A stretch of 38,604 nt of DNA from an uncultured Bacteroidota bacterium. Its GTDB lineage: Bacteria; Bacteroidota; Bacteroidia; JABEUT01. How positions within the stretch are numbered: position 1 is the stretch's first letter; every line of letters starts with the position of its first letter. Below are positions 1 to 38,604 of this stretch, piece after piece. The translations under genes were made by a program, and so were the position numbers. The notes under the pieces were generated by a model. The model was given only the letters and a program-made list of their open reading frames with translations. It was not told where the DNA came from and ran no database searches. The stretch is taken from positions 1-38,604 of the forward strand of contig CAIWVW010000115.1 of NCBI GenBank assembly GCA_903916255.1. Direction: 5' to 3'.

Positions 1-47
1 CCTGTCATTCCGAGCGAAGCGAGGAATCTCCGCCTTTGACAAAAGAA
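1..47. repeat. Dispersed intergenic repeat just after gyrA
   Basis: The sequence GTCATTCCGAGCGAAGCG (from base 4) followed by AGGAATCT has ends ATTCC/GGAAT that are inverted with respect to each other. I recognise this motif as a common intergenic repeat in many bacterial genomes, including Bacteroidota. It abuts the gyrA stop codon and could fold into a short hairpin in the gyrA 3' region. The left part is cut by the window edge. Confidence 0.45.
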
Positions 48-2705
48 TTATTCCTCCGTTGGCGCCTCCGTATTTTCCGCGCCACCATTTTCCGTGTTTT
101 CGGTGTTTGGTGTTATCGGGCTTTCTGCGCCTTCTGCTGTTTCTGCATCTTCCATAGCAGCCTCCGCATCAATTTGTGTTACGGCAGCAATAGTATCATT
201 GCCTTTCAGGTTAATGAGTTTTACGCCTTGTGTTACACGGCCTGTAATGCGCAATGCAGCCACAGATAGGCGTATTGCAATACCCGAGCGGTTAATAATC
301 ATCAGTTGGTCCTTGTCTGTAACATTTTTAATGGCAATCAGGCTGCCTGTTTTATCGGTTACGTTAAGGGCTTTTACGCCTTTTCCGCCACGGTTGGTAA
401 TGCGGTAATCTTCCACATCGGTACGTTTACCGTAGCCATGTTCCGATACTACCAACACGGTAGAGGTTACATCCGGTATGCAAATCATGCCAATTACTTC
501 GTCGTTCTTTTCATCTTCTATACGGATACCACGGACACCCGAAGCATTTCTGCCCATCGGGCGCACTTTGCTTTCGTTGAAACGGATTGCACGGCCCGAT
601 TTCAATGCCATAATCATTTCATCTTTACCTGATGTGATGCGTGCTTCTAAAAGTTCGTCACCTTCACGGATAGTAACGGCATTAATACCATTCGCCCTCG
701 GCCTGGAATAAGCCTCCAACGAGGTTTTCTTAATAACACCTTTCTTGGTGCAAAGGATAATATAGTTGCTCTTTATATAGTCAATGTCTGTAAGGTTCTT
801 GACATTGATATATGCCACAATCTTGTCATCCGGTGCTAAAGCCAACAGGTTTTGTACTGCTCTTCCTTTAGTGGCTTTTGCTCCTTCAGGTACTTCGTAT
901 GCGCGCATCCAGTAGCACTTGCCTTGAAGGGTAAAGAACAATAAATAGTTATGGTTGGTAGCTGTGAAAATATGTTCCAAAAAGTCTTCATCGCGGGCTT
1001 CAGCAGCTTTAGAGCCACGTCCGCCACGGCTTTGCAACCTGTATTCTGAAAGGGCTGTACGTTTAATATAACCGAGGTGAGAAATTGTAATAATCACATC
1101 TTCATCGGCAATAACGTCTTCCATACGGAAATCGGCTCCTGCATGAACCCAGTCGGTTTTGCGCTTGTCGCCATATTTTTCCTTTACCTCTTCCAGTTCT
1201 TTCTTGATAATATTTTTACGCCTGTCTTTGTTTTCCGGTTTAAGGATATCGAGGCAATCGTTTATAAAGGTCATTAACTCGTCATATTCGGCTTGCAGTT
1301 TATCTCTTTCCAATCCGGTGAGTGTACGCAGGCGCATATCCAATATGGCTTTCGATTGGATTTCATCTAATTCAAACTTGCTCATCAATTCCGCTTGTGC
1401 AATATCCGGGGTTGCAGATTCGCGAATAATGCGAATAACCTCGTCCATGTGGTCGAGGGCAATCAACAATCCCCTTAAAATATGGGCGCGGGCTTCAGCT
1501 TTCTTCAATTCAAACTGGGTGCGGCGTACAATAACCTCATGGCGGTGAATGACAAAATGGCCAATCATTTCCTTCAGGTTCAACGTAAGCGGACGAAGGT
1601 TTTGAAGTTTGCCTACCTTAATATCTCCGTCAATGGTGAAAATATCGTTGTTGTTGATTTTCTCGTGACGTTCTAAATTGATAAGCGCAACGTTATTCAC
1701 GTTGAAAGCATTTTGCAATTCCGTTTGGCGGTATAGGTTATTGATAACGATACTTGGAATTGCATCCTTTTTCAACTCAATAACAATACGCATTCCATCC
1801 CTGTCCGATTCATCACGTACATCGTGAATATCTTCCAGTTTCTTATCATTAACAAGGTCAGCGATTTTCTTAATCAACTCCGCCTTATTAATCATATAAG
1901 GGATTTCATTGATAACAAGTTGTTCCCTTCCAGCAACCACTTCTTCAATATGCTTGCAACGAACTACTATCCTTCCACGGCCTGTGCGGAATGCTTCACG
2001 AACGCCGTCCATGCCATAAATAGTTCCACCTGTCGGGAAATCGGGAGCTACAATAATGCTTTTGCCTTCTGCATCCGGCATAATTAGTTCCTCCACAGTT
2101 ATTGCAGGGTTATCTAAATAAGCAAGGGTTCCGTTTACTATTTCGGTCAGGTTATGAGGGGCAATATTGGTTGCCATACCAACTGCAATACCCGATGCGC
2201 CGTTTAAAAGAAGGTTTGGAATGCGTGATGGAAGAACCGTTGGTTCTGATTCAGAATCATCATAGTTAGGGATGAAGTCAACGGTTTCCTTATCAATATC
2301 GGCAATCATTTCCTCTGCCAGTTTACGCAGACGGGCTTCGGTATAACGCATCGCCGCAGGGCTGTCTCCGTCAATAGAGCCAAAGTTACCTTGTCCGTCA
2401 ACCAAAGGATAGCGCAAAGACCAATCCTGCGCCATACGCACCATTGTGTCATAGATGGATGCATCACCATGCGGGTGATACTTACCCATAACCTCACCCA
2501 CAATCTTCGCCGATTTTTTATAGGCCCTGTTTGAAAGTACACCCAACTCATACATTCCGAATAAAACCCTGCGGTGCACGGGCTTAAGCCCGTCGCGTAC
2601 ATCGGGAAGGGCGCGTGATACAATAACCGACATTGAATAGTCAATGTAGGCCGTCTTCATCTGTTCTTCAATATTGATTGGTATAATTGTCTCTCCTGTT
2701 GCCAT
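48..2705 (-). CDS. gyrA: DNA gyrase subunit A
   Basis: This is the DNA breakage-reunion subunit of gyrase, which introduces negative supercoils together with GyrB (gyrB is not in the window). At 885 residues it is full length. Seen: the N-terminal [22 protein letters not shown] start, the HPHGD motif at 77-81, the active-site tyrosine Tyr121 in [10 protein letters not shown], and a GyrA-box-like QSRGGRG near residue 558 that marks the wrapping C-terminal domain and separates it from ParC. The last ~40 residues are an acidic Glu/Thr/Asn-rich tail. The position equivalent to E. coli Ser83 is Ala82, while Asp87 is kept as Asp86. The start is ATG at 2705. A near-consensus -7 box TAATTTCG lies at 2771-2778 on the minus strand. 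The neighbouring TA operon is divergent. Confidence 0.98.
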
Positions 2706-2738
2706 AATTAGTTCTTTGTTTAGTCAGTTAAAATAAGA

Positions 2739-2761
2739 GAGAAATCCTTTGGGATTTTCTC
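2739..2761 (-). promoter_or_regulatory. Hairpin in the gyrA 5' leader
   Basis: Arms GAGAAATCC (2739-2747) and GGATTTTCTC (2752-2761) pair around a TTTG loop with one bulged base. The hairpin lies 34 bases upstream of the gyrA start codon and just downstream of the possible -7 box, so it would be in the 5' UTR. A role in gyrA control is only a guess. Confidence 0.3.
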
Positions 2762-2856
2762 AATGAGCGCCGAAATTATGTAAAATCATCGGGAATGGCG
2801 CTAAAAATTTGTTGGGGATTTATTAACATTTTCATGGTAGGATATTGGTTTGTGGA

Positions 2857-2886
2857 TTTTGGGTGAAAAGAAATTTATTACCTTTG
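2857..2886 (+). promoter_or_regulatory. Bacteroidota housekeeping promoter of the TA operon
   Basis: A perfect TAnnTTTG box (TACCTTTG, 2879-2886) has TTTTG (2857-2861) 17 bases upstream, matching the Bacteroidota -33/-7 pattern. Transcription would begin near 2893, about 30 bases before the antitoxin ATG at 2924. Confidence 0.6.
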
Positions 2887-2923
2887 TAAATATGTCAGTG
2901 ATGATTGTAAAAAAAGAAACCAA

Positions 2924-3130
2924 ATGACAACAGTAATTGTAAATATACCCGATAAAAAGGAAAATTTATTTGTTGATTTTTTAAAAAAGAACCATTTGAA
3001 AATGCAAGTTATAGAAAGTAAAGAAGATGAGGACTTGATGGCAAAATGGATAGATAAGGGTGCGAAGAGCCCTGAAGTTTCAGAAGAGATTGTTTTTGAA
3101 ACTTTGAGAAAGAATGGAGTTAAGATTTAG
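2924..3130 (+). CDS. Putative antitoxin of a type II TA pair
   Basis: This small protein of 68 residues has a beta-strand-like start (TTVIVNIPDKKENLF) followed by a charged region rich in Lys and Glu. I do not recognise the family from the sequence alone. Its role is inferred from position: it is first in a two-gene operon, overlaps the downstream RelE/ParE-like gene by 17 bases, and is small and charged like many antitoxins that cap such toxins. The ATG at 2924 sits about 30 bases after a predicted transcription start. The pair lies between gyrA (divergent) and clpC. Antitoxin identity is moderately likely; the fold is unknown. Confidence 0.6.
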   Translation: MTTVIVNIPDKKENLFVDFLKKNHLKMQVIESKEDEDLMAKWIDKGAKSPEVSEEIVFETLRKNGVKI

Positions 3131-3383
3131 CGGACAATTCAACAGAGACATTGAGGGCTGCAATCGTAAACTTTCTGAAGCTATACTGTTGGCAATAAAA
3201 AATGTAAAGACCGCTTCCCGTATTTCAGAGTTACAAAACCTTGTCAAGCTAAGAAAGTATAAAATTCATTATAGAATCAAAGTAGCCGACCATTACAGGA
3301 TAGGAATTATTATTCGAGGAAATACAGTTTGGTTTCACAGATTTGGCCATAGGAATATATTTTACAAAAAACTATTTCCATAA
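3114..3383 (+). CDS. RelE/ParE-family toxin
   Basis: The protein has 89 residues, the usual size for this superfamily. It follows the family pattern: an N-terminal strand then helices (FSGQFNRDIEGCNRKLSEAI), a middle HYRIKVADHYRIGIIIRG strand pair like the 'yRir.gdyRi' core, and a C-terminal VWFHRFGHRNIFYKKLFP end typical of RelE/ParE proteins (xxxhRxxiY). RelE members cut mRNA on the ribosome and ParE members inhibit gyrase. Which applies here cannot be told from sequence, although the location beside gyrA is notable. The ATG at 3114 lies inside the antitoxin gene, suggesting translational coupling. Confidence 0.75.
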   Translation: MELRFSGQFNRDIEGCNRKLSEAILLAIKNVKTASRISELQNLVKLRKYKIHYRIKVADHYRIGIIIRGNTVWFHRFGHRNIFYKKLFP

Positions 3384-3749
3384 AAAACTATGGATAGTGA
3401 AGGGGAGTCAGCCTTTAAGGAAAACAACTCAATAGGTAACTAACCGACTAATTTCACCCCGCCATCCTCCTCCTTTCTTCATCTATTCCTTAAGAGGGAT
3501 GCCTGATATTGCCTTAACGTTTGATCTGAAAAGGGTAATCAGGTATGATATTAAAATAAAATGCGCTGTTATACGTTTACTTACTAGCCGCCGAAAGTAT
3601 ACAATTTCAGCCAGCAACCTGCGAAAAAATTATTCTTGATTTATTAACATTTTTTAGTTCAAAAAACCAACCATACATAACTACCAATCGTATATATGAA
3701 TGAACTACCTTTGAACCGTAAATTAAAACAACCACCAACCATAAACTAT
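3384..3749. other. Gene-free stretch between the TA pair and clpC
   Basis: I see no gene or structured RNA in this stretch of about 360 bases. Its right end carries the clpC promoter (3706-3713). The rest is AT-rich with no clear terminator behind the toxin gene. A longer clpC reading frame starting at 3696 exists but is rejected, because it would start upstream of the predicted transcription start. Confidence 0.5.
3706..3713 (+). promoter_or_regulatory. -7 box of the clpC promoter
   Basis: TACCTTTG matches TAnnTTTG. With transcription starting about 7 bases later (near 3720), the leader to the ATG at 3750 is ~30 bases. No clear TTG -33 box was found. The box helps decide the clpC start codon. 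Confidence 0.5.
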
Positions 3750-6305
3750 ATGGAAGCTAAATTTTCACCGAGAGTTAAAGATGTAATCTCTTACAGCAGA
3801 GAAGAAGCGCTGCGACTTGGACACGACTATATCGGAACCGAGCATTTGCTCCTCGGTATTATTCGTGAAGGGGAGGGAGTGGCCGTCCAACTGCTAAAGA
3901 AATTGGGCGTTGATACAGGCGACCTTCGCAAAACGGTGGAGAATTATGCTCCGCCCACAAACAAAAAGATTAATCACCTTGCCAACATACCATTAGTTAA
4001 ACAAGCTGAAAAAGCATTGAAGATTACCTACCTTGAAGCTAAATACTTCAAAAGCCTGGTAATCGGAACGGAGCATTTGCTGCTCGCTATCCTGAAAGAT
4101 GAGGATAGCGTTGCTGCAAAAGCATTGAATGTGTTTAATGTAAGCTATGAAACCTTCCGTCAGGAATTGGAAATGTATAAAATAAGCCCCAAAGCAGAAG
4201 CGAATACTCCTGCGGATGATGAGGATGATGATGAAGAAGGAGCATCAATGGGCGGTGGTGGCGGTGCACCCGGCAAAAGGGCTGCTTCCGATACCAAATC
4301 GAAAACCCCGGTACTTGATAACTTCGGGCGCGATTTAACCAAAATGGCCGAAGAAGGCAAGCTTGACCCTATTGTTGGACGTGAAAAAGAAATTGAACGC
4401 GTATCGCAAATATTAAGCCGCCGGAAAAAGAATAATCCTATCCTTATCGGGGAACCCGGTGTTGGTAAATCAGCAATTGCTGAAGGGTTGGCTATACGGA
4501 TTGTGCAAAAGAAAGTATCACGCCTTCTTTTCAACAAACGTGTTGTAACGCTTGATTTGGCTGCCTTGGTAGCCGGTACAAAATACCGCGGGCAGTTTGA
4601 AGAACGTATAAAAGCCGTTTTGAATGAATTGGAGAAAACGCCTGATATTATCCTCTTTATTGATGAAATCCACACCCTTATTGGTGCAGGAGGAGCTTCC
4701 GGTTCTTTGGATGCTTCCAATATGTTTAAACCCGCTTTGGCACGTGGGGAAATCCAATGTATTGGTGCTACGACACTTGACGAGTACCGCCAGTATATTG
4801 AAAAAGACGGTGCTTTGGAAAGAAGGTTCCAAAAGGTATTGGTTGAACCAACCAGCCCGGAAGAAACCATCCAAATATTGAACAATATCAAGGCTAAATA
4901 TGAAGAGCATCATTATGTTACCTATACGGATGATGCCATAAAAGCCTGCGTTTATTTGACCAACCGCTATATTAACGACCGCCACCTGCCGGATAAGGCG
5001 ATTGACGCCTTGGATGAAGCAGGTGCAAGGGTGCATATCACCAATATCAATGTTCCGCAGCACGTAATTGATTTGGAAAAGAAGATGGAAGTGCTGAAAG
5101 AAGAAAAAAACAAAGCTGTTCATAACCAGAAATACGAAGAAGCTGCGAGGCTTCGCGATAATGAAAGGTTGCTGAACGAACAACTGGATGCCGCCAAAAA
5201 AGCATGGGAAGAAGAAACCAAAACCCACCGAGAAATTGTGAGCGAAGCCAACGTAGCCGAAGTAGTGGCTATGATGACCGGCGTTCCTACCCAGCGTATT
5301 GCTGAACAGGAAAGCGCCCGCCTATCTAAAATGGAAGAAGAATTGCGTGGCAAGGTAATCGGCCAGGATGATGCTGTTAAGAAAGTAACCCGTGCCATAC
5401 AACGTAACCGTGCCGGATTGAAGGACCCTAACAAACCGATTGGTTCGTTTATATTCCTCGGCCCGACAGGTGTTGGTAAAACACAATTGGCAAAGGTTAT
5501 TTCGAAATACCTGTTTGATAAAGACGATGCTCTTATCCGAATAGATATGAGTGAATATATGGAGAAATTTGCTGTATCTCGTTTGGTAGGCGCTCCTCCC
5601 GGATATGTAGGTTATGAAGAAGGTGGGCAATTGACCGAAAAGGTTCGTAACCGCCCATATTCAGTGGTGTTGCTTGATGAAATTGAAAAAGCCCACCCGG
5701 ATGTATTCAACTTGTTATTGCAAGTGCTGGATGATGGTCAGTTGACCGACAGCCTTGGCAGGAAGATAGATTTCAAGAACACGATTATCATTATGACCTC
5801 TAACATTGGGTCACGCCAGTTGAAGGATTTCGGACGTGGGGTAGGTTTCAATACAACTGCCAAACAGGAAAGCGGGGAAGAAATAGACAAAGGCGTGGTG
5901 GAAAGCGCATTGCGCAAGACATTTGCACCGGAGTTCCTGAACCGTATCGATGATGTGGTAATCTTCAATTCGCTGACCAAGGAAAGCATGCACGAAATTA
6001 TCGATTTGGAACTGGAAGGGTTATATAACCGCATTGAAAGAATCGGTTATACCGTTAAAATTTCTAAAGAAGCCAAAGATTATATTGTAGGCAAAGGCTT
6101 CGACCCGCAATATGGTGCAAGGCCTTTGAAGAGGGCCATACAAAAATACCTTGAAGACCCGCTGGCGGAAGAAATCATTAAATCCGGAGTTACGGAAGGC
6201 GATGCAGTAAGTGTAGACTACGACAAAGCCAAAGACGATATAAAGATTAAGGTTACCAAAGCCAAATCAAAGAAGAAAGGAAACGAAGAAGAGGCGAAAA
6301 GCTAA
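3750..6305 (+). CDS. clpC: ATP-dependent Clp protease ATP-binding subunit ClpC
   Basis: This is an AAA+ unfoldase that feeds proteins to ClpP in the cytoplasm. Seen in the 851-residue product: two Clp N-terminal repeats (about 1-145), an acidic and glycine-rich linker (about 150-175), a first ATPase domain with Walker A GEPGVGKS (234-241) and Walker B ILFIDEIH, a coiled UVR-like middle segment rich in Lys/Glu, and a second ATPase domain with GPTGVGKT (571-578) and VVLLDEIEKAH. The C-terminus is Lys/Glu-rich. The reading frame extends 18 codons further upstream, but the start at MEAKFSPRVKDVISYSREEA is preferred: ClpC proteins begin this way, and the earlier ATG precedes the predicted transcription start. 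Confidence 0.96.
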   Translation: MEAKFSPRVKDVISYSREEALRLGHDYIGTEHLLLGIIREGEGVAVQLLKKLGVDTGDLRKTVENYAPPTNKKINHLANIPLVKQAEKALKITYLEAKYFKSLVIGTEHLLLAILKDEDSVAAKALNVFNVSYETFRQELEMYKISPKAEANTPADDEDDDEEGASMGGGGGAPGKRAASDTKSKTPVLDNFGRDLTKMAEEGKLDPIVGREKEIERVSQILSRRKKNNPILIGEPGVGKSAIAEGLAIRIVQKKVSRLLFNKRVVTLDLAALVAGTKYRGQFEERIKAVLNELEKTPDIILFIDEIHTLIGAGGASGSLDASNMFKPALARGEIQCIGATTLDEYRQYIEKDGALERRFQKVLVEPTSPEETIQILNNIKAKYEEHHYVTYTDDAIKACVYLTNRYINDRHLPDKAIDALDEAGARVHITNINVPQHVIDLEKKMEVLKEEKNKAVHNQKYEEAARLRDNERLLNEQLDAAKKAWEEETKTHREIVSEANVAEVVAMMTGVPTQRIAEQESARLSKMEEELRGKVIGQDDAVKKVTRAIQRNRAGLKDPNKPIGSFIFLGPTGVGKTQLAKVISKYLFDKDDALIRIDMSEYMEKFAVSRLVGAPPGYVGYEEGGQLTEKVRNRPYSVVLLDEIEKAHPDVFNLLLQVLDDGQLTDSLGRKIDFKNTIIIMTSNIGSRQLKDFGRGVGFNTTAKQESGEEIDKGVVESALRKTFAPEFLNRIDDVVIFNSLTKESMHEIIDLELEGLYNRIERIGYTVKISKEAKDYIVGKGFDPQYGARPLKRAIQKYLEDPLAEEIIKSGVTEGDAVSVDYDKAKDDIKIKVTKAKSKKKGNEEEAKS

Positions 6306-6358
6306 CCGATTTACGAATATCGAACAGGGATTTTAGATTTAAGAAGTAAATACAAAAG

Positions 6359-6388
6359 GCAGGTTGATGAAAATTGACCTGCTTTTTT
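6359..6388 (+). terminator. Rho-independent terminator after clpC
   Basis: GCAGGT (6359-6364) pairs with ACCTGC (6377-6382), followed by six T (6383-6388). The upstream AAAAG gives a weaker T-run on the other strand, so the hairpin may also end the convergent T9SS gene whose stop is at 6387. Confidence 0.8.
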
Positions 6389-7244
6389 ATCTTATCACAA
6401 CCATCTTTTTAGCAGCGGTAGTTTGCTGTCCGGCTACAATTAATTGATAGAAATATGTTCCGGCTTTTAAATCAGATGTTGTTAGCCTTATGTGGTCCAT
6501 TCTGGCATCAACTGTATATCTTTTCAGTTCCCTTCCTGTTAAGTCATACAGCACGATTTCACCCTGAGTAGTTCCAAGCGGTAAGGTGTAATAAATATTT
6601 GTATAACTGATGGCAGGATTAGGATATAAACTAAGTGCAGAGTTTGAGTTTCTTAAAACTGGTGAACTTGCTGCAAAACCTCCACACCCCGGAACACATG
6701 GCAGGCTGCCAGGTAATTTATAAACAAGGTAATTCGTAAAATTACCTGTAGAATTACCATAGACATTAAAAAGCATATAAGTCCCAGAATCGGTTGGAAA
6801 AATGGTATAAAATGCAGGGCCTCCAAAGCCTAATTGGTCATAAGCTTGTTCTGTGCTATCAAGAGTGAGTAAAGTATTTCCATTTTCATCATAAATTTTA
6901 AGGCTATCAATGGAAGCAAATCCATATTGAGCTACATAAGCAATATGACTGGTATCCGTATTAAATAAGCCTTCCGAAATCCAGGATATATATTCTAAAT
7001 CAGTATAACTTCCAGGGATAATTATTGTTTTATAAACAGAGAAATTGAGATTATATAATTCAAGGGTATCGTCTTGATTCCATAAGGCATATTTGAATCC
7101 GGAATGAGAGAGATATAACCCTTGCAGGTTATCATTATTTCCGTTTATTGGTGCTGCAAAATTATGTTGCAACGTTATTTGCGAACTGATATTTAATCCC
7201 TGTAAAAGGAGTGCAGACAGGATGAGTAATTTCAGGTTTTTCAT
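6387..7244 (-). CDS. Secreted T9SS type A sorting-domain protein
   Basis: The 285-residue product begins with a signal peptide (MKNLKLLILSALLLQGLNIS, cleavage near SSQ). A middle region of about 180 residues matches no family I recognise; it contains phrases such as YNLNFSVYKTIIIPGSYTDLEYISW and looks like a beta-rich, propeller-type surface protein. The C-terminal ~80 residues are a T9SS type A domain: SLYPNPAISYTNIYY, LYDLTGRELKRY, LKAGTYFYQLIV and a final KKMVVIR. The product should be exported by Sec and then moved to the cell surface by T9SS. A TTG two codons upstream is also possible; I chose the ATG. Unlike the other T9SS genes here, it has a normal TAnnTTTG promoter and no ACCCAAC element. 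Confidence 0.85.
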   Translation of the reverse strand: MKNLKLLILSALLLQGLNISSQITLQHNFAAPINGNNDNLQGLYLSHSGFKYALWNQDDTLELYNLNFSVYKTIIIPGSYTDLEYISWISEGLFNTDTSHIAYVAQYGFASIDSLKIYDENGNTLLTLDSTEQAYDQLGFGGPAFYTIFPTDSGTYMLFNVYGNSTGNFTNYLVYKLPGSLPCVPGCGGFAASSPVLRNSNSALSLYPNPAISYTNIYYTLPLGTTQGEIVLYDLTGRELKRYTVDARMDHIRLTTSDLKAGTYFYQLIVAGQQTTAAKKMVVIR

Positions 7245-7264
7245 AATCAAGTTTTAAGTTGCAT

Positions 7265-7272
7265 CAAAGGTA
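7265..7272 (-). promoter_or_regulatory. -7 box of the T9SS gene promoter
   Basis: The minus strand reads TACCTTTG (TAnnTTTG), 20 bases before the ATG at 7244. The surrounding 19-mer TTTTATTTTACCTTTGATG is repeated exactly at 11689-11707, so two T9SS cargo genes share a housekeeping promoter sequence. Confidence 0.6.
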
Positions 7273-7407
7273 AAATAAAACCCGATTCATACAGCGATAG
7301 TAGGATTTTTTTATTTCTCTGTCACAACTTTTCTTTCGCAACCCCAGTATCTTTTTAAACAAATCGCATTATGGAGGTATAGAACATTCTAATAACTCAG
7401 TTTAACT

Positions 7408-8385
7408 ATGAGGTTTGGTATCTTTAATAAAATAGGGTTTTTAACTATTTCGGTTATTTTAATTTTATGCGGCATACGGCTTTCCGCACAGGAAGTAAAT
7501 CTTCGCACATTCAATTATTCAAGGGCGGATAGTATTGCTATTCATTTTCCTAAGGATAAATACAAAACATACAAGGAGTTTATAAAAACCTTAACAGCCA
7601 AATTAACTACCGACCAGGAAAAGTTCTGTGCCATTTATCGCTGGATAGCGGAGAACATAGCCTATAGCTATTCTAATATGTCCATTGGTGCTGATAAAGC
7701 ACTGAATAAACGCAAGGCGGTTTGTGCGGGGTATTCATCGCTATTGATGGAGATGTGCAGTTCCGTGGGCTTGGAATGCAATATGATTACAGGATGGGCT
7801 AAAATAGACCAATCGTGTTTTGGAAATAAAGAGCCGAACCATGCCTGGAACGAGGTTAAGTTAAACGGTAACTGGTATTTGACAGATATTACCTGGGGTA
7901 GCGGTTATTTTGACAAGAAGCGAAGGAAATATTACAAAGATTTCGATACCGCCTATTTTCTTCCTACGCCCGAATTTTTTGCAATGCAACATTTACCAAT
8001 GGATAAATCGAAATCACTAATGGCGAAGCAGGTTAGTAAATCCAAATTTTTAAAAACATCCGTTTTATACGAAGGCGCTGCAGAATATGGCGTCAAGCCT
8101 ATAAATCACAGAAGGGGATGTTTTGGCCATGACTGCAAAAAGGAACTTACCCTTAAATTACAGATGGACAAAGAAGAGGAGGGCGGGACAGCAGCTAATT
8201 TTGATATAGTTATTGATGGGGATGGTGCGACTGATTATTCCTCGAATATGGTTCAGGATAAAAAGACTGGCAAATATATTTTTACAGTAGAAACTGATTT
8301 CCCAAGCTATCTAAGGGGTAAGCATTGTATTGATATATATTATGGAGGAGCCCCGATATGCGGATACCTGATCAATTTCCATTAA
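7408..8385 (+). CDS. Secreted transglutaminase-like protein
   Basis: The 325-residue product starts with a signal peptide (to about residue 27, ending RLSAQ). Next comes a transglutaminase-like / papain-fold core with all three catalytic residues visible: Cys106 in KAVCAGYSSL, His145 in NHAWNEV and Asp160 in YLTDITWG. The preceding CAIYRWIAENIAY is the usual lead-in helix of this superfamily. The last ~110 residues form a separate unrecognised domain. Such proteins act as cysteine peptidases or protein-crosslinking/deamidating enzymes in the periplasm or outside the cell; substrate unknown. There is no T9SS tail. It is transcribed opposite to its neighbours on both sides, so it is probably monocistronic, possibly from a near-consensus box TATCTTTT around 7353. 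Confidence 0.85.
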   Translation: MRFGIFNKIGFLTISVILILCGIRLSAQEVNLRTFNYSRADSIAIHFPKDKYKTYKEFIKTLTAKLTTDQEKFCAIYRWIAENIAYSYSNMSIGADKALNKRKAVCAGYSSLLMEMCSSVGLECNMITGWAKIDQSCFGNKEPNHAWNEVKLNGNWYLTDITWGSGYFDKKRRKYYKDFDTAYFLPTPEFFAMQHLPMDKSKSLMAKQVSKSKFLKTSVLYEGAAEYGVKPINHRRGCFGHDCKKELTLKLQMDKEEEGGTAANFDIVIDGDGATDYSSNMVQDKKTGKYIFTVETDFPSYLRGKHCIDIYYGGAPICGYLINFH

Positions 8386-8411
8386 GTAAGCCTTATTTCC
8401 GAAGCCTGCGC

Positions 8412-8497
8412 CTATACTGTCCAAACAGGTGTAGTATAGCCCGCTGCCTGCAATCTCCCGGCTGAAGGTCCGCAGATTGGGGTAGCGGGGGTATACT
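8412..8497. repeat. Long nested hairpin element (REP-like or structured RNA)
   Basis: A nested stem spans 8433-8497: AGTATA/TATACT, CCCGCT/AGCGGG, CC/GG and CAATCT/AGATTG pair in register around a 17-base loop (8457-8473). A second, competing stem to its left pairs CTATA (8412-8416) with TATAG (8435-8439) and CTGT (8417-8420) with ACAG (8425-8428), reusing the AGTATAG segment. The element is much more GC-rich than its surroundings. It begins 27 bases after the transglutaminase stop codon. It could be a REP-type element, a 3' end structure, or part of the minus-strand transcript started at 8593-8622. Confidence 0.6.
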
Positions 8498-8560
8498 TTA
8501 TGGGTGTATCAGCATATCCGAAACAGTTTGTTGTGGTGAAAGAAGTATTTTATTTTTCAT
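8498..8560 (-). CDS. Possible 20-codon peptide or remnant of a signal-peptide gene
   Basis: Downstream of an orphan ACCCAACC-N16-CGTAGT promoter-like element lies ATG AAA AAT AAA..., giving MKNKILLSPQQTVSDMLIHP and then a stop. The stop is immediately followed by the long hairpin at 8433-8497. The MKNKILL opening resembles the start of an exported protein and then breaks off. It may be a tiny real gene, or the 5' remnant of a lost T9SS cargo gene whose body was replaced by the hairpin element. There is no independent coding evidence. Confidence 0.25.
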   Translation of the reverse strand: MKNKILLSPQQTVSDMLIHP

Positions 8561-8569
8561 CAAACAGTC

Positions 8570-8588
8570 GTTAAAAGGTCTTTTTAAC
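8570..8588. repeat. Small hairpin GTTAAAA/TTTTAAC
   Basis: A perfect 7-bp inverted repeat (8570-8576 and 8582-8588) with a 5-base loop lies between the orphan promoter and the short peptide frame. In the minus-strand transcript it would be at the very 5' end. Confidence 0.4.
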
Positions 8589-8592
8589 AACT

Positions 8593-8622
8593 ACTACGTA
8601 GCGGAGCCATGAAAGGTTGGGT
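8593..8622 (-). promoter_or_regulatory. Orphan ECF-type promoter element
   Basis: The minus strand reads ACCCAACC (8622-8615), 16 bases, then CGTAGT (8598-8593). It has the same two boxes and spacing as the sites before the T9SS genes and the ECF sigma gene, but no annotated gene follows. It points toward 8560 and into the structured region, then antisense to the transglutaminase gene. Confidence 0.5.
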
Positions 8623-8638
8623 AGGCTAATCCCGATGT

Positions 8639-10129
8639 CTATTTCTCTATCACAAACTTCCCGCTGGAAATAACATTCCCGTTTTCATCCAGAATCCTGT
8701 ATAAGTAAACGCCGTTAGATTGAGTGCTTAAGTTCATCTCACGCAAAGCCCCTTTAGCGGTTTGGGGCAAGGTTGAGGAATAAACTTTTTCACCAAGCAT
8801 ATTGTAAATTTCAACGGAGGATTGCCCACTGATTCCTGATAACTGAATGGTGAATTGGCCATTGTTGGGGTTGGGAAAAAGCGAGATGTTTTCAGAATTT
8901 ACTATCCTTTTAACCCCTACCGTTGTATCTATTGTCGAAGTGGTATCAAAAGCAAATTGTGCCGTGTCTTGTTCTATCAGGTGGCCATACATTACATATA
9001 CATAAGATCTGGTATAATTAAAATCAGTTAATTTTTTGATAGTGCCTGCAAGGCTGCATTGGAATACGGTACCATCATTATAAATGCCGCCCAATGAAGT
9101 CATTCCATAAAGGTATCCATCGCTTGCCTGAATTAAACTGCCATAAGAATTCCCCCCATTAGTTCCATTAAAAGTTGCTATGGTGCTTAAATTGCCCGCC
9201 AGTGTGAATTTGAAAATGGTGCCATAAACACCGGCGCTTGGCCCTACAAGTGTACTTCTTGCCCCGGAGGTCATACCATAAAGGTTGCTATCGGTTGCCT
9301 CTATTAATGAACCATAAGGATAGGAGCCATTGGTTGCACTGTCGAAGTCAATAAGTTTGGTAAATGTGCCGGAAGGGGTAAATCTGAAAAGCGTACCATT
9401 GCCATACTTGCCTCCCAACGATGTAAGCCCATAAAAATTTCCGTCAGAGGCTAACAGTAAGTCGCCATAAGGTTCATTACCCGTGCTGTCATTAAAACTA
9501 AAAACGGAGGTTAGAATTCCTGAAGTGCTGCAGTGAAAAATGTTTCCCAGGCTATTTGCACCGCCAAGCATAGTCATACCCCAAAGCATACTGTCTTTGG
9601 TTTGAATTAAACTGCCGTGCGGCTGATTACCATCTGAATCATTAAAAAAATGCAGGGCTGCATAGTTTCCGGAGAGGTTCAGTTTGAAAAGAACCCCTGC
9701 ACTATAGGTTCCGCCAACTGTTGTCATACCATATAAATTTCCGTCGAAACCCTGAATAAGGCTGTTTCCTTCCGGTGTTGATGAACCCCAAACCGAATCA
9801 AGATTTATCATCGTATGCAGGACACCGGTATTCGCATAGCGGTAGATGGTGCAACTGTCTTGAAAACCGCCATCTACGGTTGAAGCATAAAAATTCCCAT
9901 CACTGGCATACAGTAAACTGCCTTCCGGAAAGGCTGCATAATTGGTAGTTAGGTTACAAACATTTGTATAAACCCCGGTTGATGTAACTGAAAATATGTT
10001 GCCGTAGCCGCCCCCAACGTTACCACCATCCGGTACTTGTCCCCACAAAACAACCTGTGCATAGGATGCAAAAGGGATTGATAATACGAATACTGCGACG
10101 AGTGTATGGAGAGTATTTTTAAATTTCAT
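8639..10129 (-). CDS. T9SS-exported GloVer-repeat protein (first paralogue)
   Basis: The 496-residue product has a signal peptide (MKFKNTLHTLVAVFVLSIP...SYAQ) and about seven GloVer-type repeats, each like LIQ..DG.LYGMTS.GG...GT.F.., for example FDGNLYGMTTVGG, KDSMLWGMTMLGG and SDGNFYGLTSLGG. The repeats probably form a propeller. The T9SS type A domain occupies roughly the last 85 residues (NPNNGQFTIQLSGISG, NMLGEKVYSS, NGVYLYRIL, GKFVIEK). The protein is predicted to be on the cell surface; function unknown. The frame could begin 9 codons earlier at a TTG; I chose the ATG because the signal peptide starts there and an ECF-type element ends 26 bases upstream. A close paralogue follows upstream at 10193-11620. 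Confidence 0.88.
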   Translation of the reverse strand: MKFKNTLHTLVAVFVLSIPFASYAQVVLWGQVPDGGNVGGGYGNIFSVTSTGVYTNVCNLTTNYAAFPEGSLLYASDGNFYASTVDGGFQDSCTIYRYANTGVLHTMINLDSVWGSSTPEGNSLIQGFDGNLYGMTTVGGTYSAGVLFKLNLSGNYAALHFFNDSDGNQPHGSLIQTKDSMLWGMTMLGGANSLGNIFHCSTSGILTSVFSFNDSTGNEPYGDLLLASDGNFYGLTSLGGKYGNGTLFRFTPSGTFTKLIDFDSATNGSYPYGSLIEATDSNLYGMTSGARSTLVGPSAGVYGTIFKFTLAGNLSTIATFNGTNGGNSYGSLIQASDGYLYGMTSLGGIYNDGTVFQCSLAGTIKKLTDFNYTRSYVYVMYGHLIEQDTAQFAFDTTSTIDTTVGVKRIVNSENISLFPNPNNGQFTIQLSGISGQSSVEIYNMLGEKVYSSTLPQTAKGALREMNLSTQSNGVYLYRILDENGNVISSGKFVIEK

Positions 10130-10154
10130 GCGGTTTGTTTTTTTTATACACACC

Positions 10155-10184
10155 AATACGCTTAAAAATTAGGAATGGTTGGGT
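10155..10184 (-). promoter_or_regulatory. ECF-type promoter element of the first GloVer gene
   Basis: ACCCAACC (10184-10177), 16 bases, CGTATT (10160-10155) on the minus strand, ending 26 bases before the ATG at 10129. It lies in the 63-base gap between the two paralogues, so the second gene has its own promoter. Confidence 0.6.
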
Positions 10185-10192
10185 AAGAGGTT

Positions 10193-11620
10193 TTATTTCT
10201 GAATCACAAACTTTCCAGTCGAAGTAGCGTTTCCGTTTTCATCTAATATCCTATAAAGATAAAGGCCATTAGGCTGATTTAAAGAAACTGACAATGGATA
10301 ATTGGTAATGGACAATTGGGGAAATACTTTTTCTCCAAGCATATTATATATTTCAACTGACGACTGTCCACTGATTCCTGATAACTGAATGGTGAATTGG
10401 CCATTGTTGGGATTGGGGAAAACATCGGTATTAATAACATTGTATACTTCTTTAATAGCGTTTGCTTTGTCATTTATTTCTATCAGCTTCCCATATTCAG
10501 GGTAAGCACCATTAAGCATGTTAAAATCAACAAGTTTTGTGAAATTTCCTGATAGGGTGTATTGAAAGATAGTTCCCATGGAATTGTTGCCTCCCATATT
10601 GGTCATTCCATAAAGATTATTGTCACTAGCTTGTATTAATGTACCATAAGGCATTACTCCAGTACCATTATTAAATTTTAAAAGTGTATTAAGGTTTCCT
10701 GATAAAGTATACGAAAAAAGGGTGCCTTGATCAGAATCACCACCAGCCGAAGTAAGTCCATATAAATTACCATCGGAAGCTTGTATTAACGAACCATATG
10801 GAACTGCTCCATTTGTGTCATTAAAATCAACAAGTTTTGTGAATGTACCTGATGGCTTATATCTGAATAGTGTCCCATAACCGTATTTTCCACCAAAGGA
10901 AGTGAGTCCATAAAAATTACCATCATTTGCAAGGAGCAAATCTCCATATGGATTAATGCCGTCGATAGAATCAAAACTAAACACCGAAGTAAATTCTCCT
11001 GAAGGTGTACAATGAAAAATATTTCCTAAGCCGACCCCACTGTCAATTATTCCGCCGGCACTTGTCATTCCCCAAAGCATACTATCTTTTGTTTGAATTA
11101 AGCTGCCGTAGGGCATTGCCCCGTCTGTATCATTAAAAAAATGGACAGCAGTATAATGTCCCGAAAGTGGGAGTTTAAATAGCACCCCAATCAAATTTGG
11201 ACCACCTTGCGTTGTCATGCCATATAAAAAACCATCCATTGCTTGAATAAGACTATTCCCTAATGGGTCTGATGATCCCCAAACAGAATCCAGGTTTATC
11301 ATGGTTTTGAGAGTTCCAGTAGGACTGCATTGGAATATTGTGCAACTATCATCAAAACCTCCAGTTACAGAAGATGCATAAAAGTTACCATCGTTTGCGT
11401 ATAACAAACTCCCATCAGGTTGAGATGCTACTGAAGCCTTTAAACTGGCGATAGTTGTCAAAATTCCAGTAGGCGTAACAGAAAATACTGTACCTGCGTT
11501 ACTGTCTCCTCCACTGCTGGTTACTCCATATAAAACAACTTGAGCATTGGTCTTGTTTGAAAATAGTAATGAGACTATTATAAATAGGATAATTAGTAAA
11601 AAAGTAGATTTAGTTTTCAT
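10193..11620 (-). CDS. T9SS-exported GloVer-repeat protein (second paralogue)
   Basis: The 475-residue product has the same plan as its neighbour: a signal peptide (MKTKSTFLLIILFIIVSLLF, cleavage near NAQ), about seven GloVer-type repeats (YANDGNFYASSVTGG, MDGFLYGMTTQGG, NDGNFYGLTSFGG, SDGNLYGLTSAGG, SDNNLYGMTNMGG) and a T9SS type A tail ending GKFVIQK. The sorting domains share a 44-base stretch that is identical in DNA (8826-8869 and 10368-10411), while the repeats have diverged; this suggests duplication followed by gene conversion. It has both an ACCCAACC element and, further upstream, a normal TAnnTTTG box. Ligand and role are unknown; a surface location is predicted. Confidence 0.88.
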   Translation of the reverse strand: MKTKSTFLLIILFIIVSLLFSNKTNAQVVLYGVTSSGGDSNAGTVFSVTPTGILTTIASLKASVASQPDGSLLYANDGNFYASSVTGGFDDSCTIFQCSPTGTLKTMINLDSVWGSSDPLGNSLIQAMDGFLYGMTTQGGPNLIGVLFKLPLSGHYTAVHFFNDTDGAMPYGSLIQTKDSMLWGMTSAGGIIDSGVGLGNIFHCTPSGEFTSVFSFDSIDGINPYGDLLLANDGNFYGLTSFGGKYGYGTLFRYKPSGTFTKLVDFNDTNGAVPYGSLIQASDGNLYGLTSAGGDSDQGTLFSYTLSGNLNTLLKFNNGTGVMPYGTLIQASDNNLYGMTNMGGNNSMGTIFQYTLSGNFTKLVDFNMLNGAYPEYGKLIEINDKANAIKEVYNVINTDVFPNPNNGQFTIQLSGISGQSSVEIYNMLGEKVFPQLSITNYPLSVSLNQPNGLYLYRILDENGNATSTGKFVIQK

Positions 11621-11642
11621 TTGTGGAATGCTTTTTTTATCT

Positions 11643-11672
11643 ATTACGCTTTGAATTAGAGAATGGTTGGGT
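11643..11672 (-). promoter_or_regulatory. ECF-type promoter element of the second GloVer gene
   Basis: ACCCAACC (11672-11665), 16 bases, CGTAAT (11648-11643) on the minus strand, ending 23 bases before the ATG at 11620. Confidence 0.6.
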
Positions 11673-11691
11673 CTATTTAACTATTTCTCAT

Positions 11692-11699
11692 CAAAGGTA
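11692..11699 (-). promoter_or_regulatory. Second, housekeeping-type -7 box of the same gene
   Basis: TACCTTTG on the minus strand lies inside the 19-mer also found upstream of the T9SS gene at 6387-7244. If used, transcription starts near 11685 and the ACCCAACC element would be in the 5' UTR, so the gene may have tandem promoters. Confidence 0.5.
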
Positions 11700-11760
11700 A
11701 AATAAAATCGAATTCGCACAACGGTTTATTACTGATAGAAGGCAATTCGATTCCTAATTT

Positions 11761-12414
11761 CTAATTAAGGTTCTGCCCTCCATTAATCATCCCGGAAACT
11801 ACACCTTTATTCTTCTTTCCAAGTTCGGCAAGGATAACGCCGCCAATATGAATTACAATATAAGAAAGGATAACCCACATATTTATATTGTGGATTTCTT
11901 TAGCTAAATGGCGTTGCTGTTTTAAACTGTCAACATCATCGGAATAAGCCATAAATATGCCTGTGCAGGCTTGTACAAACAAAGAAATGTAGAATATTAA
12001 ATAGAGCCATTTTACCAGAAGGTAATGTTTCATTTCTTTTTTACCGGCACCCGGCATTTGTAATGCCATTAAAGCGCTTTTTAGGGTGGGTATAAATTTT
12101 TGTTCCTTTTTCAGGAAGAATTCCAATAAAATGCGGAAAGCTAATAATCCGGCAAGTACATAACCAATGTAAGTGTGCCATCCCCAAAGCAGGTCGCTGA
12201 ACTCATGCGCCACCGAACGGGCCTGGTCAGGGGTAACGGTTATGTTGCTTTTTTGCAGGTTTTCCTGTACAAGCAGGATATTGTTTTTTGCACTGAATAA
12301 AGTTTTAGCGAGTAGAACTGTGGCTAATGAACATAGCATAACCAAGAAGGTAGTCCAGTGCCAGATGCGCAAGCCTATGCTGTGCTTGCTTTTAAAGGAT
12401 GGTTGTATTGTCAT
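11761..12414 (-). CDS. Cytochrome b561-like membrane protein
   Basis: The 217-residue inner-membrane protein has four hydrophobic helices (about 18-37, 80-100, 133-155, 176-196). Candidate haem-ligand histidines lie in or next to them: His19 (RIWHW), His80 (WGWHTYIGY), His175 (KEIHNINMW) and His189 (IVIHIGG), the pattern of di-haem b561/Ni-Fe-hydrogenase-b-type cytochromes (cytochrome b561 PF01292-like). Such proteins pass electrons between the quinone pool and a periplasmic or haem partner. No partner redox gene is adjacent, so the electron donor is unknown. The start ATG at 12414 follows a good TAGCTTTG box. It is transcribed divergently from parC. Confidence 0.8.
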   Translation of the reverse strand: MTIQPSFKSKHSIGLRIWHWTTFLVMLCSLATVLLAKTLFSAKNNILLVQENLQKSNITVTPDQARSVAHEFSDLLWGWHTYIGYVLAGLLAFRILLEFFLKKEQKFIPTLKSALMALQMPGAGKKEMKHYLLVKWLYLIFYISLFVQACTGIFMAYSDDVDSLKQQRHLAKEIHNINMWVILSYIVIHIGGVILAELGKKNKGVVSGMINGGQNLN

Positions 12415-12435
12415 TTTATCAGGTTGTATATTTCA

Positions 12436-12443
12436 CAAAGCTA
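12436..12443 (-). promoter_or_regulatory. -7 box of the cytochrome gene
   Basis: TAGCTTTG on the minus strand matches TAnnTTTG and lies 22 bases before the start codon at 12414. Confidence 0.5.
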
Positions 12444-12492
12444 TACGAATATTGTTTTCTGCTGTTTAAGGGTTGGTTAACACTTGGCTTTC

Positions 12493-12550
12493 GTTCATAA
12501 TTCTATGCACATAGTTCATAACTCATAGTTCATGATATATGGTTCATAGC
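12493..12550. repeat. Degenerate TTCATAACTCATA minisatellite
   Basis: Short copies of TTCATAA / AGTTCATAACTCATAGTTCA occur in this AT-rich intergenic stretch. The same 13-mer TTCATAACTCATA appears in opposite orientation before rplI (16652-16687), so it is a family of small intergenic repeats. Confidence 0.5.
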
Positions 12551-12560
12551 TGTAAAGCCT

Positions 12561-12568
12561 TATTTTTG
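12561..12568 (+). promoter_or_regulatory. -7 box of the parC promoter
   Basis: TATTTTTG matches TAnnTTTG and lies 24 bases before the parC ATG (12593), leaving a short leader. Confidence 0.5.
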
Positions 12569-12592
12569 CATCCCCTAAAATAGAATTACCTG

Positions 12593-15301
12593 ATGTCCGA
12601 TAAGTCCAATAAGGAGCCTGAAGATAAAAACGATGATACCCCCAATAATAATGGGTCTTCTTCTGTTATCCACCTCCAGCACATGTACCGTAACTGGTTT
12701 CTTGATTACGCTTCTTATGTAATATTGGAACGCGCCGTACCCGCGCTGGAAGATGGTCTGAAGCCTGTCCAAAGGCGCATATTCCACTCTATGAGGGAGT
12801 TGGAAGATGGACGCTATAATAAGGTGGCCAACGTAATTGGTAACACGATGAAGTATCACCCGCACGGGGATGCTTCCATTGGCGATGCTATGGTTCAGCT
12901 GGGGCAAAAGGAACTTGCGATTGATACCCAGGGTAACTGGGGTAACATCCTTACGGGCGATTCGGCAGCTGCACCCCGTTATATAGAAGCACGCCTTTCT
13001 AAGTTTGCCTTAGATGTTATTTTTAATGAAAAGACCACCGTTTGGCAAAACAGCTACGACGGACGGAATAAAGAACCTGTTTATCTTCCTGTAAAGTTTC
13101 CGCTGCTATTGGCCCAAGGTGCTGAAGGTATTGCAGTCGGCCTGGCTTGTAAAATACTTCCGCATAATTTCAATGAATTGATTGATGCCTCAATTGGGGT
13201 GTTAAAAGGCAAAAAACCGCATATTTATCCTGATTTCCCATCGGGTGGTATGGCTGACTTCTCCAACTACAACGATGGAATGAAGGGCGGCAAGGTGATT
13301 GTGCGTGCCAAAATCAACATCCTCGATAAAAAGACACTTGTAATAACTGAAATACCTTTTGGTTGCACTACATCTTCACTTATAGATTCTATCGTAACAG
13401 CCAATGAAAAAGGAAAGATAAAGATTAGGAATATTGAGGATAATACCGCCGAAAATGTGGAAATAGTTATCCATTTGCCCGCCGGATTCTCGCCTGATAA
13501 AACGATTGATGCACTTTATGCCTTTACTGATTGCGCTGTTTCTATTTCCCCGAATGCCTGCGTAATTGAGGGCGACAAGCCCCGGTTTATGGGGGTAGGG
13601 GAGATGCTGCGGGTTTCTGCGGAACGCACACAAGGCTTGCTTCAAAATGAACTGGATATCCGCATGGCGGAACTGACGGAGCAGTTCCATTATGTTTCGC
13701 TTGAGAAGATATTCATAGAAAAGCGCATTTACCGCGAAATTGAAGAAAGTGAAACCTGGGAGGATGTGCTTACCACCATTGAGGAAGGCTTAAAACCTTA
13801 CCGTAAAAAGTTACCAAGGGAAATTACCCGCGCCGATGTAATTAAACTGACCGAAATTAAAATCAAGCGGATTTCCAAGTACGATGCGTTTCAGGCGGAT
13901 GAATTGATGAAGCATATACAGGAAGAAATCAAGACCGTGAAGCATCATCAGGATAATATTGTTGACTACACTATTGATTATTTCAAAGAAATTAAGAAAA
14001 AATACGGTGCCGGAAAAGAGCGTAAAACGGAAATAAAAGCCTTCGATACTATTGTGGCTACTGCGGTTGCGGCCACCAATCAAAAATTATATGTAAATCG
14101 TGAAGAAGGTTTTGCCGGTTTCAAAATGCGTACCGATGAGTTTGTTTGCGACTGTTCCGACCTGGATGATATTATTGTAATGCGCCGCGATGGCACAATG
14201 CTCGTAACCAAAATATCGGAAAAAACATTTGTCGGGAAGGATGTGCTTTATATAAATGTGTTTAAGCGTAACGATGAGCGCACCATTTACAATTTGATTT
14301 ACCGTGATGGTGCCCGTGGCAACACCATGATTAAGCGTTTCGCGGTGACATCCGTAATTCGCGATAAAGATTATATGCTTACACGCGGCAACCCTAACTC
14401 GGAGGTTTTATATTTATCGGCAAACCCTAATGGCGAAGCGGAGGTGGTGACCGTTTTTCTGAAAGCAAATGCCACTGCACGTAACAAAGTATTTGACGCC
14501 GACTTTGCCGAACTGGCAATAAAGGGTAGGGATGCGATGGGGAATATTTTGACCAAGCATCCGGTACGCAAGGTAACCATAAAAGAAAAAGGCGTTTCAA
14601 CACTTACCGCCCAAAAAATTTGGTATGATGATACCGTTCAACGCTTGAATGCAGAGGAGCATGGCCGTTATTTAGGAGAATTTGAAGGCGATGATAAAAT
14701 TATGGTCATTACCAAAGATGGTAATTACCATACCTGCGGATTTGAATTTACCACCCACTTTGATGCAGATTCCGTATTGATTGAAAAACTTAATAAGGAA
14801 AAACCTTTATCGGTTGTTTATTGGGAAGCAGACAAGAAGAAATACTATATCAAGCGTTTCCTGCCGGAAGAATCGGAAAAGAAAACGCTGATTATATCTG
14901 AATATACAGGCTCATTATTGGAATCTGTTTCTTATGATGAGTTCCTTGTTGCTGAAATTAAGTTCCGTCAGGAGAAAGGGAAAGAATTACCGGATGAAAT
15001 TCTGAATGTAGCTTCCGATATACCTGTAATGGGAATGAAAGCCCAAGGCAAGCCCATTAACTTAAATAAGGTAAAGGAAATTCAGCTTAAGCCCGACCCA
15101 AACCAACCGGTAGGTGATTTGGTGGCCCTTGCAGCTATCGAAGAAAAGATGAATGATGAAATGGAAGAAAGCGGCAAATCACCTATTGAAATAGCCAAAG
15201 AACATAATAAAATCAAACTTCCTGAAGTGCTTCCTGAAAAGAAGCCATCCAAACCTCGCAAGCCAAGGCCCAAAGAGGATGACCAGCCGACGCTGTTCTA
15301 A
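12593..15301 (+). CDS. parC: DNA topoisomerase IV subunit A
   Basis: This is the DNA cleavage subunit of the decatenating type IIA topoisomerase. The 902-residue product has the N-terminal DYASYVILERAVPALEDGLKPVQRRI motif, [13 protein letters not shown] at 89-101, and the active-site tyrosine Tyr130 in SAAAPRYIEARL. The divergent C-terminal half lacks a canonical GyrA box, which fits ParC rather than GyrA and matches the long Bacteroidota form. The tail is Lys/Pro-rich (KKPSKPRKPRPKEDDQPTLF). The ParE subunit is not next to it; the upstream neighbour is a divergent cytochrome gene. The Ser80-equivalent position is Ala. A HepT/MntA pair follows after 26 bases on the same strand. Confidence 0.95.
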   Translation: MSDKSNKEPEDKNDDTPNNNGSSSVIHLQHMYRNWFLDYASYVILERAVPALEDGLKPVQRRIFHSMRELEDGRYNKVANVIGNTMKYHPHGDASIGDAMVQLGQKELAIDTQGNWGNILTGDSAAAPRYIEARLSKFALDVIFNEKTTVWQNSYDGRNKEPVYLPVKFPLLLAQGAEGIAVGLACKILPHNFNELIDASIGVLKGKKPHIYPDFPSGGMADFSNYNDGMKGGKVIVRAKINILDKKTLVITEIPFGCTTSSLIDSIVTANEKGKIKIRNIEDNTAENVEIVIHLPAGFSPDKTIDALYAFTDCAVSISPNACVIEGDKPRFMGVGEMLRVSAERTQGLLQNELDIRMAELTEQFHYVSLEKIFIEKRIYREIEESETWEDVLTTIEEGLKPYRKKLPREITRADVIKLTEIKIKRISKYDAFQADELMKHIQEEIKTVKHHQDNIVDYTIDYFKEIKKKYGAGKERKTEIKAFDTIVATAVAATNQKLYVNREEGFAGFKMRTDEFVCDCSDLDDIIVMRRDGTMLVTKISEKTFVGKDVLYINVFKRNDERTIYNLIYRDGARGNTMIKRFAVTSVIRDKDYMLTRGNPNSEVLYLSANPNGEAEVVTVFLKANATARNKVFDADFAELAIKGRDAMGNILTKHPVRKVTIKEKGVSTLTAQKIWYDDTVQRLNAEEHGRYLGEFEGDDKIMVITKDGNYHTCGFEFTTHFDADSVLIEKLNKEKPLSVVYWEADKKKYYIKRFLPEESEKKTLIISEYTGSLLESVSYDEFLVAEIKFRQEKGKELPDEILNVASDIPVMGMKAQGKPINLNKVKEIQLKPDPNQPVGDLVALAAIEEKMNDEMEESGKSPIEIAKEHNKIKLPEVLPEKKPSKPRKPRPKEDDQPTLF

Positions 15302-15327
15302 CTGACAAATAAAGATAAATTTACGAT

Positions 15328-15762
15328 ATGGAAAATGAAGATATACGTTGGAAACAAAGGTTTTCAAATTATTCAAAAGCATTTTTACAATTGGAGAAAT
15401 TTGTTAAAAAAGGAAAAGACCTTAATGAGATGGAAAAACAGGGTTTAATTCAAGCGTTTGAATATACTTTTGAATTATCATGGAATGTGATAAAGGACTA
15501 TTATGAATATCAAGCTGTAACTGAAATACAGGGAAGTCGCGATGCCTTTAGGCTGGCATTTAACAGGGGATTGATTAATGATGGCGAAAGTTGGATGAAA
15601 ATGATAGTTAGCAGAACAAAAACTACACATACGTATAATGAAGAAACAGCCGATGAAATAGCTACGGCGATAATAGGCAGTTATTTTTTTATGTTTAAAG
15701 AGTTATACCAAACAATGCTTAATATTTCAAAAGGACAAGGCGATTTATTTAAGAATCCATGA
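15328..15762 (+). CDS. hepT: HepT-like HEPN toxin (HI0074 family)
   Basis: The 144-residue helical protein belongs to the HEPN / nucleotidyltransferase-substrate-binding family (HI0074-like). It shows the toxin signature RX4HXY as RTKTTHTY in its C-terminal half; in studied HepT proteins Arg and His form the RNase site, and the Tyr is modified by MntA. It also has the family-typical stretch LIQAFEYTFELSWNVIKDY. The stop codon overlaps the start of the next gene by 4 bases (ATGA), a strong sign of a translationally coupled pair. It begins 26 bases after parC on the same strand, so it may be transcribed from the parC promoter. Confidence 0.85.
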   Translation: MENEDIRWKQRFSNYSKAFLQLEKFVKKGKDLNEMEKQGLIQAFEYTFELSWNVIKDYYEYQAVTEIQGSRDAFRLAFNRGLINDGESWMKMIVSRTKTTHTYNEETADEIATAIIGSYFFMFKELYQTMLNISKGQGDLFKNP

Positions 15763-16061
15763 AATTCGGTCTTAAAGAAGAGGTCATAGAAAACATGCAA
15801 AATGTCTTCAGTTCTTTTCCTGAAGTGGAACAGGTAGTAATTTATGGTTCTCGTGCAAAAGGAAATTATAAGGCGGGTTCAGATCTGGACATAACTGTGA
15901 AAGGAAATGACCTGAATCTCTCAAAACTAAATAATATAGTTTTGAAATTGGACGATTTGATGTTGCCTTACATAATAGACATCTCTTTGTATAATCAAAT
16001 AAATAACCCTGACTTAATTGACCATATTGACAGGGTTGGCATTATTTTTTACCAGAGATAA
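15759..16061 (+). CDS. mntA: MntA-like minimal nucleotidyltransferase antitoxin
   Basis: The 100-residue protein has the minimal nucleotidyltransferase motif GSX10DXD: GSRAKGNYKAGSDLD starts near residue 30, with the third acidic residue expected in the following strand (DDLMLPYIIDIS). In the known type VII HepT/MntA system, the MntA enzyme AMPylates the tyrosine of the HepT RX4HXY motif and so silences the toxin; both halves of that match are present here. The start ATG overlaps the HepT stop. The gene order toxin then antitoxin is usual for this family. Confidence 0.87.
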   Translation: MKFGLKEEVIENMQNVFSSFPEVEQVVIYGSRAKGNYKAGSDLDITVKGNDLNLSKLNNIVLKLDDLMLPYIIDISLYNQINNPDLIDHIDRVGIIFYQR

Positions 16062-16085
16062 CATCGAAGCCAAATAAACACAAAT

Positions 16086-16114
16086 AAAAAAGGAGAAACT
16101 TTCGTCTCTCCTTT
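16086..16114 (-). terminator. Rho-independent terminator of the rpsF-rpsR-rplI operon
   Basis: AAAGGAGA (16089-16096) and TCTCCTTT (16107-16114) form an 8-bp stem; read on the minus strand it is followed by a run of six T. It may also stop readthrough from the convergent mntA. Confidence 0.75.
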
Positions 16115-16166
16115 CTTTCTAAATTAATTTTCTTGATTTATTATATCCCTCTCGGAATATTTGGCC

Positions 16167-16203
16167 GTCGGCCTCCGACTATTTGCCAGTCGGGCATCCG
16201 ACT
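16167..16203. repeat. Two tandem GTCGG/CCGAC hairpins at the rplI 3' end
   Basis: GTCGG-CCT-CCGAC (16167-16179) and AGTCGG-GCAT-CCGACT (16188-16203) are two copies of a ~22-base unit that also share a following ACTATT. The second hairpin overlaps the rplI stop codon. The function is unknown; it could protect the mRNA 3' end or be a mobile hairpin repeat. Confidence 0.5.
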
Positions 16204-16648
16204 ATTCGGCGATTACTTCAAAGGTAACTTCAGCGGTAATGTCGCGGCTAAGTTTCACATTCGCTTTGTACGTGCCGGTAGATTTGATATGGTCAGCTTT
16301 CAGGTCAATGTTTTTACGGTCAATCTTGTAGCCTAATTTTTCAATAGCTTCAGCTAACTGGATAGCATTAACAGAACCAAAAATCTTACCGTTTTCTCCG
16401 GCTTTAGCTGCAATTTTAAGAACTGCATCTTTCAGTTTTGCCGCCAACACTTCAGCGTCTTTCTTAATCTTTTCTTCTTTGTGGGCGCGTTGCTTAATGA
16501 TTTCGCTCAACACTTTACGGTTCGAGGTTGTAGCGGCAATTGCCAATCCGCGTGGGATAAGGAAATTGCGGGCGTAACCCGGCTTCACTTTCACTAATTC
16601 GTATTGATTGCCGAGGTTTTCAACCTCTTTTTGCAGGATAACTTCCAT
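16202..16648 (-). CDS. rplI: 50S ribosomal protein L9
   Basis: This is a large-subunit ribosomal protein of 148 residues, the usual length. The N-terminal domain MEVILQKEVENLGNQYELVKVKPGYARNFLIPRGLA is the classic L9 signature, followed by the long connecting helix (NRKVLSEIIKQRAHKEEKIKKDAEVLAAKL) and the C-terminal rRNA-binding domain (GKIFGSVNAIQLAEAIEKLGYKIDRKNI). It is the last gene of the rpsF-rpsR-rplI operon. The 75-base gap upstream is filled with small AT-rich repeats. Confidence 0.97.
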   Translation of the reverse strand: MEVILQKEVENLGNQYELVKVKPGYARNFLIPRGLAIAATTSNRKVLSEIIKQRAHKEEKIKKDAEVLAAKLKDAVLKIAAKAGENGKIFGSVNAIQLAEAIEKLGYKIDRKNIDLKADHIKSTGTYKANVKLSRDITAEVTFEVIAE

Positions 16649-16651
16649 TTT

Positions 16652-16727
16652 GAGTTATGAGTTATGAATTATGAGTTATGAATGAATGTTCGTAATTCCT
16701 AATTCCTAATTATTAATTGCTAATTAC
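16652..16727. repeat. Small tandem repeats between rpsR and rplI
   Basis: The spacer consists of GAGTTATGA / GAATTATGA units (16652-16687) followed by TAATTCC / TAATTA units (16693-16727, just running into the rpsR 3' end). The first family recurs, inverted, at 12493-12550. They separate two otherwise tightly linked ribosomal genes. Confidence 0.5.
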
Positions 16728-16993
16728 TTTAAAAGGTCGCCTACGAAAGGAAGCAACGCCATGTGGCGGGCTCTCTTAACGGCTTGTGCTACTTTCCTCT
16801 GGTATTTTGAAGAGGTTCCTGTAATACGAACAGGCAATAATTTGCCCTGGTCATTTACAAAGTTCTTCAAAAAGTCCGGGTTTTTGTAGTCAATATACTT
16901 AATGCCGTATTTGCGGAAGCGGCAATATTTGTTCTTTTTAACCTCAATTGGGGGAGGTGTAAGGTAACGTACTTCGTTTGTTTCTGCTGCCAT
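16724..16993 (-). CDS. rpsR: 30S ribosomal protein S18
   Basis: This is an 89-residue small-subunit protein with the S18 core [56 protein letters not shown]. It pairs with S6 on the ribosome. It starts 5 bases after the rpsF stop, so the two are co-translated. The order rpsF-rpsR-rplI without priB/ssb in between is normal for Bacteroidota. Confidence 0.97.
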
Positions 16994-16998
16994 GGTTT

Positions 16999-17367
16999 TT
17001 AAATTGCTGGTTCTTTTTTAGGTTCTTTTTTTCCGAATCTTTCCTTGCGTTTCTCCAGATATGCCAGGGCATGCTTGTCTAAGGTAACTGTTAAATAGCG
17101 TAAAATGCGTTCATCACGCTGATAAGCTATTTCAAGTTCTTTTACAATCGTAGTTGGGGCATTAAACTGGAGTACGTGGTAAAAGCCCGTACTCTTCTTC
17201 TGGATAGGGTATGCTAATTTGCGCAAACCCCAATGCTCCTCATTGGTTATCTTACCTTCATGTTCCTTAATGAGCTTGCGATAGTTGTCAACTGCCTCTT
17301 TTGCTTGCTCTTCCGAAAGCACCGGAGTTAAGATAAAAATAGTCTCGTAAGACTTGGTTATTGTCAT
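16999..17367 (-). CDS. rpsF: 30S ribosomal protein S6
   Basis: The 122-residue product has the S6 pattern: [50 protein letters not shown], and [29 protein letters not shown]. The C-terminus is a short basic tail. It is first in the rpsF-rpsR-rplI operon, behind a clear TAnnTTTG box at 17387-17394. Confidence 0.97.
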
Positions 17368-17386
17368 GTTTTTTTAAAATGGGCTG

Positions 17387-17394
17387 CAAAGGTA
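17387..17394 (-). promoter_or_regulatory. -7 box of the rpsF operon promoter
   Basis: TACCTTTG on the minus strand matches TAnnTTTG and lies 20 bases before the rpsF ATG (17367). Confidence 0.6.
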
Positions 17395-17596
17395 GTAAAT
17401 TTTCTTTTTGAACACCTATTGCATAAAAAAAATATGATTTTATTGTTTTCACCCCTTTTCCGTTGGTATCTAAAAAGAAACCAGGTATCCTTTTTTCAAA
17501 ATTTATGTTAAAGTTTTTGATATTCTGCCGAAACGTGCCAAATATTACCCTTTCGGTTCAGAAAAATGCCTATCTTTCCACACTTTTAAAAACTAA

Positions 17597-18679
17597 ATGG
17601 CATTTATAGATATTCTTATAGAGCCTCCATCATATGGCTGGCAGGATGAAAAAGGCGAACTGATTAAGCCTACCAAGAGTCAACTTATTAAAGAGGCCTT
17701 ACGCAGGATGAATATCTTTAAATCCCGCAAAAATTTTTTAGGCTTCTTTGGCTGGTTTGAAGTGCTTTGCCTGATTCCGTTTTTTGTAATCTTCTTTGTG
17801 AAGTTCTTTTCTATCCCTCTGCTTATTGCAGGCTTTGTGTATGGTATGGTTTGCATGGGTACGCATGGCACAATATGGTATCACCGCTATTCTACCCACA
17901 GGGCGTTTACCTTTAAAAACAAATTCTGGATGTTTATTACCCGTAACCTCGTTATTAAGGTGGTGCCGGAAGAAACCTATGTGGTATCGCACCATGTACA
18001 CCATAGCAAAAGTGATATGCCTGGAGACCCTTATAATGCCCATGCAGGTTTCCTGTATTGTTTTTTGGCGGATACCAACCACCAGCAAATTTCACAATCT
18101 TTAAGCCGTGAAGATTACCCCCGTGTAGCTGCCCTATTAAAAGATACAGGCGTTGTTCCTAATACTTATGAGCAATACCTTTATTGGGGTTCTATCGCTA
18201 ATCCAATCAGGGTGGTTTTTGAACATTATATTAATTGGGCCTTTTGGTTTGGCGTGTTTTACCTTATTGGCGGATTCGGCCTCGCTTTTGCCTGCTTTGC
18301 AGGAGCGGCCGTTTGGGCCGTTGGCATACGTACCTTTAACTTTGAAGGCCATGGTAAAGGAAAAGACAAACGCACCAAAGGCACCGATTTCGATTGGGAT
18401 GATATGAGTATTAACCAACGCTGGCCGGGCTATGTAGCCGGAGAATGGCACAACAACCACCACCTTTACCCAAACAGTGCCCAATCGGGCTTTTTACCTC
18501 ACCAGGTAGATTTGGCTTGGGTGTATGTATGGATATTAAGCAAAATAGGTGGCGTTAGTGCCTACAATAATGCCAAAAAAGACTTCGTAGAGAAGTATTA
18601 CAAGCCCTACAAAGAACAACTACAGCAGGAAAAAACGGCTGAAAAGGTTGTGAAGAAAGAGGAAGCGAAGGTGGCGTAA
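17597..18679 (+). CDS. Membrane-bound acyl-CoA desaturase
   Basis: The 360-residue integral-membrane, di-iron enzyme puts a double bond into fatty acyl chains and so adjusts membrane fluidity. All three histidine boxes of the stearoyl-CoA-desaturase type are present: HRYSTH (96-101), HHVHH (132-136) and HNNHH (285-289). Hydrophobic stretches lie at about 50-88 and 212-245. The tail is Lys/Glu-rich (QEKTAEKVVKKEEAKVA). The last 55 bases of the gene are duplicated 1369 bp downstream (19994-20048), with two differences, both silent. A near-consensus box TATCTTTC at 17571-17578 is a possible promoter. The electron donor gene is not adjacent. Confidence 0.92.
   Translation: MAFIDILIEPPSYGWQDEKGELIKPTKSQLIKEALRRMNIFKSRKNFLGFFGWFEVLCLIPFFVIFFVKFFSIPLLIAGFVYGMVCMGTHGTIWYHRYSTHRAFTFKNKFWMFITRNLVIKVVPEETYVVSHHVHHSKSDMPGDPYNAHAGFLYCFLADTNHQQISQSLSREDYPRVAALLKDTGVVPNTYEQYLYWGSIANPIRVVFEHYINWAFWFGVFYLIGGFGLAFACFAGAAVWAVGIRTFNFEGHGKGKDKRTKGTDFDWDDMSINQRWPGYVAGEWHNNHHLYPNSAQSGFLPHQVDLAWVYVWILSKIGGVSAYNNAKKDFVEKYYKPYKEQLQQEKTAEKVVKKEEAKVA
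18625..18679 (+). repeat. Direct repeat, copy 1 (desaturase 3' end)
   Basis: These 55 bases match 19994-20048 at 53 positions, in the same orientation. This copy is the functional gene end. The repeat pair brackets the lipoprotein gene and its flanks. Confidence 0.9.
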
Positions 18680-18766
18680 TAAGTGCATATTTAATACTTC
18701 CTGCTTATACCATTGTCATCAAAAGATTAGAAATTAATCAGTTATTGCTTGACCTGATTGAGTGCG

Positions 18767-19849
18767 TTACAAATTAGTCCATGTTGAGCCATTGTAAACA
18801 GCTACACCATCGGAACTGAAATAGCCACAAACAGCAAGGTTGCCATTATAAATAGTCATTGCATATACGGTGGGATAATCAGTTGGATTGGTATTTCCTA
18901 TTAAAGTAAATGAGCCCAAACTGCTCCAGGCAGAGCCATTCCATGACTGAATATTCGAACCATTTGTAGCTAAAAGGTTGCCTCCATAAACTATAACTGA
19001 ACTTCCCACTGAAGGCACACCTATAGTGTATATCGAATTATTAATAGTAGACCATTGATTACCATTCCACTCAATAATGGTACTGTTAGCTCGCAGAACC
19101 AAATTACCATTCCAAACCACGCCTCCACCGTTTTCCCCATAATTCATAATGTCTCCATAATCTGAAAGTCGTACTGTATCCCAAACAGTCCCGTTCCATT
19201 GTGCAAGATTAGAAAGCTGGAAAGTTCCTGCAGAGTCAAATAACCCTGTTGCAATTAAGTTTCCGTTATAGTTGAGTAAAGTGCCACAAGATGCCGAGTA
19301 CGCACCAAAACCATTACCTAATGGAGTCCATGTTATCCCATTCCATTGGGCAATACTGTTGACATGTATACCGTTTATCGAATCAAAATATCCGCCGGCA
19401 ATTAAATTTCCATTATATATGTCAAGGCAAGAAACATTGCCATTACTTGCTGATTCAATACCCTTATTGCCAATTATTGACCAGCTTGTGCCATTCCATT
19501 GGGCAATGCCATTTACTTTGACACCACCGATATTTTCAAATCCTCCCACTGCAATAAGATTTCCATTATAAACTATTAAAGCATATATTGATCCTCCACC
19601 TTGTATGCCTGTTCCCACTGATGACCAAGTACTGCCATTCCATTGCATAATACCGGAATTGAAAGTACCACCATTCCCACTTTGTCCGCCAACAACAAGA
19701 TTTCCATTATAGGTAGTAATTGCATATTGAACAGGTGTTACAGTAGCAGTTTGAGTTGTTTTATTAGCCGCAGGTGTAGTAGAATCCGATTTATGACAAG
19801 ATTCAAGTGAAACGGAGGCAATTATGATAGCAAAAATAAATTTCTTCAT
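18767..19849 (-). CDS. Lipoprotein with seven NGNL...W-NG repeats
   Basis: The 360-residue product starts with a lipoprotein signal (MKKFIFAIIIASVSLESC, lipidated Cys18), then a Thr/Ala-rich linker. About seven repeats follow, built on YNGNLI.GG.F......N.IAQWNG..W...G (e.g. NGNLIAGGYFDSINGIHVNSIAQWNG), as expected for a beta-propeller. It has no T9SS tail, so it is probably anchored in a membrane by lipid. Function unknown. The gene sits between two copies of the desaturase 3' end, pointing to arrival as a cassette. It has a TATATTTG box at 19874-19881 and no ACCCAAC element, unlike the T9SS genes around it. Confidence 0.8.
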   Translation of the reverse strand: MKKFIFAIIIASVSLESCHKSDSTTPAANKTTQTATVTPVQYAITTYNGNLVVGGQSGNGGTFNSGIMQWNGSTWSSVGTGIQGGGSIYALIVYNGNLIAVGGFENIGGVKVNGIAQWNGTSWSIIGNKGIESASNGNVSCLDIYNGNLIAGGYFDSINGIHVNSIAQWNGITWTPLGNGFGAYSASCGTLLNYNGNLIATGLFDSAGTFQLSNLAQWNGTVWDTVRLSDYGDIMNYGENGGGVVWNGNLVLRANSTIIEWNGNQWSTINNSIYTIGVPSVGSSVIVYGGNLLATNGSNIQSWNGSAWSSLGSFTLIGNTNPTDYPTVYAMTIYNGNLAVCGYFSSDGVAVYNGSTWTNL

Positions 19850-19873
19850 TACTTTTTATATTTAATCGATATG

Positions 19874-19881
19874 CAAATATA
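19874..19881 (-). promoter_or_regulatory. -7 box of the lipoprotein gene
   Basis: TATATTTG on the minus strand matches TAnnTTTG and lies 25 bases before the start codon at 19849. Confidence 0.5.
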
Positions 19882-19993
19882 GCAATTATTTTATTTGTTA
19901 CATCACTTACTAATAATCAATAACTGGTATTTAAAACCATAGCACTTATATGGTAAATTTAGGGGTTTAAATATCCATTCGAGATAACCTAAT

Positions 19994-20048
19994 GCAAGAA
20001 AAAACGGCTGAAAAGGTAGTGAAGAAAGAGGAAGCGAAGGTGGCGTAA
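19994..20048 (+). pseudogene. Direct repeat, copy 2: stranded desaturase 3' end
   Basis: These bases match the last 55 of the desaturase gene, including the stop, with two changes (G to A and T to A at equivalent sites). Both changes are silent: the encoded QEKTAEKVVKKEEAKVA is unchanged. An ATG happens to precede it (19992). The rest of the gene is missing here. It is best read as a gene-end remnant or as the junction of an insertion. Confidence 0.85.
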
Positions 20049-20063
20049 ATACTAAGTTCCAAT

Positions 20064-21503
20064 TTATCGCCCAACTTCAACTTTCTTCATAAGGTTACTA
20101 CCGTCAGACATTTGTATTTTCAAAAAGTACACTCCTGCGGGCAGTTCTCCGGAAGATACTTCAATAGTTTGAACTTCTTCTATTTGCTGTTCAAATACTA
20201 ACCGCCCTGTTACATTATAAAGTATCAGTTTTTTTGCATTTGAAGAAGTAGGAATCTGGACGAAGAATGAATTGTTTGCCGGGTTAGGGTAAACAAGTAT
20301 TTTTTCAGTTTCACTAATGTAATTTATTCCTTCGTTCGCGCAGTTACTAAGATTATTTGAATAAGAATAATTAGTAATAAAGGTAGGCATCCCTTCATCT
20401 CCAGCTTTCCCACCAAGAAATACAGCAGTGTCATGAATTCTACAGGTTGCCCCATAGTTGTTTGGGGTGTCTATAGCTAATAAGTATCCTGAATTACTTA
20501 AACTAACCATATATATTTTTCCGTTTGGGCCTATTTGTAACCCCCTTAAAGTTGATAGGGTTGTTTCTTGGTACACTGTTGTCATTGATGTGTTAATAGT
20601 GGTTTGATTTCCGCTGCTTATATCGTATTCGACAATACCCATGCCGAAAGGGGAAATGGCTCCATAACTTGCGTATAGTTTTGAGTTGTCAGGCGAAAAT
20701 TCTACACCGTAAACGTCAGCATCACTAGGCGCTACAAGCGAAATAAAATTAGAAACGACACCGGTCCTCTTGTCAAAGTCATATAGCCCAAATTGATTGG
20801 GTTGAACAAAAGCCTGGCTGGCGGCAATTGCTAATTTTTTTCCGTTTGGTGAAACTTTTAACTGTCCTTGGGCACCCGTATCAATATATCCGATATGCGT
20901 TATTACGGTATCACTAATCCCTGTAGGTGTAAGCAGATAGGAATAGAATGCATCTGTATTTAGTTTGTGGGTTATTATCCAATAATCCACTCCGTTTGAA
21001 TCTCGCACTGCAGCAACCTTCTCATCTGTACTGTCAATAAGAAGAATATTTTTCTTACCGATAATAACATCACCTAAACCACTGTCAAGGCACATGTCGA
21101 CAATCGAGTAACGGAATCCATATTTTTCGTTGTCCTCCCAAAAATCATCCACTGTAAAAATGTAAAAAAATCTGCTGCTGCCGGGTAAAGGAACAATGAC
21201 CGATGATTGAGTTGAGGAAAAATTTCCTAACAAACTATCTCCGTTAGGCATCACATTCCCATTTTTATTCCAGAGTTTCTGCCCGTTTGAATAGAATAAA
21301 ATATTTCCAGAGCTGTCGGAAATTGCAGAGCTACCTTCATTATACGATCCGGTTGGAAAATATGTTGCTCCATTTGTCAATGCAGATGGAGTCGGGGTGT
21401 TAAAGTCTACTCCGGCATGATTGCCGAAATACCAAATATTCCCTTGTTTCTGCCCCAAACAAATCATTGGAAACAAAAGAGTGATTAAAAGTATTTTTTT
21501 CAT
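20064..21503 (-). CDS. T9SS-exported propeller-like surface protein
   Basis: The 479-residue product has a signal peptide (MKKILLITLLFPMICLGQ). The body begins QGNIWYFGNHAGVDFNT, a common opening of Bacteroidota surface proteins. It contains WD40/YVTN-like pieces (GQLKVSPNGKKLAIA, YGVEFSPDNSKLYASYG, GLQIGPNGKIYMV). A T9SS type A domain covers about residues 405-479 (VYPNPANNSFFVQI, LYNVTGRLVFEQQ, LPAGVYFLKI, KKVEVGR). It is predicted to be exposed on or released from the cell surface; ligand unknown. Its only recognisable promoter is the ECF-type element at 21530-21559. Confidence 0.88.
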   Translation of the reverse strand: MKKILLITLLFPMICLGQKQGNIWYFGNHAGVDFNTPTPSALTNGATYFPTGSYNEGSSAISDSSGNILFYSNGQKLWNKNGNVMPNGDSLLGNFSSTQSSVIVPLPGSSRFFYIFTVDDFWEDNEKYGFRYSIVDMCLDSGLGDVIIGKKNILLIDSTDEKVAAVRDSNGVDYWIITHKLNTDAFYSYLLTPTGISDTVITHIGYIDTGAQGQLKVSPNGKKLAIAASQAFVQPNQFGLYDFDKRTGVVSNFISLVAPSDADVYGVEFSPDNSKLYASYGAISPFGMGIVEYDISSGNQTTINTSMTTVYQETTLSTLRGLQIGPNGKIYMVSLSNSGYLLAIDTPNNYGATCRIHDTAVFLGGKAGDEGMPTFITNYSYSNNLSNCANEGINYISETEKILVYPNPANNSFFVQIPTSSNAKKLILYNVTGRLVFEQQIEEVQTIEVSSGELPAGVYFLKIQMSDGSNLMKKVEVGR

Positions 21504-21529
21504 GATATTAGAAAATCTGAATTACCACA

Positions 21530-21559
21530 ATTACGTTGAAAATTGATAAAAGGTTGGGT
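21530..21559 (-). promoter_or_regulatory. ECF-type promoter element of the T9SS gene
   Basis: ACCCAACC (21559-21552), 16 bases, CGTAAT (21535-21530) on the minus strand, ending 27 bases before the ATG at 21503. Confidence 0.6.
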
Positions 21560-21650
21560 CCAACGTTGATCTTTTTGGGAAGGCATAATAAAACACAGCA
21601 AATCTAAATTTATTCCCTTTTATTGAGTCTTCTTATGTTTTCATTCCCCA

Positions 21651-21687
21651 CCTTCTCATAACCCATCAACACATTCCCATTCTTAAA
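21651..21687 (-). pseudogene. Remnant of a DHFR-like gene 3' end
   Basis: These 37 bases match the end of the neighbouring reductase gene (21847-21883) at 35 positions, in the same orientation and 196 bp away. Translated on the minus strand they give KNGNVLMGYEKV in place of KNGNVLMCYEKV, so the remnant may come from a related allele or paralogue. No upstream part of the gene remains next to it. Confidence 0.65.
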
Positions 21688-21702
21688 TGATATTGGGGTA
21701 TT

Positions 21703-21808
21703 AAATCCCGTAGGGATAACCTTTTGGTAGAAACGAAATACGAAAAGAATTTAATAAATCCCGTAGGGATGACCTTATAATATTGTGAAAAGGCCGTCCC
21801 GCCGGGAC
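21703..21808. repeat. REP-like AATCCCGTAGGGAT repeats
   Basis: Two copies of AATCCCGTAGGGAT(A/G)ACCTT lie at about 21703-21722 and 21757-21776, the first followed by TTGGTAGAAA. A related palindrome GTCCCGCCGGGAC comes just after. From memory, similar TCCCGTAGGGATGA repeats are widespread between genes in Bacteroidota genomes. They fill the gap between the two DHFR 3' ends. Confidence 0.55.
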
Positions 21809-21841
21809 TTTATAATCTGTGCAATCTGTGGCAGGGTTGTA

Positions 21842-22396
21842 TTAAACCTTCTCATAACACATCAACACATTCCCGTTCTTAAACTCCCTTGTGCTTTTTA
21901 GTCTCAATTTTAAATTGTGTTTCATATCTTTGAATAGGGGAGTACCCTCTGCCAATACAAGCGGGTTAACTAAAAGCTGGTATTCATCAATTAAATTGTG
22001 GTCGGCCAACTGGTTTATAACATTCCCGCTGCCGAGTATGCACATATCATTGCCGGGCATTTGTTTAAGTTTTTTCATTTCATGAATCATGTCACCTTTT
22101 ATCAGCGTGGTGTTATGCCAATCCACTTTCTGCAAGGTGTTAGAAAATACAATCTTCTCGGCTTTGTTCATGCCCTCGGCTACTTTTGGAAGAGCTTTAA
22201 TAAGTGCTTCTGACGTCCAAGATTTTTCCATCATCTGATAGGTTACCCGCCCGAATACTAGGGTTCCGCCACCTTTCAGGTTCTCTTCCGAAAACCGGGC
22301 GCCTTCTTCATCGTGGTTATGCCAACTTAGGTCTTCATTGGCGCCTTTGTAAAATCCGTTTAAAGAAACAAAATTGAAACAAGTTAGTTTTCTCAT
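21842..22396 (-). CDS. Dihydrofolate reductase-family protein (RibD C-terminal-like)
   Basis: The 184-residue cytoplasmic protein is predicted to bind NADPH. Features of the YwjB/YyaP-type RibD_C family: the start RKLTCFNFVSLNGFY, GGGTLVFGRVTYQMM, the AEKIVFSNTL strand, CILGSGNVINQLADHNLIDEYQLLVNPLVLAEGTPLF, and the C-terminal KNGNVLMCYEKV. These enzymes are related to DHFR and riboflavin-pathway reductases, but most members have no known substrate. A damaged copy of the gene's 3' end lies 196 bp downstream. A 29-bp inverted repeat starts 15 bases upstream of its start codon. No clear promoter box was seen. Confidence 0.87.
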   Translation of the reverse strand: MRKLTCFNFVSLNGFYKGANEDLSWHNHDEEGARFSEENLKGGGTLVFGRVTYQMMEKSWTSEALIKALPKVAEGMNKAEKIVFSNTLQKVDWHNTTLIKGDMIHEMKKLKQMPGNDMCILGSGNVINQLADHNLIDEYQLLVNPLVLAEGTPLFKDMKHNLKLRLKSTREFKNGNVLMCYEKV

Positions 22397-22410
22397 AGTA
22401 GATAAATTTG

Positions 22411-22503
22411 GAACGCGGATGAAGCAGATTGCTTATGATTCACAGGATTATAAAAGCATATAAAGTCTTAATGTATCATAAGCAACCTGCGTCATCCGCG
22501 TTC
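22411..22503. repeat. Large inverted repeat, 29-bp arms
   Basis: The left arm (22411-22439, beginning GAACGCGGATGA) and right arm (22475-22503, ending TCATCCGCGTTC) are inverted copies matching at 27 of 29 positions, with a 35-base AT-rich loop. It fills nearly the whole gap between the DHFR-like and TMEM175-like genes. There is no T-run beside it, so it is not a standard terminator. It may be a MITE- or REP-type element. Confidence 0.8.
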
Positions 22504-22511
22504 TATTGTAT

Positions 22512-23093
22512 TTATTCATCCTCCATCGCCTTTTCCACATGCTTATCGGGCATAAACCACATAATGGAGACAAGCAAAAACAATACCTCCGAAATATATG
22601 GGTTCACAAAGGCCAGCGGTATTGCGGAACTGTAAATTGCAATAGATATATAACCCTTGTTAGCCATACGTTTCATAGCATTTTGCATTTGCGTACTCCA
22701 GGGGTTATTTTTCTCAATAGCGCTTCTAAGTATATTCCAGAAAAAGCCCGGTATAAGCAGAAGTACAGCATAGGCTGCCACTGCCTGTGGTGCAAAATCA
22801 CATGAGGCTACCCAGCCGGTAATAAAGGGTATGAGCGAAAGCCAGAACAACAGGCCTAAATTGGCAACCATAATTTTACCGTTTACTTTTTTAGCAGTAT
22901 GCACCAAATGGTGGTGGTTGCTCCAATATACACCTACAAATAAAAAACTTTGGGTGTAACATAGAAAGGCGGGTAAAACTGAAAGCAAATCACTGATTGT
23001 TCCGCCATGCGGAGCTTTCAGGTCCAGTATCATTATGGTCATGATGATGGCAAACATGCCATCGCTAAAGGCTTCAAGACGGCTTTTGTTCAT
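22512..23093 (-). CDS. TMEM175-family potassium channel-like protein
   Basis: The 193-residue integral-membrane protein has the family signature RLEAFSDGMFAIIMTIMILDL in its first helix (the RxxxFSDGxFAI motif lining the pore in TMEM175) and the typical GVYWSNHHHLVH segment. About six hydrophobic helices can be traced. Bacterial members form tetrameric potassium-permeable channels in the inner membrane. The open frame extends 39 codons upstream, but those residues cross the terminator of the preceding gene and lack family character, so I start at MNKSRLEAF. Confidence 0.85.
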   Translation of the reverse strand: MNKSRLEAFSDGMFAIIMTIMILDLKAPHGGTISDLLSVLPAFLCYTQSFLFVGVYWSNHHHLVHTAKKVNGKIMVANLGLLFWLSLIPFITGWVASCDFAPQAVAAYAVLLLIPGFFWNILRSAIEKNNPWSTQMQNAMKRMANKGYISIAIYSSAIPLAFVNPYISEVLFLLVSIMWFMPDKHVEKAMEDE

Positions 23094-23100
23094 AAGGGGT

Positions 23101-23131
23101 AAAAAAATAGTCCTCCGTTTCGGGAGGACTA
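23101..23131 (-). terminator. Rho-independent terminator after the cupredoxin gene
   Basis: A perfect 9-bp stem (TAGTCCTCC, 23108-23116, with GGAGGACTA, 23123-23131) and a 6-base loop are followed on the minus strand by seven T. The hairpin lies between the cupredoxin stop and the TMEM175-like start, so the latter needs its own promoter or readthrough. Confidence 0.88.
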
Positions 23132-23166
23132 AAGTAATAACAAAATTTGATTTTAATAAATGAAGC

Positions 23167-23763
23167 CTATTGTACTTCCAGTTTGCCTTTTGTAGATAAT
23201 GTACCTGCATTTACCTGATAGAAATAGATGCCCTTTGTCCATTCTGAAACATCTATCATATTATCGACGGCATTTAATATTTTTCTGAAAACAACTCTGC
23301 CCTCAATGTCAGTTATGGTTAACATATTGGTTGGGGCACAGGTATTCAAATGAAAATTAACATGGTTGCTGGCCGGATTAGGAAATACGGATGCAAGGCT
23401 GGTGAAACTTTCTACATAAGGAACCGCTGTGGCCGTAACATTAATAGTACCTTCCATAGAAGTTGTATGGATGGCACACCAGTAATTATACGTACCGGGT
23501 GTTGTAATCAAATAGTCGAACTTAGTAGCGCTGCTTGTCATATTTGCATTCCATGAGGCCGCCCCCCCGGGAATGGTTAAGGATGTTGTTGTATGGGTTC
23601 CGGATACCCACTGCCATTCTACTGTGTCTCCTACTGTGGCTGAAAAACTGGAAGGGGAAAAACTGAAATTCTGGACAGTAACAATATGTTTTGTTGCATT
23701 CGCAAACGAGAAAACAGATAATCCTGCTAAAAGCAGAACGGTTTTTGTAATTGATTTTTTCAT
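23167..23763 (-). CDS. T9SS-exported cupredoxin (plastocyanin-like)
   Basis: The 198-residue product has a signal peptide (to about residue 23, SFANAT). A blue-copper domain (about 25-110) shows a complete ligand set: His57 in SGTHTTT, Cys96 and His99 in YWCAIH, and Met103 in TSMEG. It is therefore expected to bind one copper and pass electrons outside the cytoplasm. Residues ~127-198 are a T9SS type A domain (VFPNPASNHVNFHL, ITDIEGRVVFRKIL, WTKGIYFYQV, GKLEVQ), which would place this redox protein on the cell surface. Upstream is an ACCCAACT-N16-ATCTAA element; downstream a strong terminator makes it monocistronic. Confidence 0.9.
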   Translation of the reverse strand: MKKSITKTVLLLAGLSVFSFANATKHIVTVQNFSFSPSSFSATVGDTVEWQWVSGTHTTTSLTIPGGAASWNANMTSSATKFDYLITTPGTYNYWCAIHTTSMEGTINVTATAVPYVESFTSLASVFPNPASNHVNFHLNTCAPTNMLTITDIEGRVVFRKILNAVDNMIDVSEWTKGIYFYQVNAGTLSTKGKLEVQ

Positions 23764-23802
23764 GGGTTAGATTTTTTTAGTTAATAATTCGCATTACATC
23801 AT

Positions 23803-23832
23803 TTAGATGCAACCATTTTAATAAAGTTGGGT
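23803..23832 (-). promoter_or_regulatory. ECF-type promoter element of the cupredoxin gene
   Basis: ACCCAACT (23832-23825), 16 bases, ATCTAA (23808-23803) on the minus strand, ending 40 bases before the ATG. It differs from the others at the eighth base of the first box. Its second box matches that of the sigma gene rather than the CGTAAT class. Confidence 0.5.
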
Positions 23833-23844
23833 ACGAAGTTAAAT

Positions 23845-25368
23845 TTATTTAAAACAATAGGTGACCCCAATATTCAACCCTGCTAAATAAGGATAAGTAA
23901 CTACCGGAGTGTTTTTATTAATGGTAGTTAGCGAACCTTGCAAAGCCGGTTCCGCATAAATGCCGACTTGTTTGCAAATGTTGTATGAGATACCTAATCC
24001 GAGGGTATAAGAATAATACATGCTTTGCAAACCCTCGATGGTATTTACGGTTGAAGTGCCCTGATAATTCCATGAATCTTTCCAATTCATTACAGTTTCT
24101 GTGCTGGTTGAAATATTTATTCCTATTCCGCCGGTTATAAACATGCTAATCTTGTCTGTTTTCACGGCAAAATATTTTAGCTTGACAGGAATGCTCAGGT
24201 AAGCTCTGGTGGATGTAGCCGACATTTTAAGGCTATCTCCAATTGAAACAGCGTATCCATAATAAGGGCAGTTAACTACTCCTGAACTGGAAACAATGGA
24301 ATACCCAATTTGTCCATTATCTTCCTGTTGTGCGTATATGTATGTAGGTCCAATCCGGAAGGAATAATATTGGTAAGACAATCCGACAGCTACAGAAAGG
24401 TGCTTGTTCAGTTCATATTCTACAGTTCCCCCGGCCGAATAAGCGGACTGCACTTTTTCGTTTGTTTTTATTTGGTTTTCATAATAGCTGCCAGTATTAC
24501 CGCTGCTTTTATAATTATATCCTGTTACCAAATCGGGCGAAAAATATGCCCACAGGCTAAACCTGGAAGAACCCTGTAAAGTATCTGCCATTACTACCTT
24601 TTTAGCAGAATCGGGTTGGATAATTGCTTGTGCAGGATTTGTTTTTGGTGGATTGGACACAATGCTTGCAGCCTCAGATTTTGTATCTATAGAAGATGTG
24701 TTTTGATTTGCCGGTTTTAATTCCGGAACAATTGGGTTATTATTTACAGGGTCTGCAGTAATAGTTTTAGTTTGGTGCAAATTGTCTGTAACTGTTTCTT
24801 TTTCAATTTTAGAATTGGCAGGTACAGGTGTATTTGTTATTTGCTCCAATTCAGAGGGTTTCGATTTCTTACGAACCTTTTTTAATGCTATTTGGGTAGG
24901 TGCAATTCCTGTAATTGACGGTTGTTGTTTGTTGGAAACCTTATTTTTAATGGCTGTTTGGGTATGATTGTTATGGGTTGATATGGGTTGCTTAATTGTT
25001 TTTTTGTTTTCGGTAGTTGCCAGGCCAGTACCATTTGCAATTACAGGCTTGTCGGTGTTTTTGTATGCTGTAACCGGAATTGCCGAATTGTTTATAATGT
25101 TATTTTTTGCTGCCACAATTTTCGAATCTGTTTTCTCATTGCTGCTTTGCATTTTAATGGTAAAAAACCCCAATATTAACAAGCCTGCGCCCAGCAAAAG
25201 AGCCAATGCCCTCCACCTTGCCGTGTTTCTGCTGCCGGCAATTTTCCCGTTCCTGATGATACCTTCCGCCGATTTGCGCCAAAACTCATCTGAAGGCTCA
25301 GTATTCAAAGGCTCTATGCCTTTCCGGAAAATTTCATCGATGTTATTCCCCGTTTGCTTTTCGCTCAT
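23845..25368 (-). CDS. Putative dual membrane-spanning anti-sigma factor
   Basis: Three parts are visible in the 507-residue product. Residues 1-52 form a charged, presumably cytoplasmic segment (IDEIFRKGIEPLNTEPSDEFWRKS). Residues ~53-71 are one transmembrane helix (RALALLLGAGLLILGFFTI). Residues ~72-265 are an Asn/Thr/Lys/Pro-rich, low-complexity linker long enough to cross the periplasm. Residues ~266-507 are an outer-membrane beta-barrel (SLWAYFSPDLVTGYNY, HLSVAVGLSYQYYSF, YLSIPVKLKYFAV, ending GLNIGVTYCFK). The gene overlaps the ECF sigma gene by 26 bases. A single chain linking cytoplasm, inner membrane and outer membrane fits the dual membrane-spanning anti-sigma (Dma) type known from Bacteroides. 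Sigma binding is inferred from linkage and layout. Confidence 0.75.
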   Translation of the reverse strand: MSEKQTGNNIDEIFRKGIEPLNTEPSDEFWRKSAEGIIRNGKIAGSRNTARWRALALLLGAGLLILGFFTIKMQSSNEKTDSKIVAAKNNIINNSAIPVTAYKNTDKPVIANGTGLATTENKKTIKQPISTHNNHTQTAIKNKVSNKQQPSITGIAPTQIALKKVRKKSKPSELEQITNTPVPANSKIEKETVTDNLHQTKTITADPVNNNPIVPELKPANQNTSSIDTKSEAASIVSNPPKTNPAQAIIQPDSAKKVVMADTLQGSSRFSLWAYFSPDLVTGYNYKSSGNTGSYYENQIKTNEKVQSAYSAGGTVEYELNKHLSVAVGLSYQYYSFRIGPTYIYAQQEDNGQIGYSIVSSSGVVNCPYYGYAVSIGDSLKMSATSTRAYLSIPVKLKYFAVKTDKISMFITGGIGINISTSTETVMNWKDSWNYQGTSTVNTIEGLQSMYYSYTLGLGISYNICKQVGIYAEPALQGSLTTINKNTPVVTYPYLAGLNIGVTYCFK

Positions 25369-25924
25369 TATATATTAATTTTTCTTCTATTAGTAAGTTT
25401 TTGTAAATCTTTTTCTTTAGCAAGTTCCTTGCGTCTGAAAGGTTCGATTTGGACGTGCCTTCTACGATACCAAGTTCTGCGGCAATATCTTTATGCCCCA
25501 TACCTTCAAATACAAAAAGGTTGAAAACCATTTTATACATAGGCGGAAGCTCCTGTATCATTTTAAGTAATTCCTTCGAATCGATAAGGTTTAATATGTC
25601 TTCATCGCTAACGAAACGGTCTTCCACGTTGTCGATATCAAGCACCGGGTATATTTTATTGGCTTTTCTAAGGTGCTCCAGCGATTTGTTTACGATAATT
25701 TTCCGTATCCACCCTTCAAAAGAGCCTTGCATCCGGAATTGAGCCATTTTTTCAAATACTATAATTAAGCCCTCCTGAAGCACATCTTCGGCCTCTTCCC
25801 GGCTGCGGGCATAACGCATGCATACCGTAAGCATTTTAGCCGCATACCGGGTATACAGCAGTTGCTGAAATGCCGGAATACCTTTTAAACAGCCTTTGAT
25901 TAGTTGTTCTTCTGAAATCTCCAA
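25343..25924 (-). CDS. ECF-type RNA polymerase sigma factor
   Basis: The 193-residue sigma-70 factor of the ECF group contains only regions 2 and 4. Region 2 is RYARSREEAEDVLQEGLIIVFEKMAQF...GWIRKIIVNKSLEHLRK. Region 4 is LPPMYKMVFNLFVFEGMGHKDIAAELGIVEGTSKSNLSDARNLLKKKI, with the helix-turn-helix that reads the -35 box. The start codon is TTG: EISEEQLIKGCLKG matches the usual family start, no in-frame ATG lies between the upstream stop and residue 31, and a promoter element ends 22 bases upstream. It overlaps the anti-sigma-like gene, so the two are coupled. The ACCCAACC-N16-ATCTAT element in front suggests self-activation. Confidence 0.92.
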   Translation of the reverse strand: MEISEEQLIKGCLKGIPAFQQLLYTRYAAKMLTVCMRYARSREEAEDVLQEGLIIVFEKMAQFRMQGSFEGWIRKIIVNKSLEHLRKANKIYPVLDIDNVEDRFVSDEDILNLIDSKELLKMIQELPPMYKMVFNLFVFEGMGHKDIAAELGIVEGTSKSNLSDARNLLKKKIYKNLLIEEKLIYNERKANGE

Positions 25925-25945
25925 AAAATATGTGCTTTATACTCC

Positions 25946-25975
25946 ATAGATGAAATTAAGAATATAAGGTTGGGT
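25946..25975 (-). promoter_or_regulatory. ECF-type promoter element of the sigma gene
   Basis: ACCCAACC (25975-25968), 16 bases, ATCTAT (25951-25946) on the minus strand, ending 22 bases before the TTG start. Sharing this element with four T9SS genes points to autoregulation. Confidence 0.6.
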
Positions 25976-26059
25976 AGCTTTTACAATAACCTTATAGTTA
26001 TTCAAATATCGGATTTATTGCCGTGCTGCCCAAACAAGAATTTGTATGCCCGATTACGT

Positions 26060-26476
26060 TTAACGGACTTTTGCATGTGATGCGAAAAGCTCTTTAAGCA
26101 CTTTTGTATCAATATCTGCCAGTTTCTTTATGTACAGGCATCCTTTATTATCTTCCTGGCTGGTGGCGTACTTTCCAAGTTTTCCAACTAATTCGCTGTA
26201 GTTTTCCGCTTTTGTTCCGGTTAAATAAAGAGCAAAGTTTTGCTTGCGCGGTGAAAACCCCATCTTGAACCAGGGGTTCTCTTTTCCATTCGATAAAGTG
26301 TAAGAAGAATCTCCAAACCCTATAATAGCGCTGCCCCACATTTTAGGTTCACTTTTGGTGGCTTTTTTCATCAGTTCAACTATGGCGAAAGCATCTTTTC
26401 GTTTTTCTTCCTCTTTAATGGTATTTAAAAAAGCATCAGGGCTTGCGGTATTTTTTTTGGTTTTTAATTCAGCCAT
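26060..26476 (-). CDS. DUF1801-family protein
   Basis: The 138-residue soluble protein has the family core MWGSAIIGFGDSSYTLSNGKENPWFKMGFSPRKQNFALYL and a preceding helical part (AFAIVELMKKATKSEPKMWG). DUF1801 (YdhG-like) proteins are small cytoplasmic proteins of unknown biochemical role. A longer frame exists, but I start at MAELKTKKNTASPDAFL because the extra 17 residues (KILYICKSLQTHLLIP) are not typical of the family. It is followed on the same strand by the ECF sigma gene, but the gap of 135 bases with its own promoter element suggests separate transcription. Confidence 0.8.
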   Translation of the reverse strand: MAELKTKKNTASPDAFLNTIKEEEKRKDAFAIVELMKKATKSEPKMWGSAIIGFGDSSYTLSNGKENPWFKMGFSPRKQNFALYLTGTKAENYSELVGKLGKYATSQEDNKGCLYIKKLADIDTKVLKELFASHAKVR

Positions 26477-26638
26477 GGGTATTAATAGATGGGTTTGTAA
26501 GCTTTTACAAATATATAAAATCTTCAAAATGGAGGATGGGAATTATACCGCAATATTTGATGGAGTAAGCAGATAGATATTCTCTATATGCATACCGCCG
26601 TAATTGAAAAAACAAATAACTGATAAATATCATTCCCC

Positions 26639-26662
26639 AAAAGCAATTTCTCAGTTGCTTTT
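26639..26662. repeat. Hairpin between divergent DUF1801 and BON genes
   Basis: AAAAGCAA (26639-26646) and TTGCTTTT (26655-26662) form a perfect 8-bp stem with an 8-base loop. It resembles a terminator but lies between divergent genes, where none is expected. It could be an attenuator in the BON leader or an operator. Confidence 0.4.
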
Positions 26663-26732
26663 AGTAAAAATAGTACTTCCTTCGCACCCTGAATTAAAAC
26701 ACCAGCAAAACGCTTACCACGTTTCTTATACC

Positions 26733-27014
26733 ATGAACACCCCTTTAGAAATAGAACAACTCCTTGCCGATTTTGCAATAACGACGCACATTCTGGGTGC
26801 GCTTAAAACAAATCCGCAAATTCCGGTAAGCGGGGTTGAAGTGATTACCCGCAACGGTTGCGTTACACTTATCGGCCAGTTGCAATGGGATTTTCAAGTG
26901 GATATTGTGAACAGCCTGGTCGAAAAAATTGTAGGCGTAAAAGAACTGAATAACTACATTGCCGTTACTCCTGCTGCAAGAAACAATTCAATCTGGAGTT
27001 TTTCGGCTAATTAA
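26733..27014 (+). CDS. Small BON-domain protein
   Basis: The 93-residue protein is made almost entirely of one BON domain: a helix (ADFAITTHILGALKTNPQIP), VSGVEVITRNGCVTLIGQLQWDFQVDIVNSLVEKIVGVKELNNYIAV. The strand-G-x-V-x-L-x-G pattern is typical. BON domains are thought to bind phospholipid or other ligands, often in periplasmic stress proteins. This one has no signal peptide or membrane segment, so it is probably cytoplasmic. A frame starting at a TTG 129 bases upstream exists but would include the hairpin at 26639-26662, so I prefer the ATG. It ends 13 bases before the convergent LysR gene. Confidence 0.78.
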   Translation: MNTPLEIEQLLADFAITTHILGALKTNPQIPVSGVEVITRNGCVTLIGQLQWDFQVDIVNSLVEKIVGVKELNNYIAVTPAARNNSIWSFSAN

Positions 27015-27027
27015 GCCACCCTGTTTA

Positions 27028-27975
27028 TTAGTATACGTTGAGCAGGGTTTTGTCCTTTTCTTTGGAGAAGTTTGCTATGGCTGAATTTAAATCTGCTTTA
27101 ATTACTCGGATAAATGATTCGATGAGTTTATTGCCCACAACATGCTTGTTGGTTATAATATTGATGGCTCTTTCCGGTTCCGGTGATTCCAGTTGCTTTA
27201 CAAATCCTTTTTGGTAATTGGAAAGTTGCCTGATGGCCAATTGAGGCAGCAAAGCCATACCGCCATATTCGTTTACTATATTTATCAATGTCTGGTAACA
27301 CCCGCTTTCGATAACCAATTTCTTTTCGGGCGAAAGAGGCCTCTTTTGCAAATAAAATAACTTCAGGTAATCTACAAATGGGTGCTCATTTTCCAGCAAC
27401 CATAGCCTGCTGGCATCTATATCGTTATAGGTTACAATATTTTTCCGGCTGATATCTTCCCTGTCGGAAACATAGATATAGAATTTTTCCTGTATAACCG
27501 ATACATCATTCAACTGGTCGTCTTTTACCGGAGCGGATAATATTCCTAAATCTATTTCGCCTGATTTTAATGTGGCTGTAAGGTTTTTTGCATCCGTTTC
27601 AATCAGCCTTATTTTAAGGTCGGGAAATTGGTTGAATAATTTAGGTAAAATGAGCGGAGATATATAAGTAGACAGGGATGGCAAAATACCCACAATCATT
27701 TCTTTCTTTACCTTTTCTTTCCCTTCATTTATAATTTCTTTGAACCCCGCAGACTCTGCCAGTACTCTCTTGGCCTGTTCTACAACCTTCATGCCGGTAG
27801 GAGTTACATCTACGGGATATTTACTCCTGTCGAAGATTTTAACACCAAGTTCTTCTTCAGCTTTATTTATCATCATGCTGAGGGTAGGCTGGGTTACACA
27901 GCAGTTTTCTGCCGCGGTGGCAAAGTGGCGATATTTTTCTACTGCAACGATGTACTCGATTTGTCGGAATGTCAT
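27028..27975 (-). CDS. LysR-family regulator, OxyR-like but without the redox cysteines
   Basis: The 315-residue transcription regulator begins with a winged helix: FRQIEYIVAVEKYRHFATAAENCCVTQPTLSMMINKAEEELGVKIFDR is the typical OxyR-like LysR reading head. The effector domain follows from about residue 92. Compared with E. coli OxyR, the peroxide-sensing Cys199 position holds Pro199 (LLENEHPFVDYLKLF) and Cys208 aligns with Tyr208. A disulfide switch is therefore not possible and the inducer must differ. The gene is divergent from the giant adhesin gene with a 261-base gap, the classic arrangement for a LysR regulator and its target, which I infer but cannot prove. Confidence 0.87.
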   Translation of the reverse strand: MTFRQIEYIVAVEKYRHFATAAENCCVTQPTLSMMINKAEEELGVKIFDRSKYPVDVTPTGMKVVEQAKRVLAESAGFKEIINEGKEKVKKEMIVGILPSLSTYISPLILPKLFNQFPDLKIRLIETDAKNLTATLKSGEIDLGILSAPVKDDQLNDVSVIQEKFYIYVSDREDISRKNIVTYNDIDASRLWLLENEHPFVDYLKLFYLQKRPLSPEKKLVIESGCYQTLINIVNEYGGMALLPQLAIRQLSNYQKGFVKQLESPEPERAINIITNKHVVGNKLIESFIRVIKADLNSAIANFSKEKDKTLLNVY

Positions 27976-28027
27976 AATGATAGATTATATTTATGTTATA
28001 TAGACAGGTAATATCAGGTTTAAAAAA

Positions 28028-28060
28028 AATGAGCAACTTTTAATTTCACGAATGCTCATT
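28028..28060. promoter_or_regulatory. Inverted repeat in the LysR/adhesin intergenic region
   Basis: AATGAGCA (28028-28035) and TGCTCATT (28053-28060) form perfect 8-bp arms 17 bases apart, 53 bases upstream of the LysR start and 177 upstream of the adhesin start. It is a candidate operator for the divergent regulator. Read on the minus strand the left arm is followed by a T-run, so an attenuator in the LysR leader is an alternative. Confidence 0.4.
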
Positions 28061-28236
28061 TATGCTTCTCTACGGGGGATTCATCCCTAAGGTTACAAAA
28101 AAATAAAAATTTAAAATGGGAATAAAAATGCAAGACTTATATGGGATAGATATTATCTATTTGATTGGCGGTATGAAAATGGAAATCTTTGTGGTCGATT
28201 TAGAAAAAATAAAATCAAAACCAGAATTTGTCGCTC

Positions 28237-31200
28237 ATGAAAACAACTACCCTGTCTGCCACAAAACAAGCAAAACTTTTAATTTGTACGCTGATTCTTT
28301 TAATTGGTTACAACGGCTTTGCGCAAAGCCAGAAAGCATCTGCAAAACACGCCAAAAGCAAAACTGCGGGCTATGTATCGTCTGCCGATGTGAATCCGGA
28401 TATACAAAACATGCTTAACTACTACGATAAGCAGGTTTACTTTACGCAAAACAAAGGGCAGTGGGATTCTAAAATCCTATACAAGGCTGATTTCCAGTTG
28501 GGGCAGGCGGTTGCTACCAGGGATGGTATGATTGTAGGAACCTTTAATCCGGCAGATGTAAAGGCGCAAATAGCCCAAGGCATGAGGCAGGAAGAAGCTA
28601 TACATAACCATATCAAATTCACCGAAAAGAGCGTAAATGTGCATGGTAACGGCTGGATGATGAACTTCCTGAACCACTCCCCTGAAATGCAGGTGGTGAG
28701 CCAGATTAAACATAAAGATGAATTCAATTATTTTCAAGGTGACGAAAGCCAGTCGAATGTATATAGCTACCAGGAAATATGGTATAAAAATGTATATGAT
28801 AATGTAGATGTTCGATACTACCCTTCGAAAGATGGTAGCCTTGAATATGACATGATTTGTAAACCCGGCTTTAAGAATGATGCCATTTCCATTCAAATGG
28901 ATGGTATTTCCAATGTTATTGTAAAAGACGACGGTTCGCTTGATTTGAAAACCAGCGTGGGTGATATGACCCTTCCTACTCCGGTTGCATATCAAAACAT
29001 TGATGGTAAAAGAGTAAAGGTTGATGTACATTATGTTGTAAGCAAAAACAATATTGTAACATTCAGTATCGGTGAATATGACAAATCCAAAACATTGCTT
29101 ATCGACCCGATTGCATTGCGTTGGGCAACATGGGTAAACAGCAACTCGACAGGTGCTAACCACGGACACGGCATTTGGATTGACGGTTCAGGAAATATTT
29201 ATGTGGTTGCCCGTGTAGATGGTTCCACCAACATGATTACAACCGGTGCATTCGATGTTAATGCAAACGGCGGTATCGACCTGATTATCGGTAAATATAC
29301 CGAGCCCGATTCAGTGGGTGGTTCAGGAACACGCGTTTGGCAAACCTACGTTGGCGGCAGCGCTGATGATAACCCATACGCTTGCGAAATGGGCCCTGAT
29401 GGAAACTTGTATATTACAGGTTATACAGCCAGTACCGATTTTCCGCTCATTGGCGGTTCAGCTTTCAGCGGTTCAAGTATTGATGACCGCGCACAAGGCC
29501 CAAACAATATATTTATCATGAAAATTTCTCCCGACGGAAAATCTATCAAGAGTTCCGTTATCGGTGGTAATGGAAATGATGAATCCTATGATTTACGTTT
29601 CTCCTCCACAGGCGATGTAGTTGTTTGCGGAAATACCGAAAGTACAAACTTAGACAGTTTGTTTGCCGGTTCAGGAGCTACTAATACCAACCACGGTAGC
29701 GTGGATGTGCTTATCTTCAAAATCAATTCTGATTTAAGCACCATTAAATGGATGAAGAATTATGGAGGTTCAGGAATAGACGAAGCAACCATTATGCTCG
29801 ACAACCAGGCAAACGACGATATTTATGTTGCAGGATATACCACTTCCAATAACTTCCCAACCACCCGTCCAAGACAATCGACCATTGGCGGTATAGAAAG
29901 CGGATTTATCCAGAAATTTAATTCCAACGGTGGCACAGTTTGGTCATCCTATTTTTCCGCGGCCTCTGCACAAACGGCACAAATACTTTGTATGGAATTC
30001 AATACCCTGAATAACCAATTATATTTTGGCGGTATAACTTCAGGGTTGAATACAAACAATATTTCTTCTCATGCTTATCAAAAAACTTACGGCGGCAGCA
30101 CCAATGATTTCTTTGTTGCTAATATGGATACAGCCCAGAATTTTATTTCGGGAACCTATGTAGGCGGTAATGGAAACGAAGTAAACATGATGGGTTTAAA
30201 TACCGATTTGAATAATGATGTTTATATCTTCGGTTACACTACAAGTACAAACTTCCCTACCACTTTCGGTGCATTGCAAACAACCAATTTAGGAACAGAT
30301 AACAAAGTATTCTTAAAACTCCACACTACCCTCGATTCATTAGATTTCAGTACTTATTACGGAGGTTCGGTAGACGATTACGACCCGGTTGGAGAACGCG
30401 GTATTAAATTCTCCAATTGCCGTATTTATACCATCATCACATCTGAATCACCCGATATCCCATTAACCAAAGGCGCACTTACTACAACCAAACTAAGCGC
30501 TAATTCTATTTACGAACCCGGACTTGTTGTTTGGGCTAACCCTCCTGATTTAGTAAATAACACCATTACCGGAAACCAATCTATCTGTAAAAATGCCATT
30601 CCGGCGCCATTATCCGGTACTGTTTCCGTTTACAGTTTGCCTACCATCAGCCGTAACAATACTTATTCAGCATATCCGAATATCGGTTCATCTACGGTTT
30701 ACCAATGGCAATCAAGTATCGATAGCGTAAACTGGACCAACGTACCCGGCGGAACTACCCAGAATTTAGCGTCCGCATTAATGGGCCCGCTTACCCAAAC
30801 TACCTACTATCGCCGTATTATAAGTGGTGATGCTTGCGTTATTGCCGGTGCATCGGGCCAGGTGGTGAAGGTTATTGTATCCAGCGTAAGCAGCACCATT
30901 ACCAATGTATCGTGTTATGGTCTTAACAATGGTGCTATTACAGCTATTCCAAGCGGTCCTTCTCCATGGACCTTCGCATGGAGCAACGGCAAAACAACCC
31001 AAACTATTTCGGGTTTATCCGCCGGAACATATAGTGTAACCGTTAATGATGCTAATACCTGTACCGCTAACAACACATTTACAGTAACACAACCGGCATT
31101 ACTTACTGTTGCTATCGGTTCAACAACCAATGTAAACTGTAATGGCAACTCAACCGGTAGTATTACGGTAGCCCCAACAGGCGGAACATCTCCTTATAGC

Positions 31201-34200
31201 TATTCATGGGCTCCGCATGGTGGAACAAATATTACCGCTTCTTCAATCAGTGCGGGTACATATACTGTTACTGTGACAGATGCTCATGGATGTACCGCAT
31301 CTATAACTTCTACTATCACCCAGCCTGCTGTTTTAACAGCTACCGGAAATGTTACTGCCAATGCTACTTGCAACGGTAATAACAATGGTGCAGGAAATGT
31401 TACCCAATCAGGCGGAACAGTTCCTTATACCTATTCTTGGTCTGACGGAGCAACAACATCAAGCATCAGCAGCCTTACTGCCGGAACTTATTCGGTAACG
31501 GTAAAAGATGCTAACGGATGTACAGCAACTGCAAGCATTACCATTACCCAGCCAACTTCATTGGCTGCCAGTGCAAGCACCACTGCTAACGTAGGTTGCA
31601 GCGGCGGAAATACAGGCAGTGCAAGTGTTACAGCATCAGGCGGAACCTCTGCTTTTACATATTCATGGTCGAATGGGGCAACTACTTCAAGCGCCACTGG
31701 CCTTACTGCCGGAACCTATTCGGTAACAGTAACCGATGCACATGGATGCTCGATTATTGCTACCACAACAATAACCCAACCAACTACAATCTCTGCAACT
31801 GCAACCACTACCAATAATTCTACTTGTAATGGCGGAAATAACGGAAGTGCAAGTGTAACTGCATCCGGTGGAACTTCTCCATATACATATACATGGTCAA
31901 CCGGCGCTACTACTTCATCGGTAAGCGGCCTTACTGCCGGAACTTACAGCGTAACCGTAAAAGATAAAAACGGATGTTCGGCTACAGCTAGCACAACGGT
32001 AACACAGCCGGGTGCTATGACCAACACAACTGCGCAAACCAATGTTACTACCTATGGAGGTAATAATGGTACTGCCTCGGTAACCGCATCCGGAGGTTCG
32101 ACTCCTTATACTTACTTATGGAGCAATGGAGCTACTACTTCATCCATTTCAGGATTGGTTGCCGGAAATTATACAGTAACCGTTACCGATAAAAACGGAT
32201 GTACCACTACTGCAAGTGTAAATATTACCCAACCGGGAAGCCCAACTATTACATTGACAAATACCAATGACCCTTGCCATGGAAGCAATTCTGCAACAGC
32301 ATCCGTTAGTGCAACAGGCGGAACACCTCCTTATACCTATTCATGGAGCAACGGTGCAACCACTTCTTCCATCAGCGGATTAACAGCCGGTTCATATAGT
32401 GTAACCGTCAAAGATGCTAACAACGCACCTGCAACAGGTAATATAACTGTAACCCAACCTTCAGCTTTAACAACTACCGGAACTGCAACCAAAAATGTTA
32501 GCTGCAATGGTGGTAACAACGGAACAGCCAGTGTAACCGCAGCAGGCGGAACACCTGCATATACTTATTCATGGTCTACCGGAGCAACTACTTCTTCAAT
32601 TGGAACTTTAGCGGTTGGAACATATACCGTAACAGTGAAAGATGCCAATGGATGTACTTCTACTGCATCTGTATCTATTACCCAACCTGCTACACTAACT
32701 GCGGCTGCAAGCACTTCAACTAATGTTAGCTGCGATGGCGGCAACAATGGAACTGCAAGCGTAACAGCAAGCGGAGGCACTTCACCATATACCTATGCAT
32801 GGTCGGATGGTAAAACCACCAGCTCTATTTCTTCCTTAACAGCCGGAACATATACGGTAACCGTTACGGATATCAATGGATGTACCGCTACTTCAACCAC
32901 TACATTAACCCAACCAGCTACCGTAGTATCTGCCACAGCAACTACCGTAACCAATGTTGGTTGTAATGGTGGTTCTAATGCTGTTGTTCAGGTAACTGCA
33001 ACAGGTGGCACGCCTTCATATACCTATACCTGGAGCAATGGTGCAACTACATCCAGCGTTAGCGGATTAGCTGCCGGAACATATACATTAACTGTAAAAG
33101 ATGCAAACGGATGTACCGCAACAGCAACAACAACTGTAACTCAACCTACTACTTTAACCAATACTACATCGCAAACCAATGTAACGGTTTATAATGGTAA
33201 TAATGGTTCTGCTACTGTAACTGCATCGGGAGGAACTTCTCCTTATACCTATTTATGGAGTAATGGTGCAACCACTTCAAGCATTAGCGGACTTATTGCA
33301 GGAATGTACACCGTAACTGTAACCGATGCGCATGGATGTACTACCAATGCAAGTTTCCAAATTACCCAACCCGGAACTTCTGTTACCATTACCTGCACCA
33401 ACGATGCTTGTAATGGCAGCAACAATGGAACCGCAACTGTTACTGCATCCGGCGGAACACCTCCATATACTTATTCATGGAGCAATGGAGCCACAACATC
33501 TTCTATTAGCGGACTAAGCGCCGGAACATATAGCGTTACCGTAAAAGATGCTCTTGGTTCAAGCGCTACAACCAGCATTACCGTTACCCAGCCAACTGTA
33601 TTAGTTACAACCGGAACCGAAACTGCAGAAGTAAGCTGCAACGGCGGCAACAATGGAAGTTGCAAGGTTACCGAAAGCGGCGGAACTTCTCCATATACCT
33701 ATTCATGGTCAACGGGAGGTACCACTTCATCTATCAGCAGTTTAACTGCCGGAACATATACCGTATTAGTAACCGACCACAATGGATGTACAGGAACATC
33801 ATCCATTACCATAACCCAGCCAACTACATTAACTGCCACCGGAAATATTGTTAGCAACGTAGGTTGTAATGGCGGCAGCACAGGTAGCGTAAGCGTTACC
33901 GGAGCAGGAGGAACACCTTCTTATTCGTACACATGGAGTAATGGAAAAACAACCAGTTCAATTTCTACTTTAAGTGCTGGAACATATACAGTAACTGTAA
34001 AAGATGCAAACTCATGTTCTGCAACTGCAAGTGTTACTATTACCCAACCAATCGCATTAACAAATACCACTTCTCAAACTAACGTTGCTATTTATGGACA
34101 AAGCACAGGAAGTGCAACTGTTACAGCAGCAGGCGGAACCCCTGCTTACACTTATACATGGAGTAACGGTGGAACCACATCAAGCATCGGCAGCATACCT

Positions 34201-37200
34201 GCCGGAACTTATACGGTTACCGTAAAAGATGCAAACGGATGTACTACTACCGCGAGCGTAACTATTACCCAACCGGGAGCTTTAACAGCAGTAACTTCTA
34301 TCACTGGTGATGCTTGTAATGGTAACAGCAACGGAACAGCCTCGGTAACTGCTTCGGGCGGAACTCCTGCATATACTTATTCTTGGAGCACAGGTGCAAC
34401 TACCACAAGTATCAGCAACCTGTCTGCCGGAACATACACAATTACGGTAAAGGATGCACTTGGTTCTACAGCCACTGCAACAGCCACTGTAACACAACCT
34501 GCTGTTTTAGGTGCAACCGCAACCATAACCAAAAATGTAAGTTGTAACGGAGGCAGTAATGGTACAGCAAGTGCAAGCGCAAGTGGCGGAACATCTCCTT
34601 ATACTTACACATGGTCGAATGGAGCAACCACTTCTTCTATCAGCAGCCTTTCAGCCGGAACATATTCAGTGGTTATAAAAGATAAAAACGCATGTACAGC
34701 TACTTCAACAGCAATAACAATTACACAACCTGCTGCATTAGCGGCGACTGCAACTACAACAACCAATGATAAATGTAATGGCAACAGCAACGGTAGCGCA
34801 AGTGTTAGCGCATCAAACGGAACTGCTCCTTATACTTACACATGGTCGAATGGAGCAACTACTTCCTCTGTCAGCAGCCTTTCAGCCGGAACATATTCGG
34901 TAACTGTAAAAGATAACAATGGATGTTCTGTTACCTCAACCACAACCATTACCCAACCTGCAACTCTTACCAACACAACAAGCCAAACCAACGTAACTAC
35001 CATTGGCGGACATGATGGTACCGCTACTGTAAATGCAGTTGGCGGAACAACACCTTATACCTATTCATGGAGCACTGGCGCAACTACTTCTTCCATCAGC
35101 AACCTGACAGCAGGAACCTACACCGTGCTTGTAACTGACAACAATGGTTGCACAACTACTGCAAGTGTAAATATTTCTCAGGGCCCGTCTATCACGGTAA
35201 CCAATACCAATGACAATTGCAACGGTGGAAATAACGCAACTGCATCAGTAACCGCCAGCGGCGGAACGCCTCCATATACCTATTCATGGAGCACAGGTGC
35301 AACTACTACCTCTATCAGCAACCTGACATCCGGAACATACACTATTACTGTAACAGACGCAAACAATGAACCTGCAACAGCAGCCGTTATTGTTAGCCAG
35401 CCTGCTGCTCTTTCAGCAAGCACTAATGCAACTGCTAATGTTAGCTGTAATGGCGGAAACAACGGCACTGCAACCATCAGCGTAAGCGGTGGTGTTAGTC
35501 CATATACCTATGCATGGAGTAATGGAAAAACCACCACTTCTATTTCTTCGTTAACCGCTGGAACATATACCATACTTGTAACCGATGCACATAGTTGTAC
35601 TACAACGGCTTCTGTAACAATTACCCAACCTTTAACGCTCACTTCATCTGCTTCGGTTTCTACCAACGTAAATTGCAATGGTGGAAATACCGGAAGCGGA
35701 AGCGTAACAGCAGCAGGTGGAACAGTACCTTATACCTATACCTGGTCTAATGGTGCCACCACTTCAGCTATCAGCAATATAACAGCCGGAACATTTACTG
35801 TAACGGTAAAAGATGCCAACAACTGTTCAAGCACTGCATCCATAACCATTACCCAACCGGCATCGCTTTCTGCTACCGCAACAATCACAAGCAATGACTT
35901 ATGTAATGGAGGTAATAACGGAGGCGCAAATGCAAGCGCAGCAGGAGGAACAGCACCATATACGTATTCATGGTCAACTGGTGCAACTACTACCTCCATC
36001 AGCAGCCTTACTGCCGGAGGATACCATGTAGTTGTAACCGATGCACATGGATGTACCGCTACTTCATCAACAATTACAATTACCCAGCCTTCAATTTTAG
36101 TTTCTACTGCAAGCACTACTGCTAATGTAAACTGTTACGGAAACAATACCGGTAAAGCTACTGTAGTTGCCAGCGGGGGCTCGACTCCATATACCTATTC
36201 ATGGAGCAATGGAGCAACCACTTCATCCATCAGCGGATTGAGCGCAGGAAGCTATATGGCTACTGTAACCGATGCACATGGCTGTTCATCTACTGCAAGC
36301 ACAACTATTACCCAACCTGTAACACTTAGCAATACAACATCACAGGTTAACGTAACTATTTCCGGACAAAATACAGGTTCAGCATCTGTTAGTGCAAGTG
36401 GCGGAACTTCTCCTTATACTTACTTATGGTCGACCGGATATACCACTTCAGCCATCAGTTCACTTTATGCCGGAACGTATTCTGTGACAGTAACGGATGC
36501 TAACGGTTGTGCTACAACTGCAAGTATTACCATTACTCAACCTTCGGGATTAACTATTACTGCAACCAATACCAATGACAACTGCTATGGCGGTAATAAT
36601 GCAACAGCAACTGTTACGCCAAGCGGTGGCGTACCTGCTTATACTTATTTGTGGAGCAACGGCGGTACAACATCAACCATTAGTTCACTTACAGCCGGAA
36701 CATATAGTGTAACCGTAAAAGATGCTAACGGCGCGACAGCAACAACAGCTGTTACCGTTGTGCAAAGAGCACAGATTGTCGCGAACGTAGGTGTGGCTAC
36801 AAATGTAAGTTGCAACGGAGGCAATGACGGAAGCGGATATGTAATGGTTACCGGGGAAGCTCAAACCTATTCTTATTCCTGGAGCAACGGAGCTACTTCT
36901 ACTATTGCTACCGCATTAAGCGCCGGAACTTATACTATTACAATTACCGATGCAAGCGGATGTACAAGCACTTTAACAATTACAATCACCCAGCCTAATC
37001 CTTTAGTTGGAACGACATCTGTAAATAATATTACCTGTAATGGCGCCAATAACGGCAGCGGTAGCGTTAATGTATCAGGTGGAACTTCACCATACACGTA
37101 TGCATGGTCTAACGGAGCAACAACTTCTTCAGTATCTTCCTTATCACAAGGAGCATATAATGTAATGGTAACCGATTCTAACGGTTGTACAACAACTGCC

Positions 37201-38604
37201 GGAATTACAATTACTCAACCAAATGCATTAACAATAAACACGACCACAAACAATATTCTTTGCAATGGTGGCAATAATGGCAGCGGCAGCGCGAGTGTAA
37301 GCGGCGGAACTGCTCCGTATACCTATTCATGGTCTACAGGTGCAACTACCAGTTCCATATCTTCTCTTGCTGTTGGAACATATACCCTCACAGTAAAAGA
37401 TGCAAATGGTTGTTCAACAACATCGTCAATTACCATTACTCAGCCGAATACATTAACCTCTACTGCAACTCCAACCAATAATGTTGCATGTAACAATGGC
37501 AACAACGGAAGCGGAATTGTAACTGCCAATGGCGGAACATCACCATATACCTATTTGTGGAACAACGGTGCTACTACTTCTTCTATCAGCGGATTAACTG
37601 CCGGAACTTATACTGTAACCGTAAAAGATGCCAATGGATGTACAAGCACATCCGGCATGACCATCACCCAGCCCTCAACATTGACCAATGTTATAAGTCA
37701 GACAAATGTTACCATCAATGGAAATTGCACTGGCTCTGCATCTGTAACGGCTTCAAATGGAACACCTGCATATACCTATAGTTGGTCGAATGGCGCAACT
37801 ACCACTTCTATCGGCAGCCTTTGCGCCGGAACTTATACCGTTCTCGTAACTGATGCCAATGGTTGTACAACAACAAATACTGTTACAATTACCCAACCTG
37901 AAGGTCTTGAAATTGTCCCAACCAATACGAATGAAGTTTGTAATGGTGGAAATAATGCAACTGCATCTGTTAGCGTGAGTGGGGGAGTACCTGCATATAC
38001 ATATTCATGGAGTACGGGCGCAACCACTTCAAGTATTTCTTCTTTATCGGCTGGAACTTATACGGTAAGTGTGACGGATGCCAACGGTGCTAATGCGACA
38101 ACAAGTGTAACTGTTACACAGCCTAACTCACTTACTGCAACTGCAACAACAACAGCAAATGTTAGCTGCAATGGATTAAACAATGGAAGCGGAAGTGTAG
38201 TAATGAACGGCGGAACTGCACCATATACCTATGCATGGTCCAATGGCGCAACCACATCAAGCATTTCTTCTCTTTCTCCGGGAACATATACTGTAACCTT
38301 GCATGATATTAACGGATGCACTGAAACAGCATCATTAAGTATTACCCAACCGGAAGTATTAACCGCTTCTGGAACTACAACAAGCAACGACAACTGTAAT
38401 GGTTCAAATAACGGAAGCGGTTATGTTAGCGTAAATGGCGGAACCACGGCTTACACATACCTGTGGAGCAATGGAGCAACCACTTCATCTGTCAGCGGCC
38501 TGACAGCAGGAACGTATTCTGTAAGCATTACCGATGCGAACGGATGTACAACTGCTTCTTCTATTACAATCACCCAACCTGCAACCCTTACCAATACCAC
38601 TTCA
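28237..38604 (+). CDS. Giant SprB-like surface adhesin, 5' part
   Basis: One frame is open from the ATG at 28237 to the window edge (3456 codons, no stop). Order of parts: a signal peptide (MKTTTLSATKQAKLLICTLI...GFAQ, residues 1-30); an N-terminal domain (about 40-290: YFTQNKGQWDSKILYKADF, LLIDPIALRWATWV) of the type preceding SBBP repeats; an SBBP-type propeller (about 289-765, blades such as DGNLYITGYTASTDFP, DDIYVAGYTTSNNFP, DVYIFGYTTSTNFP); an Ig-like region (about 769-887); then, from residue 888, 34 complete SprB-like repeats and the start of a 35th. SprB-type proteins are long, T9SS-exported adhesins used for surface attachment and gliding. The C-terminal sorting domain should lie beyond the window. 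In-frame TAA at 28210 and the signal peptide support the start. Confidence 0.93.
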   Translation, partial: MKTTTLSATKQAKLLICTLILLIGYNGFAQSQKASAKHAKSKTAGYVSSADVNPDIQNMLNYYDKQVYFTQNKGQWDSKILYKADFQLGQAVATRDGMIVGTFNPADVKAQIAQGMRQEEAIHNHIKFTEKSVNVHGNGWMMNFLNHSPEMQVVSQIKHKDEFNYFQGDESQSNVYSYQEIWYKNVYDNVDVRYYPSKDGSLEYDMICKPGFKNDAISIQMDGISNVIVKDDGSLDLKTSVGDMTLPTPVAYQNIDGKRVKVDVHYVVSKNNIVTFSIGEYDKSKTLLIDPIALRWATWVNSNSTGANHGHGIWIDGSGNIYVVARVDGSTNMITTGAFDVNANGGIDLIIGKYTEPDSVGGSGTRVWQTYVGGSADDNPYACEMGPDGNLYITGYTASTDFPLIGGSAFSGSSIDDRAQGPNNIFIMKISPDGKSIKSSVIGGNGNDESYDLRFSSTGDVVVCGNTESTNLDSLFAGSGATNTNHGSVDVLIFKINSDLSTIKWMKNYGGSGIDEATIMLDNQANDDIYVAGYTTSNNFPTTRPRQSTIGGIESGFIQKFNSNGGTVWSSYFSAASAQTAQILCMEFNTLNNQLYFGGITSGLNTNNISSHAYQKTYGGSTNDFFVANMDTAQNFISGTYVGGNGNEVNMMGLNTDLNNDVYIFGYTTSTNFPTTFGALQTTNLGTDNKVFLKLHTTLDSLDFSTYYGGSVDDYDPVGERGIKFSNCRIYTIITSESPDIPLTKGALTTTKLSANSIYEPGLVVWANPPDLVNNTITGNQSICKNAIPAPLSGTVSVYSLPTISRNNTYSAYPNIGSSTVYQWQSSIDSVNWTNVPGGTTQNLASALMGPLTQTTYYRRIISGDACVIAGASGQVVKVIVSSVSSTITNVSCYGLNNGAITAIPSGPSPWTFAWSNGKTTQTISGLSAGTYSVTVNDANTCTANNTFTVTQPALLTVAIGSTTNVNCNGNSTGSITVAPTGGTSPYSYSWAPHGGTNITASSISAGTYTVTVTDAHGCTASITSTITQPAVLTATGNVTANATCNGNNNGAGNVTQSGGTVPYTYSWSDGATTSSISSLTAGTYSVTVKDANGCTATASITITQPTSLAASASTTANVGCSGGNTGSASVTASGGTSAFTYSWSNGATTSSATGLTAGTYSVTVTDAHGCSIIATTTITQPTTISATATTTNNSTCNGGNNGSASVTASGGTSPYTYTWSTGATTSSVSGLTAGTYSVTVKDKNGCSATASTTVTQPGAMTNTTAQTNVTTYGGNNGTASVTASGGSTPYTYLWSNGATTSSISGLVAGNYTVTVTDKNGCTTTASVNITQPGSPTITLTNTNDPCHGSNSATASVSATGGTPPYTYSWSNGATTSSISGLTAGSYSVTVKDANNAPATGNITVTQPSALTTTGTATKNVSCNGGNNGTASVTAAGGTPAYTYSWSTGATTSSIGTLAVGTYTVTVKDANGCTSTASVSITQPATLTAAASTSTNVSCDGGNNGTASVTASGGTSPYTYAWSDGKTTSSISSLTAGTYTVTVTDINGCTATSTTTLTQPATVVSATATTVTNVGCNGGSNAVVQVTATGGTPSYTYTWSNGATTSSVSGLAAGTYTLTVKDANGCTATATTTVTQPTTLTNTTSQTNVTVYNGNNGSATVTASGGTSPYTYLWSNGATTSSISGLIAGMYTVTVTDAHGCTTNASFQITQPGTSVTITCTNDACNGSNNGTATVTASGGTPPYTYSWSNGATTSSISGLSAGTYSVTVKDALGSSATTSITVTQPTVLVTTGTETAEVSCNGGNNGSCKVTESGGTSPYTYSWSTGGTTSSISSLTAGTYTVLVTDHNGCTGTSSITITQPTTLTATGNIVSNVGCNGGSTGSVSVTGAGGTPSYSYTWSNGKTTSSISTLSAGTYTVTVKDANSCSATASVTITQPIALTNTTSQTNVAIYGQSTGSATVTAAGGTPAYTYTWSNGGTTSSIGSIPAGTYTVTVKDANGCTTTASVTITQPGALTAVTSITGDACNGNSNGTASVTASGGTPAYTYSWSTGATTTSISNLSAGTYTITVKDALGSTATATATVTQPAVLGATATITKNVSCNGGSNGTASASASGGTSPYTYTWSNGATTSSISSLSAGTYSVVIKDKNACTATSTAITITQPAALAATATTTTNDKCNGNSNGSASVSASNGTAPYTYTWSNGATTSSVSSLSAGTYSVTVKDNNGCSVTSTTTITQPATLTNTTSQTNVTTIGGHDGTATVNAVGGTTPYTYSWSTGATTSSISNLTAGTYTVLVTDNNGCTTTASVNISQGPSITVTNTNDNCNGGNNATASVTASGGTPPYTYSWSTGATTTSISNLTSGTYTITVTDANNEPATAAVIVSQPAALSASTNATANVSCNGGNNGTATISVSGGVSPYTYAWSNGKTTTSISSLTAGTYTILVTDAHSCTTTASVTITQPLTLTSSASVSTNVNCNGGNTGSGSVTAAGGTVPYTYTWSNGATTSAISNITAGTFTVTVKDANNCSSTASITITQPASLSATATITSNDLCNGGNNGGANASAAGGTAPYTYSWSTGATTTSISSLTAGGYHVVVTDAHGCTATSSTITITQPSILVSTASTTANVNCYGNNTGKATVVASGGSTPYTYSWSNGATTSSISGLSAGSYMATVTDAHGCSSTASTTITQPVTLSNTTSQVNVTISGQNTGSASVSASGGTSPYTYLWSTGYTTSAISSLYAGTYSVTVTDANGCATTASITITQPSGLTITATNTNDNCYGGNNATATVTPSGGVPAYTYLWSNGGTTSTISSLTAGTYSVTVKDANGATATTAVTVVQRAQIVANVGVATNVSCNGGNDGSGYVMVTGEAQTYSYSWSNGATSTIATALSAGTYTITITDASGCTSTLTITITQPNPLVGTTSVNNITCNGANNGSGSVNVSGGTSPYTYAWSNGATTSSVSSLSQGAYNVMVTDSNGCTTTAGITITQPNALTINTTTNNILCNGGNNGSGSASVSGGTAPYTYSWSTGATTSSISSLAVGTYTLTVKDANGCSTTSSITITQPNTLTSTATPTNNVACNNGNNGSGIVTANGGTSPYTYLWNNGATTSSISGLTAGTYTVTVKDANGCTSTSGMTITQPSTLTNVISQTNVTINGNCTGSASVTASNGTPAYTYSWSNGATTTSIGSLCAGTYTVLVTDANGCTTTNTVTITQPEGLEIVPTNTNEVCNGGNNATASVSVSGGVPAYTYSWSTGATTSSISSLSAGTYTVSVTDANGANATTSVTVTQPNSLTATATTTANVSCNGLNNGSGSVVMNGGTAPYTYAWSNGATTSSISSLSPGTYTVTLHDINGCTETASLSITQPEVLTASGTTTSNDNCNGSNNGSGYVSVNGGTTAYTYLWSNGATTSSVSGLTAGTYSVSITDANGCTTASSITITQPATLTNTTS
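30898..38604 (+). repeat. Array of SprB-type repeats, mean period 227 bp
   Basis: There are 34 complete modules of about 75 residues. Each contains CNGGNNG..., then GGTSPYTYSWSNGATTSSI, AGTYTVTVKDANGCTAT and T.TITQP. The TQP (or equivalent) ends occur from 31090 to 38575, giving a mean spacing of 226.8 bp. In 22 modules both cysteines are present (CNG and NGC). Six modules lack the first, and the six modules immediately after them lack the second. Copies are diverged at DNA level, so the array is old rather than freshly amplified. Confidence 0.93.

Follow-up and report, generated by a model that had tools for sequence, protein, structure and literature searches.

How a single lipoprotein gene, with no mobility function beside it, came to stand between two copies of the end of a fatty acid desaturase gene is the question raised by this locus, which lies in the window, that is, the whole stretch of 38,604 nucleotides that was analysed (Table 1). 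Base-by-base comparison confirmed the preliminary description in that the 3′-terminal 55 bp of the desaturase gene recur at an offset of 1369 bp with 53 of 55 positions identical, and that both differences fall at third codon positions and are silent in the desaturase frame. The probability that a pair of random changes hits third positions only is 1/9, so these silent differences alone are weak evidence. To the right, the repeat goes no further than the stop codon of the desaturase, which forms its exact edge, and in the repeat listing of the window the pair appears as family D14 (67 nt, 90%, offset 1369). When 80-nt gene-end queries were compared with the DNA downstream, the desaturase pair scored 51.6, while with reverse-complemented downstream DNA a score of at least 22 was reached at most once in 759 genes of the own genome and once in 592 genes of the related genome G002; the repeat is thus not due to chance. 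A search of the locus against the whole own genome detected no third copy of the desaturase end.

Table 1. Features of the desaturase locus in the window, and further host genes with a duplicated 3′ end in the own genome and in G002.
Feature	Position in window	Strand	Remark
Fatty acid desaturase (host gene, 360 aa)	17597-18679	+	ORF; Pfam PF00487, E 3.3e-11
Copy 1, last 55 bp of desaturase, up to the stop codon	18625-18679	+
Inserted cassette between the desaturase copies, 1314 bp	18680-19993		Such DNA absent after desaturase in G002, G003 and G007
Lipoprotein gene, predicted kelch-like beta-propeller	18767-19849	-	No other sizeable gene in the cassette
Copy 2, orphan desaturase 3′ end including the stop codon	19994-20048	+
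Resident T9SS-sorted secreted protein beyond copy 2	20064-21503	-	Pfam PF18962
Orphan RibD_C 3′ end, 38 nt, 95%	21650-21687	-
Gene-less insert between the RibD_C end copies	21688-21845		Repeats with core CCCGTAGGGAT
RibD_C-domain reductase, second host gene in the window with a duplicated 3′ end	21842-22396	-	Copy 1 at 21846-21883
TMEM175, convergent neighbour	22512-23210	-
FNR-type reductase, own genome			Cassette: antitoxin-like ORF and ParE toxin (Pfam PF05016)
aroC, own genome			Cassette: DUF6036 nucleotidyltransferase and small partner gene
L057, own genome			Weak, old case
ftsY, G002			Cassette: PIN-domain VapC-like toxin (PF01850) and small antitoxin-like ORF
Carbonic anhydrase, G002			Cassette: T9SS propeller protein belonging to the family of the window lipoprotein; repeat 67/67 bp identical
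YggS, G002			Cassette: unknown lipoprotein-like gene

The product of the cassette gene has a lipoprotein-like N-terminus and a weak NCBIfam match below the cut-off. It is a member of a large repeat family present in all 11 genus genomes searched, but no orthologue was found among these 11, the best relative being 50% identical. Its AlphaFold2 model (mean pLDDT 76.7, pTM 0.80, 13-row alignment) consists of repeated four-stranded units, the top Foldseek matches in the PDB were kelch propellers, and the protein models as a kelch-like beta-propeller. Apart from the lipoprotein ORF, the ORF list of the cassette holds nothing of note, and neither an integrase nor a transposase is among its entries.

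The same locus was then compared in relatives. The desaturase query had a match in 10 of 40 genomes searched (own included), and clear orthologues, 66–89% identical, were obtained from seven relatives; the comparison is one between species, with one genome per species and relatives at most 89% identical in the desaturase. In all seven the desaturase end is single-copy within the stretches examined (L011-L017). The desaturase of G003 overlaps the convergent TMEM175 gene by 4 bp (L013, 11580-12170 and 12167-13255), about 4.3 kb of other genes separate the two in G007, and the flank differs again in G002, where the contig stops 490 bp past the desaturase; in both G002 and G007 a single desaturase end is followed by other DNA without the lipoprotein gene. 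In the window, the interval contains the lipoprotein, T9SS and RibD_C reductase genes. With G003 empty and differing content in G007, G002 and the window, the desaturase–TMEM175 interval, which is bounded by conserved convergent genes, is a variable site. The T9SS gene beyond copy 2 had no match at the desaturase locus of those relatives with flank sequence (blastn of 15000-25500). These results support the proposal that a lipoprotein-bearing cassette entered at the desaturase 3′ end and doubled that end, and the expected empty site, with one copy and no lipoprotein gene, was found in G003, G007 and G002, that is, in other species of the genus and not in conspecific strains.

Some further repeats of the window were recorded. 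An inverted repeat lies between RibD_C and TMEM175 (22411-22503), its two 32-nt arms being 91% complementary and separated by 29 nt. Positions 8639-10156 and 10193-11620 encode tandem paralogous secreted-type proteins with stretches 88–91% identical, and about 29 tandem copies of a unit of about 225 bp (60–73% alike) fill 30800-38604 up to the contig end, apparently as part of a giant adhesin-type repeat protein.

For gene ends duplicated in this manner, stretches from the own genome (0.986 Mb) and from G002 (0.742 Mb) were surveyed, together 1.73 Mb from two species. An orphan copy of the last 32–69 bp was found downstream of 8 of the 1351 genes that had enough downstream DNA, versus none of 974 control genes (533 from outgroup stretches, 103 from other genus members and 338 from E. 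coli K-12). The difference (Fisher p = 0.024) is descriptive, as the cut-offs were picked while viewing the data, and it would be weaker without L057; with only 103 genes, the genus controls cannot separate a genus-wide from a two-species pattern. The eight host genes remained from 12 downstream rows in the two species after four had been removed by hand, two as long repeat proteins (2489-2869 of the reversed window, and L060), one as a dispersed palindromic family (L054) and one as a short palindromic repeat (L130); among the controls, one E. coli row, a tRNA-Arg array, was removed. L057 was counted though weak (score 17.2), while L135, a toxin–antitoxin (TA) cassette with a 55-nt repeat (89%), was left uncounted because its host ORF has just 79 aa and may be no gene. 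The preliminary description had suggested looking for the same 3′ end beside other cassettes; what was found is the same type of scar at other genes, yet each host supplies its own sequence.

At the FNR-type reductase, the gene abuts its convergent neighbour, presumably a pyruvate dehydrogenase subunit, in G007, is separated from it by about 11 bp in G004, and is followed by a different gene in G002, while the TA cassette, the orphan end and one further gene are present in the own genome. The aroC–ftsY interval holds a cassette with a duplicated aroC end in one species and, in the other, a cassette with a duplicated ftsY end (L127, G002:C80:115001-135000, 9567-11103; L085, 13453-15435), so this convergent pair was hit twice, independently and once from either side. 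In G001, the C-terminal 126 residues of FtsY (L231, G001:C35) are 91% identical to those of G002, the AroC and YggS of that genome being 75% and 68% identical to their queries, possibly as the result of a recent gene transfer. The YggS gene of the own genome (L211, G000:C106:3-554) is cut by the contig end at about residue 184, near the position where an end repeat, if any, would be expected.

Other repeats were seen as well. In L085, a 124-bp repeat (7914-8725; 97%; copies at 7914 and 8602, the copy lying upstream) surrounds a small ORF (8383-8586), which we take to be HicA-like, with no clear host gene, and it was not counted since a doubtful ORF of 106 aa is involved. Dispersed palindromic or short repeat families also occur at gene ends (L054, 6654-8305; L089; L130, 13851-13996) and are unrelated to the scars.

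The scars are alike in anatomy. Each counted orphan end is found downstream of its own gene and in the same orientation; the two-species survey revealed no orphan copy in front of a credible gene and nothing convincing of the kind at 5′ ends. The inner edge of the repeat falls between -9 and +4 bp from the stop in 8 of 8 host genes (desaturase 0, FNR 0, RibD_C -4, aroC -9, ftsY about -1, carbonic anhydrase +4, YggS -6, L057 -3). On the other side, where the cassette is on the same strand, copy 2 starts 0–11 bp past the stop of the cassette gene in 6 of 6 cases, the uncounted L135 included (FNR at most 8, ftsY 2, YggS 2, carbonic anhydrase 11, L057 0, L135 9 bp). Further, at five host genes (desaturase, FNR, aroC, ftsY and YggS) copy 2 is separated from the conserved neighbour by an extra gene.

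Part of this anatomy agrees with insertion with long target duplication, known from H. pylori (Nobusato et al., 2000, as relayed in passages of PMC1643837, PMC3031569 and PMC4978471), provided that selection keeps those insertions that spare the host gene. Its products would be the same, a gene unit between long direct repeats of the target, and inserts between long direct repeats that are single-copy in uninserted relatives are what we found; the discrete cassette ends would suit a self-contained moving unit, and the carbonic anhydrase repeat of G002 is perfect over 67 bp. As those passages present it, the H. pylori system also resembles the present one in that a small selfish-type unit without a recombinase gene sits between long direct repeats of the target, the cargo being restriction-modification there and TA pairs in several cases here. 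However, a randomly chosen target should often extend the duplication past the stop, while all eight edges cluster around it, with a chance of roughly 5e-5 (seven cases; a value that depends on the assumed uniform distribution over 70 bp). Going by the same passages, the present scars also differ from those of H. pylori in that the duplicated piece is always a gene 3′ end of 32–69 bp ending at the stop, and in that surface lipoproteins and T9SS proteins are among the cargo. We regard long target duplication as rather unlikely.

The position of the repeats could also point to Campbell-type or site-specific integration, in which a circle carrying the cassette and a gene end is inserted by a recombinase acting from elsewhere, in the way that phages and islands use gene 3′ ends. 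Classically, such integration restores the gene and leaves its 3′ end as a direct repeat on either side of the insert, and all counted orphan copies are downstream of the gene. On the other hand, no recombinase is encoded in any cassette, those of the other surveyed host genes included, and the eight unrelated end sequences offer no common site: neither a motif shared by the eight ends nor an attC-like common site was visible by eye. A dedicated integrase was set aside, as the cassettes lack a recombinase. Integration of this kind is very unlikely, and the idea of a site-specific island at the desaturase, put forward initially, is unsupported, given a cassette without integrase or transposase and a different sequence at every host gene.

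The differences between the copies were used to ask which end is old. Pooled over the host genes, 17 of 23 fall at third codon positions. With relatives used for polarisation in five genes (one relative for YggS, desaturase and RibD_C, two for aroC, three for FNR), trimmed stretches gave 22 differences, of which 8 were unassignable; copy 1 has 5 changes, 5 of 5 at third positions, and copy 2 has 9 changes, only 4 of 9 at third positions. For the desaturase, one of the two differences could be assigned, to copy 2. Because the changes in copy 2 are not rich in third positions, while those in copy 1 all fall there, the orphan would be the old end that is no longer maintained. In agreement, the YggS orphan of G002 ends in IFNE*, as the G007 orthologue does, while the working copy ends in IFA*, and this shared tail marks the orphan as the old end; the ftsY and FNR orphans likewise hold synonymous bases that are common to relatives and missing from the working copies. 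The second copy thus looks mostly like a decaying relic that changes as non-coding DNA does, and the working end would be either newly brought or silently evolved since. The initial reading of the silent differences, that the second copy is an allele and not a product of random decay, is weakened: the pooled share of third positions agrees with it, but the polarised changes of copy 2 do not, and copy 2 as a working foreign allele was rejected on the same count.

The flanking DNA was also compared with relatives by shuffling. No relative matched the copy-2 flanks of desaturase, FNR, aroC and FtsY at p < 0.05, the desaturase flank against G003 giving p 0.056, and at YggS the flanks of the two copies gave matches of equal quality (p about 0.03 in each case).

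Decay of the second copy is also expected if the host gene and cassette were duplicated in tandem and the second copy was then eroded to a short stub, and 4 of 9 third-position changes suit such an origin. However, the stubs always retain the extreme 3′ end, 32–69 bp of it, even in the carbonic anhydrase case, where the duplication must be recent because the repeat is perfect, and no stub longer than 70 bp was found at a credible gene end in the survey, paralogues and other repeats aside. We give this explanation little credence. An assembly or binning artefact might be suspected, since the genomes are drafts of many contigs and the window is one whole contig of 149, but there are silent and other changes between the copies, two separately assembled species share the anatomy, and coherent genes flank the insert; such an artefact is extremely improbable.

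We consider that the cassettes were stacked by one-sided or aberrant homologous recombination with the DNA of a close relative, a course to which we assign about an even chance and which is best read as a variant of known processes. In detail, a cassette comprising the whole lipoprotein gene and the region upstream of it would have been added right behind the desaturase stop. The incoming DNA would have carried a relative's desaturase end followed by the cassette, and homologous pairing would have taken place on the desaturase side, while the far end of the cassette would have been joined to the desaturase end already present in the recipient, some 55 bp ahead of its stop, without replacement of the resident genes. 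The outcome would be the order working gene end, new cassette, displaced old end and old resident genes. Both ends with their exact edges, the vacant sites of relatives and the recurrence at other genes and cassettes are observed facts; the foreign origin of the cassette, the homologous pairing on one side, and which end is the newcomer are inferences.

This course would explain the inner edge, which is sharp because the homology of donor and recipient stops at the stop of the gene and the downstream DNA differs, and also the orphan end and the stacking, which would arise if the far end was joined to the gene end of the recipient and the interval was not exchanged. The extra gene beyond copy 2 in five cases fits a new cassette stacked before an old one. 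Members of the ComEC and DprA families occur in the own genome, as they do in E. coli and many others searched, and their presence is only permissive for recombination with incoming DNA. Passages of PMC3784515 deal with transformation and merodiploids. No donor strain with the desaturase and lipoprotein but no repeat was found among the genomes, one per species. The polarised changes, 5 in copy 1 and 9 in copy 2, fit plain duplication equally well. When the junctions were checked for homology-facilitated illegitimate recombination, the edges fitted, while the polarised differences of the five genes held no clear donor variants.

The far junction is the less easily explained one. Lying 0–11 bp past the cassette stop in all six same-strand cases, it is too precise for a random illegitimate join, and this precise far end is the main reason for keeping a more novel reading open. 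The genus may have an unrecognised recombinase-less or trans-acting system that adds precise-ended gene units (TA pairs, nucleotidyltransferase pairs and surface propeller proteins) behind the stops of housekeeping genes and re-creates their last 30–70 bp, stacking the units as integrons do with gene ends as attachment points; we hold this to be quite unlikely. Integron cassettes are compact single-gene units that end just past the stop and are stacked before older ones. The present cassettes are similar in being compact units that end behind a stop, the newer before the older, but they come without an integrase or an attC-like common site, and the repeated sequence is that of the host gene.

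Among known processes, homology-facilitated illegitimate recombination with C-terminal displacement comes close. As set out in parts of PMC5361080 for the T6SS effector–immunity arrays of Vibrio cholerae, with Rhs loci cited there, a new 3′ module enters a gene, the old end is pushed downstream and the array grows by stacking, as is proposed here. By that account, the new 3′ end in V. cholerae is a different toxin domain, whereas in the present cases a housekeeping gene is the host and the peptides encoded by its two ends are nearly the same. The minimal mobile element of Neisseria, exchanged by homologous recombination in its flanks, is similar in placing differing whole-gene cassettes between the same conserved genes (passages of PMC3898611), and the desaturase–TMEM175 interval behaves likewise, though between species, being empty in G003, with about 4.3 kb in G007 and three genes here. 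Those passages of PMC3898611 describe no duplicated gene end; the orphan end sets the present loci apart, and they do not conform to exchange by homologous recombination alone. Word searches of the literature, judged on titles and abstract openings, yielded no description of gene-end duplication around cassettes.

How single genes without mobility functions, such as TA pairs, small defence-like genes and surface lipoproteins, enter chromosomes is a long-standing question. The scars are a readable record of such entries, as they show where the insertion took place, in which order additions were made and which end was displaced, and their frequency, 8 of 1351 genes in two species, is enough for counting and testing in strain collections. 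Should the precision of the ends be borne out, random illegitimate joining would not suffice, and some further mechanism would have to be invoked. The recurring scars suggest that in these uncultured Bacteroidota small genes are stacked behind housekeeping genes via an uncommon route of recombination.

Follow-up and report, generated by a model that had tools for sequence, protein, structure and literature searches.

The 38,604-nucleotide window analysed here, the whole stretch of contig CAIWVW010000115.1 from an uncultured Bacteroidota bacterium, carries an ECF sigma factor gene followed by a gene for a 507-residue partner, and the pair belongs to the known Dma/Reo class of sigma factors and dual membrane-spanning anti-sigma proteins. 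What our analysis adds is a candidate regulon. Taken as a whole, the locus is very probably explained by a pair of this class that controls its own operon and a neighbouring cupredoxin gene. From the parts, barrel fold, sigma linkage, co-inheritance, motif and targets found by computation, we infer how the sigma may be bound, signalled to and released. Residues 1-52 of the partner would keep the sigma factor bound at the inner membrane, with one helix passing through that membrane, a disordered linker crossing the periplasm and an eight-stranded barrel sitting in the outer membrane. The barrel, with its conserved surface loop, would report on outer-membrane or surface conditions. A change there would either be passed along the chain or lead to cleavage, so that the sigma is let go by tension, conformational change or proteolytic cutting, and, once free, the sigma would use CCCAAC-N16-CATCTA promoters to transcribe the cupredoxin gene along with its own operon. 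Sigmas of this type in relatives would act on a few exported proteins, many of them metal or redox proteins and many of them cargo of the type IX secretion system (T9SS).

Features of the sigma/anti-sigma locus, in window coordinates
Feature	Position	Strand	Basis or remark
Promoter-like motif TACCCAAC-N16-CATCTA before sigma gene (putative autoregulation)	25947..25976	-	
TACCCAAC-N16-CATCTA, second copy, before cupredoxin gene	23804..23833	-	
ECF sigma factor, 193 aa	25343..25924	-	TTG start
Dma/Reo-type dual membrane-spanning anti-sigma-like protein, 507 aa	23845..25368	-	ORF, Pfam, hydropathy, AlphaFold
Residues 1-52, predicted cytoplasmic sigma-binding segment	25213..25368	-	Conserved DxxF...EPSxxFW motif
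Residues 53-72, single inner-membrane helix	25153..25212	-	Hydropathy, AlphaFold helix 27-93, relatives
Residues 73-265, disordered periplasmic linker	24574..25152	-	pLDDT, low conservation
Residues 266-507, 8-stranded outer-membrane beta-barrel	23848..24573	-	Pfam, AlphaFold, structural alignment
Residues 346-378, long loop 2 with Cys367	24235..24333	-	Conservation
Cupredoxin with T9SS type A C-terminal sorting domain, predicted target	23167..23763	-	Pfam

The initial annotation had given the two reading frames, their shared minus strand, their lengths of 193 and 507 residues and the 26-base overlap between them, all of which are exact. The sigma matches Pfam region 2 at 56.3 bits and region 4 at 49.4 bits (cut-offs 24 and 25.7), and its TTG start recurs in the sigma genes of the relatives L003, L004 and L020. 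No FecR domain was matched at the locus in Pfam, and the barrel sits in the same chain as the predicted sigma-binding segment; the pair is therefore not of the FecR/TonB-transducer type with a separate outer-membrane receptor. The cupredoxin gene is the next one after the partner gene (Por_Secre_tail 48.5 bits, Copper-bind 24.4 bits in Pfam). Directly after it lies a gene for a TMEM175-family potassium channel (22512-23210, minus strand; 101 bits in Pfam), which might share a transcript with the cupredoxin gene. A second protein with a T9SS sorting domain is encoded at 20064-21503 of the window, also on the minus strand, and the promoter motif is absent before its gene.

The proposed layout of the partner, a cytoplasmic segment, one helix, a linker of about 190 residues and a barrel, was borne out by hydropathy, Pfam and AlphaFold. 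The protein has one hydrophobic segment, at residues ~53-73 (mean hydropathy 2.15), and the helix lies at the same place in relatives. Ahead of it, F14, P25 and W30 of the N-terminal motif are invariant in an alignment of 15 sequences, and on this pattern the segment is predicted to bind the sigma; AlphaFold confidence there is 42-68, and residues 1-52, barely covered in the structural alignment, found no known-fold match in it. The AlphaFold model, built from the 15-sequence alignment, places a helix at residues 27-93 and disorder at 93-266 (pLDDT < 50). Residues 72-265 are rich in K/T/N/I/A/S/P and the linker is the least conserved part of the protein. Its estimated length in the relatives of alignment A1 stays within 154-215 residues while the sequence varies, which would fit a linker whose length counts for more than its sequence.

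Pfam recognises an outer-membrane barrel domain (PF13568) at residues 283-463, with 38 bits (cut-off 27). The C-terminal barrel that the annotation had put up for a structural check is indeed predicted: AlphaFold gives eight long strands between residues 270 and 505, mostly at pLDDT 80-96, and these align structurally to OprF, OmpW, OmpA and NspA with Z scores of 16-18.5, best to OprF (Z 18.5, rmsd 2.0 over 131 residues). Together the modelled parts suggest a partner that may lie in both membranes at once. A T9SS link through PorT/SprT was considered and rejected, the barrel's NCBIfam match being only 16.3 bits (cut-off 125). Within the barrel, loop 2 is as conserved as the strands, far above loops 1 and 3 and the linker. 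The loop is presumably surface-exposed, the membrane side being taken from the usual topology of such barrels. Its cysteine is found in 7 of the 15 sequences, and a redox, thiol or metal signal acting there is at best an attractive guess.

Conserved linkage to sigma genes, the other check that had been suggested, was found in relatives. In genomes of the same genus and the same class, all full-length relatives are encoded immediately behind an ECF sigma gene, and phylum-wide a sigma profile places an ECF gene beside nearly all fetched matches, those from another class included. A profile scan of genome contigs with alignment A2 yielded four MAG loci only. Distances among sigmas correlate with distances among partners (Mantel r 0.79, none of 5000 permutations as high), a correlation for which species history accounts in part, and the nearest partners are mostly paired with the nearest sigmas; the pair is thus inherited together.

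Four relatives (L075, L076, L078 and L081; 237-259 aa) keep the N-terminal motif, the helix and the upstream ECF sigma gene and have no barrel, so that the barrel looks like a module that a simpler anti-sigma protein has gained, or that has been lost again. Since regulation must work without a barrel in these relatives, they favour a reading in which the two proteins are indeed a sigma/anti-sigma pair and the barrel is a mere outer-membrane anchor, with the signal sensed in the periplasm or through proteolytic cleavage of the linker. We regard this as unlikely, though worth some weight, given that loop 2 is conserved to the level of the strands, unlike what an anchor alone would need. The sensing role of the barrel and its loop remains our preferred account.

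This layout is not new, having already been described for Dma1 and Dma2 (PMC13088901) and for Reo (PMC13114119). Dma proteins have been described as starting with a sigma-binding domain, followed by a helix, an intrinsically disordered tether and, at the C-terminus, a barrel, with their genes next to ECF21 sigma genes (PMC13088901). The pairs Dma1/Das1 and Dma2/Das2 of Bacteroides thetaiotaomicron resemble ours in sigma-binding N-terminus (predicted here), helix, tether, barrel and adjacent ECF gene, and differ in targets, which are NigD or polysaccharide loci as against the predicted cupredoxin or other T9SS cargo, Rieske and cytochrome-like proteins here; the promoter sequence is likewise not the same (PMC13088901). 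For Reo of P. vulgatus, a reach through all five compartments has been described, and transcription of nigD genes depends on its sigma, EcfO (PMC13114119). EcfO-Reo, from Bacteroides fragilis and Phocaeicola vulgatus, shares with our pair an anti-sigma proposed to reach from cytoplasm to surface, a surface-protein regulon and a proposed response to outer-membrane stress, while it differs in having NigD lipoproteins as targets and gut anaerobes as hosts (PMC13114119).

The suggested likeness to dual membrane-spanning anti-sigma factors of Bacteroides was supported by profile comparison, which shows homology to sigma-linked barrel proteins of that genus. Annotated sigma-barrel pairs in Bacteroides and Parabacteroides were reached through a distant relative (L018). 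Profile A1 matches proteins of B. finegoldii, P. distasonis and P. massiliensis, three of them annotated beside sigma genes. Next to one B. finegoldii pair (L160) lies a divergent NigD-like gene, as expected of the Dma1 locus, an identification drawn from that neighbour and not from sequence comparison with Dma1. In a profile-profile comparison the window family matches the Bacteroidales sigma-linked proteins with a probability of 99.3 (E 4.6e-20), in an alignment that covers the barrel only at ~19% identity, N-terminal similarity being weak. A profile built from the sigmas of the window family likewise finds the sigma partner in the B. finegoldii pair, at E 3e-59 (3-sequence set).

The promoter-like motif was first noticed by eye. 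When only the regions upstream of the two genes were compared, a 14/14 match arose in 2 of 300 shuffles, which is weak evidence, and this test was replaced by genome-wide counts; two short AT-rich regions can match by chance, so the case for the motif rests on its rarity and conservation. CCCAAC-N16-CATCT occurs three times in the 3.74-Mb genome, twice at this locus, and ACCCAAC-N16/17-CATCT exactly twice, both times here, so that in this genome the motif precedes only the sigma gene (by ~50 bases) and the cupredoxin gene (by ~70 bases). The latter copy falls just outside the interval 23845-25924 occupied by the pair. The motif also stands before the sigma genes of L003, L006, L008, L011 and L021-L023, and in eleven same-genus genomes ACCCAAC-N16/17-CATCT has 29 sites, where the reversed pattern has 2 and base composition predicts ~6. 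We infer from this distribution that the sigma reads TACCCAAC-N16-CATCTA. The genome holds 12 sigma-like matches, and other ECF sigmas could read similar promoters. Among the same-genus genomes, G001 (60% complete) has good motif targets and no pair was found in it, G008 has neither a detectable pair nor a motif site, and G002 has no detectable pair, one intergenic motif site and three inside genes. In G002 (L121, 7180-7536) a PqqD-like gene, itself followed by the cupredoxin homologue, has a near-motif, GTATCTA, in front of it.

Five of the 29 sites lie inside genes, 6 precede sigma genes of this type and 18 lie elsewhere, 16 of the latter with a credible gene behind them. A T9SS sorting domain was found in 8 of these 16 non-sigma targets (in one, cut by a contig end and below the cut-off). 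These eight comprise the cupredoxin, five choice-of-anchor V-type proteins, one of which scores below that model's cut-off, one SprB-repeat protein and one RCC1-repeat protein. Three further targets are Rieske lipoproteins without a T9SS domain, three are lipoproteins with cytochrome-like CH motifs and no family match above cut-off, and a Wzz-like protein and a small exported protein complete the set. Separate copies of the motif precede the sigma operon, the Rieske gene and the gene that follows the latter in G004, G005 and G009. T9SS domains occur in very roughly 5-10% of the genes of these genomes, a background we assumed from a rough estimate based on gene counts, so that 8 of 16 is an excess, with P between 3e-7 and 6e-5 if the targets are independent. 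Several are orthologous and hence not independent; counted by family (6/11), P lies between 6e-6 and 3e-4. The link to T9SS cargo promoters that the initial annotation had drawn therefore holds in part: the neighbouring cupredoxin and half of the genus targets support it, but Rieske and cytochrome-like lipoproteins without the domain are also typical, and "exported, often redox proteins" fits the targets better. In relatives, the motif sites suggest a candidate regulon made up of a small set of exported proteins.

The share of T9SS cargo among the genus targets also favours the view that the pair controls T9SS itself, in the manner of SigP, and not a limited group of exported proteins. In P. 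gingivalis, T9SS components are known to be under ECF control (PMC7712824), and the same has been suggested for F. psychrophilum (PMC9723704). The PorXY-SigP system of Porphyromonas gingivalis resembles our pair in tying an ECF sigma to this secretion system; it differs in two-component activation, SigP being activated through PorXY, in having T9SS components as its targets and in that no barrel anti-sigma is described for it (PMC7712824). With no T9SS machinery gene recognised among the genus motif targets, and with the motif in this genome limited to the sigma operon and the cupredoxin gene, we consider control of T9SS itself improbable and favour the small exported-protein regulon. For that regulon, the compact two-site promoter and its recurrence in relatives offer targets that can be tested, as well as a reporter.

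The same genome holds a second sigma/partner pair (L002/L127, G000:C149; 786-2835 and 5038-5511), whose partner is 32% identical to the 507-residue protein and whose genes again overlap by 26 bases. PF13568-type barrels are very common in Bacteroidota, and a small outer-membrane protein of the ordinary kind, with a long extension at its N-terminus, might by chance lie behind a sigma gene, an idea we find scarcely credible against this identical overlap in a paralogous pair, the conserved motif before the helix and a sigma linkage kept across the phylum, another class included. The second pair's own motif, CAACC-N16-CGTCTA, has exactly two sites in the genome, one before the second sigma gene and one before a Rieske lipoprotein gene ~2 kb downstream on the same contig. 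The separate motifs suggest that the two systems are kept apart by promoter sequence, and that each regulates its own genes together with an exported redox protein encoded close by.

Outside the genus, Rieske genes adjoin the pair in G025 and G244, and in members of another class PSCyt1 cytochrome lipoproteins do so, with a cupredoxin near one of them; these are plain observations of neighbouring genes. Redox neighbours were not found in the loci of family f49 or in L013 and L014. No paper that links Rieske proteins with ECF sigma factors in Bacteroidetes turned up in a literature search. We tentatively propose, with some doubt, that dual membrane-spanning anti-sigma systems form a phylum-wide line governing exported electron carriers and metal-binding surface proteins, several of them exported by T9SS, with redox, metal or oxygen state sensed at the conserved surface loop and paralogues separated by promoter sequence. 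If the link to exported redox proteins is true, it offers a clue to what these sensors detect and joins outer-membrane sensing to T9SS cargo in Bacteroidota outside the gut. In family f49 (L054-L059), one type of small lipoprotein gene, with no Pfam family beyond a weak lipoprotein signal, repeatedly adjoins the sigma gene.
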